NCBI GenBank assembly: GCA_012267415.1
Contig: JAAXGN010000104.1
Coordinates: 1-64,000, forward strand
DNA: 64,000 bases
DNA from: Candidatus Poribacteria bacterium
GTDB lineage: Bacteria; Poribacteria; WGA-4E; WGA-3G
Direction: 5' to 3'
A program made the position numbers and the translations under genes. Position 1 is the stretch's first letter, and every line of letters starts with the position of its first letter. Below the pieces are notes generated by a model. The model made no database searches and was not told the DNA's origin. It was given only the letters and a program-made list of their open reading frames with translations. Below are positions 1 through 64,000 of the stretch, piece by piece.

Positions 1-313
1 CTCCTTACTCATTTGTTTCTACAAAAACTTTACATATCCGAAAGATGTTCATTACTGAATTTCAAAATAGAAAGTGTGATCATGCCAAAAACTTTACACA
101 CACCTTGTAAAACAGAAACCTTTGAGTATCCGACAAATTTGTGATATACTTTATAGGAAGCAAGGATCGCAAATCCTAATTTGAATTCCTATGTTACTCT
201 AAGATTTCCCAATACATCAGTGGGGTACATAAGAGATAAGATAACTATGCATCACAAACAAGAGACATTGATCGGGCAAAAGACTATTGGACACAATACA
301 AGGAGACACAATA
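1..313. other. Upstream noncoding region with repeat ends
   Basis: No convincing gene. Two copies of the dispersed end sequence AAAAACTTTACA lie at 23-34 and 87-98; the second reads GCCAAAAACTTTACACA, the right end of the element family found in other intergenic gaps here. A promoter-like pair follows at 122-150. Confidence 0.5.
122..150 (+). promoter_or_regulatory. Sigma-70-like promoter for the antitoxin-like gene
   Basis: TTGAGT at 122-127 and TATACT at 145-150 are separated by 17 bp. The predicted start lies about 155 bp before the gene at 314. Seen by eye only. Confidence 0.4.
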
Positions 314-724
314 ATGGAAAAATATCCAACATGGCGTGAGTTTCTGATTGAAAAACTCACTAATCCAGAAAAAGCACTTGGCTATCTCCAAGTTTACCTT
401 GAAGACTATCTGATTGATGGTGATACACCGTTCTTTCTAAAAGGAGTACGGAACGTTGTCCAAGCACAGGGAGGCATCCCTAAAGTCGCGAAACAAGCAG
501 GCATCGATCCAGAAACACTTTCAGATTTCTTATCCAGTGAAGACCCACTGAATCTTAACATCTTTTGTACTATCCTCAAAGTTTTCGGATGGCAACTTTC
601 AATTGAACCTTTAGCAGCAAAAGCAAAAGATCAGAGTGATGAGGTCACAAGCCAAAAATTGACAAAATCAGACGAGACATTAAAAGCAAGCACACCGCAG
701 GTGGCTGAAACGTCACCTACTTAA
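314..724 (+). CDS. HigA-type HTH antitoxin-like protein (orphan)
   Basis: A protein of 136 residues resembling the 'putative addiction module antidote' HTH family. It has a FLKGVRNVVQAQGGIPKVA segment, an HTH (AKQAGIDPETLSDFLS), then VFGWQLSIEP, the usual end of the family domain. A hydrophilic, probably disordered tail of about 30 residues follows and is not typical. The ATG at 314 is preferred over one at 287 because AGGAGA lies at 301-306, seven bases upstream. No RelE/HigB-like toxin lies on either side; the next gene is a TonB-dependent receptor 57 bp downstream. It may be a solitary regulator rather than half of a toxin-antitoxin pair. Confidence 0.7.
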   Translation: MEKYPTWREFLIEKLTNPEKALGYLQVYLEDYLIDGDTPFFLKGVRNVVQAQGGIPKVAKQAGIDPETLSDFLSSEDPLNLNIFCTILKVFGWQLSIEPLAAKAKDQSDEVTSQKLTKSDETLKASTPQVAETSPT

Positions 725-781
725 TAAGATTGTGAAATTGTGTAATCATAATTCTGTAACACAAACACTTCAGGAAAGAAT

Positions 782-3019
782 ATGAACTTTGGTAGATTAT
801 TTTGGACTTTAGTTTTGATAGCGATGTTATCAATCGCTTTATCAGTCAATGCCGATGAAGAAACAGAAGAGGTATATATATTAGAAGAAATTGTGGTAAC
901 TGCCCGCAAGCGCGAGCAGTTATCCTTTGAGGTGCCGCTATCTGTTTCTACTATCCACGGTGATAAATCCAATACAATACGATCCTCTGGTTTAGACCTC
1001 CGTTTTCTATCTAATCGCACACCGAGTTTGCAGATGGAATCATCCTATGGACGCGTCTTTCCACGATTATACATTCGCGGACTTGGAAACACAGACTTTG
1101 ATCTCAACGCTTCACAACCGGTATCACTACTGTCCGATGGTGTAGTGCTTGAAAATGCATTACTAAAAGGGTATCCTGTCTTTGACGTAGATAGGATTGA
1201 GGTGTTGCGAGGACCGCAAGGCACACTCTTCGGACGGAATACACCCGCAGGTGCTATTAAGTTTGAATCACTCCGTCCGACACAGACATTTGAGGGATAC
1301 GTACGGGTGAACTATGGACGATTCAACGCCTCCAATTTTGAAGGCGCAGTATCAGTACCACTGATACCTTCTGTTTTATCCTCTCGGTTCTCCTTACTCA
1401 GTCAATGGCGCGACGACTGGATAGATAATAACTTCAACGAAGAGAGTGTCTCTCTTGGCGGACATCTTGACCTTGCAGGCCGTATACAACTATTATGGAC
1501 TCCCATACCCGAGTTGGAAGCATGGATAAAGTTGCATGCGCGTGATCTCAATGGCACTTCTCGTCTGTTCCGTGCAAATATCCTGAAACCGGATGAAGGT
1601 GGTCTGATAGATGACTTTGAACGTGACAGCATCACACACGATGGAGATAATGAACAAACACTGCGTTCAGGTGGACTTGCTGCTGAACTGCGCTACAATA
1701 TCGGAAACTTTCAATTGATCTCACTAACTGGATATGAACGACTTACAAACTATTCACGAGGAGATATTGACGGTGGATACGGTGCTACCTTCCTTGCAGA
1801 AAGTGGTCCAGGTTTCATCCCATTTCCATCTGAAACCGCCTCCGGAATCCCTTTATTGAGTCAGTTTAGTCAAGAGGTAAGGTTGATGAGTCCAGATGAC
1901 CACTCGCTCTCTTATCTGACCGGAATATACTACTTTCATGAGTTCGTAGAGATGGAGGATTTCAACTTCCTTACCACAGCAGGTGGTGCTATGGATAGAG
2001 CAGTCTATCAAGAACAGACTGCTACCGCAATGGCAGCTTTCGCTTCTGCCACATACAGCATAATTGAAGACCTTGAATTAGGAGCTGGTGTGCGCCTGTC
2101 TAATGACGCAAAAGACTATAGGGCATGGCGTGAAGTCGTTCCTGATAAAACCGATGCTAAACCCCTTGAACCCATCCTACAGGACCAACAAGATACTGTC
2201 TGGAGTGGGGATATCAGCATACGTTATCAAGTCACCCCAAATGTTCAAACCTATATACGCACAGCACGAGGATTCCGAGCACCAAGCATTCAGGGACGAT
2301 TACTGTTTGATGATGAGGTGACAATCGCAGATACAGAGACTATTCTGTCCGTAGAAGGTGGAACAAAGTTGCGACTATTGAACCAACGTCTACACCTTAA
2401 CTTAGGTGTTTTCAACTATATGATGCAAGACCAGCAGCTGTCCGCTGTGGGTGGAGAATCTAACGTCAATAGGTTATTGAATGCCGAAAGCACCACTGGA
2501 CAAGGTGTTGAAGTAGAACTGATGTTCTTGCCATTTAAGTCGCTTCAAGTCTCAGGCGGACTAAGCTACAACCATACGAATATTGACGATCCAGCGTTAG
2601 CAGTAGCAGGATGTGGTGCGCCGTGTCAGGTTCTGGATCCGATTGCTTCTGAAGAAAACAACACTTTCTATATTGATGGGAATAGTCTACCCCAAGCACC
2701 TGAATGGATAGCTGATATAATGTTGCGATACATGCTTGAACTACCGAATGGGTATCGGATTATCGCTGCAACCGATTGGGTATATCGTAGCCGAGTACAT
2801 TTCTTTTTATACGACTCTGTGGAATTCAGCGATGACTCGTTATTAGAGGGAGGTATACGACTTGCTTGTCAATTATCCGATGGATACACAGAGGTGGCAT
2901 TTATAGGACGAAACATTCTAAATAACACATCTCCCACCGGCGGTATAGATTTCAACAATCTGACAGGTTATATGAACGAACCAAGGTTTTGGGGTCTGGA
3001 ATTGGCGAGTCGGTTTTGA
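782..3019 (+). CDS. TonB-dependent outer-membrane receptor
   Basis: A 745-residue outer-membrane receptor. Residues 1-24 form a signal peptide (cleavage after SVNA). A TonB-box-like/N-terminal motif EEIVVTARKRE lies at 35-45, followed by a plug domain with the characteristic RIEVLRGPQGTLFGRNTPAG stretch near 140-160. A long beta-barrel follows and ends in the terminal Phe expected for BAM recognition. Length is normal for the family. AGGAAAG at 772-778 supports the start. Substrate cannot be read from sequence; siderophores, cobalamin or glycans are all possible. No exbB, tonB or transport partner lies in the window. It converges on the protease gene at 3038 with an 18-bp gap. Confidence 0.93.
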   Translation: MNFGRLFWTLVLIAMLSIALSVNADEETEEVYILEEIVVTARKREQLSFEVPLSVSTIHGDKSNTIRSSGLDLRFLSNRTPSLQMESSYGRVFPRLYIRGLGNTDFDLNASQPVSLLSDGVVLENALLKGYPVFDVDRIEVLRGPQGTLFGRNTPAGAIKFESLRPTQTFEGYVRVNYGRFNASNFEGAVSVPLIPSVLSSRFSLLSQWRDDWIDNNFNEESVSLGGHLDLAGRIQLLWTPIPELEAWIKLHARDLNGTSRLFRANILKPDEGGLIDDFERDSITHDGDNEQTLRSGGLAAELRYNIGNFQLISLTGYERLTNYSRGDIDGGYGATFLAESGPGFIPFPSETASGIPLLSQFSQEVRLMSPDDHSLSYLTGIYYFHEFVEMEDFNFLTTAGGAMDRAVYQEQTATAMAAFASATYSIIEDLELGAGVRLSNDAKDYRAWREVVPDKTDAKPLEPILQDQQDTVWSGDISIRYQVTPNVQTYIRTARGFRAPSIQGRLLFDDEVTIADTETILSVEGGTKLRLLNQRLHLNLGVFNYMMQDQQLSAVGGESNVNRLLNAESTTGQGVEVELMFLPFKSLQVSGGLSYNHTNIDDPALAVAGCGAPCQVLDPIASEENNTFYIDGNSLPQAPEWIADIMLRYMLELPNGYRIIAATDWVYRSRVHFFLYDSVEFSDDSLLEGGIRLACQLSDGYTEVAFIGRNILNNTSPTGGIDFNNLTGYMNEPRFWGLELASRF

Positions 3020-3037
3020 CAACAGTCTATGTCGCAT

Positions 3038-4582
3038 TCAATCTTCTATGTCCGGGTCTAATTCTTTCGCTTTTGCAAAATCTGCTTCCGCAGCTTCGTG
3101 CTGTCCGAGTGCTTGTTTTGAAAGTCCACGGTCTTGATAGAGTAGTGCTTTCTTTGGATTGAGACGAATGGATTCATCATAGTCCTCAATTGCTTCGCGG
3201 TGATCACCGAGGGCAGCTTTTGCAGCACCACGCGTGTGAAAGTAAGCTGATCTATAAACGTCACCTTCAGGTTGTAACCTTATTGCTTCGTTAGCATCGG
3301 ATATTGCTTGCTGATATAACCTTTTTGCTTCAGATTCGTTTCCTTCTTCCGTTTCAATCTGACCGAGAAGATACATCGTCCATCCACGACTATTGTGTGC
3401 CATACTCCGTTTGGGATCCCGATTTATGACTTGATTGTGATCTTCAATCGCATCTTGATAGTATCGCCGTGCTTCTCCCAGTTTCCCTTGTTTAGCAAGT
3501 TTCTCACCAAGTGCACGCTTTGCACTACCACGATTGTAATATGCTGATGTATAATTAGGATCGTATCCTATAGATATGTCATAATCCTCAATTGCACCAA
3601 CGTAGTTGCCAAGGGCAGATTTTGCAACACCCCTATTGCTGTATGCTATAATAATATCCGGGTTGAGTTTAAGAATACTGTTGTATTTTGCAACCGCGGA
3701 TTTATTTTTGCCTTTTGCTTGCTTCCGAGTTACCTGACCTAATAAAGTATACGCTTTGATTCGGGGATGCTTTTGCCAAGTTGTAAAAGATTCTATTTCA
3801 CCAGTTTCTTCTACGATAGAATTGAGATGATTAGAAGGAATAGCACTTCCCAACTGAAGATCAAGTCGCGTTTCATCATCACCCATTGCTCGCGCCATTA
3901 GACATGCTATACCGATGATTTCACCATTATTGTTTAATACAGGACTCCCACTATATCCTGGAGAGTACTGTGTTATAATCTCAAACCATTCCCTTTCGTT
4001 TCTACCAGATATAACGCCCTCAAGGCACTTATATTCAGCGTTATTATATGCAAGCGTATATACGGTATCACCTTCCTTGACATTATCACTATTACCAAAA
4101 TGGAGATGTGTCGTACACTTCTCGTTAACCTTCAGGAGAACCAAGTCATTGCTTTCATCATAAGCTTTTACGCCATCAATAGAATACAGGACAGGCTTTT
4201 TGCTAACTTCTCTTTTGTATGCATAAGCGAAATCTTTGTGGTCAGGATGATATACAGGTGTTTTTTTGACTATCTGCTGTTTTGCAGCGATTGTTTTCGC
4301 CTTTGCCACAACGTGTATATTAGTTACAAGTAGGTCTGGTGCTACAAAGAATCCTGTTCCAGCGACACCGATTTTCTGTGCATCTTTATCTGTGTCTTTA
4401 TGTATACGTGTGAACAAATTGTGCCAATTCGTATAGGTTACACTTTTGCTTCTCTTAAAGAACTTTTTAATCAACCAAGGTATGAACAATATATTTTTGG
4501 AAAATGCTTCAATATAAACTATTGCGTTTCTGTGTTTATCTTCAATCTGCTGGTGTATCTTATCTTTCTCTTGTTCCGCCAT
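3038..4582 (-). CDS. Cytoplasmic trypsin-like serine protease with TPR repeats (copy 1)
   Basis: A 514-residue protein with an S1 protease domain (about 70-260) and a C-terminal array of about six TPRs (about 280-514). The catalytic triad is visible: His90 (VTNIHV), Asp146 (SNDLVLLKV) and Ser211 (PGYSGSP). A hydrophobic patch near residues 30-42 follows a charged N-terminus, but no cleavable signal peptide is evident. It is the last gene of a minus-strand run of paralogues, 30 bp after a pseudogene copy. The last 60 or so codons are almost identical at DNA level to those of the gene at 5498, while the protease domains differ strongly. The substrate is unknown; TPRs probably select targets or partners. 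Confidence 0.9.
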   Translation of the reverse strand: MAEQEKDKIHQQIEDKHRNAIVYIEAFSKNILFIPWLIKKFFKRSKSVTYTNWHNLFTRIHKDTDKDAQKIGVAGTGFFVAPDLLVTNIHVVAKAKTIAAKQQIVKKTPVYHPDHKDFAYAYKREVSKKPVLYSIDGVKAYDESNDLVLLKVNEKCTTHLHFGNSDNVKEGDTVYTLAYNNAEYKCLEGVISGRNEREWFEIITQYSPGYSGSPVLNNNGEIIGIACLMARAMGDDETRLDLQLGSAIPSNHLNSIVEETGEIESFTTWQKHPRIKAYTLLGQVTRKQAKGKNKSAVAKYNSILKLNPDIIIAYSNRGVAKSALGNYVGAIEDYDISIGYDPNYTSAYYNRGSAKRALGEKLAKQGKLGEARRYYQDAIEDHNQVINRDPKRSMAHNSRGWTMYLLGQIETEEGNESEAKRLYQQAISDANEAIRLQPEGDVYRSAYFHTRGAAKAALGDHREAIEDYDESIRLNPKKALLYQDRGLSKQALGQHEAAEADFAKAKELDPDIED

Positions 4583-4612
4583 TGCGTTTCCTTTATAAAA
4601 AGCCTTTTGTGT

Positions 4613-5483
4613 TTATCCTTTTAAATTCGGATCTAATTCCTTTGCCTTTGCATGGTTCCCTTCATTAGATTCCATGCTCCCTCGTTTTTCTTTACAATAG
4701 GCATATATGCGGGGTTGTTTTTACCACTCCATCAAAGGTTCTACCTGTCCGGAATTAGTCATTAGTCTTCTAAGCAAGGTTATTGGAATGGCACCAATCA
4801 TGGAATAGGTATCAGTATCATTGTCATTAGGCATCTTTCCACCAGCACATACAACTCCTATTACTTCACCCTTGCTGTTTTAACACTGGACCTCCGCTGA
4901 GTCCTTCACAGTCCCTTGAAGATATTTTTGCCTTTATCAGGAATTGTGTTTCGCTATTATGATCACTGAGAATGTTTCCAATAATACCTTTGTATATATT
5001 GTCTTTATACCCGATGATGATAACAGGATCACCATCCTGAAGATCATCATTGTTTCCAACTGGAATCGGCACACCTGTTTCAGCAACCTTAAGGAGTACA
5101 AGGTCGTTCTTGTCATCACATCCTGCTACACCTTCAATTGTGTACCTCGTAATTGCTTCGCAATACTCAGATTGTTTATGTTCTGCATTATCTTGCATCC
5201 TTAATTTCCGAAAATGCTTCTGATGTGTAAGTTTTTTCACTGCATACCAAATACGCTTAAAAGCGGAACTCTTTACGATTTCATAATGCTTCGGTGTGAT
5301 TATCTCGTAATTGACAATAGGTAAACTAATAACGTGGATATTCGTTGCGATCTTATCTTGTTCTACGAAGAAGCCGATGCCAACACCAGATGTAAACCCA
5401 AATATTCTACCTCTCAAGAAGACAATGGATTTTTTGGTGTTTTCAACGATATTTTGGAATCTGTGATCTTTTTTCTTTGTCAT
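4613..5483 (-). pseudogene. Broken trypsin-TPR paralogue
   Basis: The open frame 5483-4866 encodes 205 residues of an S1 protease with His (ATNIHV), Asp (KNDLVLLKV) and Ser (EGLSGGP), and stops right after PVLKQQG. Removing one base from the T-run at 4878-4881 restores PVLNSKGEVIGVVCAGG, matching the intact paralogues, and the frame continues through GAIPITLLRRLM to EW. A TAA at 4721-4723 then replaces the Gln codon of the family W-Q-K linker. The frame resumes as KQPRIYAY and jumps straight to HAKAKELDPNLKG, the last family residues, ending at 4613. So it has a frameshift, a nonsense codon and deletion of almost all TPRs. A sequencing error could explain the homopolymer shift but not the other two lesions. 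Confidence 0.9.
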
Positions 5484-5497
5484 TTTGTATTTTTCTT

Positions 5498-6997
5498 TTA
5501 GTCTTTTGCAGGTTTATTTTTCCAGTTTTGTTTGAATTTTGGGTCTAATTCCTTTGCTTTTGCAAAATCTGCTTCCGCAGCTTCGTGCTGTCCGAGTGCT
5601 TGTTTTGAAAGTCCACGGTCTTGATAGAATAGTGCTTTCTTTGGATTGAGACGAATGGATTCATCAAAGTCCTCAATTGCTGCGCGGTGATCACCGAGAC
5701 CGGCTTTTGCAGCACCGCGCGTATGATAAAAGGCAGACCGATATTTTGGCTTCTTTAATTCTAACTGGAGTGCCTTTTCACTATCCGATATCGCTGCTTG
5801 AAATAGCATATCTGCTTCCACTTCGTTTTCTTCTTCAGCTTCAAGTTTCCCTAATAGGTATTTTGTCCATCCACGTTCATTATAGAATTTTGCCTTCTTC
5901 GGTCTTTGATTGATAGCTTCCGTAAAGTTCTCAATTCCCATCTGGTAGAGATTCCGCGCTTCTGCTATATTCCCTTGTTCAGTTCTTGCTTTGGCAAGAC
6001 TGCACTTCACACGTGTCTGAATTGCCAGCCAAAAACCTTGACCCAATATATTCCTAATGATTCTGAGAAAAATTCTCCTGGAAAGAACCTTGACAATTTC
6101 CCAATTCCATGCCAAAAACGCCCCAATACCAATGAAGCTAAATTTTTCTGGTTTGAGTCGCAGTGCAGTTAGCGCATCTGTGAACGCTTCATCATACCTC
6201 CCTACGGACATCTTAACAACGCCTCGATTATTGTAAATGTCAGTTAAATCTGGATTGAGTTTAAGAGCAGAATCATAAAGATCTATTGCCTCCTTATATT
6301 CACCTTGTTTTCTATTATCATCTCCTTCATACGCTGCGACATAGGCACGTATCCGCGAACGTTTTTGCCACACATCAAGGGATTCCACTTCCCCAGTCTT
6401 CTCCAGCAGAGACCTAAGAACATTGGAAGAAATGGATCTACCTCTATTTGGTGAACTGTTATCAAAAGACATTGCTTCGTTTGTGGCAACGGCTATGACT
6501 TCACCTTTAACGTTTAGCACAGGTCCTCCGCTATTTCCTTCAGAAACCTCAAAATTTAGCCACAGATGTTTACCACTATTTCGAATGCTGTGTACACTGC
6601 CTTCCACGGTACTTACTTTTTTCTTAGGATAACCTAAAACACGGACTTGGTCACCTTTCCGAACGGTATTACTATCACCAAGGATGAACGGTGCTCTTTC
6701 CTCAGCAATCTTTAGAACAGCAAGGTCGTCTATATCATCAAATGCTATGATACCTTCAATAGTGTAAGGTTCTTCTGTTTGATCACACATTGCAGTAACT
6801 TTTGTTGCTCCAGCAAGCACATGAACGTTCGTTACAATTTTGTCGGGTGCTACGAAGAAACCACTACCCCGTGCAGTTTGAACTCCCCATACAAGTCCAT
6901 TTATATATCCGCTGGGAATTTTTATTTCAAGACAAACTGTGGTGCCTTGTTTATCTATAGTATCCTGCTGGCGTAATTTATCCTTTACCTGCTCCAT
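5498..6997 (-). CDS. Trypsin-like serine protease with TPR repeats (copy 2)
   Basis: A 499-residue paralogue. The S1 domain has His59 (IVTNVHV), Asp91 (DIDDLAVLK) and Ser156 (EGNSGGP), all intact and canonical. The TPR region runs from about residue 215 to the end and is interrupted near residues 295-325 by a hydrophobic stretch (FSFIGIGAFLAWNWEIVKVL). That stretch could be a membrane-associated helix or a degenerate TPR. There is no signal peptide, so a cytoplasmic or inner-face location is inferred. AGGAAT precedes the ATG. It lies 29 bp after copy 3 and 14 bp before the pseudogene, so co-transcription is likely. Confidence 0.9.
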   Translation of the reverse strand: MEQVKDKLRQQDTIDKQGTTVCLEIKIPSGYINGLVWGVQTARGSGFFVAPDKIVTNVHVLAGATKVTAMCDQTEEPYTIEGIIAFDDIDDLAVLKIAEERAPFILGDSNTVRKGDQVRVLGYPKKKVSTVEGSVHSIRNSGKHLWLNFEVSEGNSGGPVLNVKGEVIAVATNEAMSFDNSSPNRGRSISSNVLRSLLEKTGEVESLDVWQKRSRIRAYVAAYEGDDNRKQGEYKEAIDLYDSALKLNPDLTDIYNNRGVVKMSVGRYDEAFTDALTALRLKPEKFSFIGIGAFLAWNWEIVKVLSRRIFLRIIRNILGQGFWLAIQTRVKCSLAKARTEQGNIAEARNLYQMGIENFTEAINQRPKKAKFYNERGWTKYLLGKLEAEEENEVEADMLFQAAISDSEKALQLELKKPKYRSAFYHTRGAAKAGLGDHRAAIEDFDESIRLNPKKALFYQDRGLSKQALGQHEAAEADFAKAKELDPKFKQNWKNKPAKD

Positions 6998-7026
6998 TAC
7001 AGTATTCCTGTCTATTGCCTGATGTG

Positions 7027-8571
7027 TTAGTTAGGACGATTTATTTCAAAATCTGGGTCTAATTCCTTTGCTTTTGCAAAATCCACTTCTGCAGCCTCGG
7101 ATTTACCGAGTGTATATTTTGAATTTGCCCTGTCTTGATAAAACAGTGCCTTCTTTGGATTTAATCGTATTGATTCATCAAAGTCCGCAATTGCCTCGCG
7201 GTGATTACTAAGCGCAGCTTTTGCAGCACCGCGTGTGTGAAAATAAGCAGCCATCTTTTTAGAGTTTGTAGTCTGAAACTGAAGTGCTGCGTCTGCGTCT
7301 ATTATTGCTTCTTTATACAATTTCTGTGCTTCAGTCTTGTTATCTTCTTCAGTTTCAAGATCTCCCAACAGATACTTGGTCCAACCCCTGCTATTATAAC
7401 TTCCAGCAACCGTCTTTTTCAGATTAATGGTGACAGTGAAGTCAAATATTGCCTCTTGATATAGCATTCTTGCTTTAGAATTGTTCCCTCGTTTCACTTC
7501 AGCACTTGCAAAACCAGTCTTTACATGTGCCTTAAATCTAAACCATCCACAATTGCCAAACATGAATCTCAACAACTTGATAAAAATATGTTTGCCTAAT
7601 GTTTTACACCACCCCATTTTCCATGATATATATTTTGTGATATTATCAAAACGAAATGGAACTGGTTGGAGACGTTTTAAAGTGAGTAGGTCTTCAATCG
7701 CTGTACCAAATGCCCCAAGTTCCATCCTTGCATCAGCTCTGCGTTTATACGCCTTAACCATATCGGGTTGGAGTTTAATTGCAGTATCATAATGGACAAT
7801 TGCCTTTCTGTATTCACCCTTATTTTGCAGTATGTCTCCTTCCTTAGTTTCTGTAAATGCACGTATATGCGGTAATCTCTGCCATTCCTTTAAGGGGATA
7901 GATTCTCTAACTTTGTTCATTAATCCTGTTAACGTTATAGATGGTATAGCATAACTGTAAACTTCATCTCCAGACGTATCAACACCAATAGTGTCCCCAT
8001 GAGCATTGAGAATAGGGCATCCGCTACTACCTTTAGTCGTTTCGATTCTCATACGGATGCGATCATTACTTGTCCGAAAACCATCAATAATACCATGCGT
8101 AATTTCTGCATTTCCATTTGGATAACCAACAGCACAAATTTTGTCTTCAGGCTTAATTTCAGTGCTATCACCTATTCTCAGAGGAACACCTTCACCATCC
8201 ACTTTTAGAAGAATTAAGTCATTTTCTATGTCGTACGCTTCAACACTATCTATACGACACTTTTCTTGTTTCTCTACAAATTCCGCGAAGATGGAAGCAA
8301 CTCCCCGCACAACATGAACATTGGTAACTATTAAGTGCTTTTCAACGAAAAAACCGCTGGCATAGTTCAATTCCCTTTCAAATATTCTATATTTTTTGAC
8401 GGATGGTTGGTCGATTGATTCTGTCTCAGGATATTGTGTAGGACTATCTATATCAAAAGCGATAACAGAATCATGATATGATACGGGTGACCACACTTCA
8501 AGGCGAACAACAGAATCAGCCAATGCTTTTTCAGTAATTCCTTGCAAATGTGTTTTTTTGTTGTGTTCCAT
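7027..8571 (-). CDS. Trypsin-like serine protease with TPR repeats (copy 3)
   Basis: A paralogue of 514 residues counted from the ATG at 8571. A further upstream ATG at 8598 overlaps the TATAAT box at 8597-8602, and GAGG sits eight bases before 8571, so the shorter start is preferred. With that numbering the triad is His86 (VTNVHV), Asp118 (IENDLILLKV) and Ser183 in GSSGCP, where the usual second Gly of GxSGGP is Cys. The N-terminus has an extra segment of about 50 residues before the protease core. TPRs start near residue 255, with a hydrophobic or aromatic insertion like that of copy 2. First gene of the inferred operon running down to 3038. Confidence 0.88.
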   Translation of the reverse strand: MEHNKKTHLQGITEKALADSVVRLEVWSPVSYHDSVIAFDIDSPTQYPETESIDQPSVKKYRIFERELNYASGFFVEKHLIVTNVHVVRGVASIFAEFVEKQEKCRIDSVEAYDIENDLILLKVDGEGVPLRIGDSTEIKPEDKICAVGYPNGNAEITHGIIDGFRTSNDRIRMRIETTKGSSGCPILNAHGDTIGVDTSGDEVYSYAIPSITLTGLMNKVRESIPLKEWQRLPHIRAFTETKEGDILQNKGEYRKAIVHYDTAIKLQPDMVKAYKRRADARMELGAFGTAIEDLLTLKRLQPVPFRFDNITKYISWKMGWCKTLGKHIFIKLLRFMFGNCGWFRFKAHVKTGFASAEVKRGNNSKARMLYQEAIFDFTVTINLKKTVAGSYNSRGWTKYLLGDLETEEDNKTEAQKLYKEAIIDADAALQFQTTNSKKMAAYFHTRGAAKAALSNHREAIADFDESIRLNPKKALFYQDRANSKYTLGKSEAAEVDFAKAKELDPDFEINRPN

Positions 8572-8596
8572 AGAAGTATCCTCATCATTAACTTTC

Positions 8597-8633
8597 ATTA
8601 TACATCAGATATCTCATGATTCATACCAAAAAG
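8597..8633 (-). promoter_or_regulatory. Conserved promoter block of the protease array (copy A)
   Basis: On the minus strand the block runs from CTTTTTGGTATGAATCATG to TATAAT (8597-8602 on the plus strand is ATTATA). The same 37-bp block recurs at 10571-10607 before the paralogue at 9073-10524, with most differences in the nine or so bases before the -10. No good -35 hexamer is apparent. Confidence 0.6.
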
Positions 8634-8645
8634 ACAAGGTACTAG

Positions 8646-9072
8646 GTGTGTAAAGTTTTTGTCACCATAAACGTCAATTTAAGGAAAATACGAAACCGTT
8701 ATACCCCAGGCCGGTAGGTGCGATATCCTTATCAATGCAGAATACCAAACGCGTATTCTGCCATAAGCATCAATTAGTAGCACATTCATCTTTGATTGTG
8801 TTTCTTTATACAACAAGTATCCTGATTGTGCTTCTCTGTACGACAAACATATTAACTGCGGCTGTAGCACATTCATCCTTGATTGTGCTTCTTTGGATAA
8901 CAACCATCCTTGATTGCGTCTATCTGCACAACATTGATAAGTCCCAATTCTTAGCAGATATTTTATAGCGTGGGTTGGCGTGTTGCGTTGCACAATCAAG
9001 ATGAATGTGCTACGGATTGATAACGCCAAATGTTGAGCAGATACTCTAACACGTGGGTTGGCGTGTTGCGTT
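8646..9072. repeat. Composite dispersed repeats between protease genes
   Basis: No gene in this 470-bp gap. It begins with the element end GTGTAAAGTTTTTGTCACC, then CCATAAACGTCAATTTAAGG (8665-8684) and a CAGGCCGGTAGGTGCGATAT core. From 8864 to about 9045 it matches 61897 to about 62078. That part is bounded by inverted arms, GTAGCACATTCATC-type at 8864-8888 and its complement at 8990-9013. TGGGTTGGCGTGTTGCGTT occurs twice (about 8971 and 9054). Confidence 0.75.
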
Positions 9073-10524
9073 TTAATGACAGGATTTACGCATTTTGCTC
9101 GTTTTCAGGTGTGGGTCTAATTCCTTTGCCGTTGCGAAATCCGATTCGGAATCTTCCTGTTGAAGTGCTTGTTTTGATAATCCGCGATCGTAATAATACA
9201 ATGCCTTCTTCGGTTTTAACCGAATGCATTCATTAAAATCTTCAATCGCTTCCTTGTGATCACCGAGGGCGGCTTTTGCAGCACCACGCGTATGATAAAA
9301 GGCAGAACGATATTTAGCATTCTTTAGTTCTAACTGGAGTGCTTTTTCACTATCCGATATAGCCTCATGAAATAGTATATCTGCTTCTACTTGGTTTTCT
9401 GCTTCAGTTTCAAGTTTCCCCAATAGGTATTTTGTCCATCCACGGCTGTTATATATCTTAGCCTCTTTTGAGTTTAGGTTGATAGCTGTAGTATAATCAT
9501 TTATCGCCTCTTGATATAGTCTTTGTGCTTCTTTCGTATTCCCCTGATCCGCTTTAGATTTACCATGCACTCGGTTTACATGTCCCCGACTGAAGTATCC
9601 TTTGTAATACTCTGTATCATATAAGATGGCCTCGTTAACATCTTCTATTGCATCTTGGTAGTTTCCTAATTCACTCTTAGCCATTCCGCGTGCAGCATAG
9701 ACTCTCTTCAAAAGGGGAATGAGTTTACTCGCAATAATTTTGTCATAGATTGCTATCGCTGATTCATAGTTTCCTGATGTATGCTTTTTACTTGCGCGTA
9801 TACTGTAGAACGTGCCTTTAACAACATCCCAGACGCATCGGAGAATAAAACGTGTTCGCCTAAACCACCTTCCAAACTCATACAAATTATACACAGTAAG
9901 CACAAGAACATTGAGTCGTCTCTGCCATGTTGACAAAGGTTCAACTTCAACATTTTCTGTCTCAGCGAGTAATGCCTTAAGTGTATTTGAAGGTATAGCG
10001 ACACCATCACCACGTTTGTTTTTGGATCCGTGAATAACGGCTATTACTTCTCCTTCACTGTTCAACATGGGTCCACCACTGTAACCTGGTCCAACAGGTG
10101 CTTTAAACCGTATGCGTCTCCCATGATTCAGGAAGCCGATTAGGGTGCCATCTGCTTGACACTGCTTTTCTTCCTCGGGATAGCCTAAAACACAAATAGT
10201 TTCACCCGATTTCACCATGTCACTATCACTAAGTTGGAAAGAAATGCCTTCATCAGTGGTCTTTAGAACCACGAGATCATTCTTAGTATCAAAGGCTATG
10301 ATACCTTCAATAGTGTAGGTAGCATCTGTTTCAATATGCTTTGCATTGACCTTTGTAGCTTCTAAGAGCACGTGACAATTCGTCGCGATTTTATCATGTG
10401 CTACAAAGAAACCAGTACCTTGACCCCTGATACTCCTATCTGCATATTCCATTTCCAAGAGAAGCGTCATGCCCCTGATTTCTTCAGTAGATTGCGGGTT
10501 CTTCTCATTTTTTGTATTTGCCAT
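9073..10524 (-). CDS. Trypsin-like serine protease with TPR repeats (copy 4)
   Basis: A protein of 483 residues from the ATG at 10524. A start at 10566 is rejected because it lies only five bases past the TATAAT-like box at 10571-10576; AGAAAAGG precedes 10524. The S1 domain has His51 (IATNCHV), Asp83 (KNDLVVLK) and Ser149 (PGYSGGP). About seven TPRs fill the C-terminal half, after a basic segment near 180-225. Its own promoter block and a repeat-filled gap separate it from the other copies, so it is probably transcribed on its own. Function unknown beyond proteolysis with TPR-mediated partner binding. Confidence 0.9.
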   Translation of the reverse strand: MANTKNEKNPQSTEEIRGMTLLLEMEYADRSIRGQGTGFFVAHDKIATNCHVLLEATKVNAKHIETDATYTIEGIIAFDTKNDLVVLKTTDEGISFQLSDSDMVKSGETICVLGYPEEEKQCQADGTLIGFLNHGRRIRFKAPVGPGYSGGPMLNSEGEVIAVIHGSKNKRGDGVAIPSNTLKALLAETENVEVEPLSTWQRRLNVLVLTVYNLYEFGRWFRRTRFILRCVWDVVKGTFYSIRASKKHTSGNYESAIAIYDKIIASKLIPLLKRVYAARGMAKSELGNYQDAIEDVNEAILYDTEYYKGYFSRGHVNRVHGKSKADQGNTKEAQRLYQEAINDYTTAINLNSKEAKIYNSRGWTKYLLGKLETEAENQVEADILFHEAISDSEKALQLELKNAKYRSAFYHTRGAAKAALGDHKEAIEDFNECIRLKPKKALYYYDRGLSKQALQQEDSESDFATAKELDPHLKTSKMRKSCH

Positions 10525-10570
10525 TATACCTTTTCTCTGTATGCTATAGTATCTTGCATGCCACATATCT

Positions 10571-10607
10571 ATTATACACCAAATCTCTCATGATTCATAC
10601 CAAAAAG
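10571..10607 (-). promoter_or_regulatory. Conserved promoter block of the protease array (copy B)
   Basis: Same 37-bp arrangement as at 8597-8633: CTTTTTGGTATGAATCATGAG, a variable stretch, then TATAAT (plus-strand ATTATA 10571-10576). It ends 47 bp before the chosen ATG at 10524. Confidence 0.6.
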
Positions 10608-10888
10608 ATTTGACAGCATCTCATAGTATGTAGTATCATATTTATAGACTCACGAACTGAATCAACGTCTCAAGCGAGATAATCAGATGTTTAAACAATT
10701 GCTTACTACACCGACATTGCAATATAATGAATTGACGCACAACACTATGTCAAGTCAAGATTCCCATCACACCATAGATATTATTATTGCCATTCGTCGT
10801 GCTGTGGTGGGTTAATCGCAAGCAGATAAGAAGTTATACGGATACACCCATCACTGAAGCAGACGATTTCAGTGAGGGGTTTTGTTTT
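10608..10888. other. Intergenic region with a 42-codon open frame
   Basis: No recognisable gene. A frame at 10687-10815 (plus) starts MFKQLLTTPTLQYNELTH and is open upstream to 10646 without a start codon (THELNQRLKRDNQ). It could be a short protein or a decayed fragment; there is no clear ribosome binding site. Confidence 0.25.
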
Positions 10889-11040
10889 TTAAACAGGACT
10901 TACGCAGAAGATTGCCAGTTAAAGTATTTTCTGGCACAACGAATAGAACGTATATTGCAAAGAACGGGCAATGAATTGCCCTACTACAAACACTTTAACA
11001 TATGATGACGAGTAAAGTAAAATGTGTAAGTCCTGTTAAA
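10889..11040. mobile_element. Miniature inverted-repeat element before ileS
   Basis: Terminal inverted repeats AACAGGACTTACGCA (10892-10906) and TGTGTAAGTCCTGTT (11023-11037) match with one mismatch. TTAAA directly flanks both ends (10889-10893 and 11036-11040) if the element is taken as CAGG...CCTG. The interior has GGGCAATGAATTGCCCTACTAC, the same hairpin module seen at 41095-41160. No transposase. It ends just before the ileS ribosome binding site and may form its leader. Confidence 0.7.
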
Positions 11041-11059
11041 TACTACAGAGGAATGAAGT

Positions 11060-14000
11060 ATGTTTAAAGAGGTATCACCACAATTCACATTTGCTGAGAA
11101 GGAAAAGAAAACACTTGAATTCTGGCGTGAAAACGACATCTTCCAGAAAAGCATGGAGATGTATAAAGACGCACCCTCCTTTGTTTTCCTTGAGGGACCA
11201 CCATTTGCCAATGCACCTCCCGGCGTGCATCACGCCCTTGCACGTATTATGAAGGATGCAGTCTGCAGATATAAGACGATGACAGGACACTATGTCCACA
11301 GAAAAGCGGGTTGGGATACGCACGGACTCCCCGTTGAATACCAGGTCGAAAAACAACTCAATATTAAAAATAAAGTTGAGCTTGAGGCGTACGGTGTTCA
11401 GAATTTCATTGAAAAGTGCAAAGAAAACGTCTTTAATTATGAACAAGATTGGCGCGAGATGACTGAACGTATCGGATTCTGGGTGAACCTTGATGAAGCT
11501 TATATCACACTTTCAAACGACTATATTGAGAGCGTGTGGTGGATGTTGCGACAGGCATGGGATAAGGACTTACTCTATCAAGGACACAAAGTTCAACCTT
11601 ACTGCTATCGGTGTGGAACGACTTTGGCAAACCACGAAGTCGCACTCGGTTACCAAGAAGTGGATGCCCCATCAATCTATGTCCGATTCCCCTTGAAGAA
11701 GAAAGAAAACACCTATCTGCTTGTATGGACAACAACGCCGTGGACACTTCCATCTAACCTCGCTGTCGCTGTCGGTGAAAATTACGATTATGTCGCTGTT
11801 GAAGATAACGGACAACATCTCATCCTTGGCAAAGAATGTATCCCCACTGTTTTTGAAGAAGGACCTCCTAAAATCGTAGATGAATTCAAAGGTGCCGACC
11901 TACTCAACTGGGAATACGAACCGCTCTTTGATGCGGGAACACATACCGAAAAATCACACTATATTGTCTCTGGAGAATTTGTGACAACGACTGAGGGGAG
12001 TGGATTGGTGCATATTGCTCCCGCGTTCGGACAAGATGACTACGACATTGGAAAAGAACACAATCTACCCTTCGTTCAACTCGTAGGTGCAGATGGTAAA
12101 TTTGTTCCAGAGGTCAAAGATGTGTGGTCTGGTGAATACGTCAAAGATGCTGATCCACAGATTATAGAAAACCTGAACAACCGTGGATTGCTGTTTAAAG
12201 CAACACAATATACACACCAATATCCTTTCTGTTGGCGATGTGATAATCCACTACTCTACTATGCACGAGAATCGTATTTTATCAGAACCACCGCCATCAG
12301 AGACAAAATGCTACAGCACAATCAGCACATCAACTGGTATCCTGAACATATCAAGGATGGACGTTTCGGAAACTGGCTGGAAAACAACATCGACTGGGGA
12401 TTAAGTCGTGAACGGTATTGGGGTACACCGCTACCTGTCTGGATATGCAATGATTGCAATCATCAACACTGTGTTGGGAGTATTGCTGAATTGAAGGCAC
12501 TTGGTGAGGATGTGCCCGATGATATTGAACTTCACCGTCCTTATATTGACGATGTCGTATTGACCTGTGAGAAATGCAGCGGTACAATGCATCGCATTCA
12601 TGATGTGATCGATTGCTGGTTCGATTCTGGGTGTGCACACACAGCACAATGGCACTATCCATTTGAAAACAGAGAACTGTTTGAGGAAGCATATCCAGCA
12701 GACTTCATCTCTGAAGGCATTGATCAAACACGCGGCTGGTTCTATAGTCTTTTAGCAACAGGAACACTGATCCACGATAGACCTGCATACAAGAATTGTC
12801 TATGTCTGGAGTTGGTTATCGCTTCTGATGGAACGAAGATGAGCAAAAGCCGCGGCAACACAGTAGACCCTTGGTCAATCCTGAACGAACAGGGGGCAGA
12901 CGCATTGCGATGGTATATGTTCACCGCATCACCGCCTTGGGCACAACGTACTTTCAAGATTGAAGGTATTGATGAAGCGTTGAAAAAGTTCATGGGAACA
13001 CTCCAAAATGTCTATAGTTTTTTTGTGATGTATGCCAACTTGGAAAAAGTGGATGTCTTGAGAGATACACCTCCTGTTGCTGAACGCGCGACTATTGATA
13101 GATGGATCCTGTCACGCTTAAACACCCTAATAAACAAAGTTCGCGATGATATGGAGAAATACCATCTAACAAATGCACCACGTGCAATTGAGATGTTCGT
13201 TGATGACCTAAGCAACTGGTACGTTCGCCGTTCTCGTGACAGATTTTGGGGTGCCGAAGCTGGCGTAGACAAACAAGCTGCTTACGCGACACTCTATGAA
13301 GTGTTGGTTACTGTAGCAAAACTCGCTGCACCGTTTGTTCCGTTCTTGTCAGATGAACTTTATCGGAATTTAGTCGGTTCGCTGAATTCTGAAGCACCCA
13401 TGAGTGTTCATCTTACAGCGTTTCCAGAAGCCGATGAATCGTTCATAGACACACAATTAGAAACCGATATGGAATTTACACGTGATGTCATCAGTATGGG
13501 ACACGCCGCGCGTAATCGGTCCGGTATAAAGACGCGTCAACCGCTTGGTGAAATCACGCTCGGTGGACTATCCGATGCAGAAAAAGAAACAATCAATCGT
13601 TTGTCATCTTATGTTCACGATGAACTCAACGTCAAAGAGATCGTTTTCACGGAAGAATTAGACACTTATGCACAGGTCTCCCTTAAACCGAACTTCAAAG
13701 TGTTGGGACCGAAATACGGAAAAGGTGTTCAAGCAATTGCAAAAGCACTTGCAACTGCTGATTCTATGCAATTAAAAGCAGAACTGGAAGCAAACGGTAA
13801 CCTACAGATTGAAGCAGCAGAGGAAACATACACGCTTGAGCAAGCGGAAATTGACGTTCAGACGCAAAACCGTGAAGGGTTCTTTGTAGAGGTAGATGCA
13901 AGGAAGTTTGTAGCATTGTCAACAGAATTGACGCATGCGTTGCGGCTTGAAGGAATGGCACGCGAACTTGTCAATAAAATCCAGAATATGCGGAAGGATG

Positions 14001-14203
14001 CTGATTTTAACGTGTCGGATCGGATTAGATTGCGTTTGGATACGCAATCAGAACTGGTTGCAGAAGCGTTCAAAACACATCGGGAGTATATCCTTGCGGA
14101 GACATTGACAACAGAGGTCGTTGACACTTTGGGTGAGGATGCCTTCACTCTTGAGCAGAAGTTAAATGGTGAACTCGCCACGTTGTGTGTTGAACAGGTT
14201 TAG
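11060..14203 (+). CDS. ileS: Isoleucyl-tRNA synthetase, IleRS2 type
   Basis: A 1047-residue class Ia synthetase charging tRNA-Ile. The signature at residues 53-60 is PPGVHHAL, so the usual HxGH reads G55-V-H-H58; a GxHH form is known in a subset of IleRS2 enzymes. KMSKS lies at 593-597 (GTKMSKSRGNTVDP). The CP1 editing domain has TTTPWTLPSNLAVAV and VHIAPAFGQDDYD. RKAGWDTHGLPVE is typical of the eukaryote-like IleRS2 branch, as is the long C-terminal region. AGAGGA at 11047-11052 supports the start. The gene is complete and isolated, with no T-box leader visible. IleRS2 enzymes generally tolerate mupirocin well. Confidence 0.96.
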   Translation: MFKEVSPQFTFAEKEKKTLEFWRENDIFQKSMEMYKDAPSFVFLEGPPFANAPPGVHHALARIMKDAVCRYKTMTGHYVHRKAGWDTHGLPVEYQVEKQLNIKNKVELEAYGVQNFIEKCKENVFNYEQDWREMTERIGFWVNLDEAYITLSNDYIESVWWMLRQAWDKDLLYQGHKVQPYCYRCGTTLANHEVALGYQEVDAPSIYVRFPLKKKENTYLLVWTTTPWTLPSNLAVAVGENYDYVAVEDNGQHLILGKECIPTVFEEGPPKIVDEFKGADLLNWEYEPLFDAGTHTEKSHYIVSGEFVTTTEGSGLVHIAPAFGQDDYDIGKEHNLPFVQLVGADGKFVPEVKDVWSGEYVKDADPQIIENLNNRGLLFKATQYTHQYPFCWRCDNPLLYYARESYFIRTTAIRDKMLQHNQHINWYPEHIKDGRFGNWLENNIDWGLSRERYWGTPLPVWICNDCNHQHCVGSIAELKALGEDVPDDIELHRPYIDDVVLTCEKCSGTMHRIHDVIDCWFDSGCAHTAQWHYPFENRELFEEAYPADFISEGIDQTRGWFYSLLATGTLIHDRPAYKNCLCLELVIASDGTKMSKSRGNTVDPWSILNEQGADALRWYMFTASPPWAQRTFKIEGIDEALKKFMGTLQNVYSFFVMYANLEKVDVLRDTPPVAERATIDRWILSRLNTLINKVRDDMEKYHLTNAPRAIEMFVDDLSNWYVRRSRDRFWGAEAGVDKQAAYATLYEVLVTVAKLAAPFVPFLSDELYRNLVGSLNSEAPMSVHLTAFPEADESFIDTQLETDMEFTRDVISMGHAARNRSGIKTRQPLGEITLGGLSDAEKETINRLSSYVHDELNVKEIVFTEELDTYAQVSLKPNFKVLGPKYGKGVQAIAKALATADSMQLKAELEANGNLQIEAAEETYTLEQAEIDVQTQNREGFFVEVDARKFVALSTELTHALRLEGMARELVNKIQNMRKDADFNVSDRIRLRLDTQSELVAEAFKTHREYILAETLTTEVVDTLGEDAFTLEQKLNGELATLCVEQV

Positions 14204-14216
14204 CATTAGTTTTCGT

Positions 14217-14390
14217 CTAAATTAAGAGGATGCGTGCGATCAAGTCATCTAATCCAACAAACTGTACCGATATATCGCAATATGTTTTGGTAAAAGGTGT
14301 ATCAACATCATGAGAAACGACGAAGTTCTCACCCTCAGGATATTGTCTACGAAATGACCTCAGTGGGCTTGCAGAAAAACCAGATGCAGC
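14217..14390 (-). pseudogene. C-terminal remnant of a DUF4143-type ATPase
   Basis: An open minus-strand frame without a start codon encodes ASGFSASPLRSFRRQYPEG, then ENFVVSHDVDTPF and DISVQFVGLDDLIARILLI, then TAG at 14217-14219. The order of a short arginine-rich helix, 'yPeG.NfvVs.DV.tP' and a final 'V.FvGLddLi' resembles the C-terminal end of DUF4143/AAA_14 ATPases. Nothing upstream continues it, so most of the gene is gone. The family assignment is from memory of the pattern. Confidence 0.45.
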
Positions 14391-14461
14391 TTATCATACG
14401 TGTATTCTATTACAAAACGCTACTAAATGCTACCTCTATTCACATATAGTAGCACTATTTG

Positions 14462-16216
14462 CTAGTCTGTATCTCGGATGGTACTGTATTTAAGCACACC
14501 ATCAGCATCAGCGAACCGCAAATAAAGTGCCCACGTCCAACTGTTCTGCTCTACGCTACACAGCACTTCGTTCCAACCCGCTTTCAACTGACACGGAATT
14601 CTATCGGCATCGGGTGTGATACGTCTATAAATCCGTTTGCTATGAATTTCTGTTCCGTTTAACCACACTTTTACAGTCTCATCGCTGCCTAATAGGAGGA
14701 CAGTATCCATATCTTCTGGGGTATAGACGTAGCTAACAGCATATCCAACGACACCTGTCATCATGCCGATGTTTGACCGAAAATCCAGCATGCCGCTTGG
14801 TCTTGTTGATGCTTCACGCCAACGAATGGTTTTACCTTCCGCTCCCGTGTAGGTTTGGTCAAGATTGAGCGGGTTTTGCGTTGATGTAGTTGGTAGGATT
14901 GTATTCGCTGTTTTCGGGAATGGACCCAGAATCATATAACGTTTAACAAACGGTGAAGCATGTAATACCTGATAAGAATCAACACCAATCTTGTAACCTG
15001 TTGACAGTGCTGATTTACCAATACTTTTCAGTATAATCCGATTTTTGCCTTGATTCAGCGGCACTGCACCAAATGTCACCAATGTCCCAGCCACACGTTC
15101 TGAATGGTAACAGTCAAAAGCATCGCCAACTTTCATGCCGTTTACGGTGAGTTCTACATGTCCATATTCTGGACCGCGTGTCAATATAACGCTGATTTTA
15201 TACAGGTTTCTGTAAGGAACATCCATGACTTGATGCACCGAACCCCCTGAGACTTTCGCGTTTAATGCAACATGTCCACCATCTATATCAATGCCTGCCT
15301 CACGATAGTTTTCTATGGTAACTCCCTCTGTCCCCTCATGAGTTAATAAAGAGATTGCAGATTGTGTGTCTTTTGGTGGTAATTGTAGTTGCTTTTCATA
15401 CCAGAATTGCGGGAGAGAATAGATATCGCGCGCTTCGTTTGTGAAATAAAGGTTGTAACCTTCAAAGCAGATTGCTTCACCTTGAAAATTGTGCTGTAAG
15501 ATCCACGGTTTGCTTTGAATCATGTGTGAGATATTGCCATCATCTGCGTGATATACCCATAGAGCATTATAGGTACAGACCGCAAGTCTTTTCCCATCAG
15601 GTGATATGCCAGCACCCGTCACCAATCTTGCATCTGTAAACGCACCGACCCGTTCCAATATCTGTTTTGAATCCGCTTTCATAGTAGGGAATCGGAAGAG
15701 TATAGCACTTGATTGCTCTTTCGTCACAATGTAAGGAATTCCATCAGCAATAAACAGACCTTCAGCATCTACGTTTTGCTCTGGGTACTTATACGGATAC
15801 TTTGCTATGACGTGTGCTTCTGTTTCTGTGTATGGGTCAGGTTCTTTTACGACAGCGACATTTAGGTCAATTCGCATTCGGCTATTGTTACCGATGTCGC
15901 CTATCCAGAGTTGTCCCCTTTCGTCAATGGCGAGTGCTTCCCAGTCAAAGTTGCGAGTGCCGCGTATCGCAATCTCTTTGATTAATGTGCCATTGCGTTG
16001 AGTCGCGTAAAGTGTGGAGGGGTTGCCTGAGTCGTTTAACGTCCAATAAACGCCTTTGAACTGTTTACTTGCAACGATACCAGAACTTTCACGGATAGCG
16101 GTATGTGTATATTGACCTAACGGTTGCCATGGCGGTGTGCCAAAGTTGACATGTTCCTCCGCTGCAATGAATGTAACTGCCAACAAAAGAATTAACGGGT
16201 AAAGTAGCATTCTCAT
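14462..16216 (-). CDS. Secreted beta-propeller protein with C-terminal jelly-roll modules
   Basis: A 584-residue protein with a signal peptide at 1-19 (cleavage after FIAA). The N-terminal 300 residues have propeller-like repeats (ESSGIVASKQFKGVYWTLND, NFDWEALAIDERGQLWIGD, DAEGLFIADGIPYIVTK, GAGISPDGKRLAVCTY). The C-terminal half looks like two beta-sandwich modules, the last with LLLGSDETVKVWLNGTEIH as in PA14-like or glycoside-binding domains. Probably an extracytoplasmic binding or scaffold protein; no catalytic motif is recognised. No Shine-Dalgarno precedes the ATG and a promoter -10 sits six bases upstream, so the mRNA may be leaderless. Confidence 0.75.
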   Translation of the reverse strand: MRMLLYPLILLLAVTFIAAEEHVNFGTPPWQPLGQYTHTAIRESSGIVASKQFKGVYWTLNDSGNPSTLYATQRNGTLIKEIAIRGTRNFDWEALAIDERGQLWIGDIGNNSRMRIDLNVAVVKEPDPYTETEAHVIAKYPYKYPEQNVDAEGLFIADGIPYIVTKEQSSAILFRFPTMKADSKQILERVGAFTDARLVTGAGISPDGKRLAVCTYNALWVYHADDGNISHMIQSKPWILQHNFQGEAICFEGYNLYFTNEARDIYSLPQFWYEKQLQLPPKDTQSAISLLTHEGTEGVTIENYREAGIDIDGGHVALNAKVSGGSVHQVMDVPYRNLYKISVILTRGPEYGHVELTVNGMKVGDAFDCYHSERVAGTLVTFGAVPLNQGKNRIILKSIGKSALSTGYKIGVDSYQVLHASPFVKRYMILGPFPKTANTILPTTSTQNPLNLDQTYTGAEGKTIRWREASTRPSGMLDFRSNIGMMTGVVGYAVSYVYTPEDMDTVLLLGSDETVKVWLNGTEIHSKRIYRRITPDADRIPCQLKAGWNEVLCSVEQNSWTWALYLRFADADGVLKYSTIRDTD

Positions 16217-16222
16217 GTAGAT

Positions 16223-16251
16223 ATTTTACAACAATTTAACTCAAAACTCAA
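16223..16251 (-). promoter_or_regulatory. Promoter positioned for a leaderless transcript
   Basis: On the minus strand TTGAGT (plus 16246-16251) and TAAAAT (plus 16223-16228) are 17 bp apart. The ATG begins six bases after the -10, so transcription should start at or next to the start codon at 16216. Confidence 0.55.
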
Positions 16252-16427
16252 GCTTTTTCTTGACACAACAAGGACTGCCGCTACTACATCTCAAACCTGA
16301 AGGATTGGGTTATGTAGCGAAAGATTTGATAAATTGCTTGAAACTAACGATATATAAATGTATAATTGATTCTATTCAACCCATCTAATATACTAATCCA
16401 TGCTTGTGATCTTATGGTGAACATAAG

Positions 16428-17171
16428 ATGAGAGAATTTTGTTCAAAAAAGATGCTCAAAAAACTTCAGATACTATCAACGTTTCTTCTAATATTTTACC
16501 TAATTCAGTCACTCTATGCTGCACCACTCAAAACGCTTTCATTAGATTTCACACGCGAAATCACTGAAAACGGAACAAAGGAGCGGATAGAAGGAACGCT
16601 CCACTACGATGTAGAAAAATTGAGAGTCGTAATTCATGTCAATAAACCGATAAAACAGATTATGGTAGCAAAAGAGAATACATTAGAGATATACTATCCA
16701 GACCAAAAGCAGGCTTTCCGCTTTATCTCAGAGGGACCTGTGCCACTACCCCTTGTAGAAACCATCATCCAATCAACACAAGCCGAATACGGATTGACCG
16801 CACTCGGATATTCACTCAATAAACACGATATTGTAGACGAGATACTATACACATATTGGAACCCGCCAGAAAAGGCAAAAGAGAAACTCGGTACCGTCAT
16901 ACTCGGCATCCAGAATGAACGGCTCATCTCTGCTGAAGTCAAAAATCCGAAAGAGATAATCGTTGCAAGGACGGTCTATCAGAAACACAAAAAAATTGGT
17001 ATCACCTATATCCCAATGCAAGTCACCGCAAGCAACTATGGAGAGAAATCTGAAATCATACGTCTTGAGAAAATTCTTTTTAGTAAACCACAAGCAAATT
17101 CAGAAAAACCAAATCCAATACTAAAGTTCAAAATACCGCAATCCGTGAAAGTACAGGAGATAAAATGGTAA
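16428..17171 (+). CDS. LolA-like periplasmic lipoprotein carrier
   Basis: A 247-residue exported protein. A basic N-terminus and hydrophobic core (about 9-31, ending SLYA) form a signal peptide. The mature part fits the LolA/LolB fold family: amphipathic beta strands such as KTLSLDFTREITENGTKERI, IEGTLHYDVEKLRVVIHV and TLEIYYPDQKQAFRF. In Gram-negatives such proteins carry lipoproteins or other lipids across the periplasm. GGTGA precedes the ATG. The stop overlaps the yidD start (ATG at 17165, TAA at 17169-17171), so the three genes 16428-18479 form one operon. Identity as true LolA is uncertain because the family is divergent. Confidence 0.65.
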   Translation: MREFCSKKMLKKLQILSTFLLIFYLIQSLYAAPLKTLSLDFTREITENGTKERIEGTLHYDVEKLRVVIHVNKPIKQIMVAKENTLEIYYPDQKQAFRFISEGPVPLPLVETIIQSTQAEYGLTALGYSLNKHDIVDEILYTYWNPPEKAKEKLGTVILGIQNERLISAEVKNPKEIIVARTVYQKHKKIGITYIPMQVTASNYGEKSEIIRLEKILFSKPQANSEKPNPILKFKIPQSVKVQEIKW

Positions 17172-17605
17172 ACTATAATATAGAAATTAAGTTACTGTCC
17201 CTCGCAACTGTCTGTTTAGCATTTGCATGTATGCCTCCTTCTTTATCATATTCCGACAGTGCAACTGACCTAACCTTTATCCGCAAAAACAACCCTATAA
17301 TACAGGAAGAGCATAAGGAAGCGATCCACTTTAATCCGACGGAACCTTCTGAACTGAAATTAGTCACAACAGGGTTGATCCGTTTCTATCAGAAATACAT
17401 CTCAAGTCAAGATGGATCTGTATGCGGATTCTCACCAAGCTGTTCCAGATTCGGCATGGCATGCATACAGGAATACGGTGTCTTACGTGGCATACTCCTC
17501 GCTGCCGACAGGCTAATCAGATGTAACGGTTTAAAATCAAGACACTATTATAGAGACCTTACCACAGGCAAATATAGCGACCCAATATCAGATTATGTAT
17601 TCTAA
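17165..17605 (+). CDS. yidD: YidD family protein with long N-terminal extension
   Basis: A 146-residue protein whose C-terminal 75 residues are the YidD (membrane protein insertion efficiency factor, DUF37) domain: RFYQKYISSQDGSVCGFSPS, CSRFGMACIQEYG, GILLAADRLIRCN. The Cys pair matches the family CRFxPTCSxY pattern. Ordinary YidD is about 80 residues. Here an extra 75 residues begin with a signal-like hydrophobic segment (SLATVCLAFACMPPSLSYS), which would place the domain in the periplasm if cleaved. Sits between a LolA-like carrier and a TPR membrane protein with overlapping ends, suggesting a joint role in envelope assembly. Confidence 0.8.
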   Translation: MVNYNIEIKLLSLATVCLAFACMPPSLSYSDSATDLTFIRKNNPIIQEEHKEAIHFNPTEPSELKLVTTGLIRFYQKYISSQDGSVCGFSPSCSRFGMACIQEYGVLRGILLAADRLIRCNGLKSRHYYRDLTTGKYSDPISDYVF

Positions 17606-18479
17606 ACAGATGTGGGGATACTTGTTAATCATACTCCTCAACACGTTTTTCTTGTCCGTAGCAAACGCCGAAGAACCCGTGGAATACTACAGTTCAGAGA
17701 ACATCCTCAAATTTGCTGATCATCTCATGAATCAGAGGGATTATCTACGGGCTGCAGGAGAATATCAACGCTATCTTTTCTATCAACCTAAAGAAAAGGA
17801 AGAAATCAATTATAGAATCGCGCTCTGCTATCGTTTTGGAGGTAAGACTGAAAAGGCAATGGATTCCTTTAGAGAATATCTAAAGGAATTTCCAGCGAGT
17901 AAGTATGCAAGCAATGCATACTATCAGATCGGTGTTTCACATTTTCTCATGCAACGGTTTGAAGCGTCTGCCAAGTATCTCAACACATCTATACCAAATA
18001 TAACAGATATTCGCTTCAAAACTGAATCACAGCAACTAATTGGTCTCTCTTACCTGATGCAACGACAGTGGCACACTGCAGAAGATGTTTTCAATGAATT
18101 ACAACAATCAGAGATATTGTCGGTCCGAGAAAAGGCAAAAGCATATAGCGAATATGCTATTCAGGGAGCGAATCTACCAACACGGAGTCCATTCTTAGCA
18201 GGATTCTTATCCACGATTGTACCCGGGGCAGGAAGACTCTATACGGGTCGTGTAGGGGATGCTTTCACATCTTTAATTCTCGTGGGTTTAACAGGTTGGC
18301 AAACCTACGACGGTTTTAATAGAGATGGGATAACATCAGCAAAAGGATGGACACTCGGCGCGTTAGGCACCATCTTTTATGTAGGAAACATATACGGTTC
18401 CGTGATCTCTGCACGCATCTATAATAGAGAGATAACGGAGGAATTTCTGTCAGGTCTCTCCATTGAATTGGTGTATTGA
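17595..18479 (+). CDS. Exported TPR protein with C-terminal membrane segments
   Basis: A 294-residue protein. Signal peptide (about 1-25, ending VANA), then at least four TPR-like units (residues 35-190: FADHLMNQRDYLRAAGEYQR, INYRIALCYRFGGKTEKAMD, NAYYQIGVSHFLMQRFEASA). The C-terminal part is hydrophobic and Gly-rich (FLAGFLSTIVPGAGRLYTG; TSLILVGLTGWQTYDGF; LGTIFYVGNIYGSVISARIY), resembling DUF5683/TM2-like membrane segments with the 'PGaGrlYtG' signature. Overlaps the yidD gene by 11 bp. Likely an envelope scaffold working with the LolA-like and YidD proteins; exact role unknown. Confidence 0.75.
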   Translation: MYSKQMWGYLLIILLNTFFLSVANAEEPVEYYSSENILKFADHLMNQRDYLRAAGEYQRYLFYQPKEKEEINYRIALCYRFGGKTEKAMDSFREYLKEFPASKYASNAYYQIGVSHFLMQRFEASAKYLNTSIPNITDIRFKTESQQLIGLSYLMQRQWHTAEDVFNELQQSEILSVREKAKAYSEYAIQGANLPTRSPFLAGFLSTIVPGAGRLYTGRVGDAFTSLILVGLTGWQTYDGFNRDGITSAKGWTLGALGTIFYVGNIYGSVISARIYNREITEEFLSGLSIELVY

Positions 18480-18496
18480 GAGAAAGTTAACCTACA

Positions 18497-19282
18497 TTAC
18501 ATCTTCAGGCGAGACTTTAGGTGTCCCCATGTGGTAGATAATTTTCCGTTGGGTGTTACAGAGAGTACGCCTGCAATGCCAATATTCATAAGTTGTTTTA
18601 TCTCACTCTGTGAACGAGCGATATTGGAAATACGCACCTCGTCCAACCTACCATCAAGGAACGGTGTACCACCTCGACCCAACCAAAGCGGGTTGTCGTT
18701 CGGCACAATATTACCCCCACCAATATCTACTTCGGAATCAATAACACCATCAATATAGAGTATACCTTCACCAGAATTGGCATCATAAGTACCTGCAATA
18801 TGGGTCCATCTGCGAAGCGACAAGTTCGTTTCACTCAGAATAACTGCACTCCCCCAAGCAACACTCGTTGTCGCTATCCTAAGTTCAGCCTGTAAATCGC
18901 TGCGGGGACCTACTTTATAGGTTGAACCTTTCGTTACCCCCTGTCCACCAGCTGAAGAATCAGCATTCAGGTAAAGCCACATCTCCACAGTAAGTCCATC
19001 TGTTAAGTCAATAGTATCATTGTCTGAAATTTCCACAAAATCACCAGCCAGATCACCACCGAATACCATGCCTTTCTGAAATCTACCAGAACCCAATTCT
19101 GCACCCGTAACTTCACCCTCATTTCCAGTGCCAGATATATCTTCAAGCACATTTCCGCTGATTGATTCAAATGTATACAGACCAACAGTATGTCTATCTT
19201 GTGCTGAAATAGGTAAACTGATTGAACTTGCAATTATTACAAGTACGATCAAGCCGTTTCTAATGTTTATTTTGCAATTCAT
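18497..19282 (-). CDS. Secreted LamG/concanavalin-like domain protein
   Basis: A 261-residue protein with a signal peptide (about 1-27, ending PISA). One LamG-type jelly-roll follows: VGLYTFESISGNVLEDISG, GLTVEMWLYLNAD, LSLRRWTHIAGTYD, GILYIDGVIDSEVD and FLDGRLDEVRISNIARSQSE. The tail SVTPNGKLSTTWGHLKSRLK is a recurrent ending of such proteins in Poribacteria as I recall them. Probably binds carbohydrate or matrix outside the cell. AGGAGA precedes the ATG. Convergent with the TPR gene, 17 bp away. Confidence 0.85.
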   Translation of the reverse strand: MNCKINIRNGLIVLVIIASSISLPISAQDRHTVGLYTFESISGNVLEDISGTGNEGEVTGAELGSGRFQKGMVFGGDLAGDFVEISDNDTIDLTDGLTVEMWLYLNADSSAGGQGVTKGSTYKVGPRSDLQAELRIATTSVAWGSAVILSETNLSLRRWTHIAGTYDANSGEGILYIDGVIDSEVDIGGGNIVPNDNPLWLGRGGTPFLDGRLDEVRISNIARSQSEIKQLMNIGIAGVLSVTPNGKLSTTWGHLKSRLKM

Positions 19283-19389
19283 GGATACATCTCCTACTAA
19301 ACATAGAGAGAGATTTGTAGATGCTGGATATTATAGCACAGAATCATCATAGTGACAAAAACTTTTCACATCCATACACTCATCCGTAC

Positions 19390-19418
19390 TTGCATTTCTT
19401 GTCTTGTTATGGTAAACT
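19390..19418 (+). promoter_or_regulatory. Promoter in the 46-bp duplicated block (copy 1)
   Basis: TTGCAT at 19390-19395 and TAAACT at 19413-19418 are 17 bp apart. It lies in a 46-bp block (19378-19423) identical to 20483-20528. Confidence 0.55.
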
Positions 19419-19474
19419 CTGTTTAGTCCAAATTGAAACCACCAGTATAAAAATTCAAATAAGGAGATTAACTT

Positions 19475-20239
19475 ATGATTCCCCGTTTATTTGCAGGATG
19501 CTGTATTTTGCCCCTCGTTATGAGCGTAATGGTTGTCCAAGCCGCTGGAATTGCCGTTGTTGATTTTGCTGACGAATGGACAAAGGTTGATGCGTTGCGT
19601 CAGACACTGGATGAATTCGACGTTGTGTATGATGATCTGACGAATGCACTTGAAAATGGGCAGCTACCTTTTAAAGCAGAACATAGAATCTTCTTAATCG
19701 GTAGCATGACAACCAACAATGCTGTACTTCACCAAAACCTTGATAAGAATGCAATAGCGATTCAAGATTTCGTCAAAAATGGTGGTGTCGTCTGGGAACC
19801 GACCCAAGCTGATCAGAATGAAGCGAATGTAGATTGGTTACCTCCTGAACTGAGTTGTGTTCGGAGCGACCGTGATAGTCCAGATTTTGAAATACTGGTA
19901 GCAGACCATCCGCTCTTTAACAAACCAAATCGTATGGATGAGGAATCGTTTAAAGACTGGGGACATCAAAACTGGCCTACTGTTTGGGAAGTCATCGCTT
20001 CGCAAAAAGGATTTGACGTGTTGATGGAAAGTTCGGGAGATTCTGTCATCATGGAAGCAGAATATGGAAAAGGCAAGTTCCTGATGATGGCAATTGCACC
20101 CGATAAATATCATATCGTTGGTAAAGATGACAATACGAAAGACATGGCAAAGCTTTTCATGGAGAATTTGCTGAACTATGTTGAAGATACTGCTGTCGTG
20201 GAAGAGATGATAAACTCACAACGAGGTGGGCGAATTTGA
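19475..20239 (+). CDS. Secreted GATase1-like (ThuA-like) protein
   Basis: A 254-residue protein with a signal peptide ending near VQAA. The mature part looks like a class I glutamine amidotransferase-like/ThuA fold: IAVVDFADEWTKVDALRQTL, FKAEHRIFLIGSM, IAIQDFVKNGGVVWEPTQAD and YGKGKFLMMAIAPDKYHI, with a 'hPLF' motif (VADHPLFNKPNRM). No Cys nucleophile of true amidotransferases is apparent, so it is probably a binding or carbohydrate-related protein. AAGGAG precedes the ATG. Expressed from the promoter at 19390-19418. Confidence 0.6.
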   Translation: MIPRLFAGCCILPLVMSVMVVQAAGIAVVDFADEWTKVDALRQTLDEFDVVYDDLTNALENGQLPFKAEHRIFLIGSMTTNNAVLHQNLDKNAIAIQDFVKNGGVVWEPTQADQNEANVDWLPPELSCVRSDRDSPDFEILVADHPLFNKPNRMDEESFKDWGHQNWPTVWEVIASQKGFDVLMESSGDSVIMEAEYGKGKFLMMAIAPDKYHIVGKDDNTKDMAKLFMENLLNYVEDTAVVEEMINSQRGGRI

Positions 20240-20280
20240 AAATGTGGGACTGATCAGAAAAGCAGAATTACAGAACATCA

Positions 20281-20320
20281 AACTCATAAATCCGCGTAAT
20301 CCGCGTAATCCGCGATTCTG
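20281..20320. repeat. Short CCGCGTAAT tandem repeat
   Basis: Nearly three 9-bp units (AATCCGCGT) followed by CCGCGATTCTG. A degenerate version with the same downstream order (CCGCG units, CGATTC, A-run, TGACAA, CTTTA) occurs at about 62220-62290, so this is a dispersed repeat rather than a local slip. Confidence 0.6.
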
Positions 20321-20350
20321 AAAAAAGATGACAAATCTTTATACACTCAT

Positions 20351-20482
20351 GGGTGCGTAATGTTTTTAGCATTATCCATCAAATTCATTGTAGGAGGGAA
20401 CTCCGATTCCCGACAGGTCGCGATTCGGAGAGCGCTCCTACAGGTTTTCTGTGCATATTTTGCCAATTATTTTACGCACCCT
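20351..20482. mobile_element. MITE-like element, family A, with 6-bp target duplication
   Basis: A 132-bp element with ends GGGTGCGTAA and TTACGCACCC and a hairpin core around TAGGAGGGAACTCCGATTCC / GGAGAGCGCTCCTA. ACTCAT flanks it on both sides (20345-20350 and 20483-20488). The region left and right of it together matches the uninterrupted copy near 19355-19423. A second, inverted copy lies at 27913-28039. No coding capacity. Confidence 0.85.
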
Positions 20483-20494
20483 ACTCATCCGTAC

Positions 20495-20523
20495 TTGCAT
20501 TTCTTGTCTTGTTATGGTAAACT
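20495..20523 (+). promoter_or_regulatory. Promoter in the 46-bp duplicated block (copy 2)
   Basis: TTGCAT 20495-20500, 17-bp spacer, TAAACT 20518-20523, identical to 19390-19418. The family A element is inserted just upstream of the -35. Confidence 0.55.
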
Positions 20524-20593
20524 CTGTTGAATGCAAGTCAAAACAGACCTTGAAAAAACATCAACATATCCAGTTTCATTTGGAGAAATACAA

Positions 20594-20818
20594 ATGTCAG
20601 TAAATTGGAGAGACCACATAGTTAGCACACCAGAAATACTACGGGGTAAGCCGCGTATTAAAGGCACGAGGATTCCTATAAGTCTCATTCTTGGTTACCT
20701 TGCTGCGGGGAATACCCCAGAACAAATCATTGTTGAATTTCCCGATCTCAAAACAACGCATATCTATGCTTGCCTTGATTATGCACGCGACTTAGCAGAA
20801 TTTGAGGAAGTTGCATAA
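20594..20818 (+). CDS. DUF433 antitoxin-like protein (orphan)
   Basis: A DUF433 protein of 74 residues: HIVSTPEILRGKPRIKGTRI, then LILGYLAAGNTPEQIIVEFP and YACLDYARDL. DUF433 proteins are winged-HTH antitoxins usually paired with a DUF5615/PIN-like toxin directly downstream. Here the next gene is a glycosidase-like protein on the same strand, and no toxin is present. The ATG at 20594 with GGAG at 20582-20585 fits the domain start better than an upstream ATG at 20531, which would lie three bases after the duplicated block. Confidence 0.85.
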   Translation: MSVNWRDHIVSTPEILRGKPRIKGTRIPISLILGYLAAGNTPEQIIVEFPDLKTTHIYACLDYARDLAEFEEVA

Positions 20819-20883
20819 TGAATTGCGGTTATTTGAAGTAGACTGATACTGAACTCACTTTAAAATACGAGAAAGAACATAAC

Positions 20884-22926
20884 ATGCGCCACATATCACA
20901 ACAAAACGATTGGTTAGTCCAACCCTACACGCAACCCGCTACAGTCCAAGAAACGGACAATCAGCTTATTCTCACTAACGATCTCATACAACGAAGGTTT
21001 ATCACCACACCGAATTTCACAACGGTAGATTATACCAATCAAATTACCGGTAGCAGTCTTCTACGAGGTATCAAACCAGAGGCAATACTGACAATTGACG
21101 GACACGATTATGAAGTCGGTGGCTTAAAAGGACAACCCGATTACGCATATCTTGATGACGAATGGATCGCAGACTTGACCAGTGACGAGAACGCATTTCA
21201 GTTTCGCGGATATCAAGTTGGTAAACCTGAGGCACAATATCCGTGGGTAAAAAGACGGAATATAACACCGGCAGCATATCCGCCAGAAGGTGTTACACTG
21301 ACAGTCGAATTCTCACCACCGTCATCCCTTGCCTCCCTTCAGGTTTGGGTGCATTATGAACTATACCAAGGCATTCCGGTGCTGTCCAAATGGATCACTA
21401 TTCAAAATAACGGTCAAAAACCTATTCAATTGGATGCCTTAAGCTGTGAAATCCTTGCGGTGAACGAGCAGGAACAACATAGACTACAAGTGGAGAGCGA
21501 TTATGCCTTCAGTAGAATGGAAACGACACAGTGGGGACCAGATGCAGATTACCTGACACAAGTGGATTATCGTTATCAGATGCCACTGCTGATGACAAGT
21601 CACTATCCACTCGGTCCGGGTGTACTGCTTCAACCGGGAGATACTTTCACAAGTTTTCGCACGTTTGAAACATTTCATGATAGTGATGATCGTGAACGTA
21701 AAGGACTCGCACGACGTAAGATGTATCGCACAGTCGCACCACAGGTCACGGAGAATCCTATTCTCATGCATGTTCGGAGTGCCGAACCAGACGCTGTGCG
21801 TTTGGCAATTGACCAGTGTGCAGAAGTCGGTTTTGAGATGGTGATAATGACTTTTGGCAGTGGATACAATATTGAGAGCGAAAACCCAGAATACATCGCT
21901 AAAATGAAAGATTTAGCGGATTATGCACATAGTAAAGGAATTGAACTCGGTGGCTATACACTGATGTGTGCTTCGCGGGGTGTGGGTGATGAATTCAACT
22001 GTATTGACCCAGAAACTGGGAAACCCGGGAGCAGGTTTGGACAGAGTGCATGTCTTGCAAGTGCATGGGGAGATGGTTATGTCAAACGTGTCCTGAATTT
22101 TATGGATGCAACTGGCATGGATATCATAGAGACAGACGGTCCTTATCACGGTGATGTCTGTGCTTCAACGGAGCATGAACACCATAACGGATTAGAAGAT
22201 TCGCAGTTACGGCAGTGGGAAGCGTGCGTTAACTTTTATCATGAATGCCGAAAACGTGGTATCTATATCAATTCGCCAGATAATTATTACCTCAACGGTT
22301 CAAACAAATGTGGTATGGGTTATCGGGAAACGAATTTTAGTTTGCCCCGCGAGCGACAAATTCTGATTGCACGGCAAAATATCTACGATGGAACTTACGA
22401 AAAAACACCAAGTATGGGGTGGATGTTCGTGCCGTTGGTAGAGTATCACAGTGGTGGACAAGCCGCAACATTTGAACCGCTCTGTGAACACCTTGATGAT
22501 TACGAGGCACATCTTGCACAGAACTTCGGCAGTGGTGTGATTGCTTGCTATCGTGGTCCGCGGTTATATGATACAGACCAGACAAAAGCAATCGTTAAGA
22601 AATGGGTTGACTTTTTCAAAAAGTATCGTACAATATTAGAGTCTGATGTGATTCACGTGCGGCGTCCAGATGGCCGTTCCGTTGATTGTATGCTACACGT
22701 TAACCCACAAATCAATCCATGTGGACTCGCGATGCTCTACAATCCTACACGGATAACGCAAGAGACCACTCTGAAACTGCCGTTATATTATACTGGATTG
22801 TCTGAAACTGCTAACATTCGTGAGAAAGAGGGAGAACCGAAACAGCATAAAATTGACCGAAACTACAACGTTGAAATTCCTATCAAAATGGAGGCAAAAA
22901 GCGTTAGTTATCTCGTTATAGATTGA
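20884..22926 (+). CDS. Alpha-galactosidase-like (GH36/GH27-related) protein
   Basis: A 680-residue cytoplasmic protein without signal peptide. The N-terminal half is a beta-rich domain ([20 protein letters not shown]) as in the supersandwich of GH36-like enzymes. A TIM-barrel follows ([71 protein letters not shown]). A C-terminal beta domain with [20 protein letters not shown] ends it. The acidic IIETDGP is a candidate for the nucleophile region, but the classical KWD motif is absent, so activity is uncertain. It overlaps or abuts the sucD-like gene, suggesting co-transcription through panB. Confidence 0.65.
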
Positions 22927-22931
22927 GAAAT

Positions 22932-23804
22932 ATGAGCATACTCGTCAACAAAAACACAAAAGTAATAGTACAAGGTATCACTGGACGTTCAGGACGTTTT
23001 CACACAGAACAGTGTGTGGATTACGGCACGCAAATCGTTGCTGGTGCTGTCCCGGGTAGGGGAGGAACCGATGTAAACAGTATCCCCGTTTTTGATACCG
23101 TCGCACAAGGTATTGCGGAAACAGGAGCAGATACCTCTCTTATATTCGTTCCCGCACGTTTCAACGCTGCAGATTCTATTATGGAAGCTGCAGATGCGGG
23201 TGCTGAATTAATTGTCTGTATCTCTGAGCACATCCCTATCCTTGATATGGTGAAGGCAAAAGCTTTCTTAAATGGTAAACAGACACGGTTAATCGGTCCG
23301 AACTGTCCGGGTATCATCACTCCCGGTGAATGCAAAATTGGTGTGATGCCAGCATTTGCTTATTCACCCGGTAACGTCGGAATAGTCTCACGAAGCGGGA
23401 CGTTGACCTATGAAGCCGCATATCAACTCAAGCAACTCGGTATCGGGCAATCCACCTGTGTCGGTATCGGAGGAGACCCTGTGATTGGGACAAGCTTCGT
23501 TGATGCACTCAAACTTTTTGAGGAAGATGATGATACACACGCTGTCGTCTTAATCGGTGAAATTGGGGGAACAGCAGAGGAGACAGCAGCACAATATGTT
23601 CAGGAACACATGACCAAACCTGTTGTCGGTTTTGTCGCAGGACAGACTGCACCTCCCGGCAAACGGATGGGACATGCAGGTGCCATCATCTCTGGTGGAA
23701 AAGGTACTGCCGCAGATAAAATAGAATCTCTCAAGAATGCAGGAATTGCTGTTGCTGATGACCTAACTACCATCGGAGAAACCGTTGCAAAGGTATTGGG
23801 GTAA
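22932..23804 (+). CDS. sucD: Succinyl-CoA synthetase alpha subunit-like protein
   Basis: A SucD-like protein of 290 residues from the ATG at 22932 (a TTG at 22923 overlaps the previous stop). CoA-binding Rossmann start [18 protein letters not shown], then [20 protein letters not shown] and [17 protein letters not shown]. The phosphorylated His region is [18 protein letters not shown] near residue 240. In the TCA cycle it pairs with SucC to convert succinyl-CoA and ADP to succinate and ATP. No sucC is adjacent, and the neighbours are a glycosidase-like gene and panB. It may serve another acyl-CoA ligase or use a distant beta subunit. Confidence 0.88.
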
Positions 23805-23815
23805 CAGATTCAACA

Positions 23816-24646
23816 ATGAAGAAAGACATCGCTTACCTTCAGACTAAAAAACAGCAGCACCAACCGATCACCGTGCTAACTTGCTACGATTACCCTACTG
23901 CTTGCATGCAAGATGAAGCAGAAATTGACATCGTTTTTGTCGGGGATAGCGTTGGCACAAACATCCTCGGCTACAAAAGCGAGATGGAGGTGACGATGGC
24001 GGATATGCTACATCACCTCAAAGCTGTGCGTCGCGGTGTCACTTATGCCTATCTCCTCGTTGATATGCCTTATGCGTCTGACCGAAATACCAAACAAGCC
24101 GTTGCCAATGCCAATCTTTTCTTAGATAACGGAGCTGATGGTATTAAATTGGAAGGTGGCACAGAAAAAATACCTATTGTTAACGCACTCACCGAGCAAG
24201 GAATAGATGTCTGTACACACATCGGACACAATCCACAGATTCACGGTACAAGAGCATCAACACACGGCAAAACGGTTGCGAAAGCAAAAGAACTCATTCA
24301 AACCGCATCAGCACTTGAAGACGCAGGTGCGAAACTTATCGTGCTTGAGAAAATCACAGAAGAGATTAGCCAAATCATCACGGAGACGCTTGACATTCCG
24401 ACAATAGGTATCGGTGCGGGTAGATACTGTGATGGACAGGTACTCGTTATCAACGATGTATTAGGGATAGGGACTCCTTTCAAACATGCCAAACGTTATC
24501 AGGATTACGACCAACTTACTCTTGAGGCGATATGTCAATACAAGCAAGAGGTAGAAAACGGTGACTTTCCAACAGATGCTAACATCGCACACATCGCCGC
24601 TGATAAGTTGGCACGGATTCAGAAATGGTTGGAGTCAGAACGTTGA
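23816..24646 (+). CDS. panB: 3-methyl-2-oxobutanoate hydroxymethyltransferase
   Basis: A 276-residue PanB-family protein, first step of pantothenate synthesis (ketoisovalerate plus methylene-THF to ketopantoate). Motifs: ITVLTCYDYPTACMQDEAEI, IVFVGDSVGTNILGY, MADMLHHLKAVRRG, LLVDMPYAS, GADGIKLEGG and IPTIGIGAGRYCDGQVLVIN with VLGIG. The central segment THIGHNPQIHGT differs from the usual GHLGLTPQS, so this is a divergent member. It starts 11 bp after sucD. A repeat element is inserted exactly at its 3' end: the 16 bp spanning its stop codon are repeated on the far side at 24828-24843. Confidence 0.88.
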   Translation: MKKDIAYLQTKKQQHQPITVLTCYDYPTACMQDEAEIDIVFVGDSVGTNILGYKSEMEVTMADMLHHLKAVRRGVTYAYLLVDMPYASDRNTKQAVANANLFLDNGADGIKLEGGTEKIPIVNALTEQGIDVCTHIGHNPQIHGTRASTHGKTVAKAKELIQTASALEDAGAKLIVLEKITEEISQIITETLDIPTIGIGAGRYCDGQVLVINDVLGIGTPFKHAKRYQDYDQLTLEAICQYKQEVENGDFPTDANIAHIAADKLARIQKWLESER

Positions 24647-24650
24647 TATA

Positions 24651-24827
24651 CCATAAGCGTCAATTTTAAGGAGAATACGAAACCAATAATACCCAGGCCG
24701 GTAGGTGCGATATCCTTATCGCACCGGACCCTACGCGAAAACCTTATATGGAACTGGTTGGGACTAATCCGTGCGATTAGGAAATCGCACCTACCGGCCT
24801 GGGGTGTTGCTAAATTGACGCTTATGG
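24651..24827. mobile_element. MITE-like element, family B, with 16-bp flanking repeat
   Basis: A 177-bp element with ends CCATAAGCGTCAATTTTA and TAAATTGACGCTTATGG and inner inverted arms CAGGCCGGTAGGTGCGATAT / ATCGCACCTACCGGCCTG. AGTCAGAACGTTGATA occurs on both sides (24633-24648 and 24828-24843). The left copy contains the panB stop codon. Confidence 0.8.
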
Positions 24828-24860
24828 AGTCAGAACGTTGATACACCTTACCCTTTTCTC

Positions 24861-27788
24861 TTACTGTTCCAATCCGTTAACGACATCATCCCAATCCCAC
24901 AGAAGGATTGAACCAACATACCCCGCACTGACGAGGGTTCTACCATCTGGTGAAAATGAAAGAACATACGGTGAAGCAGAATGTCCTTCAAGCGTAGTGA
25001 GTAGGTCGCCAGTAACCACATCCAATAATTGAATTCCCCCACCAATAATACTGAGAATAAGCACGGTATTATCTGGTGAAAATATCGCTTCAAGCCAATA
25101 AGTATCATCTCCAGTGGACACTTCCTTAAAGTGCGGTTGTTTCGCCCGGCCCACCAGACGAATTTGTTTTTGCATGACTACAGCAATTAAGGATCCATCA
25201 GGAGAAATTGTTATATCCCTAATGGTTTTTTCAATCGGTTGTTCTTCAAAGAAGGAGGTTAACAGAACACCATCTTTGACATCCCACATCTGAACCTTTT
25301 TTTCACTGGTAGCTATGACAAGTTTATATCCATCCGGTGAAAAAGCCATAGCTCTGAGCCATTCGGAGCGATCAGCAAACTTGATATCAAAGGTGTCGTC
25401 AGTTTCTGTATTCCATAAGCGAATTTTTCCATAAGTATTATAAACACCGAAGGCTATCGTTTTTCCATCAGGTGAGAATTCTATCTCTGAGAAATTTTCA
25501 TTGGTATACACCAAGCTATTTAACTCGCGTCCGGTGCTGACATCAAACAAGCGAATTATAGGGGTCGTCCCTAGCGGTTCTGTCGGTGCGTTCATTTTGC
25601 CTTTGCTGACAAATCTTGTTCCATCGGGTGAAAACGTCAATGGTGCTGATTCTGCATCCCATCTCGTATTTTCAAAAGCAGTTTTTGTGCGGTGTGTCGT
25701 TATGTGTGATGTCTCCAAATCCCACAACGTAATGATTCCGCTATAATCGACACTGGCAAGTATGGAACTATCATTCAAGTAACGTATGCTTCTTATCCAA
25801 GGTGTGTGTCTGGTAATGTGAGATACAATCGGTTTGCCTGTATTGATGTTCCAGTACTTGATTGTACCATCATCACTTGCACTCGCGAGCGTGCTGCCAT
25901 CTGTTGAAAATGCTAAATATTCAATAAAACCGATATGTGCTGTAAAGGTAGCTATCAATTCACCCGTGGTAGTATCCCATAATTTCACATGCTGACCTGC
26001 TCCACATGCGAGGGTTTTTCCATCCGGAGAGAATAACAATACATCTGGACCGCCAACTAACTTCTGATGGGTTCGCAACAAATCCCTACTTAACGAATGT
26101 TCTTGAAGTAGGATAGGTTCATTATTGCCTGACGTATCCCATAACCGTACGCTTCTATCATATCTTCCACTTGCGAGATGCGTTCCATCCGGGGAGAATG
26201 CCAATGATATAACACGATTAGAATCGGGTCCTATAATATCACCTGCTTGAATCCTTTCTGCTGCTCCTGTGAGTGTAGACTGCTTTTTACCAGTCTTTGC
26301 GTTCCACAGCGCAAGTGTAAAACTATCTTCAGCTATCGCAACTTTGTCGTGTGTAAGTGCGTAAACATCATGAGGATGTGAATCAAGTCGATTTTCAAGC
26401 TTCTTAACATGACTTTTTCCGGTTTCGGTATCTACCGAATAGAGCGTGTCTCCTGCTTGATTCAATCCGACAAGTGTTTTGCTGTCATCGGAGAACCGAA
26501 GCTCTGATGCAGCAGGCAGCGTTGCGTTGAGTGTAACCTTTTGTCCTGTATCTATCTCCCACAACTGGAATCCTGTTTCCCATCTACTACCGCCAATCGC
26601 GCTACTTGGGTCACCTCCACCATTTGCGAGGAAACGTCCATCTGGCGAAAAAGCAAACGCTTCACACATTCCCGGTAACAGTGAAATCTCCTGTCCAGTC
26701 TCTACATCATACAGCCACAGACCGATTTCAGTGCCAACAGCAAGTTGTTTGCCATTTGGGGAAAACTGAATCCCTCTAATTATGCCTTTTCCTAAACGCT
26801 TTTTCGCTTTATTAGGTAATTCCCATTGTGTGTAATCTTTCACTGTTTCCTCTTTTTGTGCATCGTCAGATATAGTGGTGCTGTTGTTAGTTTGCTGATC
26901 TTCAGGCTCATTCTGCTTTACCAATACATTTTCATTTATTGCTTTTGTTCGTACATCAAGTTTAGATTCCAGATTCGCTACTATAGGGGCATCAATGATC
27001 TCTATCGCGATCTCTGCAGTGGCATCGAAACTATAAGGTTTCTGAAAACGTGCCAAAAAATTGCTATTTCCAAAACCGAGAATAAGCAACACCACTGCTA
27101 ACGTGGAAGCGGTAATTGCCCACGGCGCGAAAGGTTTATTACTTGTCGGTGTAGTGGGTTTGACACGTGAAATTTTACGCATGACATTCTCAGTAAGATG
27201 TGGTGTGATTTGGAAATGGTCTAAAGCCTCTCTTATCATCGGTTCATCCTTCTGTAAACGCTGTTGTGCGCGACGGAGTCTGCTTTTTATCGTATTGGTA
27301 GATACACCCATAAATCTGCCTATCTCTGAACACGTCATCTCACCGAAGTAATGCAGTGTCATGACAGTGCGTTCACTTTCCTCAAGTTTCGCAAGTAGTT
27401 TTTTGACAACTTCGCGTTGTGCATCTACAGCGAATCGTTTATTCTCCTCATGCATGTATGTAGAATAGGTTGTTTCTTCATGATAAGGGATGTCCTTGTC
27501 CTGCATTAACTGTGTCCGACGGTATTTCTTACGGAACCAAGCTCTACAGAGACTTGTAGCAATTACATAGAGCCAACTTGAGAAACTTTGTGTCTTTTTC
27601 AGTGTTGCAAGATTTTGATACGCTTGCAGGAATGTATCTTGTGTAATCTCTTCTGCTGTATGAAAATCTCCGATTTTCCGCCACACCAGCGCGTGAACCT
27701 GTTTTTTATATTTCTCTAAAAGTTCCGCAAAGGCACTGTCATCACCTTCAAGCGTAAGATTGATCAATCGTGTATCGTTGTCTTTCAT
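24861..27788 (-). CDS. ECF sigma factor fused through a TM helix to WD40 propellers (copy 1)
   Basis: A 975-residue fusion. Sigma-70 region 2 lies at about 10-95 (FAELLEKYKKQVHALVWRKI, AEEITQDTFLQAYQNL) and region 4 at about 130-180 (LEESERTVMTLHYFGEMTCS, then EIGRFMGVSTNTIKSRLRRA). A helical link ITPHLTENVMRKISRVKP leads to one TM helix at about 221-241 (WAITASTLAVVLLILGFGN). A polar linker follows, then DYTQWELPNKAKKRLGKG and about 13 WD40-type repeats (335-975), enough for two propellers. Predicted topology puts the sigma domains in the cytoplasm and the propellers in the periplasm. A cleavage or release step would be needed to free the sigma part. No separate anti-sigma gene is adjacent. 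Confidence 0.93.
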   Translation of the reverse strand: MKDNDTRLINLTLEGDDSAFAELLEKYKKQVHALVWRKIGDFHTAEEITQDTFLQAYQNLATLKKTQSFSSWLYVIATSLCRAWFRKKYRRTQLMQDKDIPYHEETTYSTYMHEENKRFAVDAQREVVKKLLAKLEESERTVMTLHYFGEMTCSEIGRFMGVSTNTIKSRLRRAQQRLQKDEPMIREALDHFQITPHLTENVMRKISRVKPTTPTSNKPFAPWAITASTLAVVLLILGFGNSNFLARFQKPYSFDATAEIAIEIIDAPIVANLESKLDVRTKAINENVLVKQNEPEDQQTNNSTTISDDAQKEETVKDYTQWELPNKAKKRLGKGIIRGIQFSPNGKQLAVGTEIGLWLYDVETGQEISLLPGMCEAFAFSPDGRFLANGGGDPSSAIGGSRWETGFQLWEIDTGQKVTLNATLPAASELRFSDDSKTLVGLNQAGDTLYSVDTETGKSHVKKLENRLDSHPHDVYALTHDKVAIAEDSFTLALWNAKTGKKQSTLTGAAERIQAGDIIGPDSNRVISLAFSPDGTHLASGRYDRSVRLWDTSGNNEPILLQEHSLSRDLLRTHQKLVGGPDVLLFSPDGKTLACGAGQHVKLWDTTTGELIATFTAHIGFIEYLAFSTDGSTLASASDDGTIKYWNINTGKPIVSHITRHTPWIRSIRYLNDSSILASVDYSGIITLWDLETSHITTHRTKTAFENTRWDAESAPLTFSPDGTRFVSKGKMNAPTEPLGTTPIIRLFDVSTGRELNSLVYTNENFSEIEFSPDGKTIAFGVYNTYGKIRLWNTETDDTFDIKFADRSEWLRAMAFSPDGYKLVIATSEKKVQMWDVKDGVLLTSFFEEQPIEKTIRDITISPDGSLIAVVMQKQIRLVGRAKQPHFKEVSTGDDTYWLEAIFSPDNTVLILSIIGGGIQLLDVVTGDLLTTLEGHSASPYVLSFSPDGRTLVSAGYVGSILLWDWDDVVNGLEQ

Positions 27789-27835
27789 GGATCACCTCCG
27801 ATTTTACCCTATATGATGCCACGAGACGGTGAATT

Positions 27836-27850
27836 GGGTGCATGATTCTG
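27836..27850 (-). promoter_or_regulatory. Conserved 15-bp motif upstream of sigma-WD40 copy 1
   Basis: Minus-strand CAGAATCATGCACCC, with its near end 48 bp from the first base of the ATG. The same motif, with one or two changes, is at the same distance before the other two sigma-WD40 genes. Candidate operator or promoter element. Confidence 0.6.
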
Positions 27851-27870
27851 CAAAAAATTGTTTTACCTAT

Positions 27871-27879
27871 ATTATACCA
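27871..27879 (-). promoter_or_regulatory. Extended -10 (TGGTATAAT)
   Basis: Minus-strand TGGTATAAT preceded by TTCA; no clear -35. The same CATGGTATAATAT string precedes the secreted WD40 gene at 33348-33356. Confidence 0.45.
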
Positions 27880-27912
27880 TGAATTCACGGCAATAGGACA
27901 CTATAAGGAGGG

Positions 27913-28039
27913 GGTGTAAAGTATTTGGCAACATATGCACAGAAAACCTGTAGGAGCGATCTCCGAATCGCGACCTGTCGGGAATCGGAGTTCCCTCCTA
28001 CAATGAGTATGTCGGTTAATGCCAAAAACTTTACACACC
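27913..28039. mobile_element. MITE-like element, family A (inverted copy)
   Basis: A 127-bp element, the reverse complement of the one at 20351-20482 over nearly its whole length, including the GGAGCGATCTCCGAATCG / GAATCGGAGTTCCCTCC hairpin. Ends GGTGTAAAG and CTTTACACACC. TATAAGGAGGG flanks both sides (27902-27912 and 28040-28050). Confidence 0.85.
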
Positions 28040-28398
28040 TATAAGGAGGGGGTGTAAAGATATTGTCACCATAAGCGTCAATTTAGCGATATTCCCAAGC
28101 TGATAGATACGCATAGCGTCATTCTTCGCCATATAGTTTCACGATAGTCTTTGATTCTATTTTTATGTAGCACATTCATCCTTGATTGTACTCCGGAGCC
28201 CATCATTCCACGCGAAAAGTCTGTGCTTTGAAAATGACTTTATGCATCTGTAGCACATTCATCCTTGATTGTGCTACCAATACGTCTAATCAAGGATGAA
28301 TGTTGTAGTAAGAAATACAATTAAGGATACATGTTGTATAGAGAAGCACAATGGTATTAACGATGGGATTCTAACAGTCTAAACTGCTCTCTATTCTC
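28040..28398. repeat. Composite repeat region
   Basis: No gene. After the flanking repeat it carries GGTGTAAAGATATTGTCACC and CATAAGCGTCAATTTA, the same start as other elements here. Then come GTAGCACATTCATCCTTGAT arms (about 28167 and 28257) with an inverted partner near 28290-28310. CATCATTCCACGCGAAAAG near 28202 recurs inverted near 33870. Confidence 0.65.
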
Positions 28399-31323
28399 CT
28401 ACCGTTCCAATCCCTTAAGGATTTCATCCCAATCCCACACAAAAATTGTACCATCTGCTCCCGTACTGACGAGTGTTTTACTGTCCGGAGAAAATACCAA
28501 CGTTCCTACTGGTGCTGTGTGTCCGTCAAGAGTGGCGAGTTTCTTCTCCGTTACTACATCCCACAATTCTATCACACCGTTTCCAAATCCAGTAACAAGC
28601 ACGGTACTCTCTGGAGCAAACATTAACGTTTTCACACGCTCTTTAACTTTCTTTTGACGGATCAGGTTATTTCTGTCCATAATACGGATCTGTTGCGTAC
28701 TTCCTACTGCAAGAAGGTTGCCATTTGAAGAAAATGACAATGCTGTAATCCGTCCCCCTTTTGGATTTTCTTCTGTCAACGTAGTTAACACTTTTCCTGT
28801 TTCAACACTCCAGATTTGAAGTCTTCCATTCCTTGCTCCGGTGACAAATTCTTTTCCATCAAGGGAGAATACTAAATTACTGATTTCATACTGGTGAGAC
28901 GACCCAAGATTATTGTCTGGATCAAAGTAAGGTATATCAGAGTGCTCACCTGTCTCAGTATTCCACAGACGAATTTTACGCTGACCGATTAAAGCTACGG
29001 TTTTTCCATCAGGTGAAAAAGTTACAGATGAAAAGTCCATGGATCCTGTCAAAGTCTGCAGCTCAAGTCCTGTCTTTACATCCATCAGACGTATTAACAT
29101 ATCTGGTATTGAAATGAGATTTGACATGCCGATTCCTGCATGGAAAAGTGAATGGCCACTTACACCGAAGCTGGCAAACTTTGTTCCACCAGGTGAAAAT
29201 GATAGTGCTTGTATTAGACCCCGACTTTCTGTAAAAGGCACTTCACTCTTTTGCGAGGTTTTTAAATCCCATAGGGTGATTATGCCGTTAAACGCAACAG
29301 TCACAAGGGTGTTAGTATTATTGACAAAAGTCGCTGCTTTTATCAATTGTGTGTGATCAGCGATACGTATCGGCAACTGATTCCCTGTTTCCGTATTCCA
29401 AAACAGGATTGTGCCATCTGTACTTGCACTGGCAAGGGTTGCGCCATCTGGTGAGAATGTCAACGCGGCGATACCGCCGATATGTCCAACGATTCTTGTG
29501 AGAAGTTCCCCTGTTGCGGTATCCCACAACAGAACCGTCCTATCGGTACTACCACTGGCGAGTATTTTACCGTTCGGAGAGAACGCGATCGTATTGACCC
29601 ATCCTGTGTGTTTTTGAAGGATGACAGGGATGTCTCTGTTAATGGTATCCCATAATTGTATCGTCGTATCCGAACTGCCGCTTGCAAGACGCGTACCATC
29701 TGGAGAAAATGCCAAAGTCAAAATTTTGTTATTTAGTCCACCCTTTACTTCTGTATACTGTCCATCAACGGTTACTTTAGGAAATATGGTTTGCTTCGTT
29801 TTATGTTGTCTAATCAGGGTAGAAAGTTTTTCTCCAGTTTTTACATCCCACAGTTCAATATCCCCGTTTTTTCTTTCAACTGCAAATTTGTTGTGAGTGA
29901 GTGCATAGGGAGCAGGAAGCGGACCTCCTTCAAAAGGTCGTTCGATCTTTTGAAGGTTTATTTTTCCTGTCTCAACATTTAAGATACCGATTGTATCTCC
30001 CCAAGTTCCCAAACTGACAAGCGTTTTGCTGTCTTCAGAAAACCGTAATATTGATGAAGGAAAATCCTCAGTAAGTGTTATTTTCTGTCCGGTAGCAGTA
30101 TCCCACAACTGTAATTCCTTTCGCCGGAACTTACTGCCGCTTCCAAATCTTCCACCGCCGCTGGCAAGGTAGCGTCCATCTGGTGAAAATGAGAGTGATT
30201 CGCACATACCGGGGAACATCGTAATCTCTTTCCCTGTTTTCGCGTCATAAAGCCATACGCCAATATCGCTACCGACTGCCAGACGGGTGCCGTCTGGTGA
30301 GAATTGTAAGGTATGAATCCCACCTTTACCCAACCGCGCTTTCGCAGCTTTCGGCAATTCCCATTTTGTATAATCTTCTGCTACTTCCTCCGTTTGTGTC
30401 TCAGCAATTGATTCAGAGGCATCATTAGGTTGCCGTTCAGGATTATCGATTTTACTCTGAGCGTTTGACACTTCTCTTTGTGTCCGCACATTTGGCTTAG
30501 ATTCTAAGTTCGCAACGATAGGTGTGTCCACGATCTCAACCGTCATCTCTGCATTTGCATCAAGACTATAGGGTTTTTGAAAACGCATCAGGTATTTGCT
30601 ATTCCCAAAACCGAGCATAAACAACACCACTGCTAATGTAGACGCAGTAACGACCCAAGGAATGAGAGGTTTGCTACTGGATGGTGTTACAGGTTTGACA
30701 CGCGCAATTTCACGCATGACATTTTCAGTAAGATGTGGTGTGATTTGGAAATGGTCTAATGCTTCTCTAATAATCCCCTCATCCTTCTGTAAACGCTGCT
30801 GTGCGCGACGAAGTCGACTCTTAACAGTATTTGCTGATACACCTAAAAAAGCACCTATCTCTGAACACGACATCTCACCGAAATAATGCAATGTCATGAC
30901 AGTACGTTCACTTTCGCCAAGCTTCGCAAGCAGTTTTCTAACAACATTGCGTTGTGTTTCAACGGTGAACTGGTTGTTTTCTGTTACGATGTATTCAGAA
31001 TAGGTTGCTCTTTCATTTACAGGGTTATCTATATTCTCCTGCAGCTGCGAACGTATTTTCTTATTACGTAACCAGGTACCGCAAAGGTTTGAAGCAATTA
31101 CATAGAGCCAACTTACAAAACGTTGTGGCTTCTTCAACGTTCTGAGTTGCTGATGTGCTCTTATGAATGTATCCTGTGTTATTTCCTCAGCAAAATGGAA
31201 ATCGCCAATTTTTCTCCAGACGAGCGTGTGAACCGGTTTCTGGTATTTTTCAACAAGTTCTGCAAAGGCGGCATCGTCACCATCAAGCGTACGTTGGATT
31301 AATTGTGCATCACTGTTTTTCAT
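28399..31323 (-). CDS. ECF sigma factor fused through a TM helix to WD40 propellers (copy 2)
   Basis: 974 residues with the same architecture as copy 1: region 2 (FAELVEKYQKPVHTLVWRKI, AEEITQDTFIRAHQQL), region 4 (LGESERTVMTLHYFGEMSCS, GAFLGVSANTVKSRLRRA), link ITPHLTENVMREIARVKP, TM helix (IPWVVTASTLAVVLFMLGFG) and junction DYTKWELPKAAKARLGKG before the WD40 array. GGAGG precedes the ATG. The sigma half is far more conserved among the three copies than the propeller half, which suggests a shared promoter specificity with divergent sensed ligands (inference). It lies 144 bp downstream of a secreted WD40 gene, as copy 3 does. Confidence 0.93.
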   Translation of the reverse strand: MKNSDAQLIQRTLDGDDAAFAELVEKYQKPVHTLVWRKIGDFHFAEEITQDTFIRAHQQLRTLKKPQRFVSWLYVIASNLCGTWLRNKKIRSQLQENIDNPVNERATYSEYIVTENNQFTVETQRNVVRKLLAKLGESERTVMTLHYFGEMSCSEIGAFLGVSANTVKSRLRRAQQRLQKDEGIIREALDHFQITPHLTENVMREIARVKPVTPSSSKPLIPWVVTASTLAVVLFMLGFGNSKYLMRFQKPYSLDANAEMTVEIVDTPIVANLESKPNVRTQREVSNAQSKIDNPERQPNDASESIAETQTEEVAEDYTKWELPKAAKARLGKGGIHTLQFSPDGTRLAVGSDIGVWLYDAKTGKEITMFPGMCESLSFSPDGRYLASGGGRFGSGSKFRRKELQLWDTATGQKITLTEDFPSSILRFSEDSKTLVSLGTWGDTIGILNVETGKINLQKIERPFEGGPLPAPYALTHNKFAVERKNGDIELWDVKTGEKLSTLIRQHKTKQTIFPKVTVDGQYTEVKGGLNNKILTLAFSPDGTRLASGSSDTTIQLWDTINRDIPVILQKHTGWVNTIAFSPNGKILASGSTDRTVLLWDTATGELLTRIVGHIGGIAALTFSPDGATLASASTDGTILFWNTETGNQLPIRIADHTQLIKAATFVNNTNTLVTVAFNGIITLWDLKTSQKSEVPFTESRGLIQALSFSPGGTKFASFGVSGHSLFHAGIGMSNLISIPDMLIRLMDVKTGLELQTLTGSMDFSSVTFSPDGKTVALIGQRKIRLWNTETGEHSDIPYFDPDNNLGSSHQYEISNLVFSLDGKEFVTGARNGRLQIWSVETGKVLTTLTEENPKGGRITALSFSSNGNLLAVGSTQQIRIMDRNNLIRQKKVKERVKTLMFAPESTVLVTGFGNGVIELWDVVTEKKLATLDGHTAPVGTLVFSPDSKTLVSTGADGTIFVWDWDEILKGLER

Positions 31324-31370
31324 GGATTACCTCCGTTTTTTCCCATAGTGACAACACAAAGAGATTAAAC

Positions 31371-31385
31371 GGGTGCATAATTTTG
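31371..31385 (-). promoter_or_regulatory. Conserved 15-bp motif upstream of sigma-WD40 copy 2
   Basis: Minus-strand CAAAATTATGCACCC, at the same 48-bp distance from the start codon as in the other two copies. The surrounding 50 bp closely match 36850-36900. Confidence 0.6.
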
Positions 31386-31467
31386 ATAATTGAAGAAGTA
31401 TGTTCAGATATATGGAGGTTAAAGATTCGTTCTGGCAAGAAGATTGATCTTGTCTATGCTATCATGA

Positions 31468-33309
31468 TCACTTTTCAAGTTCCCACAATAACACCGTGCC
31501 GTCACTACTACCACTTGCAAGCGTCTTGCTATCAGGACTGAATGCGAGGCTATTCACTGGATACGTATGTGCTTTCAACTCGATAATGAAAGAACCGGTA
31601 CGGACATCCCATAGACTAACATTTCTGTCCCAACCACCACTCGCTAACATCTTTCCATTTGGACTGAACGCAATACAAGAGTTGTCTCTACCTTCCATAC
31701 TTACTGTCCGAACAGATTCACCTGTCTGCGGATTCCAAAGACGTACTGTTCTATCGCTCGACGCACTCGCTAATAACGAACCATCTGCGCTATACGCAAC
31801 CGTATGCACATACTGAGTATGACCTTCCAAACGAGTGACAGTTTTATTCGTAATCGTATCCAAAAGCAGCACAGTGTTATCATCATCCCCGCACGCTAAT
31901 TGAGAACCATCAGGACTAAACGCAACGCAAAATATCATACCCTTCGTGTCCACAGTAAGGATTTGATGTTGACCTGTCTGCACGTCCCATAGATACATGG
32001 AAACGTTGTCAATTGCACTCAATAGTTTCTTACCATCTGGACTGAAGGCAATGTCTGTAAACCAAAAATGACTTTCATCCAGTATTCTCAGAGATTTGCC
32101 TGTTTTTGAATTCCATAAGCGAATAGTATCGCTATGATCAACACTCGCAAGGGTATCTCCATCGGGACTATAGACAACTTTTGCGACATGCTCTGTGTGC
32201 CCTTTCAGCACCCGGATAGATTCACCTGTTTGTGCGTCCCATAAATGAACGGTGTTATCCCTGCTCCCACTTGCCAAAAACGTGCCATCCGGACTGAACG
32301 AAACGCTATTGACACCATTTGTATGTCCAGTTATTGTTCGCAGCTGCATACCGGTGTTTGTGTCCCATAAACGCAAAGTGCCGTCCCGGCTACCTGTCCG
32401 CAGTGTTTTGCCATCCGGACTGAACGCTATGCTCAACACAAAAGACGCATGTCCTTTCAACGTGCGGATGAATGCTCCCGTCTCCGCATCCCACAGTCGC
32501 GCGGTATCGTCCCAACTTGCGGTTGCCAACATTTTGCCATCCGGACTATAGATAACGATATCGACAAAGTCCGTGTGATCCGCTATCGTGTAGCGTTCTT
32601 CACCTGTTTGCACGTTCCACGTTCGCATAGTGGTATCATCACTGGCAGTCGCTATTGATTTGCCATCCGGACTGAACGTTACGTACTTTATTTTTTCTGT
32701 ATGTCCGATGAATGTCCGCAGCAATTCACCCGTTTGCACATGCCATAACCGCGCAGTTGTGTCTCTACTGCAACTCGCCAGTATTGCACCGTCCGGACTA
32801 AACGCAACGCTTATGACACCGGATGCATGTCCATCCATTGTCCGTAGGTGTGCGCCTGTCTGTATATCCCACAGACGGATGGTATGATCATAGCTTGCTA
32901 AAAGTGTTCCGTCAGGACTAAACGCTATGCCTTCGACTCCGTCTGAATGTCCCGTCATTGTGCGTAGTTCTGTACCTGTGCGCGCATCCCACAAACGGAT
33001 AGTCTTGTCAGCACTTCCACTTGCCAACAACGACCCATCAGGACTGAACACCGACATCAAAACAAAATCCGTATGTCCTGTGAGAAATCGGAGTGGTTTA
33101 TCTGTGTGTGCGTCATAAATCCAAATGCCGTTGCTACACGAGACTACTAAATAACTCCCGTCAGGGGAATAGGTTATATTTCCTCTTATGCCACCTTTAC
33201 CAAGCCGTGCTTTTGCACCTTCGGGTAAACCCCATCGGGTATGATCTTGTGCAGAGGTGTTTTGGATAGAAACACCTATTACGAAAATCAAAACAACTAT
33301 TCTATGCAT
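31468..33309 (-). CDS. Secreted WD40 double-propeller protein (copy 1)
   Basis: 613 residues. Signal peptide 1-20 (VVLIFVIGVSIQNTSA), then DHTRWGLPEGAKARLGKGG, the same junction motif as in the sigma fusions. About 14 WD40 repeats follow, each with FSPDG.LA.S..D.TIRLWD.TG; this is enough for two seven-bladed propellers. Repeats are highly regular, unlike those of the sigma fusions. Predicted periplasmic or surface protein, probably a binding scaffold. It is followed 144 bp downstream by sigma-WD40 copy 2, and a partner relation is inferred from the duplicated arrangement. Confidence 0.92.
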   Translation of the reverse strand: MHRIVVLIFVIGVSIQNTSAQDHTRWGLPEGAKARLGKGGIRGNITYSPDGSYLVVSCSNGIWIYDAHTDKPLRFLTGHTDFVLMSVFSPDGSLLASGSADKTIRLWDARTGTELRTMTGHSDGVEGIAFSPDGTLLASYDHTIRLWDIQTGAHLRTMDGHASGVISVAFSPDGAILASCSRDTTARLWHVQTGELLRTFIGHTEKIKYVTFSPDGKSIATASDDTTMRTWNVQTGEERYTIADHTDFVDIVIYSPDGKMLATASWDDTARLWDAETGAFIRTLKGHASFVLSIAFSPDGKTLRTGSRDGTLRLWDTNTGMQLRTITGHTNGVNSVSFSPDGTFLASGSRDNTVHLWDAQTGESIRVLKGHTEHVAKVVYSPDGDTLASVDHSDTIRLWNSKTGKSLRILDESHFWFTDIAFSPDGKKLLSAIDNVSMYLWDVQTGQHQILTVDTKGMIFCVAFSPDGSQLACGDDDNTVLLLDTITNKTVTRLEGHTQYVHTVAYSADGSLLASASSDRTVRLWNPQTGESVRTVSMEGRDNSCIAFSPNGKMLASGGWDRNVSLWDVRTGSFIIELKAHTYPVNSLAFSPDSKTLASGSSDGTVLLWELEK

Positions 33310-33347
33310 GTGCGCGTTATCCTGTGCTTGAGGATTGTTTGACCAAT

Positions 33348-33356
33348 ATTATACCA
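33348..33356 (-). promoter_or_regulatory. Extended -10 (TGGTATAAT)
   Basis: Minus-strand TGGTATAAT about 40 bp before the secreted WD40 start, in the context CATGGTATAATAT shared with 27871-27879. Confidence 0.45.
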
Positions 33357-33390
33357 TGAGTTCCATCAAATAGAGGAATGAATATGAGTA

Positions 33391-33900
33391 TGTAAAGTTT
33401 TGATTACAAAGTGCCAATTTAAGGTTGTTTCCAGGCTGGTAGGTGCGATATCCTTATCGCACTATAGATGTCAATTTAAGGAAATTGTTTTGTTCTGCGT
33501 TGTCTTTAGTCCCATAGGGACGACATGTTTATAGAAAAACGTTATCCGAACTCTCTTTAGTCCCGTAGGGACGATATGTTTATGTTATTGCCTAATGTTA
33601 TACATATCGTCCCTACCAAATCAACGCCAAATGCGCGTGGACGAATACGCGTTTGGTATTCGTCATGATTTGGCGGGACTAAAGAACGGTGTTCAACCAT
33701 GATCTATAAACATATCGTCCCTACGGGACTGAGGTCACTATTATATTTGGATTTATCTACTTAAATTGACGCTTATGGTGCCAAAAACTTTACGCACCCT
33801 GACGTGCTTCGTAGCACAATCAAGGCTGAATGTGCTACGGTTGAAGAAAATCATTTTCTAAGCACGGAACTTTTCGCGTGGGATGATGGGTTTCGTAATA
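33391..33900. repeat. Nested palindromic elements
   Basis: No gene. The outer ends TGTAAAGTTTTGATTACAAA (33391) and GCCAAAAACTTTACGCACCC (33780-33799) are inverted. Immediately inside lie CAATTTAAGG and CTTAAATTGACGCTTATGG. The core has two copies of TTTAGTCCCGTAGGGACGAT-type sequence and their complements (CATATCGTCCCTACGGGACT near 33711). One palindrome centre is split by a 60-bp insert with its own hairpin (ACCAAATCA ... TGATTTGG). From 33800 a GTAGCACAATCAAG-type arm follows. Confidence 0.75.
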
Positions 33901-33904
33901 TAAC

Positions 33905-36838
33905 TTAATCTTTATTAAGGACTTCATCCCAATCCCATAGAAGAATTGTGCCATCATACCCCGTACTGAAAAGCGTTTTGCCATCAGACGAAAAAAGTAG
34001 TTTTGAAATTAGTGCCGTGTGCCCATCAAGGGTAGCGAGTTCGTCTCCTGTAGCAATATCCAATAATTGAATTCCACCTTCCCACAGTCCTACAACAAGC
34101 ACTGTATCATCTGGTGAAAACACCAATGCATTGCAATTTACCTTAGATACTTCCTTAAAATGCGTTTTTTTCTGGCTACCGAACAAACGAATCTGTCCAA
34201 GTTTTCCTACCGCAAGCAAAGAATCATCTGCAGAGAATGCTAACGCGGTAATTTCGTTGTGAATCATATTCTGAATCATAAATTCAATTCCATTTTCTGT
34301 TGGTTCCTCTATTTCCTTCCCTAATAAGTCTATTTGATTTCCCCTGAAGATTGGTTCCTCTACTTCATCTCCTGTTAAGAAGTTGGTTAACTCATCCCCA
34401 GTTTTCGTATCCCATATTTGAACTTTTCCTTGTGAGTCTCCACTGACGAGTTTTTTTCCATCCTGTGAGAATATCAAAGTGGAGATTGTATGCAGGAACA
34501 TATCTTTATGAGGTATGTTAAGAGACATGTTTACGATTTTGCCCGTTTCTGTGTTCCACAAGCGGATTCCTCTTGAACTACCGATAGCTAGTGTTTTTCC
34601 ATCGGGTGAAACTGCCATTGCTGAAACGTTATCTGATTCTCTCAAACGTGCTAATTCACGACCAGTACGGACATCAGTAAAGTGAATCAGTTGCTGATTG
34701 ACTATTGCAAGTCTTGATCCATCAGGCGAAAAGGCTAAGTTCAATAAAAAGTCACAATACCTTTTAGTTTGAAGGTTAGTTTTTCGTTGTGTCTTTAGAT
34801 CCCAAAATGTAGTTATGCCGTTATACGCTACACTTGCAAGTGTATTACTATCTTCTATAATCGCCATTCCTCTTTGTGTATATGTGTGCTCGGAGATGTG
34901 TATGGGTAATGGATTATTTGTTTCTGTATTCCAAAACAGAACTGCACCATCTCCACCTGCACTTACAAGCGTGCTTCCATCTGGTGAAAAAGTTAACGCA
35001 GTTATACGGTTAGTATGTCCGGTAAGTGTTGCGCGTAGTATACCAGTATCTGTATCCCACAACTGCACCGTATTATTTACACCCCCACTTGCTAACATTT
35101 TTCCGTTCGGAGAAAATGCAAAAACTGGAGCGTGCTCGATTAGTTGACCTACGTGTTTTCTGAGGATGATCGGTTCACTGTTTCCAGTCGTATCCCACAA
35201 TAGAGATGTATCTTGGCTCCCAATAGCAAGTTGAGATCCGTCAGGAGAGAATGCTAATCCTACAATATGGTCGTTTTTTCCCATTTCAAAAGACATTTGT
35301 TTTCTGAGAGTTGGTGGTTTTTTCCCTGAAATCGTGTCCCATACTTTCTCTGAAATCGTGTCCCATAATTGAATCTTGCCGGACACTTCACCAATTGCTA
35401 GTTTATCATGTGTAAGTGCATAGGATTCACTATAAGCTCTTTCCTTTGGGCGTTCTCTGAAAGTTTTTATGTTCACTTCTCCTGTTTCAATATTTAATTT
35501 GCCAATTGTATCTCCCCAATCCCCCAGACTGATAAGCATCTTGCTATCTTTAGAAAACAACAATGCTGCGGCATCTGGAATACTATTTGCAAGTTCCACT
35601 TGCTTACCCGTAGAAATTTCCCACAACTGAATTTCTTTTCCTTGATATCTGCCAGTTCCCCCATACCCACCACCATTAGCGAGCAAACGTCCATCTGGCG
35701 AAAAGGCAAGGGATTCGCACACACCGGGGAACATGGATATTTCCTTCCCTGTTGTCGCATCGTAAAGCCATATACCGATATTACTGCCGACTGCAAGTAG
35801 GCTTCCATCTGGTGAAAACGCTAACGCATTGGTGCCACCCTTCCCCAACCGCGTTTTCGCTGCTTTCGGCAATTCCCATTTTGTATAATCTTCTGCTACT
35901 TCGTCCGCTTGTGTCTCAGCAATTTCTGCAGAGGCATCATTAGGTTGCTGTTTAGGATTGTCGATTTTACTCTGAGCGTTAGACACTTCTTTTTGTGTCC
36001 GCACATTTGGCTTAGATTCTAAGTTCGCAACTATAGGTGTGTCCACGATCTCAACCGTCATCTCTGCATTTGCATCAAAACTATAAGGCTTTTGAAAACG
36101 CATTAAGTATTTGCTATTACCAAAACCGAGTATCAGAAGTACTACGACTAATGTAGACGCAGTAACTACCCAAGGAATTAAAGGTTTACTACTTGTCGGT
36201 GCAGCGGGTTTGATACGCGAAATCTCATGCATGACATTCTCAGTCAGATGTGGTGTGATTTGGAAATTGTCTAATGCTTCTCTTATCATCGGTTCCTCCT
36301 TCTGTAAACGCTGCTGTGCGCGACGAAGTCGACTCTTAACCGTATTTACCGATACACCTAAAAACGCCCCTATCTCTGTACACGACATCTCACCGAAGTA
36401 GTGTAACGTCATGACAGTGCGTTCACTTTCCGCAAGTTTCGCAAGCAGCTTTTTGACAACTTCGCGTTGTGTGTTGACGGTGATATGGTTATTTTCTGTT
36501 ACGATGTATTCAGAATAGATTGCCCTTTCATCTACAGTACTTTCTATATTCTCATGCAGCTGCGAACGTATATTCTTATTACGTAACCAAGTACCGCAAA
36601 GATTGGAAGCAATTACATAGAGCCAACTTACAAAACGTTGTGGTTTCTTCAACGTTCTGAGTTGTTGATGCGCTTTTATGAACGTATCCTGTGTTATCTC
36701 TTCAGCAAAATGGAAATCGCCAATTTTTCTCCATACAAGCGCGTGAACCTGTTTCTGGTATTTCTCAACAAGTTCCGCAAATGCGGTATCATCACCATCA
36801 AGCGTACGTTGGATTAATTGTGCATCACTGTTTTTCAT
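33905..36838 (-). CDS. ECF sigma factor fused through a TM helix to WD40 propellers (copy 3)
   Basis: 977 residues, closest to copy 2 in the sigma half. Region 2 (FAELVEKYQKQVHALVWRKI), region 4 (LAESERTVMTLHYFGEMSCT, GAFLGVSVNTVKSRLRRA), TM helix (IPWVVTASTLVVVLLILGFG) and junction DYTKWELPKAAKTRLGKGG. The WD40 region has an irregular insertion near residue 820 rich in Glu (GDEVEEPIF, GKEIEEPTENG) between blades. Predicted membrane-tethered sigma with periplasmic propellers. It lies 139 bp downstream of secreted WD40 copy 2. Confidence 0.93.
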   Translation of the reverse strand: MKNSDAQLIQRTLDGDDTAFAELVEKYQKQVHALVWRKIGDFHFAEEITQDTFIKAHQQLRTLKKPQRFVSWLYVIASNLCGTWLRNKNIRSQLHENIESTVDERAIYSEYIVTENNHITVNTQREVVKKLLAKLAESERTVMTLHYFGEMSCTEIGAFLGVSVNTVKSRLRRAQQRLQKEEPMIREALDNFQITPHLTENVMHEISRIKPAAPTSSKPLIPWVVTASTLVVVLLILGFGNSKYLMRFQKPYSFDANAEMTVEIVDTPIVANLESKPNVRTQKEVSNAQSKIDNPKQQPNDASAEIAETQADEVAEDYTKWELPKAAKTRLGKGGTNALAFSPDGSLLAVGSNIGIWLYDATTGKEISMFPGVCESLAFSPDGRLLANGGGYGGTGRYQGKEIQLWEISTGKQVELANSIPDAAALLFSKDSKMLISLGDWGDTIGKLNIETGEVNIKTFRERPKERAYSESYALTHDKLAIGEVSGKIQLWDTISEKVWDTISGKKPPTLRKQMSFEMGKNDHIVGLAFSPDGSQLAIGSQDTSLLWDTTGNSEPIILRKHVGQLIEHAPVFAFSPNGKMLASGGVNNTVQLWDTDTGILRATLTGHTNRITALTFSPDGSTLVSAGGDGAVLFWNTETNNPLPIHISEHTYTQRGMAIIEDSNTLASVAYNGITTFWDLKTQRKTNLQTKRYCDFLLNLAFSPDGSRLAIVNQQLIHFTDVRTGRELARLRESDNVSAMAVSPDGKTLAIGSSRGIRLWNTETGKIVNMSLNIPHKDMFLHTISTLIFSQDGKKLVSGDSQGKVQIWDTKTGDELTNFLTGDEVEEPIFRGNQIDLLGKEIEEPTENGIEFMIQNMIHNEITALAFSADDSLLAVGKLGQIRLFGSQKKTHFKEVSKVNCNALVFSPDDTVLVVGLWEGGIQLLDIATGDELATLDGHTALISKLLFSSDGKTLFSTGYDGTILLWDWDEVLNKD

Positions 36839-36885
36839 GGATTACCCCAGTTTTTGTCTATAGTGACAACATAAAGAGACTAAAC

Positions 36886-36900
36886 GGGTGCATAATTCTG
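36886..36900 (-). promoter_or_regulatory. Conserved 15-bp motif upstream of sigma-WD40 copy 3
   Basis: Minus-strand CAGAATTATGCACCC, 48 bp upstream of the start codon, identical spacing to copies 1 and 2. Confidence 0.6.
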
Positions 36901-36977
36901 CAGATGAAGGAATGTTCAGATATGGAGGTTAAAGATTCATGCCTATAAGTAGACTTATACTGTATATGCTGATAAGC

Positions 36978-38888
36978 TCACTTGCTAAGCTCCCATAAGA
37001 TTACGGTCCCGTCAGAACTGCCACTTGCAAGCGTGTTTCCATCCGGACTGAACGCTACGCTATTCACAGGACCCGTATGTCCTTTCAACTCTATCATGAA
37101 AATTCCAGTGCGTACATCCCACACACGGATGATACTATCCCAACCTCCACTTACCAGTAATCTCCCATCCGGACTGAATCCAACGCAAAGGTTATCTTTA
37201 ACCTCTGTCTTTACCGTCAGAACATGAGTGCCTTTTTTCGGATTCCACAAACGAATATCTCCATCTCTATCCAGACTTGCTAACAAAGATCCATCCCGAT
37301 TATAAGCAAGCGCATTCACTGAATTCTTATGACCTTCCAAACGAGCAAAAACTGTGTTGGTGTTTGTATTCCACAGCAGCACAGTATGATCCCGACTTCC
37401 ACATGCCAATTGCGATCCATCCGGACTAAACGTCATGTTATTAATCGTGCTTTTCTCTTCTATGACAATAGATTGATGTCTACTTTTTTGCCAGTCCCAC
37501 AGCTGCACTGTGTTGTTTTCATTACTTGCCCGCAACAGTGTCTTTCCGTCTGGACTGAAAGCAATGCTTGTGATCCGAAATCTGTCTTGTTTCAATGTCC
37601 ATAAAGGATCCCCTGTTTTGGTATCCCACAAGCGGATAGTTTCGTTATCATCTGCACTTGCAATGGTTTCCCCGTTTGGGCTGAATATAACAATTGTGAC
37701 ACGCCGAGTATGTCCCTCCAACACCCGGAGCAATTCCCCTGTCTGTGCGTCGCATAGATGTATGGTATTATCCGTGCTTCCGCTTGCCAGTATTTTCCCA
37801 TCTGGACTGAATACAACGGTATAAACCCTGTCCGTGTGATCAGTGATTGTCCGCAGCTGCATTGCTGTGTTTGTGTTCCACAAGCGTAAGGTACCGTCAC
37901 GACTACTAGTCCGAACCGTTTTCCCGTCCGGACTAAAAACAATGCTATATACATCGGATGTATGTCCTTTCAGTACTCGGGGATGTGTCAACGTCTGTGC
38001 GTCCCATAGACGTGCGGTGTAGTCCCCGCTTGCAGTTGCCAACATTCTGCCATCTAGACTGAATATAATGGTGTTGATATCTAAATTATGTCCTTCCAAA
38101 CCGATACTGTCATTACGTCCTCCCAATATTTTGCGTAACTTACCTGTTTGTGTATCCCACAGATGTGCAGTGTAGTAATTGCTTGCACTGATGATCGTCT
38201 TACCATCCGGACTGAAAGTAACGGTTTTTATTTCATCTGTTTTATACCCTGAAATAGTCCGTAGTATTTTGCCTGTGTGCACATCCCACAGTCGTAACGT
38301 TCTGTCTTCACTGGCACTGCCAATCATCTTGCCATCCGGACTAAATTCGATATTTAGCACACCATGCGTATGTCCAGTCAGTGTGCGCAAATGTGTTCCC
38401 GTTTGCACATCCCAGAACCTGATAGTTCTATCATAACTCCCACTGACTAAATGCATACCTTCTGGATTGAAGGTTACTGTTTCAACACGATGTTCATGCC
38501 CTATCATTGTCCGTAATTCTGTACCGGTTCGTGCGTCCCATAGCCGTATAGTCTTGTCATAACTTCCACTTGCCAACAAAGACCCATCTGGACTATACGC
38601 GACGCTTGAAACTAAATCCGTATGTCCTGAAAGTAATCGAAGCGGTGTATCTGTGTGTGCGTCGTAAACCCAAACGCCAGTGGTGCACGGGACTGCCAAA
38701 TGTTTTCCATCAGGAGAATAGATGATATCTCCTGTAATTGTCCCTTTACCGATCCGCGCTTTTGCATCATCGGGTAAACCCCATCGGGTATAATCTTGGG
38801 CAAAGGTGTTTTGGATAAAAACACCTATTAAGAAAATCAGAACAACTAATCTATACGTGTACGCGTTATTTTTAATTTTCCGATTCAT
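36978..38888 (-). CDS. Secreted WD40 double-propeller protein (copy 2)
   Basis: A protein of 636 residues from the ATG at 38888. The open frame extends upstream to 39128, but that part merely overlaps the previous WD40 gene in another frame. From 38888 the protein has a basic N-terminus, a signal peptide (LVVLIFLIGVFIQNTFA) and DYTRWGLPDDAKARIGKG, with GGAG upstream. About 14 WD40 repeats follow, close to those of the protein at 31468. The start lies 17 bp inside the 3' end of the upstream gene, so translation may be coupled. Predicted periplasmic; followed by sigma-WD40 copy 3. Confidence 0.9.
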   Translation of the reverse strand: MNRKIKNNAYTYRLVVLIFLIGVFIQNTFAQDYTRWGLPDDAKARIGKGTITGDIIYSPDGKHLAVPCTTGVWVYDAHTDTPLRLLSGHTDLVSSVAYSPDGSLLASGSYDKTIRLWDARTGTELRTMIGHEHRVETVTFNPEGMHLVSGSYDRTIRFWDVQTGTHLRTLTGHTHGVLNIEFSPDGKMIGSASEDRTLRLWDVHTGKILRTISGYKTDEIKTVTFSPDGKTIISASNYYTAHLWDTQTGKLRKILGGRNDSIGLEGHNLDINTIIFSLDGRMLATASGDYTARLWDAQTLTHPRVLKGHTSDVYSIVFSPDGKTVRTSSRDGTLRLWNTNTAMQLRTITDHTDRVYTVVFSPDGKILASGSTDNTIHLCDAQTGELLRVLEGHTRRVTIVIFSPNGETIASADDNETIRLWDTKTGDPLWTLKQDRFRITSIAFSPDGKTLLRASNENNTVQLWDWQKSRHQSIVIEEKSTINNMTFSPDGSQLACGSRDHTVLLWNTNTNTVFARLEGHKNSVNALAYNRDGSLLASLDRDGDIRLWNPKKGTHVLTVKTEVKDNLCVGFSPDGRLLVSGGWDSIIRVWDVRTGIFMIELKGHTGPVNSVAFSPDGNTLASGSSDGTVILWELSK

Positions 38889-40851
38889 TGAGAACTTTAC
38901 TCCAATCGTGTAAGAGAATTGTGCCATCTGCACCGCTTGTAGCAAGCGTTTTTCCATCTTCAGAAAACACAAACTGTGATAACCCATTTGAGTATCCCGT
39001 GAGATTAGAAATAATCTTACCAGTAGTTGAATCTCGCAATTGCAGGATTCCACCACTGTTCCCACTAAGAAGAATAGAACCATCTGGAGAAAATGTGATA
39101 GCATGTGGAGGATTAAATTGGGATACATCTTCTAATCGCACTGTACGGTCGTATTGGACAGTTTCAGGATTCCAGGTATAAATGTGTGTACCACCGGCAA
39201 AGGTGTTTCCGTCTGGTGCAAATGCTACTGCGCCTTGGTCTGGATAAGATGCAAGCTGCTCACCGGTCATGGTATCCCACAACCTCAGTGTGACGTCATG
39301 TGTCCAGCCTGAGGTAACAATAGTTTTGCTATCGGGAGAAAATGCCAAACTGTAAACAGAAGTCGTAAGTCCCTTAAGTCTACAACGCGTATTTCGGTTA
39401 GGTACATCCCAAATCTGTATTGTATTATCTTTACGCGCAGTTACTGCAAGAAGTTCACCATCAGGAGAAAACACCACTTTATTTACAAAACCAGCATATT
39501 CTTTACCACCTATTGTAGAGAAAAAACTTTTTGTCTGAGTATCCCATAATCGCACTACAATATCTTTGGTTACAAACAGACTCCCGTCTGGTGATATGGC
39601 GACTTTATAGTCTCTATAATTAGCTTTCTCAATCCTATCAACAGAGAGTCTGTTTCCCGTATCAACATCCCAAATCGAAACGAATAAGTGGGAATTACTT
39701 GCACTCAAACTTGTAAGTGTCCTGTGAGTGGGATCATGAACACTGGACTGGTTGATAGCGTTGAATGCCAATGCTGTTTGCGCTTCTGAGTGTTGTGTAA
39801 GTGTAAATTGTTGCTTTTCCGAATCCGCATCCCACAAACGGATAGTCCCATCAGAATTCGCACTTACCACCTTTTTCCCATCTGGTGAAAAGTCTATTGC
39901 GATAAATGTTGAGTTTTCTGCATGTCCTTTTAACATTTTATTAGGCTGAGGTCTACCTAAGATATTACGGACTCGTTTAGAAATCGAATGTTTTTCGCGT
40001 TTATCAATTTTCCAGAATCGTACTATTCCATCAGTACTCCCACTGGCAAGAAGGCTACCATCGGGTGAGAATGCTATTGCCTGAAATGGCTCCACTGCTT
40101 TAATCGTATACTGAAGCGAACTATTTTCAACATCCCATATTCTTACCATATTAGAACTATCAGCATAGGCAAGTGTTTTGCTATCTGGAGAAAAGGCTAA
40201 TGTCTTTATACCATGCTCTGGTTCTTCTACTGTGAATACACACTTGCCAGTGGTTCTGTCCCACACATGGACTACAGGAATCTTATATTCATGAAACCAA
40301 TATTTACTATCATCTGCCGCTGCAAGAAACCTTTCATCTGGTGAGATTGCTATTTGCAAACTTATCCAGTCATTCATGCTCAGCCTTGTTTTGATAGACT
40401 TATTTGGATCATCATTAAGAATCCACAAATCAGTTCTCGCATACCATGGCAACTTCATCCTCCATCCAGAATAAGAGAGTATTGTGCTTGTTGCTCTAAA
40501 TTGGAGAATATTATTACGGCGACGAAGATGCGGTAAAATAGATTCCAAGCTGTCTTCTTCTAATTTCCATAGGTTCTTGTTCTCATCTAATCCTTCACAT
40601 GTAATGGTGTTGCGATCAGTAGGGCTCACAAGCATATTGATGTATGATCTGTCAATGCTTTGATTATCAAGTTCACCATCAGGGAATAGTGCAATCTCTT
40701 CACCCGTATTGGCATCGTAAAGCCAAACACCTATGGCTGTTTCAACGGCTAATTGTGTGCTATCTGGCGTGAATTTGAATCTATAGGCAGTACCTTTTCC
40801 CAAACGCGCTTTCGCTTTTTCTGGTAATTCCCATTGTGTGTAATCTTTCAT
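38872..40851 (-). CDS. WD40 protein derived from a decapitated sigma-WD40 fusion
   Basis: 659 residues starting MKDYTQWELPEKAKARLGKG, which aligns with the internal junction of the sigma fusions (copy 1 reads VKDYTQWELPNKAKKRLGKG). There is no sigma domain, TM helix or signal peptide, so the product would be cytoplasmic if made. AGAGGG lies a few bases before the ATG. About 12 WD40 repeats, several irregular. Upstream DNA (40852-41360) still encodes pieces of the lost linker, interrupted by an inserted repeat element. It may be a surviving new gene or a pseudogene not yet decayed inside the WD40 part. Confidence 0.8.
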   Translation of the reverse strand: MKDYTQWELPEKAKARLGKGTAYRFKFTPDSTQLAVETAIGVWLYDANTGEEIALFPDGELDNQSIDRSYINMLVSPTDRNTITCEGLDENKNLWKLEEDSLESILPHLRRRNNILQFRATSTILSYSGWRMKLPWYARTDLWILNDDPNKSIKTRLSMNDWISLQIAISPDERFLAAADDSKYWFHEYKIPVVHVWDRTTGKCVFTVEEPEHGIKTLAFSPDSKTLAYADSSNMVRIWDVENSSLQYTIKAVEPFQAIAFSPDGSLLASGSTDGIVRFWKIDKREKHSISKRVRNILGRPQPNKMLKGHAENSTFIAIDFSPDGKKVVSANSDGTIRLWDADSEKQQFTLTQHSEAQTALAFNAINQSSVHDPTHRTLTSLSASNSHLFVSIWDVDTGNRLSVDRIEKANYRDYKVAISPDGSLFVTKDIVVRLWDTQTKSFFSTIGGKEYAGFVNKVVFSPDGELLAVTARKDNTIQIWDVPNRNTRCRLKGLTTSVYSLAFSPDSKTIVTSGWTHDVTLRLWDTMTGEQLASYPDQGAVAFAPDGNTFAGGTHIYTWNPETVQYDRTVRLEDVSQFNPPHAITFSPDGSILLSGNSGGILQLRDSTTGKIISNLTGYSNGLSQFVFSEDGKTLATSGADGTILLHDWSKVLNESEN

Positions 40852-40974
40852 TGTTCCCTCTGCATGTATATCTTCAGATATAGTGGTATGTTATCATCTT
40901 GATGCTCATCAGGTTGATTTAACTGTGCTAATATGTCGGTATTTCTGATTTCATTTTGCTCCTATAGGTGCGTC

Positions 40975-41293
40975 AATTTAAGGAAATTAATTGGTATTGG
41001 TATGTCTTTAGTCCCGTAGGAACGATATGTTTATGGTATTGCTTTGTTTTACACATATCGTCCCTAATGAAGATTAAAAAATTCTTTGGGTAATCGACGG
41101 GCAATGAATTGCCCTACTACGAGCCCACCCGTTTGTAGTAGGGCAATTCATTGCCCGTCGAGATGTTACCCAATTTAAATCTTAATCTTCATACGGGACT
41201 AAAGAGCAGGTGTTCAACCATGATCTATAAACATATCGTCCCTACGGGACTGAAGTTATAAGATTGGATTAATCTTCTTAAATTGATGCCTAT
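40975..41293. mobile_element. Nested palindromic element inserted in a former sigma-WD40 gene
   Basis: About 319 bp, flanked by GGTGCGTC at 40967-40974 and 41294-41301. Removing it and one flank restores the reading GATCGTGGACGCACCTATAG, encoding the expected IVDAPI. Inside are TAGTCCCGTAGGAACGATAT and CATATCGTCCCTACGGGACT arms. Their centre is split by a second palindrome (about 41064-41193) that itself holds the hairpin at 41095-41160. Confidence 0.8.
41095..41160. repeat. Perfect 26-bp stem hairpin
   Basis: Arms 41095-41120 (CGACGGGCAATGAATTGCCC then TACTAC) and 41135-41160 are perfectly complementary around a 14-base loop. The GGGCAATGAATTGCCCTACT module also occurs in the element at 10889-11040. 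Confidence 0.85.
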
Positions 41294-41401
41294 GGTGCGT
41301 CCACGATCCCAACCATCATCTCTGCAGTAACATCAAAATTAATTATACCATAAATCTGGTATCTGGGTGGAACTTTCTACTGAATAGTCTGCATAGTATA
41401 T

Positions 41402-41430
41402 TTGACAAAAATAAATCTTATAAGTATAAT
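41402..41430 (+). promoter_or_regulatory. Consensus sigma-70 promoter
   Basis: TTGACA 41402-41407, 17-bp spacer, TATAAT 41425-41430: a perfect match to the consensus, about 85 bases before the rhodanese gene. It probably drives the whole 41523-44963 run. Confidence 0.75.
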
Positions 41431-41522
41431 ATAAATATATACTAATGTGTTGTCGTTAATATAAGATTTATACAGATACAGTATCACTTTATAATTTTCT
41501 AAGGTAAGGAAGGGTAAAAGAT

Positions 41523-42371
41523 ATGGCTGAATACGCTAATCCTGAAGTATTGGTTAGTACGGATTGGGTGGCAGAACACGGTAGTGATGCGGGAATCCGT
41601 CTACTTGAAGTCGATGTTGACACAACCGCTTACGCAGATGGACATATCGCTGGTGCAGTTGGACTGAATTGGCAAACGCAACTGTGTGACCAAATACGAC
41701 GCGATATACTGACAAAAGAACAGTTTGAAGCACTCTGCAATGACAGCGGAATCGCGAACGATACGACCGTTATTTTCTATGGTGATAATAACAACTGGTT
41801 TGCCACTTATGCACTCTGGCAATTTCGCTATTATGGACATGATGAGAGCCTATTGAAGGTTATGAACGGCGGACGTCAAAAATGGATTGATGAAGGTAGA
41901 GAACTTGTCAAGGATGTGCCATCTTATGCAAGCACCGGATATCAGGCGAAATTCCCAGATGATAATGTACGCGCAACTAAGGACAATGTCCTACCCACGC
42001 TGGAACAGGGTGTGATCAACCTCGTTGATGTGCGTTCACCTGCAGAATTCTCTGGTGAAGTCATCGCACCACCAGGAATGAATGAAACAGCACAAAGAGG
42101 TGGACACATACCCGGTGCAGCGAATATTCCATGGGCAACTGCTGTAGCTGAAGACGGTACTTTCAAATCATACGATGAACTCAAAACAATATATGGTGGT
42201 GCTGGCGTTGATGATACAAAAGAAACCATCGCATATTGCCGTATCGGTGAAAGATCATCACATACATGGTTTGCACTGAAATACCTACTCGGATATGAGA
42301 AGGTACGCAACTATGACGGTAGTTGGACAGAATGGGGCAATTTGGTCGGTGCACCTATAGCACGAGATTGA
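41523..42371 (+). CDS. Tandem-rhodanese thiosulfate/3-mercaptopyruvate sulfurtransferase
   Basis: 282 residues, two rhodanese domains, the usual size of SseA/TST enzymes that move sulfur to cyanide or thiol acceptors. The first, inactive domain has LLEVDVDTTAYADGHIAGAV and FYGDNNNWFATYALW. The second has INLVDVRSPAEFSGE, RGGHIPGAANIPW and the active-site loop with Cys239 (AYCRIGERSSHTWF); CRIGERS is seen in TST-type enzymes. No signal peptide. It heads the run of pterin genes after a consensus promoter; a functional link to them is not obvious. Confidence 0.92.
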   Translation: MAEYANPEVLVSTDWVAEHGSDAGIRLLEVDVDTTAYADGHIAGAVGLNWQTQLCDQIRRDILTKEQFEALCNDSGIANDTTVIFYGDNNNWFATYALWQFRYYGHDESLLKVMNGGRQKWIDEGRELVKDVPSYASTGYQAKFPDDNVRATKDNVLPTLEQGVINLVDVRSPAEFSGEVIAPPGMNETAQRGGHIPGAANIPWATAVAEDGTFKSYDELKTIYGGAGVDDTKETIAYCRIGERSSHTWFALKYLLGYEKVRNYDGSWTEWGNLVGAPIARD

Positions 42372-42433
42372 ACAAAGACAAGGTGATGTAATCATCACCC
42401 AAATTACTTGCACAATCTACGATAGTTTAAATT

Positions 42434-42724
42434 ATGAGATTTGTCTCTGCTCATGTGATCGCATGTATGACGCGGCAAGATGTCGCACGCCTGTTGAAAC
42501 GCTTCCAAGAAGAAGCAGATGAAGATGTTCAAAACATCCGTGTGCTATGTGATACGTTGTCAGGCAGGATGCTTTGTGAATGGGAAGCACGCGACCGTCT
42601 TACACTAATTGAGTGGCTAAAAAAGTGCAATGTCCATCTGCGGGGTACCGGCGAATGGGTGATGTCGGTTCAGTATGAATCGGTTGGAGATGAGTTGGTT
42701 ACCCCAAAACGGTTTGATAGTTGA
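42434..42724 (+). CDS. Small conserved-type protein, possibly DUF4242-like
   Basis: 96 residues: MRFVSAHVIACMTRQDVARL, then NIRVLCDTLSGRMLCEWEAR and EWVMSVQY. The order beta-helix-beta-beta-helix-beta and the phrase 'G.mlCeweA.d...l..wlk' recall DUF4242/ferredoxin-like small proteins. I do not recognise it with confidence. It lies between the rhodanese and the tandem PTPS gene on the same strand. The ribosome binding site is weak. Confidence 0.6.
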   Translation: MRFVSAHVIACMTRQDVARLLKRFQEEADEDVQNIRVLCDTLSGRMLCEWEARDRLTLIEWLKKCNVHLRGTGEWVMSVQYESVGDELVTPKRFDS

Positions 42725-42763
42725 ACAGTTTCTCACAGGAAGGTTTCGCACTTGGTCTAACAG

Positions 42764-43597
42764 ATGTATTACTTGACCCGTCAGACTGCTTTTGAAGCAT
42801 CCCATTTCAATCGGATACCCGGGTTGAGTGATGCAGAGAACTTTCAACTGTTCGGTGCAGCAGCTAATCCAAATAGCCACGGACACAATTATGTGCTTGA
42901 AGTAATGGTCAAAGGTCATTTGGACACTCACGATGGAATGGTCATCAACTTGACAGACTTGGATGCCTTGTTGAAAACAGAAGTACAGCCACACTACGAC
43001 CACAAACTTTTGAATAAACAGCATCCCGTATTTGCAAAGAACCCGCGTCTACAACCGACTTGTGAGAACATCGCGATAGATATATGGCAGAGGCTTGCTT
43101 CTTCTCTACCTAATGGATTACTGCATCGCGTGCGACTCTATGAAAGTTCCACACATTTTGCTGACTATTATGGAGAGGACATAATGGTTTATCTCACAAA
43201 AGCTTATGAGTTCAGTGCTGCACACCGTCTACATAGCCAACAGCTTTCAGATAAGGAAAACCTTGAAATCTTTGGAAAATGTAATAATCCCGCTGGACAT
43301 GGACATAACTATGTGCTTGAAGTGACAATTAAAGGTACTGTTGATCCTAAAACGGGATTGGTCACAGACTTGAACCTGCTTGATGAAGTGGTTGAAAAGG
43401 AGGTATTTTCACGATTTGACTACAAACATCTGAATCTTGATACATCAGAATTTGAAACTGTTAATCCAACATCTGAAAACTTTGTCAAAGTACTTTGGGA
43501 TGTTCTGGAACCGAATTTACAACCTGCACTCTTACATAGGGTGCGATTGCGGGAAACACCCAAAAATCATTTTGATTATTACGGAGAAGACGCATAA
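42764..43597 (+). CDS. Tandem 6-pyruvoyl-tetrahydropterin synthase (PTPS/QueD) fusion
   Basis: 277 residues made of two PTPS domains (1-139 and 140-277) that normally occur singly as hexamers. Both keep the zinc His set: His14, His39, His41 in domain 1 and the equivalents in SAAHR and GHGHNY of domain 2, plus the pterin-binding Glu (Glu127 and Glu264). The catalytic Cys is Ala33 in domain 1 but Cys173 in domain 2 (GKCNNPAGHGH). The Asp-His pair is Asp79-His80 in domain 1 but Asp219-Tyr220 in domain 2. So each half lacks one catalytic residue that the other keeps. Next to folE and an SDR, pointing to tetrahydrobiopterin-type synthesis. Confidence 0.92.
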   Translation: MYYLTRQTAFEASHFNRIPGLSDAENFQLFGAAANPNSHGHNYVLEVMVKGHLDTHDGMVINLTDLDALLKTEVQPHYDHKLLNKQHPVFAKNPRLQPTCENIAIDIWQRLASSLPNGLLHRVRLYESSTHFADYYGEDIMVYLTKAYEFSAAHRLHSQQLSDKENLEIFGKCNNPAGHGHNYVLEVTIKGTVDPKTGLVTDLNLLDEVVEKEVFSRFDYKHLNLDTSEFETVNPTSENFVKVLWDVLEPNLQPALLHRVRLRETPKNHFDYYGEDA

Positions 43598-43600
43598 TCT

Positions 43601-44200
43601 ATGAAGACTAAACAGGAAAGTGAAATAGATATTAAACGTGAGACACCAAACAGTGCAAATGATTTAGAATTCCTCTATGCACAGATTATTGAGAAGATTG
43701 GAGAAGATCCAAACCGTCAAGGTTTAGAAAGAACACCACTCCGAGCAGCAACTGCCATAGAGTTTTTAACAAGCGGCTACAAACAGGACCTAACCAAGAT
43801 ATTAAATCAGGCGATCTTTGACGAAGATTACGATGAAATGGTCATTGTCAAGGATATTGAGTTTTATAGCCTTTGTGAACATCATATACTCCCCTTTTGG
43901 GGGAAATGTCATGTCGGCTATCTACCAAGAAAACGCATCATCGGTTTGAGTAAAATACCGAGAATTGTTGATATGTTTTCACGGCGTTTGCAAGTCCAAG
44001 AAAGGCTAACACGCGAGATCGCTGAGACATTGGAATCAGCAATAGAACCGACAGGTGTAGGCGTTGTGATGGAAGCACAACATATGTGTATGATGGCACG
44101 CGGCGTAGAGAAACAGGCTTCAAAGATGACAACCAACGCAATGCTTGGGACATTCCGTCATGACAGTGCTACCCGTGCAGAGTTTCTGAGATGTATTTAG
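43601..44200 (+). CDS. folE: GTP cyclohydrolase I
   Basis: 199 residues. Converts GTP to 7,8-dihydroneopterin triphosphate, the substrate of PTPS. Zinc ligands Cys92 and His95 ([20 protein letters not shown]) and Cys163 ([14 protein letters not shown]) are present, with [20 protein letters not shown] as in the FolE1 type. Starts three bases after the PTPS stop, with GGAGAAG in the end of that gene, so the two are probably made together. The pairing favours pterin cofactor synthesis over folate alone. Confidence 0.96.
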
Positions 44201-44234
44201 GAATCTTTCGGTTTACCGTACACTATAGAATATT

Positions 44235-44963
44235 ATGCTAACACGAAACAGTATTGAAGGAAAGGTTGCTATTGTTACAGGTGCATCTAAAGGCATTGGT
44301 AAAGCAATAGCAGGCGTTTTCGCAAAATCGGGGGCAAAGGTAGTCTTGGCAGCGAGAACGCGCAAAGTCGTTGAACAAGTTGCTTACGATTTAAAAGAGA
44401 CAGGCGCGGATGTGCTGGCAATTCCGACTGATGTTACAAATGTTGACGCAGTTCAATCTCTGATCACAGAAACGCTTGATGTCTATCAGAGACTGGACAT
44501 ATTGATAAACAACGCCGGAGCAGGAGTCTTTGGCAATGTTATTGATTATGACCACACAGATTGGGATACAGTTATCAATTCAAACTTGAAAGGTGTGTTT
44601 CTCTGCTCCAAATTTGCACTGCCACATCTAATTGCAGATGGGGGTGGACAGATAATAAATGTGCTATCTATCGCTGCAAAAGTTCCCTTTCCTGCTTCGG
44701 GGGCATATTGTGCAGCAAAAGCAGGAGCACTCGCCTTGACAAAGGTATTGGCAGCCGAAGTGCGACAACAAAACGTTCGCGTAACAGCAGTTCTACCCGG
44801 TTCAGTTGAATCACCGTTTTGGGATGATATACCGGAGCATCCAGACTTTGACAAGATGCTCAAACCGGAACATATAGCAGATGCGATTTTGTCTGTATGT
44901 CAACAGCCTGACAGCATGGTCACGGAAGAGATAGTCGTGATGCCGCCACTTGGAATTTTGTAA
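44235..44963 (+). CDS. SDR oxidoreductase, candidate sepiapterin-type reductase
   Basis: 242 residues, classical short-chain dehydrogenase: NAD(P)-binding TGASKGIG at 15-22, NNAG motif (LDILINNAGAGVFG), catalytic Ser and YxxxK (SGAYCAAKAGALALTK). Ala-Arg-Thr-Arg after the second strand (VVLAARTRKV) suggests NADPH preference. Sequence alone cannot separate it from FabG-like enzymes. Its position 34 bp after folE and PTPS makes reduction of 6-pyruvoyl-tetrahydropterin a reasonable inference. The C-terminal EEIVVMPPLGIL ending is common among uncharacterised SDRs. Confidence 0.85.
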   Translation: MLTRNSIEGKVAIVTGASKGIGKAIAGVFAKSGAKVVLAARTRKVVEQVAYDLKETGADVLAIPTDVTNVDAVQSLITETLDVYQRLDILINNAGAGVFGNVIDYDHTDWDTVINSNLKGVFLCSKFALPHLIADGGGQIINVLSIAAKVPFPASGAYCAAKAGALALTKVLAAEVRQQNVRVTAVLPGSVESPFWDDIPEHPDFDKMLKPEHIADAILSVCQQPDSMVTEEIVVMPPLGIL

Positions 44964-45016
44964 GGATTTCATAGTCCAGTTATTTTAGAAAGTTATTGGG
45001 CAGAGTGTAGAAGCGG

Positions 45017-46348
45017 TTACGTTTCGAATCTTCCTAGGCGACGACGAATCCGTATTTTTTTGATTGCTCGTGTATCTGCATCTAATATCGTAATGACTGA
45101 GTCTCCAAGTTCCAATTCTGTTCCGGTTTCCGGTATCGTACCGGTCCGTTCAAGGATATAACCTGCGATAGTTTCATAGTCGCCTTCAGGAATAGATAAT
45201 CCGTATTGTTCATGTAAAATGTCGATCTCAGTTCTACCTTCACATTCAATAATTTCTGGTGAGATCAAATGTATGGAATCGGGGTCATCTCGTTCATCAG
45301 CAAATTCGCCAACGATTTCTTCTACAAGATCTTCAACGGTTACAAGACCAACAATGCCACTGTATTCATCAACCGCAAATACCATCGTATGCTGGGTTTG
45401 CTGAATTTCTTTAAGGAGGGCGTTTATATTTTTCGATTCTGGGACAACATGTAAGTCTGTCCGGATAAAGGATTCAATCGTATCAGGTAGATTCTCTGCA
45501 TAGATCACATCTAACAAGTTGACAATCCCGATAATGTCGTATATACGTTCATCATAAACTGGCAGACGAGAGTATCCTGAATCAGCAGCAATCTGCAAAA
45601 AATCTTCACAAGTGGTTGTTTTTTCAATCGCTACAATATCAACAAGCGGTACCATTACCTGCCGTACAGTTCGGTCTTGAATATTAAGTAGACGGTGAAT
45701 CATGCGTCGCTGTTCAGCATGTAGATTTCCTGATTGTTCACCCATAGTTGCAACCAAACGTAATTCTTCCCGTTGGGCATCAACATTAGGTTCAGAAGGA
45801 CCTCTATCAATGATCCTAACAAGGACTTTCGTTCCTGTTTGCACAAAGTAGATGAGCGGAGCTAAAACATATTCAGAAAATCTCAATAGATAGGCATACC
45901 GTAAAGCAAGTATATCCGCTTTTACGCGAAATACGGTTTTGGGTAATATCTCTCCGAAGATAAGAAGTAGTATTGTTACATAGAGGATAGAGATAACACC
46001 TTGTATTCTATCTGATATATTTGTATCTGACAAGACCTGTTCAGTCAATCGGTCCCCGTATTGTGCAATGAGTATATTCGCAAGATTAGTACCCACCAAT
46101 GTGAGGGCAAGCATCTTATCGGGCGATGCGACTAAACGGTGGATAATCCTTGCCTTTTTGTCCTTAGACTCAACAAGTTGATTTATCCGCAGTTTATTTA
46201 CAGAGACAAGAGCAGTTTCTGAACCGGAGTAAAATGCCGACAAGATAAGACAAACAAGCACAGCAACAGCGAACGAAGTGATCAGTAAAGCGGATTGTGT
46301 TGCGCTTCCTGCACCGATTAGAAAAAGGGATAAAATTAGGATTTGCAA
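45017..46348 (-). CDS. CNNM/CorC-HlyC family membrane protein (copy 1)
   Basis: 443 residues: DUF21/CNNM transmembrane domain (about 1-190; LSAFYSGSETALVSVNKLRI, LVGTNLANILIAQYG, LLIFGEILPKTVFRVKAD), two CBS motifs (RQVMVPLVDIVAIE; MVFAVDEYSGIVGLVTVEDL) and a C-terminal CorC_HlyC domain (GDYETIAGYILERTGTIPE). Family members are linked to Mg/Co export. Starts with TTG, since no ATG occurs before residue 79 and the TM domain needs the N-terminus. It lies 15 bp after its paralogue, so the pair may form a heterodimer. Confidence 0.9.
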   Translation of the reverse strand: MQILILSLFLIGAGSATQSALLITSFAVAVLVCLILSAFYSGSETALVSVNKLRINQLVESKDKKARIIHRLVASPDKMLALTLVGTNLANILIAQYGDRLTEQVLSDTNISDRIQGVISILYVTILLLIFGEILPKTVFRVKADILALRYAYLLRFSEYVLAPLIYFVQTGTKVLVRIIDRGPSEPNVDAQREELRLVATMGEQSGNLHAEQRRMIHRLLNIQDRTVRQVMVPLVDIVAIEKTTTCEDFLQIAADSGYSRLPVYDERIYDIIGIVNLLDVIYAENLPDTIESFIRTDLHVVPESKNINALLKEIQQTQHTMVFAVDEYSGIVGLVTVEDLVEEIVGEFADERDDPDSIHLISPEIIECEGRTEIDILHEQYGLSIPEGDYETIAGYILERTGTIPETGTELELGDSVITILDADTRAIKKIRIRRRLGRFET

Positions 46349-46363
46349 AATAAAAATACTCGG

Positions 46364-47713
46364 TTAATTTTCTTCTTCTGGTTCATCAGGTTCAGGCACA
46401 CGGATTAACAAACTTGTGATTAAGTTTCCTTCTGTCTCAATGATTTCAAATTCTAAACCGTTTTCATTCACCTGGATTTCGCCTACAGAAGGGATGCGTC
46501 CAAACAGACCGTAAGCGTAGCCACCAATGGTATCCGCATCTTCTTCCTGAATATTGAGTTGATATTGATGGTTTAGATCACGAATGCTCATGCGTCCTGT
46601 AGTTTCTAATATTAATGGGTTTTCTGAGTGTTTTATACATCCATTCGCAGAATCGGCTTTATCATGTTCATCAACGATGTCACCGACAACCTGTTCAACG
46701 ATATCTTCTGTGGTAACGATGCCAGAGAACCCGCCATATTCATCGTGGAGGACGGCTAATTTAGTTTTCTCACGTTTCAGTCTTAGCAACAGTATTCCGA
46801 TTTTGCGGATTTCAAGGACAGTGACAGGTTCTCGTATGAGGGGTGCTTGTTCGGATATCTCTGCAAACTGTTCTCTTTTTTTAAGGAACGCCTCAATCGT
46901 TAGAGAGTTGACATCTTTATGACGCCATTTGGCAATATCTTTGACGTAGAAGACGCCGCATATTTTGTCAATTTCTTCTTGATAGACAAGTATGCGAGAA
47001 AAACCAGATTGCTTTGCTTGCGTCAATGTTTCTTGGATAGTGTGCAAGGTAGACACAGCAACGACTTCAGTTCTGGGAACCATGATTTCTTTCGCTTCTA
47101 TGTTTCGCAATTCAAGGATATTGCTGACAATTTCGCGTTCGTCTGGGGGAAGTGTTTCTTCGTGATATGTTTTGAAAAACTCTTGCAAATCTTCTGCTGT
47201 GAATTCTTCGTCTTCTGGTGGGTTTCCACCGAATATTGGAACAAGTCGGTCGATAATCCTTCGAAGCAGTGAACGTAAAGGGGTAATACAGATTGAAAAG
47301 ACCCATAAAGGTGGTGCAGTTATTTTTGCAAAGATTATAGGATACTTTATAGCATAGGTCTTTGGTGCCATCTCACCAAAGATGAGCATCGGCACAACGG
47401 TGAATAGTAACGCAAGTGATTGAAGAATGTTTTCGTTTTCTATGGAATCCGAGAATATTGACAGGACCAGTCGGAGAACAAGTATTGCAAAAGAGACATT
47501 AACCAGATTGTTACCAAGTAGAACCGTGATAAACAGTCGGCGAGGATTGTCAACAAAATTGACAATTGCAGAGGTTTTTCCTCGTTCAAGTCGTAACTTT
47601 TCTATCTGTACACGAGTCAAAGCACAAAGAGCAGTTTCAGAACCGGAGAAAAAACCCGAGAGGATGAGTAAACCTACTAATCCAATAAAATAAGGTAGTA
47701 GTGGAACTTCCAT
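46364..47713 (-). CDS. CNNM/CorC-HlyC family membrane protein (copy 2)
   Basis: 449 residues with the same domain order: DUF21 TM domain (LILSGFFSGSETALCALTRV, LLGNNLVNVSFAILVLRLV, MLIFGEMAPKTYAIKYP), CBS pair (AKEIMVPRTEVVAVS; LAVLHDEYGGFSGIVTTEDI) and CorC_HlyC (DADTIGGYAYGLFGRIPS) ending in an acidic tail. First gene of the two-gene minus-strand unit. Tandem CNNM paralogues are common in many bacteria. Confidence 0.92.
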   Translation of the reverse strand: MEVPLLPYFIGLVGLLILSGFFSGSETALCALTRVQIEKLRLERGKTSAIVNFVDNPRRLFITVLLGNNLVNVSFAILVLRLVLSIFSDSIENENILQSLALLFTVVPMLIFGEMAPKTYAIKYPIIFAKITAPPLWVFSICITPLRSLLRRIIDRLVPIFGGNPPEDEEFTAEDLQEFFKTYHEETLPPDEREIVSNILELRNIEAKEIMVPRTEVVAVSTLHTIQETLTQAKQSGFSRILVYQEEIDKICGVFYVKDIAKWRHKDVNSLTIEAFLKKREQFAEISEQAPLIREPVTVLEIRKIGILLLRLKREKTKLAVLHDEYGGFSGIVTTEDIVEQVVGDIVDEHDKADSANGCIKHSENPLILETTGRMSIRDLNHQYQLNIQEEDADTIGGYAYGLFGRIPSVGEIQVNENGLEFEIIETEGNLITSLLIRVPEPDEPEEEN

Positions 47714-47947
47714 TCGTTTGTATGGACGAAGTAGTGTCAGATATTCGTCCGGGAGTATCAGACCTCAATTCTGTTTGTTGTATGATATACTAATGTAAAA
47801 ACGTCTATATGAATAACTTGATACTTATTTTAAGATGTTAAGAGATTAAATGCAACAAAAAATCTACATAGTAAATAGATTTAAGTGTTCAATGAGAACG
47901 TGTTGCAACTGAAAACAACTATTGATCAATAGATAATGAGGCAGCGT

Positions 47948-48589
47948 ATGACAAAATTAGAACAGATGCACCGTATTGAAGAATGCGGTATTGTGGCGAT
48001 AATTCGTGCCAACAGCTCAAATGAATTGATTGAAGCAGCGGAGGCTATTCAAACTGGAGGCGTTAATGTTATTGAAATAACGATGACAACACCAGACGCG
48101 TTACGCGTAATTACTGAAGTGTCTACGAGGTTTGGGGATGCGGTATTAATTGGTGTTGGTTCTGTTTTGGACTCGGAGACGGCGCGCGCTGCGATGCTCG
48201 CAGGTGCTGAATTTGTCGTCAGTCCAGTTACAAAACCAGAAGTAATTGAAATCTGCAACCGCTATGGTAAAGTCGTAATACCTGGAGCATTTACCCCTAC
48301 GGAGATTTTGACAGCATGGGAACTTGGTGCGGATTATGTCAAAGTTTTCCCTTCAACTGGCGTTGGTCCATCCTATATCAAAGATATTAAAGCACCGCTA
48401 CCCCAGATTCCACTAATTCCAACCGGCGGCATCAGCGTAGACAACGCAGCCGAGTATATATCTGCGGGGGCAGCCGCTTTAGGTGTGGGAAGTTTTCTGG
48501 TAAGTAGCAGTCTCATTGAATCTCGCGATTTCAATGAACTTACCGAAAGAGCAAAAAAACTGGCAGCTGCCGTTAATTCTGTGCAATAA
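47948..48589 (+). CDS. KDPG/KHG aldolase family protein
   Basis: 213 residues from the ATG at 47948 (GAGG six bases upstream; an earlier ATG at 47936 has no such site). Class I aldolase fold of Eda: GIVAIIRANSSNELIEAAEA, GGVNVIEITMTTPDAL (Glu), VLIGVGSVLDSETARAA, FVVSPVTKPEVIEI, VIPGAFTPTEILTAWELGAD, YVKVFPSTGVGPSYIK (Schiff-base Lys in VKVFP) and LIPTGGISVDNAAEYI. Cleaves 2-keto-3-deoxy-6-phosphogluconate or a related keto acid to pyruvate. Lies upstream of iolC and iolD, where it might handle an inositol-derived keto acid, but IolJ-type aldolases belong to another family. Confidence 0.9.
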   Translation: MTKLEQMHRIEECGIVAIIRANSSNELIEAAEAIQTGGVNVIEITMTTPDALRVITEVSTRFGDAVLIGVGSVLDSETARAAMLAGAEFVVSPVTKPEVIEICNRYGKVVIPGAFTPTEILTAWELGADYVKVFPSTGVGPSYIKDIKAPLPQIPLIPTGGISVDNAAEYISAGAAALGVGSFLVSSSLIESRDFNELTERAKKLAAAVNSVQ

Positions 48590-48609
48590 TTCATAATCAA
48601 TTATTAACG

Positions 48610-48638
48610 TTGACAGTTTTTGCTATATTTGCTAATTT
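48610..48638 (+). promoter_or_regulatory. Promoter-like pair before the kinase gene
   Basis: TTGACA 48610-48615 and TAATTT 48633-48638, spacer 17 bp. Confidence 0.4.
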
Positions 48639-48698
48639 TAATATAGCGTTGTGTACACCATCTGATTTTCCGTACGATTCAACATAAAATTCACCACC

Positions 48699-50696
48699 AT
48701 GAAGATTAACCAATTAATATTAGGTAAATACAGATTGGAGGAATATCTGAGTTCAGGTAGTTTCTCGTCGGTTTTTCGCGCCCGTGAAGAAATGACAGAA
48801 CGTATTGTTGCCATCAAGGCAGTATCTAAAGATGCCTATCCTGCAGATAGACTGCGTTATTTGCGAACTGAACTTCAATCAATGTCAAAGATTGGGGGAC
48901 ACCCGAACATCGTCGCTATTCATACTGTTGAACCCGGTCGGAATAACTGTCTTGCTTGGATAGTTATGGAATATATTGAAGGAACAAACTTACATCAACT
49001 TGTGCAACAGGATGATCTAACCATTAACGACGTACTTAATATCGGGATAGGTATATGCAACGGATTGAAAGCCGCACATGCAGAAAACATCTTACACCGC
49101 GACATTAAACCCCAGAATATATTGCTTACGGCTGATAAAGAGGCAAAAATAGCGGACTTTAGCATCGCACGAATATTTGGTGATGCTTCAAAATTTGCAT
49201 CCACAATGACTGGGACAAGACGTTATATGGCACCAGAACAACACTACGGTGCCTATGATTACCGAGCTGACCTATATGCTACAGGTCTGCTCTTATATGA
49301 AGCACTCACAAAACAATACCCTTTCTCGGGTGAAGCAGATGAAATTGATAGAAAGAAGGCTGCAGGTGAAATTGAGAACCTCGAAAAATGTCCAGAGGAA
49401 TTCAGGAATTTTGCTGTAAAAGCTCTCAATAGGGATGTAGATAAACGCTATCAAACTGCCGCTGAAATGTATGATGAACTTGATAGAATCCGACGTTGGA
49501 AATATGAACAGCAGGCATCTATACTCATAGCCGAGAGCACTAATTCCCCCGCTACTGAATTGGCAAAAGCTCTTGAACGATGTAGAAAAACTTTCCGATT
49601 AGAGATTGATGTCGCTGAATTGATCAACCAAACACTCTTCTTTGAAACACGCAACAGACAGGAAAAGGAAAACGAAGAAAAACGGAACATTCGTCTTAAG
49701 CAACACTATACCCAGGCTATTGAATACATCGAAAATGGCTCTGTTGATGAGACACTAAGAGAGTTACATAAAGCACATAATCTGAGTTTACAAGATGCCG
49801 ACCTTGAAGCACAAGCAAATACCCTCTTTAAGAAAGTGACAGATGCGACATCGCTTCCCGATAGGTTAACAGTTCAAGACATCGTAGAATTGATTGAAAA
49901 GTTGTCTGAAACGGAAAAAGCCAACCTGCTGGATATGCTGACTGTATCAGAAGATGACTTAGAACCCGCAGTTTACTACGATGAACCTGATGTACACCAT
50001 GAAGAACCTGAAATTGTCCATGAAGACTTAGATAATTTCCCTGTCCCTCAGACGCAGGTGCAACAGGAAAGAAGTTATCGGGTATTAATTGAGGAAGCAC
50101 CGCCTGAGTTTCTATTGGATAAGGTGCATGAGGATATTCAATATCCGCATGAAAGGGAAGCAGCACATATTTATCAACAAGCACAAATATATATGCAACA
50201 AGAGAATATACGTCGCTGTTTGATTCAATATAGTAGACTCGGAGCATTTTACAACAGACACGCCAAAAAGTTCATAAGAGTGAATGATATTGAACTTGTA
50301 GCAAACTGTTATACGCGGGCACGATTCTCTTATGCTGCAGCAAAAAAGCAACGGCACGCAAGAAAAAACGCAAGAAGCGGAGCTGTCTATTATGTGCATT
50401 TGGCACGACAGTTAGAATTGCAACGTGCATGGACAGAGGCAGGAAAATCGTTTGTACTGGCCGCAGATAATTATCGGTTTGCACAACTCGCTCCGGAAGT
50501 TGAAAAATGTAAAGCTTCTGCTACCGTCTGCTATTTCAATGCAGCCGAAAATGCACATTTCAACGGTGATCCACAGACAGCTTATGATTATTATATGCAA
50601 ATATTATCAATTGGTGAAAAATTATCAAATCCTCCGAGATCTGTAATTGAAGCGCAGAAATTGTTGGACGAAATACGCATGGAAAGTGTTGGCTAA
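48699..50696 (+). CDS. Cytoplasmic Ser/Thr protein kinase with C-terminal helical repeats
   Basis: 665 residues. Kinase domain at about 8-270: Gly-rich loop SSGSFSSV, Lys40 (VAIK), catalytic Asp135 (LHRDIKPQN), activation segment DFS at 153-155 in place of DFG, and MAPE at 177-180. The C-terminal 390 residues have TPR-like helices (QHYTQAIEYIENGSVDETLR; AAHIYQQAQIYMQQENIRRC; AAENAHFNGDPQTAYDYYMQ) and a Glu/His-rich linker (about 425-455). No TM helix, unlike PknB. It lies 16 bp before iolC, but a link with sugar catabolism is only inferred from position. No Shine-Dalgarno is seen. Confidence 0.9.
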   Translation: MKINQLILGKYRLEEYLSSGSFSSVFRAREEMTERIVAIKAVSKDAYPADRLRYLRTELQSMSKIGGHPNIVAIHTVEPGRNNCLAWIVMEYIEGTNLHQLVQQDDLTINDVLNIGIGICNGLKAAHAENILHRDIKPQNILLTADKEAKIADFSIARIFGDASKFASTMTGTRRYMAPEQHYGAYDYRADLYATGLLLYEALTKQYPFSGEADEIDRKKAAGEIENLEKCPEEFRNFAVKALNRDVDKRYQTAAEMYDELDRIRRWKYEQQASILIAESTNSPATELAKALERCRKTFRLEIDVAELINQTLFFETRNRQEKENEEKRNIRLKQHYTQAIEYIENGSVDETLRELHKAHNLSLQDADLEAQANTLFKKVTDATSLPDRLTVQDIVELIEKLSETEKANLLDMLTVSEDDLEPAVYYDEPDVHHEEPEIVHEDLDNFPVPQTQVQQERSYRVLIEEAPPEFLLDKVHEDIQYPHEREAAHIYQQAQIYMQQENIRRCLIQYSRLGAFYNRHAKKFIRVNDIELVANCYTRARFSYAAAKKQRHARKNARSGAVYYVHLARQLELQRAWTEAGKSFVLAADNYRFAQLAPEVEKCKASATVCYFNAAENAHFNGDPQTAYDYYMQILSIGEKLSNPPRSVIEAQKLLDEIRMESVG

Positions 50697-50712
50697 TTGA
50701 GAAGACGATAGA

Positions 50713-51714
50713 ATGTATGACGTTCTAACTATTGGTCGTAGTTCCATAGACCTATATTCAAATGATATCGGAGTTCCTTTTCCAGAGATCACAAGTTTTG
50801 GCGCGTTTGTTGGAGGGTGTCCCACCAACATAAGTGTTGGCACGCGTCGGCTTGGTCTACAGTCTGCACTTCTCACTGCCATCGGAGATGATCCGGTTGG
50901 TGAATTCATACTCAAGTTTCTGAAAGATGAAGATATTGAAACACGTTTTATTGTCATTAAACCTGAGCATCGGACGAGTGCGGTTGTCCTCGGTATAGAA
51001 CCGCCTGACAAATTTCCACTCATCTATTACCGTGAAAACTGTGCTGATATTGAACTGACTATTGATGATGTTCTCGCTTCACCGATTGCAGAGAGTCGTG
51101 CTATATTGATATCGGGAACTGGTCTCAGCAAAGAACCGAGTCGAACTGCTACACTCTTTGCGGCAGAACAAGCAAAGGCAATGCAACGTCAAGTTTTCTT
51201 GGATTTAGACTTTCGAGCAGACCAGTGGCATGACCCTCGCGCTTTTGGTGTAAGTATACGGTCTGCATTGCGAAATGTTGATATCGCTATTGGGACAGAG
51301 GAAGAGATTAAGGCAACATCTCTGACAAATGTCTCACAGATGTCAATAGAACACTCACAAATCTCTAACCCGAACATTGAAGGGGATATCAATGTAGCAA
51401 TTACGACTATTTTAGAGGCTGGACCCAACGCACTTATCATGAAGCGCGGAATTGATGGCGCGGACATTTACACAAAAGATGGTGAAGTTATTCATGCAAA
51501 CCCTTTTCCTGTTGAAGTCTATAATACACTTGGGGCTGGCGACGCATTTGCAAGCGGATTCATATATGGAATACTAAACGGATGGGATTGGCAGAAATCA
51601 GCACGTCTCGGAAATGCTACAGGGGCAATCGTGGTAACCCGACACGGATGTGCAAACTTTATGCCGACAATGGCTGAAGTTGATGCGTTCGTTGAAGAAC
51701 GTGGCGGATTATAG
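50713..51714 (+). CDS. iolC: PfkB-family kinase, 5-dehydro-2-deoxygluconokinase
   Basis: 333 residues. IolC phosphorylates 5-dehydro-2-deoxy-gluconate in myo-inositol catabolism. Evidence: IGRSSIDLYSNDIGVPF near the start, FGAFVGGCPTNISVGTRRLG, LTAIGDDPVGEFI, VFLDLDFRADQWHDP (typical of IolC), and the PfkB signature YNTLGAGDAFASGFIYG with the catalytic Asp. iolD follows 36 bp downstream. Other iol genes (iolB, E, G, J) are not in the window. Confidence 0.92.
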   Translation: MYDVLTIGRSSIDLYSNDIGVPFPEITSFGAFVGGCPTNISVGTRRLGLQSALLTAIGDDPVGEFILKFLKDEDIETRFIVIKPEHRTSAVVLGIEPPDKFPLIYYRENCADIELTIDDVLASPIAESRAILISGTGLSKEPSRTATLFAAEQAKAMQRQVFLDLDFRADQWHDPRAFGVSIRSALRNVDIAIGTEEEIKATSLTNVSQMSIEHSQISNPNIEGDINVAITTILEAGPNALIMKRGIDGADIYTKDGEVIHANPFPVEVYNTLGAGDAFASGFIYGILNGWDWQKSARLGNATGAIVVTRHGCANFMPTMAEVDAFVEERGGL

Positions 51715-51750
51715 CGCAATCAGAAAAATCTTAAGATAGGAGATAATTGA

Positions 51751-53619
51751 ATGAAGACACGCGAACTAACGATGGGACAAGCCATCGTCCAATTTCTCAA
51801 ACAGCAGTACGTTGAACGAGATGGCATCGAAACGGAATTCTTTGCCGGGATGTTTGGGATCTTTGGACATGGAAATGTCGCTGGTATTGGACAAGCACTA
51901 CACCAATACTCGAATGAATTTCGTTTTTATCAGACGCGGAACGAACAGTCTATGGTACATACCGCAGCTGCTTTTGCAAAGATGTCTAACCGACTCAAAA
52001 CCTTTGCTTGTACCTCTTCTATTGGGCCAGGGGCAACAAATATGCTCACAGGGGCTGCGGGAGCCACTATCAACAGACTACCTGTGCTCCTGTTACCGGG
52101 AGACATCTTTTCTACACGGTTAGTGGCACCTGTCCTACAACAGTTGGAATCTCCGCATTCACAAGACATCTCAGTTAACGATTGCTTCAAACCTATTTCT
52201 CAATACTGGGACCGCATAAATCGTCCTGAGCAGATTATCACTGCATTACCAGAGGCAATGCGCGTGCTGACATCACAAGCCGATACGGGTACAGTAACAT
52301 TAGCATTACCACAGGATGTTCAAGCGGAAGCATTTCCATATCCGGTAGAACTTTTTGAAAAACGTGTCTATACTATCCCAAGACCGCGCGCCGATGAAAA
52401 CCTGTTCAACCGAGCAGTAGAATGGATTACAAGTAGCGAAAAGCTGATCATCATTGCTGGCGGTGGTGTGATCTATAGTGAAGCAACTGAGCAGTTAGCA
52501 CAATTTGTTGAGAAAACTGGTATCCCTGTTGGAGAGACCTTTGCGGGTAAGGGTTCATTACGGTATGACCATCCACAAAACCTCGGTGCCATTGGCGCAA
52601 CAGGCACACCAGGCGCAAACATCGCTGCCCGTGAAGCAGACCTTGTCATAGCCATCGGAACAAGATTGAGCGATTTCACGACTGCATCAAAAACTGCCTT
52701 CCAAAATCCGAACGTTAGATTCATCAATATTAACATTGCTGAGTTTGATGCTGCCAAACACGCTGCGCTACCTTTAGTTGCGGATGCACGTGTTACGCTA
52801 TCCGAACTGACAGATGCCGTTGGAACTTATGAAATCAACACCGATTACGCATCGCGAATTGAGAAATATAGAGATACGTGGGATGAGGAAGTGGACAGGT
52901 TATTTCATCTTGACCTTCAACCACTGCCGAGTCAGAGTGAAGTTATAGGTGTTGTCAATGAATTTTCACGTCCCGAAGATGTCGTTGTGTGTGCTGCGGG
53001 TAGTCTTCCCGGTGACCTACACAAACTCTGGCGGACACGCAATCCGAAACAGTTCCATCTTGAATACGGATACTCTTGCATGGGATATGAAATCGCTGGT
53101 GGATTAGGCATTAAAATGGCTGACCCTACACGTGATGTCTATGTACTTGTCGGCGACGGTTCATATCTCATGTTAGCACAGGAAATCATTACCTCAATTC
53201 AGGAAAACTATAAGTTGATTATTGTCCTAATAAATAACGACGGACATAGCAGTATCGGTGGATTATCTAAAGCAACAGGCGCACAAGGCTTTGCTACCAG
53301 ATTCAGATATAGAGATGACAACTCAGGAAAACTTCATGGCGATTTTTTACCTGTTAACCTTGCAGCAAATGCTGAAAGTCTCGGGGCAAACGTCATTCAA
53401 GCAACGACCCCGCATACTTTAAAGATAGCACTACAGGAAGCACGAGATGCTGATAAGACGACTGTTGTCAAGATTGATGTTGATTTTGACGTGAGAGTAC
53501 CACAATATGAATCATGGTGGGATGTTCCTGTCGCCGAAGTTTCTGAGGTAGAATCTGCTGAAAAAGCATATCAAACGTATACAGAAGCAAAGGAAAAGGA
53601 ACGATATTTCCTTGGATAG
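51751..53619 (+). CDS. iolD: 3D-(3,5/4)-trihydroxycyclohexane-1,2-dione hydrolase
   Basis: 622 residues, ThDP-dependent ring-opening enzyme of myo-inositol catabolism. Features: FAGMFGIFGHGNVAGIGQAL near the N-terminus (typical of IolD), catalytic Glu in TRNEQSMVHTAAAFAK, central nucleotide-binding-like domain (IIAGGGVIYSEATEQLAQFV, VIAIGTRLSDFTT) and the ThDP motif GDGSYLMLAQEI to LINND. Length matches the family. AGGAGA upstream of the ATG. Its 3' end abuts the restriction enzyme gene. Confidence 0.95.
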   Translation: MKTRELTMGQAIVQFLKQQYVERDGIETEFFAGMFGIFGHGNVAGIGQALHQYSNEFRFYQTRNEQSMVHTAAAFAKMSNRLKTFACTSSIGPGATNMLTGAAGATINRLPVLLLPGDIFSTRLVAPVLQQLESPHSQDISVNDCFKPISQYWDRINRPEQIITALPEAMRVLTSQADTGTVTLALPQDVQAEAFPYPVELFEKRVYTIPRPRADENLFNRAVEWITSSEKLIIIAGGGVIYSEATEQLAQFVEKTGIPVGETFAGKGSLRYDHPQNLGAIGATGTPGANIAAREADLVIAIGTRLSDFTTASKTAFQNPNVRFININIAEFDAAKHAALPLVADARVTLSELTDAVGTYEINTDYASRIEKYRDTWDEEVDRLFHLDLQPLPSQSEVIGVVNEFSRPEDVVVCAAGSLPGDLHKLWRTRNPKQFHLEYGYSCMGYEIAGGLGIKMADPTRDVYVLVGDGSYLMLAQEIITSIQENYKLIIVLINNDGHSSIGGLSKATGAQGFATRFRYRDDNSGKLHGDFLPVNLAANAESLGANVIQATTPHTLKIALQEARDADKTTVVKIDVDFDVRVPQYESWWDVPVAEVSEVESAEKAYQTYTEAKEKERYFLG

Positions 53620-53641
53620 GACAAGAAAGTTACAGACCGAT

Positions 53642-56600
53642 ATGTCAGATGCAACACAGATACCCTTATTCGTTACAAACGAAGAGTCAGATAATGGATT
53701 CTACGATGCACTCAACTACATCCGACAAAACGCAAACACACAATTCGGTAAAGGCAGACTCTTTGAACGACTGATAAGAGCATATCTACTTGAAGACCCT
53801 TTCTATAAAAAACGATTCTCAGAAGTATATCTATGGGGAGAATGGGCAGAAAACCAACCCGGATTTGACCGTGTAGATCGCGGTATAGACCTCGTCGCAA
53901 TAGAACGTACAGGTGGTATTTGTGCTATCCAGTGCAAATGCTATGCAGAAGACAAACGGATTTCAAAATCTGATATTGATACGTTCATCTCACAATCCAA
54001 TCGGCAACCCTTTACCGCACGAATATTTGTAGATACCGGTAAAAGTTGGACTACCAACCTAAAAAAAGCCATTGATGGATTAGAACCCCCATGCCAACGG
54101 ATTAGCGCAGCAGACCTCGCAAGTCGACCTGTCCAGTGGCCCAATCTCAGTTCCCAAGAACCAGACCAATTAAACTACCAACTGGAAACGTTCAGTCTGC
54201 ATGATCATCAAAAGAAGGCATTTGATGATGTTATCAACGGATTCAAAGATTCTGACCGTGGTAAACTCATTATGGCATGTGGTACAGGCAAAACCTTCAC
54301 CGCACTCCGAATTGCAGAGGAAATCGCGGGTATTGGTGGTCGGGTGTTATATCTCGTCCCATCCATCGGACTCTTTGCACAAGCAATGCGTGAATGGGCA
54401 GAACAACAAGCAATTCCACATCGCTACATTGGTATATGCTCCGATACAAAGGCAGGAAAAGCGAATGAAGACGCGACCCTCATGGAATTGGAATTCCCTG
54501 TTACCACCGATGAAACCGTTATCTCCGAAGCACTACAGCCATCTAACAGTACTGACGATGAAAACAGCATGCGTGTCGTATTCTGCACCTATCAATCACT
54601 CCCGAAAGTCGCAGAAGCACAAGAGGCAGGCGCACCTGAATTCGATTTAATACTGTGCGATGAAGGACACAGAACTACCGGTATTGACAAACCCGACGAC
54701 AAAACCTCACCTTTCGTTCTCGTCCACGATACCGAACGTATACGCGCCAAAAAACGACTCTATATGACAGCAACACCCCGCCTCTATACGCAAAGCGCGA
54801 AAACAAAAGCAGCAAAACACGATATTGACGTGTTCTCTATGGATGATCCAAACACCTACGGACCTGAATTCCACCGACTCCCATTTTCAAAAGCAGTAGC
54901 ACAAGACCTACTCTCTGATTACAAAGTTGTCGTGCTTGCAATGTCAGAACAACGTGTGCAGGGTACACTACACAATTATCTCAGCAATGGTGGCAGTGAA
55001 GTTAACATCAGCGATGCAGCAAAAATTGTCGGTTGTTGGCGCGCATTACAGAACCCCGAAAGAAAATCACCAGACGACAATACCATCAAACCGCTCACAC
55101 GCGCCATCGCATTCACAAACACCATCAGATCATCACAAAACCTTGAGAAACATTGGAATGGCATTATTGAGAGTGCTATAGAAGAGACGCCAGAAGAACG
55201 TCGTCCAACCAATTTCAAATGCGAAACTGCACACGTCGATGGAACAAAGAATGCACTTGATAGGAAAAGACTTATTGAATGGCTAAAAGGCGATACAGAT
55301 GATGTCTGTCGTATCCTATCCAATGCAAGATGTCTATCCGAAGGTATTGATGTCCCCGCACTTGATGCTGTGCTGTTCATGTCACCGCGCAACTCACACG
55401 TTGGCATTGTTCAGGCAGTTGGTCGTGTGATGCGTAAAGCACCCGATAAGGAATACGGTTATATCGTGTTACCAGTCGCAATTCCGCCAGGTGTTGATCC
55501 CGTTGACGCACTCAACGATAACGAAAGATTCGCTACCGTGTGGGGTGTCCTCCGCGCACTCCGCTCCCATGATGACAGGCTTAATGCTGAAATCAATAAA
55601 ATTGACCTTAACAACGAACCGACTGAAATTATTATCTTTGAAGAGGAAAATGGCGATGGTGAATATGGAGAAGGAACAGTAGATCCTGATCAGTTACTGC
55701 TACCCTTCGGTATTCCTGCCGATGCCATCTACGCTAAAATAGCGGAGAAATGCGGTGATAGAAAATACTGGGAAGGTTGGGCAAAAGATGTCGCTGATAT
55801 ATTCAAACGACTCGTCGGACGGATAGAAAACCTACTGGAAAATCCCGAAAACAGCGCACTACAAGAGTGGTTTGACGACTTCCACAACGAGTTAATGGGA
55901 ACAATCAATGACTCAATCACACGTGAGAGTGCTATTGATATGATGGCACAACACATCATCACACGACCTGTCTTTGAGGCACTCTTTGACAACTACGATT
56001 TCGCATCCGGCAACCCAGTAGCAAATGCACTGAACAAACTCCAAAGCGATTTTGGTGAATTCGGATTGGAAAACGAAACACGCAAGCTTGCTGGTTTTTA
56101 CGAAAGCGTCCAATTGCGTGCCAGAGGACTTGACAATAGCGAAGCACGTCAACGTGTTCTGTTAGAACTCTACGAGAAGTTTTTCGTAACTGCCTTGAAA
56201 AAGGAGGTAGAACGACTCGGTATCGTCTACACACCGATTGAAGTGGTTGATTTCATACTCCATAGTGCCAACGAGGTATTGCAAGACGAATTCGGACGCA
56301 GTCTCAGCGATGAAGGCGTGCATGTGCTGGATCCGTTCACTGGTACCGGTATATTTCTGACACGTCTGCTGCAGTCCAATATTATCCAAGATACCGACCT
56401 TGAACGCAAATACCGCGAAGAACTCCATGCCAACGAGATTGTCCTGTTGGCATACTACATCGCCACCGTCAACATAGAAGAGACATTCCGTGGTAGACGC
56501 GGAGAAGACAGCACTTACGAACCTTTCAACGGCATTGTCCTAACCGACACCTTCAACCTCAACAAAAAAGACATTACAACCCTCTTTCCAAAAGAATGGC

Positions 56601-58471
56601 TGCCAGATAATAACAAACGCGCCGAACGGCAACAGAAACTCCCAATACAAGTCATCGTTGGCAATCCTCCATATTCCGCAGGACAGCGAAGTGCGGACGA
56701 TGACAATCCAAACGTGGAGTATCCTGAACTTGAAGAACGGGTTAGAGAAACTTATGTTGAGTATTCTGAAATGAGAAATAAAAATACTCTCTACGATACA
56801 TACAAAATGGCAATCCGTTGGGCATCCGACAGGATTGGTGAAAAAGGTATCATTGCTTTTGTTACCAACGGTTCGTGGATTGATGGTAATGTCGATGCAG
56901 GTATTCGGGCATGTTTGGCAGAAGAGTTTAGTTCTGTCTACGTCTTGAATTTACGTGGAAATCAACGAACGCAAGGGGAACGATCACGACAAGAAGGTGG
57001 CAAAATATTTGGTAGTGGTTCACGAGCACCCGTTGCTATTTCAATCCTTGTCAAAAATCCCAATGCAACATACGAAAGTTGTAAAATATACTACCGTGAC
57101 ATCGGTGACTATCTTACACGCGAGGAAAAATTAGAAATGCTACGCGAAAATGAGTCAATCTCAGGATTCAGTGATTGGGATACTATCACACCCGATAAGT
57201 ACTATGATTGGATTGAACAACGCAACGAAATGTTTGCAACTTTTTACCCATTGGGCACAAAGGAAGCGAAAGCTGGTAAATCAGATAATACAATTTTTGA
57301 ATTGTATTCAAGAGGTTTAGCAACAGGCAAAGACATATATATTTACAACTTCTCACACGAAACCTGTGCAGAAAACGCGAAGCAAATGACACAAACCTAT
57401 CTCAATGCCTTACAAGAACTTGAGGAAGCTCCTGAACTAACGGTGGATGAAGTAGCTCGCCGTCATTTAACAGATATTAAGTGGGATGGAGAACTAAAAA
57501 GCAATCTTAAACAGAAGAAGAAAACTGATTTTGATGAGTGTTACATCCGAAAAACTGTTTACCGACCATTTGTTGCCACGAATTGTTATGCAAATTATAT
57601 TTTCGCGCAAAGAAAGTATCAGATGGATCGAATTTATCCAGATAGTTCAAGCGATAACCTTGTGGTATGTGTCCCCGGCATCGGATCTAAAAAACCATTT
57701 TCTGCTCTTATTACCGATACAATGCCAGATCTAGGTTTCAACGAGGCGTGTCAGTGCTTTCCACGGTGGCAATATCCAAAACCTTCGGATACACCAGACG
57801 CATCAGAAACCCTCCTTGACGTTGACGACTCACCTGATCGTATTGACAACATCTCAGATACAGCACTAAAAGCATTCCAAGAACATTACGACGATGACAC
57901 CATAACCAAAGACGACATCTTTCATTATGTTTATGGCATCCTCCATGCCCCAAGCTACCGAGAACGGTTCGCAAACGACTTATCCAAGATGCTCCCGCGT
58001 ATCCCTTATGCACTAGACTTCACTGCTTTTGCTGACGCAGGATATAAATTAGCAGAACTCCACCTCAATTATGAGACGTGTGAACAATACCCGCTTAACG
58101 TTGAGTATCCCAATATGTCATCACCGCCAACGGATATTGAACATGCTGACCCGAACCTCTTCCGACTAACAGATAAAGCGATGAAGTTTATAGATGATCA
58201 GAAAAGAATTCTTGCTATCAATGATAATGTCCGCATAACAAATATTCCGGAAGACTCATGGGGATATGTTGTCAATGGCAGAACACCGCTGGAGTGGTTC
58301 ATTGACCGGTATTATATCAAGACAGACAAGGACAGCGGCATCGTTAACGACCCTAACGGATGGTTTGATGATCCGCGTGATTTGGTTGCTGCAATTAAGC
58401 GTATTGTTTATGTGAGTGTGGAATCTGCTCGGATTATTGATGGGCTGCCGGGGGAGATAACTGCGGAGTAA
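53642..58471 (+). CDS. Single-chain Type ISP restriction-modification enzyme
   Basis: 1609 residues from the ATG at 53642 (a TTG at 53612 overlaps iolD). Domains in order: Mrr-like nuclease (about 30-160; GIDLV with Asp83 and AIQCKC with Lys99), SF2 helicase/translocase (MACGTGKTFTAL near 211-222, DEGH 340-343, MTATP 375-379, QAVGRVMRKAP), an alpha-helical coupler, gamma-type N6-adenine methyltransferase (DPFTGTG from 897, NPPY 1008-1011), then a target-recognition region to the end. This order and length match LlaGI/LlaBIII-type enzymes that restrict and methylate in one polypeptide. No separate hsd subunits are nearby. The frame is intact. Confidence 0.93.
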   Translation: MSDATQIPLFVTNEESDNGFYDALNYIRQNANTQFGKGRLFERLIRAYLLEDPFYKKRFSEVYLWGEWAENQPGFDRVDRGIDLVAIERTGGICAIQCKCYAEDKRISKSDIDTFISQSNRQPFTARIFVDTGKSWTTNLKKAIDGLEPPCQRISAADLASRPVQWPNLSSQEPDQLNYQLETFSLHDHQKKAFDDVINGFKDSDRGKLIMACGTGKTFTALRIAEEIAGIGGRVLYLVPSIGLFAQAMREWAEQQAIPHRYIGICSDTKAGKANEDATLMELEFPVTTDETVISEALQPSNSTDDENSMRVVFCTYQSLPKVAEAQEAGAPEFDLILCDEGHRTTGIDKPDDKTSPFVLVHDTERIRAKKRLYMTATPRLYTQSAKTKAAKHDIDVFSMDDPNTYGPEFHRLPFSKAVAQDLLSDYKVVVLAMSEQRVQGTLHNYLSNGGSEVNISDAAKIVGCWRALQNPERKSPDDNTIKPLTRAIAFTNTIRSSQNLEKHWNGIIESAIEETPEERRPTNFKCETAHVDGTKNALDRKRLIEWLKGDTDDVCRILSNARCLSEGIDVPALDAVLFMSPRNSHVGIVQAVGRVMRKAPDKEYGYIVLPVAIPPGVDPVDALNDNERFATVWGVLRALRSHDDRLNAEINKIDLNNEPTEIIIFEEENGDGEYGEGTVDPDQLLLPFGIPADAIYAKIAEKCGDRKYWEGWAKDVADIFKRLVGRIENLLENPENSALQEWFDDFHNELMGTINDSITRESAIDMMAQHIITRPVFEALFDNYDFASGNPVANALNKLQSDFGEFGLENETRKLAGFYESVQLRARGLDNSEARQRVLLELYEKFFVTALKKEVERLGIVYTPIEVVDFILHSANEVLQDEFGRSLSDEGVHVLDPFTGTGIFLTRLLQSNIIQDTDLERKYREELHANEIVLLAYYIATVNIEETFRGRRGEDSTYEPFNGIVLTDTFNLNKKDITTLFPKEWLPDNNKRAERQQKLPIQVIVGNPPYSAGQRSADDDNPNVEYPELEERVRETYVEYSEMRNKNTLYDTYKMAIRWASDRIGEKGIIAFVTNGSWIDGNVDAGIRACLAEEFSSVYVLNLRGNQRTQGERSRQEGGKIFGSGSRAPVAISILVKNPNATYESCKIYYRDIGDYLTREEKLEMLRENESISGFSDWDTITPDKYYDWIEQRNEMFATFYPLGTKEAKAGKSDNTIFELYSRGLATGKDIYIYNFSHETCAENAKQMTQTYLNALQELEEAPELTVDEVARRHLTDIKWDGELKSNLKQKKKTDFDECYIRKTVYRPFVATNCYANYIFAQRKYQMDRIYPDSSSDNLVVCVPGIGSKKPFSALITDTMPDLGFNEACQCFPRWQYPKPSDTPDASETLLDVDDSPDRIDNISDTALKAFQEHYDDDTITKDDIFHYVYGILHAPSYRERFANDLSKMLPRIPYALDFTAFADAGYKLAELHLNYETCEQYPLNVEYPNMSSPPTDIEHADPNLFRLTDKAMKFIDDQKRILAINDNVRITNIPEDSWGYVVNGRTPLEWFIDRYYIKTDKDSGIVNDPNGWFDDPRDLVAAIKRIVYVSVESARIIDGLPGEITAE

Positions 58472-58509
58472 GGTTTCCATTTATTGAGTTAAGTAATCCA
58501 AAATTTTTC

Positions 58510-58538
58510 TTGGCAATTGTAAGGAAATATGTTATAAT
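58510..58538 (+). promoter_or_regulatory. Strong sigma-70 promoter
   Basis: TTGGCA 58510-58515, 17-bp spacer, TATAAT 58533-58538. Transcription would begin just before the hairpin at 58551-58580. Confidence 0.7.
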
Positions 58539-58550
58539 AAATAGCATGAA

Positions 58551-58580
58551 TCATTAGGGAATAGTTACCACTCCTAATGA
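58551..58580 (+). other. Hairpin near the 5' end of the transcript
   Basis: TCATTAGG (58551-58558) and CCTAATGA (58573-58580) form an 8-bp stem with a 14-base loop a few bases into the predicted RNA from the 58510 promoter. Possible RNA-stability or regulatory element. Confidence 0.5.
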
Positions 58581-58601
58581 GACAGCGATTACCATTATCC
58601 C

Positions 58602-58934
58602 ATGTTTACTAAACGTAAATTCATGGGTGTCGTGATGGCTTTCGTGTTACTCATACTAAATTGTATGTCCGGAACGTTAATCCAAGAAACCTTGTCTAAT
58701 GATAAAGGTTTCTTTGAATCCCTCAATGTAACTGTAAACAGTTTACCGCAAACAATGTTGATTTCAAAACTGTCAACAGTATTAACGGAATGGGTGATTC
58801 AATCGACCCATTTTTGGATTTTAGGAGGAATTCTGATGATTAAAAATTTCAGATACGCAATAGTAAGAGGAACGCACTTAAGATTGAAATGTAAATCACG
58901 AGGCAACACGAAAGACCATATTGAGTGGGTTTAA
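58602..58934 (+). CDS. Hypothetical small membrane protein (uncertain)
   Basis: A 110-codon open frame with a hydrophobic N-terminus (MGVVMAFVLLILNCMSG) after a strong promoter, but no Shine-Dalgarno at its ATG. Better supported is the in-frame ATG at 58836, preceded by a perfect AGGAGG at 58823-58828, which would give a 32-residue basic peptide (MIKNFRYAIVRGTHLRLKCK then 12 more). A hairpin with a T-run at 58789-58815 lies between the two starts. I do not recognise either product. Confidence 0.35.
   Translation: MFTKRKFMGVVMAFVLLILNCMSGTLIQETLSNDKGFFESLNVTVNSLPQTMLISKLSTVLTEWVIQSTHFWILGGILMIKNFRYAIVRGTHLRLKCKSRGNTKDHIEWV
58789..58815 (+). terminator. Possible attenuator or intrinsic terminator
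   Basis: AATGGGT (58789-58795) and ACCCATT (58806-58812) form a 7-bp stem with a 10-base loop, followed by a short T-run (58811-58815). It lies just before AGGAGG at 58823-58828. The stem is short, so efficient termination is doubtful. Confidence 0.35.
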
Positions 58935-59110
58935 ACACCCACAATGGAACAGGGGACACATCAGGAGTCCCTTAGACGTGTATCTCATGACCTCGTAGAC
59001 CGTTTTACCGTTCTCTTTCTTATAATCACACTTCATTGTAAGGGCGAGATATCCCCGTCCGTGTTCTCAGCAGTGAAATAATACAAATTACGTTATATAA
59101 AGAGAAAAAC

Positions 59111-59329
59111 ATGTCTAAGAAACTCAACCCGGATTCACTTTATAGAGCGTGTCGGATGGTATTCCAAGGCAACTCTTTTGCCAAGATAGGTCATGAATTT
59201 GAAGATCGCCCGGGAACAATACGCAATTGGTCGCGTCGGGAGAAATGGAAAACGTTTAAGGAAGAATTGACAGAAGCAACAAAAGCACGCGAGTTAGAAG
59301 TATTCACTATGGAGGCAACAACACAATAG
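59111..59329 (+). CDS. Small HTH protein, phage terminase small-subunit-like
   Basis: 72 residues: SLYRACRMVFQGNSFAKIGH then EFEDRPGTIRNWSRREKW. The pattern of a helix, 'a.iA.ef....gTirnW..r..W' and a charged helix is that of the HTH in phage terminase small subunits and related DNA-binding proteins. AGAGAAA upstream of the ATG. Its stop overlaps the start of coding similarity of the next gene, suggesting coupling to the nuclease. Confidence 0.6.
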   Translation: MSKKLNPDSLYRACRMVFQGNSFAKIGHEFEDRPGTIRNWSRREKWKTFKEELTEATKARELEVFTMEATTQ

Positions 59330-59412
59330 AACTTAAAGACCATATTGAAGATATACGCACACAATTAAAAGACAAGGTATTCAATGATGAGGAAGCAGTT
59401 AAAACTCACATC

Positions 59413-60366
59413 GTGCTTCGCCTGCTTGAACCATTGAAGTGGCCACGGTTCAAACCTAAGATTATTCAGCGGGAGTATCCCGTTAAGAGGTTAAAAGTTG
59501 ATTTTGCGTTGTGCCATCCAGAGAGTAAGCCAATTGTTTTTATTGAGGCGAAAAAGATTGGGAATATTAATGAGAATGGAGAAGAACAGTTATTTCAATA
59601 TGCTTTTAATCAAGGTGTTCCAATAGTGCTTCTCACAGATGGTAGAGAATGGCGGTTTTACTATCCACACGGTGAAGGGAACATTAAAGACCGTCTTGTC
59701 TACAAAGTAGACCTGTTAGAAACTGGCATTGAGGATTGTACAACCCATCTTAACAGATATCTCCACTACGAGGAAATTAGAAATGGAAACGCTGTTCGTT
59801 CAATCAAAGATGACTACACGCATGCACAGATTCAAAAAGCTTGGGACGCTTTACTCGTTGAAGCAGATCCTTCTTGGATAGATGTTATCGCGAGCAAAAC
59901 TGAAAACTTATGCAGACATAGACCGACCGCAGAACAGGTACTAACTTTTCTGAAGAAAATAAAGTTTGAAAGTGTATATCCTAGCATTGAGAGAGAAGAA
60001 TCCACTAGCAATGACTCTGAGAGATGCTTCGTTGTTAAATTCCTTAACGATAACACAACGGTCACAGGAAAGACAATAATAGAATCTTACACGAGAGCAA
60101 TTGATAAACTCGTAAACGACTGTGGTCTTGAACGAATAATCCAAGCTGATAAGGATTATGTGGACAAAGTGCCCTTTAGGAAACTTAGACATATCTCAAC
60201 AAAAAAGGAAGAAGTTGACCATCCACCTACTCACAAAGCTCGAGAATCGGAGGCAGGGAATTACTATATCTCAACACGTTTTCCCGGCCCTCAGAAAAAA
60301 GCATATCTTGAGGAACTTGCAAATGATCTACTCGGTATTCAATTGGAGGTTATATATCAAAAGTGA
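59413..60366 (+). CDS. HsdR-N-like PD-(D/E)xK nuclease domain protein
   Basis: 317 residues from a GTG at 59413. The N-terminal domain resembles HSDR_N_2: EPLKWPRFKPKIIQREYPV, then KVDFAL (Asp30) and FIEAKK (Glu45, Lys47), the expected nuclease motif, plus EQLFQYAFNQGVPIVLLTDG and REWRFYYPHGEG. The C-terminal half is uncharacterised. No helicase is attached, unlike full HsdR. Coding-like sequence in the same frame continues upstream to about 59308 (ELKDHIEDIRTQLKDKVFND then EEAVKTHI) with no ATG, GTG or TTG. The true start may therefore be a rare codon such as ATA at 59326 after GGAGG at 59311-59315. Confidence 0.8.
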   Translation: MLRLLEPLKWPRFKPKIIQREYPVKRLKVDFALCHPESKPIVFIEAKKIGNINENGEEQLFQYAFNQGVPIVLLTDGREWRFYYPHGEGNIKDRLVYKVDLLETGIEDCTTHLNRYLHYEEIRNGNAVRSIKDDYTHAQIQKAWDALLVEADPSWIDVIASKTENLCRHRPTAEQVLTFLKKIKFESVYPSIEREESTSNDSERCFVVKFLNDNTTVTGKTIIESYTRAIDKLVNDCGLERIIQADKDYVDKVPFRKLRHISTKKEEVDHPPTHKARESEAGNYYISTRFPGPQKKAYLEELANDLLGIQLEVIYQK

Positions 60367-60469
60367 TTTTCTGTGAAACCCACTTTTCAGTGTTAGTTAA
60401 GATTATGCAAATTAGTGGAGGGTCTACTCTTACATTGTAGGTCGGGTAGAGCGAAGCGACAAAGGTATC

Positions 60470-60497
60470 TTGACAATACTTATATAAATGGTATAAC
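60470..60497 (+). promoter_or_regulatory. Promoter of the AlbA_2 gene
   Basis: TTGACA 60470-60475 and TATAAC 60492-60497 with a 16-bp spacer and a TGG extension before the -10. The leader to the GTG at 60521 is short. Confidence 0.6.
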
Positions 60498-60520
60498 CAC
60501 ATTCCTCTCGGAGAATAATT

Positions 60521-61732
60521 GTGTTTCAACGTCAAACCGAACTCATTGAAAAAATCATTCTTGGTGAAGACGCAACGATTGAATTCAAAAGAGAGATGCC
60601 ACACAGAGACAGCATGGCAGACGAGATCACTGCATTTGCGAATGCCCAAGGAGGAACAATACTTATCGGTATTGATGACAACAAAGAAATCGTAGGACTA
60701 GAACTGCAGGAACTGGATAAGGCAGAAAAAACGGTTGTTGAAATATGTGAAGATAGCATTGAACCCCCCGTTCCGATTTTCACAGAGAAATTACGGATTG
60801 ATGATAAAAACATACTAAAAATAGAGGTGCCAAGGAGCCTCTTTGTTCACAAAACTCCTAACGGTTATTTCGCTCGCCAGGGAAGCAGCAAAAGAGAAAT
60901 GCCAACCGACCAGTTGGCGAGATTGTTACAAAGTCGTTCGCAAGCAAGGATTATCACATTTGATGAACAAGTAATCCCAAATACGCATAAGGAAACATTA
61001 AGGGAATCATACTTCCGCCGATTCATCACTGAAGATGCCACAGAAGATGTCATAGAGAACTTACTTCTAAAAAGAAGATTACTTGTTAAAGAGAGACAGG
61101 AAATCCGTGCTTCTGTTGCTGGTGTTTTGATGTGTCACGACACACCTGATGATTATCTCTACAACAGTTTTATTCAAGCTGTCTATTATAACGGTAAAGT
61201 AAAAGATGCTAACTATCAGATCGATGCAAAAGACTTTAGAGGAACACTTGATCAACAGATTATAGATGCATACACATTTGTTCATAAACATAACATGGTA
61301 TCAGCACGTAAGGAAGTTGGAAGGATAGACCAACCCCAATATAGTATGCGTGCAGTATTTGAGGCAATCGTTAACGCAGTCGTTCATAGGGATTATTCTA
61401 AAGGCGAGTCAAAAATACGCCTATTCATGTTTGCTGACCGACTTGAGTTATATTCCCCAGGGGCATTAGCAAATACGCTAACAGTTGATGACTTACCCTT
61501 TAGGCAAGCCACAAGGAATGAACTCTTAGCCCGTTTACTTTCAGAAATTACTTTAGAGGATGATGTCGGAAAAAAGGTAAAGCGGAGGCACTTTTTAGAA
61601 CGCCGCGGTGAAGGTGTCGGCATCATTCTGAACGAAAGCGAAGAATTGAGTGGAAAAACACCTCTCTATGAACTCCATAACGAAGAATTATGCCTTACAA
61701 TCTTCGCCGCAGAATCCCTTCAACAGGTATAA
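60521..61732 (+). CDS. AlbA_2 (Schlafen-type) and HATPase_c_4 domain protein
   Basis: 403 residues starting with GTG (GGAG at 60510-60513). N-terminal AlbA_2 domain: TIEFKREMPHRDSMADEITA, FANAQGGTILIGIDDNKEIV. Middle winged-helix-like region, then a C-terminal GHKL-type ATPase segment (AIVNAVVHRDYSKGESKIRL, FMFADRLELYSPG, RRGEGVGIIL) as in RecG-like/DUF4325 regulators. Such proteins occur as regulators and in defence neighbourhoods; this one follows a Type ISP enzyme and a stand-alone nuclease. Its role here is inferred only. Confidence 0.9.
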   Translation: MFQRQTELIEKIILGEDATIEFKREMPHRDSMADEITAFANAQGGTILIGIDDNKEIVGLELQELDKAEKTVVEICEDSIEPPVPIFTEKLRIDDKNILKIEVPRSLFVHKTPNGYFARQGSSKREMPTDQLARLLQSRSQARIITFDEQVIPNTHKETLRESYFRRFITEDATEDVIENLLLKRRLLVKERQEIRASVAGVLMCHDTPDDYLYNSFIQAVYYNGKVKDANYQIDAKDFRGTLDQQIIDAYTFVHKHNMVSARKEVGRIDQPQYSMRAVFEAIVNAVVHRDYSKGESKIRLFMFADRLELYSPGALANTLTVDDLPFRQATRNELLARLLSEITLEDDVGKKVKRRHFLERRGEGVGIILNESEELSGKTPLYELHNEELCLTIFAAESLQQV

Positions 61733-62306
61733 CATCATTGGGACCCGGAACTGCAAATGAAGAGTCATGTCGGGTGTGTAAAGTTTTTGTCACTGGAATC
61801 CCTCTGGCATGTAGAAGTTTTGTTGTCTTTTGATTGTGCTAAACACCCTTCAACCATCATTACACCTTTCCGTGAGTCAAACATCGTCAGACAGCCGTAG
61901 CACATTCACTTGATTGTGCTTCTTTGGACAACAACCATCGTTCATTACGTCTCTCTTCACAACATGGATAAGACCCAATTCTTAGCAGATACTTTATCGC
62001 GTGAGTTGGCTTGTTTCGTAGCACAATCAAGATGAATGTGCTACGGCTTAATAATACCAAATGCTGAGCAAGATACCTTAAGGTGTATAAAACTCTTGTC
62101 ATCTGATGATGCTAAGGTATAAAGTTCTCGTCTATATAGGTGTAAAATTAGCAATCTCCTTATTCTTAACTTACAGAACACCTGATGGTTGTGAAAATAG
62201 ACTAAAATCCCCAAAACCCCTTCCGCGTCTTCCGTGTTCTCCGCGCTTTCCGCGATTCAGACAAAAAAGGTGACAATTACTTTACACACCCTATAGATAA
62301 ATCGCA
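61733..62306. repeat. Composite dispersed repeats
   Basis: No gene. Starts with GGTGTGTAAAGTTTTTGTCA (about 61770). The stretch 61897 to about 62078 matches 8864 to about 9045, including inverted arms GTAGCACATTCACTTGATTG (61897) and CAATCAAGATGAATGTGCTA (62024-62043). GGTGTATAAAACTCTTGTCA (about 62083), a degenerate CCGCG tandem (about 62223-62255) and an end GGTGACAATTACTTTACACA (about 62271-62290) follow. Confidence 0.7.
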
Positions 62307-62336
62307 TTGACGCAAATCCTTAAAGGGTGGTAAACT
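62307..62336 (+). promoter_or_regulatory. Promoter of the small-ORF chain
   Basis: TTGACG 62307-62312 and TAAACT 62331-62336, spacer 18 bp, starting just after the end of a repeat element. Confidence 0.5.
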
Positions 62337-62396
62337 ATTGAAAAAGCGTAAATATTCCATGTTAGAAAGTGGAAGAATAAAATAAGAAGAGGACTT

Positions 62397-62456
62397 ATGG
62401 CGATATTCTACAGAGGGGCAGGCATTGGTACTAAAATGAACAGGAAGCTCCGATGA
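62397..62456 (+). CDS. 19-codon ORF, possible remnant of a larger gene
   Basis: MAIFYRGAGIGTKMNRKLR with AGAGGA six bases upstream. The start IFYRGAGIGT resembles the N-terminus of an uncharacterised family I recall as 'YRGAGIGTYW', so this may be a decayed or truncated gene. Its stop overlaps the next ATG as ATGA (62453-62456). Confidence 0.35.
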   Translation: MAIFYRGAGIGTKMNRKLR

Positions 62457-62524
62457 ATACACAAAGCCTTGATACACAAACCGACCTTAGCCGCGTCTTG
62501 AAAAAGAAGGAGTTACATATATGA
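62453..62524 (+). CDS. 23-codon ORF coupled to both neighbours
   Basis: MNTQSLDTQTDLSRVLKKKE then LHI. AGGAAG precedes the ATG; both ends overlap adjacent ORFs by ATGA. Not recognised. It may exist mainly to couple translation of the downstream gene. Confidence 0.35.
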   Translation: MNTQSLDTQTDLSRVLKKKELHI

Positions 62525-62760
62525 AAGCACCAGAATTACTGACAAAACTAAAAGCAGGTGAAACTATTCCATGCAACAATTGTGATGGCACAATTCCCGC
62601 TGATGAGATGTTGTCTTTTGCGTTTAAATTAGGAAAACTCGCACCCCGAATGGAGAACGCAAACGTTGGCAGCATCACATGTGTCCAATGTCAAATTGAC
62701 GACCCAGATATCAAGATAACACCACGTGGTCCAGATGTAAAATTTACACGTGGGGATTAG
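62521..62760 (+). CDS. Small zinc-ribbon-like protein
   Basis: 79 residues with two CxxC pairs, CNNC near 18-21 and CVQC near 54-57, spaced as in a zinc ribbon. The rest is GTIPADEMLSFAFKLGKLAP and a basic-acidic tail. AAGGAG lies before the ATG. It overlaps the 23-codon ORF by four bases. Function unknown; a nucleic-acid or protein-binding adaptor is possible. Confidence 0.65.
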   Translation: MKAPELLTKLKAGETIPCNNCDGTIPADEMLSFAFKLGKLAPRMENANVGSITCVQCQIDDPDIKITPRGPDVKFTRGD

Positions 62761-62810
62761 ATCTACCGCAACAATACCCACATGCGTTTAATCATCTGGA
62801 GAGAATCTGT

Positions 62811-63560
62811 ATGTCAGAGAAAATCGTTGGCATAAACCCGGTGATGGAAGCACTCAGCAGTGGTTCACCTCAAATAGAAAAAATCTTGATAGCGCAAGGT
62901 AATGAGAATAGACGTATCCGTGAAATAATTGATGCAGCAACGTGGAAGGGAATCCCATTTCAGCGATCTCCCAGACATCTTTTAGATAGACTCATTGACA
63001 GACAAGATCCGAACCATCAAGGGGTGATTGCATTCATTCGTGTGTTTCAGTATTCAGACCTGTCAATCATACTGAAAAAAGTCCAGAACAAAAAGGATGC
63101 CCCTCCCGTCTTGCTCATGTTAGATCAGATACAAGACCCAAGAAATTTAGGTGCGATCATTCGGACTGCTAATGCAGTTGAGGCTGACGGTGTGATTATC
63201 CCAAAAAATAACGCCGCTGAGATTACTGCTTCTGTTCATAAAGCATCTGCAGGGAGTACAGCATTCACACCGATTTCAAAAGTGACCAATCTTGCACAGA
63301 CTATTGAACAACTTCAGTCGGTTGGAATCTGGGTTGTTGGCACTGCTGATGATGCAGAGACGTGTTATACCTCAGCCGACTATACGGTACCGTTATGTAT
63401 CGTCTTAGGAAACGAAGGGAGTGGGATTAGGAGACTTGTTAAGCAGAAATGTGATTATCTTGTTCACCTACCAATGTTAGGTCAGATTAGTTCATTGAAC
63501 GTCTCCGTCACGGCAGGGGTTCTGTTATATGAAGTGCTACGACAACGTGGCACTAAATAA
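62811..63560 (+). CDS. rlmB: 23S rRNA 2'-O-methyltransferase, RlmB/TrmH family
   Basis: 249 residues. SpoU-substrate-binding N-terminal domain (MSEKIVGINPVMEALSSGSP, IEKILIAQGNE, HQGVIAFI) and a SPOUT methyltransferase domain with the three family motifs: LDQIQDPRNLGAIIRTANAV, IVLGNEGSGIRRLV and LPMLGQISSLNVSVTAGVLL. RlmB methylates G2251 in E. coli 23S rRNA; closely related TrmH-family members differ in target, so the exact site is inferred. GGAGAG upstream of the ATG. Overlaps the convergent radC by eight bases. Confidence 0.93.
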   Translation: MSEKIVGINPVMEALSSGSPQIEKILIAQGNENRRIREIIDAATWKGIPFQRSPRHLLDRLIDRQDPNHQGVIAFIRVFQYSDLSIILKKVQNKKDAPPVLLMLDQIQDPRNLGAIIRTANAVEADGVIIPKNNAAEITASVHKASAGSTAFTPISKVTNLAQTIEQLQSVGIWVVGTADDAETCYTSADYTVPLCIVLGNEGSGIRRLVKQKCDYLVHLPMLGQISSLNVSVTAGVLLYEVLRQRGTK

Positions 63561-64000
63561 CCCCCTCCTCTTTCAAACTATAAAATATACCGTCACCGAT
63601 TATGATGTGGTCTAATACCTTGATACCGATATAGTTTCCTGCTTCAATCAATTGTTTGGTGGCGCGGATGTCTTCCTGACTCGGCTGTGGGTCACCGGAT
63701 GGATGGTTATGCGCCAGCACAATGGCGTTTGCTGATTCCTCAATCGCAAAACGAAATATTTCTCTCGGGTGAAAAACACTTGCATTGAGAGTGCCTTCAA
63801 ACACTGTATCCTCTGAAACGACGAGGCTCCGACCCCAATCAATCTCGTTGTCTGCATCACCGACAACACCTTGTGTTGTAATACCTCCTTTGGTATCAAG
63901 ACACAGTACACAGACGATTTCCTTTTGCAGGTCTCGCATGAGTGGCATCAGCATGTCAGCGACATCACTTGGTGAAGAAATCTTAGTTCGGTCAGCATGT
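63553..64000 (-). CDS. radC: RadC/DUF2466 JAB-domain protein (partial, start beyond window)
   Basis: The frame stays open to the window edge, so the N-terminal HhH part is missing. Visible: RTKISSPSDVADMLMPLMRD, then EIVCVLCLDTKGGI, VVSEDTVFEGTLNASVFHP and the JAMM-like motif AHNHPSGDPQPSQEDIRATK. RadC-family proteins are common; their role in repair is disputed and many look like accessory-DNA functions. Confidence 0.92.
   Translation of the reverse strand, partial: HADRTKISSPSDVADMLMPLMRDLQKEIVCVLCLDTKGGITTQGVVGDADNEIDWGRSLVVSEDTVFEGTLNASVFHPREIFRFAIEESANAIVLAHNHPSGDPQPSQEDIRATKQLIEAGNYIGIKVLDHIIIGDGIFYSLKEEGVI

Follow-up and report, generated by a model that had tools for sequence, protein, structure and literature searches.

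The three large proteins described here, encoded in the window (the whole 64,000-nt stretch of a Candidatus Poribacteria contig that was analysed), are probably single-chain transmembrane (TM) receptors with a functional ECF sigma factor as the inner half; this factor would be freed by proteolysis and would activate its own gene and those of its neighbours. Most ECF sigma factors are restrained by an anti-sigma factor that is a separate protein. A sigma factor fused to a membrane sensor is a known kind of protein; the scale of the family, the swapping of its sensors and the promoter shared by its members look new.

All three reading frames reported by a sequence-only reading of this DNA are present and encode a sigma domain, one TM helix and WD40 repeats (Table 1). 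The linkage of sensor and sigma in cis claimed there stands, since one chain holds both. The TM helix, placed in that reading at about residues 221-241, was recovered by hydropathy as one strong segment at 220-238 in each protein; in the 24861 protein, another hydrophobic stretch (909-927) lies within the propeller part. The WD40 profile PF00400 matched all three proteins (159-229 bits), but the proposed number of 13 repeats has to be raised to about 14 blades, as the AlphaFold2 model of the 28399 protein, the one modelled, comprises sigma helices followed by 55 strands over residues 327-964. Among the PDB matches of this model are 2ymu, a repetitive propeller, at rank 1 and the double propeller 1nr0. 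Sigma-less WD40 genes lie among and beside the three. The product of 31468..33309 and the WD40 parts of the neighbouring sigma-bearing proteins are homologous (30-31% over 666-677 aa). The second one has its likely start, judged by eye, at 38888 (MNRKIKNN), while the listed reading frame extends to 39128. The third is a probable remnant of one more family member, because the DNA upstream of it retains a stop-ridden remnant of the juxtamembrane block.

Table 1. Sigma-TM-WD40 genes, their promoters and the sigma-less WD40 genes, in window positions.
Feature	Position	Strand	Length	Parts and remarks
Sigma-TM-WD40 protein 1	33905..36838	-	977 aa	sigma 36299-36838; linker-TM-juxtamembrane block 35969-36298; TM 36125-36181; WD40 ~33908-35881
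ECF-like promoter, protein 1	36860..36897	-		AATTATGCACC-N18-TGTCACTAT; end 21 nt from ATG; PWM 19.2
Sigma-TM-WD40 protein 2	28399..31323	-	974 aa	sigma 30784-31323; linker-TM-juxtamembrane block 30454-30783; TM 30610-30666; WD40 ~28402-30366
ECF-like promoter, protein 2	31345..31382	-		AATTATGCACC-N18-TGTCACTAT; end 21 nt from ATG; PWM 19.2
Sigma-TM-WD40 protein 3	24861..27788	-	975 aa	sigma 27249-27788; linker-TM-juxtamembrane block 26919-27248; TM 27075-27131; WD40 ~24864-26831
ECF-like promoter, protein 3	27810..27847	-		AATCATGCACC-N18-CATCATATA; end 21 nt from ATG; PWM 13.9
Sigma-less WD40 protein	31468..33309	-		signal-peptide-like start (by eye); fourth gene inside the interval of the three
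Second sigma-less WD40 protein	36978..38888	-		signal-peptide-like start (by eye)
Sigma-less, signal-less WD40 ORF	38872..40851	-		probable relic

The sigma part consists of sigma2 and sigma4 only and matches the sigma70-ECF profile TIGR02937 at 92-95 bits over residues 18-180 in all three proteins (cut-off 42.9 bits), which places it in the ECF group (group 4). The nearest PDB entry is SigW 5wuq, both by profile (4.1e-32) and by fold (1.5e-6), and other ECF sigma factors are also among the nearest structures by profile. Between the sigma domain and the TM helix lies a conserved stretch of about 41 residues, the linker, for which two short helices are predicted. Pfam gave no match in residues 180-330 of the 33905-36838 protein, and none of the linkers of 94 TM-type family members contains CxxC or HxxxCxxC, or any cysteine at all; no anti-sigma domain was recognised. 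The juxtamembrane block that follows the helix (consensus FQKPYSFxAxSExTIEIVDAPIVL) is conserved regardless of ectodomain type. In the AlphaFold2 model of the N-terminal part (pLDDT 65.8, pTM 0.55) only the sigma part is confident, and the TM and juxtamembrane residues fall below pLDDT 50. The modelled sigma domains are compact and resemble anti-sigma-bound structures (TM-score to target 0.73 for CnrH 4cxf and 0.64-0.67 for SigW 5wuq/5wur, versus 0.45 for RNA polymerase-bound sigmaE 6jbq; higher scores are given by chains that hold a single domain); little weight is given to this likeness because of the pTM of 0.55. The direct-coupling analysis of sigma-linker contacts was uninformative (Neff 53, dominated by phylogeny).

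The sequence-only reading had described three WD40 sigma factors. All three are real, but the description is too narrow, and the view that the finding is specific to WD40 was rejected, as other sensors sit on the same chassis. The genome encodes 39 such paralogues, of which 29 are TM-type, and by motif count 10 of the 39 carry WD40. Altogether, 117 distinct members were collected. The TM-type comprises 94 of them, called by the juxtamembrane pattern (90 members) and, for four, on reading; the 23 members without TM are partly short or broken copies, but intact members of the BNR and WD40 types also occur among them. At least six ectodomain types (WD40, BNR/Vps10, Kelch, LRR-GHL15, C-type lectin and M16) are carried on one sigma-linker-TM chassis. 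The sensor class, assigned by regular-expression counts, changed 17 times on the sigma tree, where the sigma domain of protein 3 clusters with that of a BNR-type paralogue (99/95). The domain order, which the earlier reading had suggested looking for across Poribacteria, proved to be expanded within one family of this phylum. The linker-TM-juxtamembrane block was found in 58/58 genomes of the window's family (1 to 56 matches per genome), in 9/14 from the rest of its order and in 0/12 further out. This profile-based distribution covers the phylum; beyond it, the scan of all genome contigs with six 8-mers of a window protein applies, in which the matches reaching the sigma part came from Poribacteria MAGs, save one Gammaproteobacteria MAG (L123) with a weak match to the sigma part only. 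Poribacteria are often sponge-associated bacteria.

The genes of the family are preceded by a common ECF-like promoter, TGCA[AC]C-N17/18-[CT]GTC. Within 150 nt upstream, a PWM score of at least 9 was reached by 32 of the 39 members of this genome versus 4 of 404 other ORFs; the latter were called mechanically at a minimum of 200 aa and may include false ones, and two of the four positives are one gene in two loci. The model was started from a consensus that had been read by eye from those 39 sequences themselves, and its log-likelihood was 327 versus at most 100.5 in 20 shuffles with the same starting motif. Counting promoters at the head of an operon raises the number to 36/39: 32 direct, L036 at 165 nt, and three motif-less members (L024, L031 and L040|6280) each lying behind a same-strand gene with the motif. 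L039 is without motif, and L038|3801 and L034|10385 are weak or doubtful. In other genomes, 48/77 members exceeded the 99th percentile of shuffles with the motif of this genome (46/77 at the score threshold of 9), and 29/77 stayed below this percentile. No scoring motif was seen in 14 outgroup rows at the order level (best 4.6), and the three sigma-less WD40 ORFs of the window have no motif of their own; some exported neighbours of family members are also preceded by the motif. A paralogous family with a common promoter is a result far beyond chance, and the shared ECF-like promoter argues that the sigma domain would work and that the family may be auto- or cross-regulated. Across the genome, 38 exact matches to the core pattern were counted, versus 5 to the reversed pattern. 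The idea that all these matches form one regulon was rejected: 13/38 precede family genes, about 8 others fall within a dispersed element about 230 bp long, and the remainder are spread out, several of them within genes.

In the mechanism that we propose, the ectodomain would lie outside the inner membrane. Without a signal, the tether, probably together with docking of the modelled linker helices in cis, would keep the sigma domain off RNA polymerase. A signal on the ectodomain would expose the juxtamembrane block to a first protease, after which an S2P/RseP-type protease would cut the TM helix and release the sigma domain. The freed domain would transcribe its own gene and probably, given a largely common promoter, also the paralogues and neighbouring exported proteins. 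Since most members carry the same promoter type, they resemble one-protein receptors that would switch on themselves and some exported neighbours. In several loci, the targets would include a sigma-less copy of the sensor's own ectodomain.

Some sensors have a sigma-less twin directly beside them, and a near homologue was found for 14/38 members, a count that leaves out four matches to L029|-1-2806, which is a truncated sigma-member copy, and a fragment of 111 aa. For the four non-propeller TM-type members (L021, L024, L030 and L031), a class defined after the results were seen, the proportion is 4/4. There is a considerable, though lesser, chance that the pairing is an accident of tandem duplication and that the twins are broken-off copies and not regulated targets. 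The BNR-type members, which have no intact sigma-less twin in the near-homologue test, agree with this, as do the linker or TM remnants retained in some sigma-less copies (L040|9135, L041|12645 and L052|1282). The M16-type twin, however, begins with a signal-peptide-like sequence of its own, is preceded by the family promoter (score 11.1) and is located 147 bp ahead of the sigma gene, and a twin with a hydrophobic N-terminus is kept in 8/12 loci of the 440-aa type. Duplication by accident is compatible with the proposed mechanism except for the last clause, that a sigma-less ectodomain copy is a target.

Proteolytic release is likely by analogy with known systems, here compared through the accessible parts of the cited papers. 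IutY of Pseudomonas putida, an ECF243 sigma/anti-sigma chimera described as unique, is cut by Prc and RseP (PMC5411451). Like the present family as proposed here, it joins a cytosolic ECF sigma factor and a periplasmic domain in one chain with proteolytic release (PMC5411451, PMC8999054); unlike it, IutY has a CSS anti-sigma domain, a partner cell-surface receptor and no swapped ectodomains in the account available. ECF52 (SCO4117), ECF48 and ECF53 are actinobacterial sigma-TM fusions, ECF52 with an outer carbohydrate-binding domain; proteolytic release was proposed and autoregulation suggested (PMC8999054, PMC5826349). The present family shares with IutY and these groups a single chain with a TM helix (94/117) and a C-terminal domain that is probably outside. 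However, in the actinobacterial groups a zinc-finger anti-sigma domain separates sigma4 from the TM helix, and such a motif was found in 0/94 linkers here; SCO4117 is the sole ECF52 member of its genome, in contrast to 39 paralogues; and these descriptions (PMC8999054, PMC5826349), as far as available, mention no variety of sensors, whereas sensors are exchanged here. Clostridium thermocellum has eight SigI and nine RsgI (PMC6056542), compared with 39 members here, and RseP cuts RsgI within the TM helix (PMC12203970). Several paralogues, outer sensor modules, usual autoregulation and this cleavage are points of likeness with the family as proposed here (PMC6056542, PMC12203970, PMC4711584), but SigI and RsgI are two proteins, sigma and sensor anti-sigma, in place of one chain, and SigI is treated as distinct from the ECF sigma factors.

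Candidate proteases, among them the site-2 type that the sequence-only reading suggested looking for, occur in this genome (2 M50 and 4 S41 matches), but their presence discriminates little, because control genomes have such matches too (M50 14/14, S41 10/14). Membrane-bound one-component activators such as ToxR and CadC are thought to act while in the membrane. The whole protein may likewise stay there and recruit RNA polymerase upon a change in the shape of the ectodomain. Such a single chain could do without a protease of its own, the analysis identified no site of cleavage, and the promoter evidence fits equally. We nonetheless regard it as unlikely, as the closest fused precedents use proteolysis (shown for IutY, proposed for ECF52), and the strongly conserved juxtamembrane block would be easier to explain as a processing element.

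As to topology, the evidence favours a sigma domain inside and an ectodomain outside the inner membrane, so that the periplasmic position claimed earlier for the WD40 part is probable. An uncharged segment of 21-24 residues is present in 93/94 TM members, and in 91/94 the sigma side of the helix carries the higher net charge. The C-terminal parts contain 0.27% cysteine in members with TM (n=74) versus 1.27% in those without (n=13), and within the BNR type 0.20% (34) versus 0.96% (6; p=1.3e-4). This argument is not clean, because the cysteine content of sigma-less relatives that look exported is mixed (0.13-1.14% across 11 ORFs). Lectin, M16 and LRR-GHL15 folds among the ectodomains were also counted for an outside placement, and the same WD40 module occurs in sigma-less twins with signal-peptide-like starts (signal peptides and lipoproteins were called by eye). 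The nearest WD40 group found described, ECF57, has a WD40-like C-terminal extension, a proposed protein-interaction mechanism and, in some members, cysteines in sigma2 and sigma4 that possibly link the two (PMC8999054). By analogy, the WD40 part may be cytoplasmic, the hydrophobic stretch being no real TM helix or an anchor with both ends inside. Residues C81 and C153 are a candidate counterpart of that pair; C81 is present in 109/117 members and both residues in 39/117, including the window trio, and signal-less WD40 and BNR relatives occur. Against the segment, charge, cysteine, ectodomain and twin evidence, this arrangement is improbable. The available ECF57 description mentions no TM helix (PMC8999054), whereas the present family has one as well as non-WD40 sensors. 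In the same genome, two sigma-WD40 proteins from a different sigma clade (L001), without TM by hydropathy, resemble that description more than the window trio does.

The information content of the promoter reaches its highest values in the boxes (up to 2.16 bits). Spacer columns reach 1.25 bits, and 8/30 flanking columns exceed 0.30 (maximum 0.92), the other 22/30 being at or below it; part of the likeness may thus be inherited, because conservation extends beyond the two boxes. Covariation between box and sigma is weak (in this genome r=0.22 with p=0.019, falling to a partial r of 0.13 with p=0.063 once the spacer is accounted for; over all 87 sites, partial r=0.21 with p=0.001), which speaks for a promoter specificity that would be mostly shared, with some subclasses. 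That these are repeat proteins with a mostly inert sigma part, spread by duplication and recombination with an inherited, unselected motif, is the least probable reading of all: relics and shortened copies (38872-40851; L022|10234), the motif in the dispersed element, the conserved flanking columns and a spacer tracking sigma similarity more closely than the boxes do (r=0.34 versus 0.22 in this genome) fit it, but information peaks in the boxes over mostly low flanks, 38 of the 41 positions invariant over 67 aligned members lie in the sigma domain, and the block matches listed (best only) have no internal stops.

Summarizing, this lineage of Poribacteria seems to have made a sigma factor into a receptor chassis, multiplied it and often exchanged its sensor. 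We tentatively suggest, as a broader view that holds less firmly than the mechanism itself, a superfamily of dozens of sigma-factor receptors with exchangeable ectodomains and largely one promoter class, driving themselves and exported neighbours. If so, control would be achieved without a separate anti-sigma protein and, because in several loci the ectodomain copies the exported protein that it would control, the cell would sense the demand for that protein through a membrane-held copy of it. This raises the question of how 39 sensors avoid, or exploit, cross-talk on one promoter class. If right, the family would also provide a compact template for synthetic sensing by one protein, and its promoter would be a concrete means of following, in metatranscriptomes, the signalling state of symbionts that have not been cultured.

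The domain order proposed in the sequence-only reading for three chains of the window, 974–977 aa in length (sigma, TM, WD40), was confirmed: TIGR02937, the ECF sigma superfamily model, matches residues 18–180 of all three with 92–95 bits (cut-off 42.9), the single strong TM segment lies at 220–238 by hydropathy, and the remainder of the chain is WD40. The connecting part between sigma and TM had no domain match when residues 180–330 of the protein encoded at 33905–36838 were scanned with Pfam. The WD40 part is indeed made of many repeats, with a count that differs from the earlier figure of about 13, as the AlphaFold2 model of the 28399 protein (mean pLDDT 68) contains, besides the sigma helices, 55 strands over residues 327–964, which corresponds to about 14 blades. 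In a Foldseek search of this model against the PDB, the repetitive propeller 2ymu was the top match and the double propeller 1nr0 was also among the matches. The sigma-less WD40 ORF at the end of the table, with its stop-ridden remnant upstream, looks like the relic of a further family member. Two intergenic stretches, 33470–33719 and 40972–41240, located upstream of two WD40 genes, match at 83–89% over about 60 nt and share an identical 28-mer; judged from its sequence, this duplicate marks a tandem duplication of the locus.

Sigma-TM-WD40 proteins and sigma-less WD40 ORFs of the window
Feature	Position	Strand	Length	Remark
Sigma-TM-WD40 protein	24861-27788	minus	975 aa	
Sigma-TM-WD40 protein	28399-31323	minus	974 aa	
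Sigma-less WD40 protein	31468-33309			signal-peptide-like start; within the interval of the three fusions
Sigma-TM-WD40 protein	33905-36838	minus	977 aa	
WD40 ORF without sigma, TM or signal, with its upstream DNA	38872-40851 and 40852-41520	minus		stop-ridden juxtamembrane-block remnant in upstream DNA

The three proteins belong to one sigma subfamily, of which 117 distinct members were collected, 39 of them in the window's genome (5.46 Mb, 97.6% complete, 5.3% contaminated; 65 sigma region-2 matches). The set was drawn from stretches around region-2 matches and from 80 loci of a genome-contig scan. TM-type members, assigned by pattern and reading, number 94 of the 117 (29 of the 39), and they share a block between sigma and sensor that consists of a linker (mean 41 residues, consensus xIRExLxxxQLxxxLTENIMxxI), a KP..PW entry, the TM and the stretch FQKPYSFxAxSExTIEIVDAPIVL. 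Neither a cysteine nor a CxxC or HxxxCxxC motif occurs in any of the 94 linkers. Cysteines of the sigma domain are common, with C81 (numbering of the 28399–31323 protein) in 109 of the 117 members and C81 together with C153 in 39, the three window proteins among them; these residues might connect sigma2 with sigma4 through a redox or metal link. The earlier suggestion to look for the domain order throughout Poribacteria proved fruitful, the profile of the block (A1) matching 67 of 84 genomes: all 58 of the window's family (from 1 to at least 56 matches each), 9 of 14 genomes from the order's other families (with 1 to 3 matches) and none of the 12 more distant ones. Among the order-level matches above 150 bits, several of them incomplete, 13 of 14 also continue from sigma into the TM; therefore, the fusion seems to be older than the expansion of the family.

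The sensors carried by this chassis are diverse. By motif counts, the TM members of the window's genome comprise 14 BNR, 9 WD40 and 6 other types, and those lacking a TM comprise 2 BNR, 1 WD40, 6 others and 1 bare sigma. In 18 further members picked for variety, Pfam recognised C-terminal Sortilin-Vps10/PSII_BNR, LRR with GHL15, Peptidase_M16_C, C-type lectin and Kelch domains, and HTH-like domains in the TM-less proteins of L019 and L023; in some of the 18 no C-terminal domain was found. The sigma tree requires 17 changes of sensor class (minimum possible 6; shuffled mean 22.2), a value as low being reached in 0 of 200 shuffles, and the well-supported branches by themselves call for no fewer than 6 changes in BNR-with-TM and 5 in WD40-with-TM. 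Moreover, the sigma domain of the window's 24861 protein groups with that of a BNR-type protein (support 99/95). These results indicate that the sensor has been exchanged repeatedly. Several TM-less forms were also observed: the helix-turn-helix-like members L019:9258-10523 and L023:7733-9022, the latter with an extension that shares 49% identity with an adjoining membrane protein in a 164-aa overlap; members extended by about 370 aa, with similar extensions in other genomes (L034, L027, L110, L111), unnamed by Pfam in the one scanned (L034:5577-7268); and a tandem sigma-WD40 pair of another sigma clade (L001:6018-8699 and 8979-11672), without a TM by hydropathy and with 1.7–2.4% cysteine.

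The periplasmic position predicted for the WD40 part is favoured by most, although not all, of the evidence. Within 25 residues on each side of the TM, the mean net charge of the 94 members is +1.3 before and −1.9 after, and the sigma side is the more positive in 91, equal in 2 and lower in 1. The C-terminal part of TM members is poor in cysteine, 0.27% (n = 74) versus 1.27% in TM-less ones (n = 13; p = 3.7e-8), and within the BNR type 0.20% (34) versus 0.96% (6; p = 1.3e-4), p-values that are inflated by related copies. However, exported-looking sigma-less relatives contain 0.13–1.14% cysteine (11 ORFs), which counts against the cysteine argument. Among the ORFs listed, the WD40 module stands behind a signal-peptide-like start, assigned by eye, in seven, and four begin with the module and have no signal (window 38872, L022 at 4640, L048 at 200, L058 at 10737).

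A sigma-less homologue of the sensor lies within 8 kb of 14 of 38 own members, a count that leaves out four matches to a truncated copy of a sigma member and one fragment. The L024 sensor has 64% identity (405 aa) with the M16 protein encoded 147 bp away, the LRR-GHL15 sensor of L021 shares 52% and 49% identity (about 593 aa) with two neighbours whose starts are signal-peptide-like, the lectin-type sensor of L030 is 29% identical over 432 aa to an adjoining protein with a signal-peptide-like start, and that of L031 is 35% identical over 127 aa to a neighbour without a clear signal at its listed start. In other genomes, the 440-aa type has a twin with a hydrophobic N-terminus (56–75%) in 8 of 12 loci. 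WD40 twins carry little weight, such proteins being common (at least 23 elsewhere in the loci examined), and no intact sigma-less homologue was found within 8 kb of own BNR members. Each of two genomes has an overlap of 14 bases between a TM-less sigma-WD40 gene and a sigma-less TM-WD40 gene (L041:10100-13568, where the second gene is in pieces, and L057:7064-11606), an arrangement that looks like a split receptor.

The members also share a bipartite upstream motif, first seen by eye and described by an EM model as AATTATGCA[AC]C, 17 or 18 bases, and [CT]GTCACTAT. A site scoring at least 9 within 150 nt precedes 32 of the 39 own members, the whole window trio included, whereas 4 of the upstream regions of 404 other ORFs have one, and two of these 4 belong to a single gene; in 31 of the 32, the site ends 20–58 bases before the start codon. 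The log-likelihood was 327, against at most 100.5 in 20 shuffled upstream sets treated by the same procedure, and the information content 19.5 bits, against about 9 in the four shuffled sets given. Per-column information is greatest at the box positions, with a maximum of 2.16 bits; of the 30 flanking columns, 22 carry no more than 0.30 bits, although up to 0.92 bits are found in a patch to the left of the first box and up to 1.25 in the spacer. Genome-wide, the core ATGCAMC-N18-YGTC was matched 38 times and the reversed pattern 5 times; 13 of the 38 matches precede family genes, about eight fall in a dispersed repeat and the others are scattered, several of them inside genes. The matrix scan covered about 0.79 Mb of the window's genome, overlaps counted twice. 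Among the seven own members without a direct site, that of L036 is farther away, at 165 bases (13.0); in L024, L040 (gene at 6280) and L031 the same-strand gene ahead bears one (11.1, 13.1, 16.6); L034 (gene at 10385) is a doubtful case, 473 bases behind a site-bearing gene (10.4); the site of L038 (gene at 3801) is weak (6.2), and upstream of L039 none was found. The site-bearing gene of L024 lies ahead of the sigma-M16 gene and encodes an M16 protein whose start resembles a signal peptide. Among other genes near a fusion, sites also precede a lipoprotein gene before the sigma gene of L002 (20.4) and secreted-protein genes near the fusions of L031 (16.6) and L034 (11.4), lipoproteins and signals being assigned by eye.

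With the matrix trained on the window's genome, 48 of the 77 members from other genomes scored above the 99th percentile of shuffles, many of the 48 being mutual orthologues, and 29 did not; in the other genus of the same family, three genes (L126, L127, L136) score 16.4–17.4, and the best score in the 14 order-level relatives was 4.6. In the upstreams of order-level relatives (L128–L144) the TGCA box is absent, and several give the impression, without statistics, of a CRTCAT-like -10 with a different -35-like word. Over 87 sites, the first box is TGCACC in 37, TGCAAC in 21 and others, and the second CGTC in 36, TGTC in 26, TATC in 13, CATC in 8 and others; the coupling of these variants to the sigma sequence is weak, therefore cross-recognition among paralogues is likely. 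An ECF-type site before an ECF sigma gene is a usual sign of autoregulation, and the shared promoter is the best evidence here for what would be a working sigma part. An element of about 230 bp, dispersed between genes and in places arranged in tandem (L152, L154, L156, L157, L158, L160 with two, L167), holds an ECF-like promoter core, ATGCACCT[AT]TTTGGG...GTGTC or ACGTC; possible identities are a small RNA or a mobile element controlled by this class of sigma factor.

Fusions of a sigma factor to a membrane sensor have precedents in IutY, ECF52, ECF48 and ECF53 (PMC8999054, PMC5826349), and WD40 extensions have been described in ECF57 and, in line with the sequence-only reading, in Planctomycetes (PMC8567305). 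The TM-less L001 pair shows more likeness to what is described for ECF57. Sigma families with several sensors and outer domains also have a precedent, SigI/RsgI (PMC6056542), in which sensor and sigma are two proteins, whereas the Poribacteria family has both in one chain. The Poribacteria single-cell paper reports abundant WD40 (PMC3909097), and a term search of its text gave no word beginning with 'sigma'; no open-access paper was found that combines Poribacteria, WD40 and sigma factor. Relative to the open-access literature on Poribacteria sigma factors and on fused or membrane ECFs, where it was not found, the combination of one chain, zinc-free linker, swapped sensors and shared promoter appears to be new, the sigma-sensor fusion itself being known.

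The architecture and promoter of the working scheme rest on sequence evidence, and the proteolytic release would follow two precedents: IutY, which Prc and RseP cleave (PMC5411451), and RsgI, whose TM is cleaved by RseP (PMC12203970). The search for site-2 protease partners suggested earlier did return candidates, two M50 and also four S41 matches in the window's genome, a result that discriminates little. We hypothesize that the linker may inhibit sigma in cis, in the manner of a minimal anti-sigma; the compact sigma arrangement in the predicted model (TM to target 0.73 versus CnrH of the CnrH-CnrY complex) lends this weak support. Summarizing, the sigma factor would probably be held silent at the membrane until the ectodomain meets its signal; cleavage, first at the juxtamembrane block and next within the TM, would release the sigma, which may transcribe its own and related promoters.
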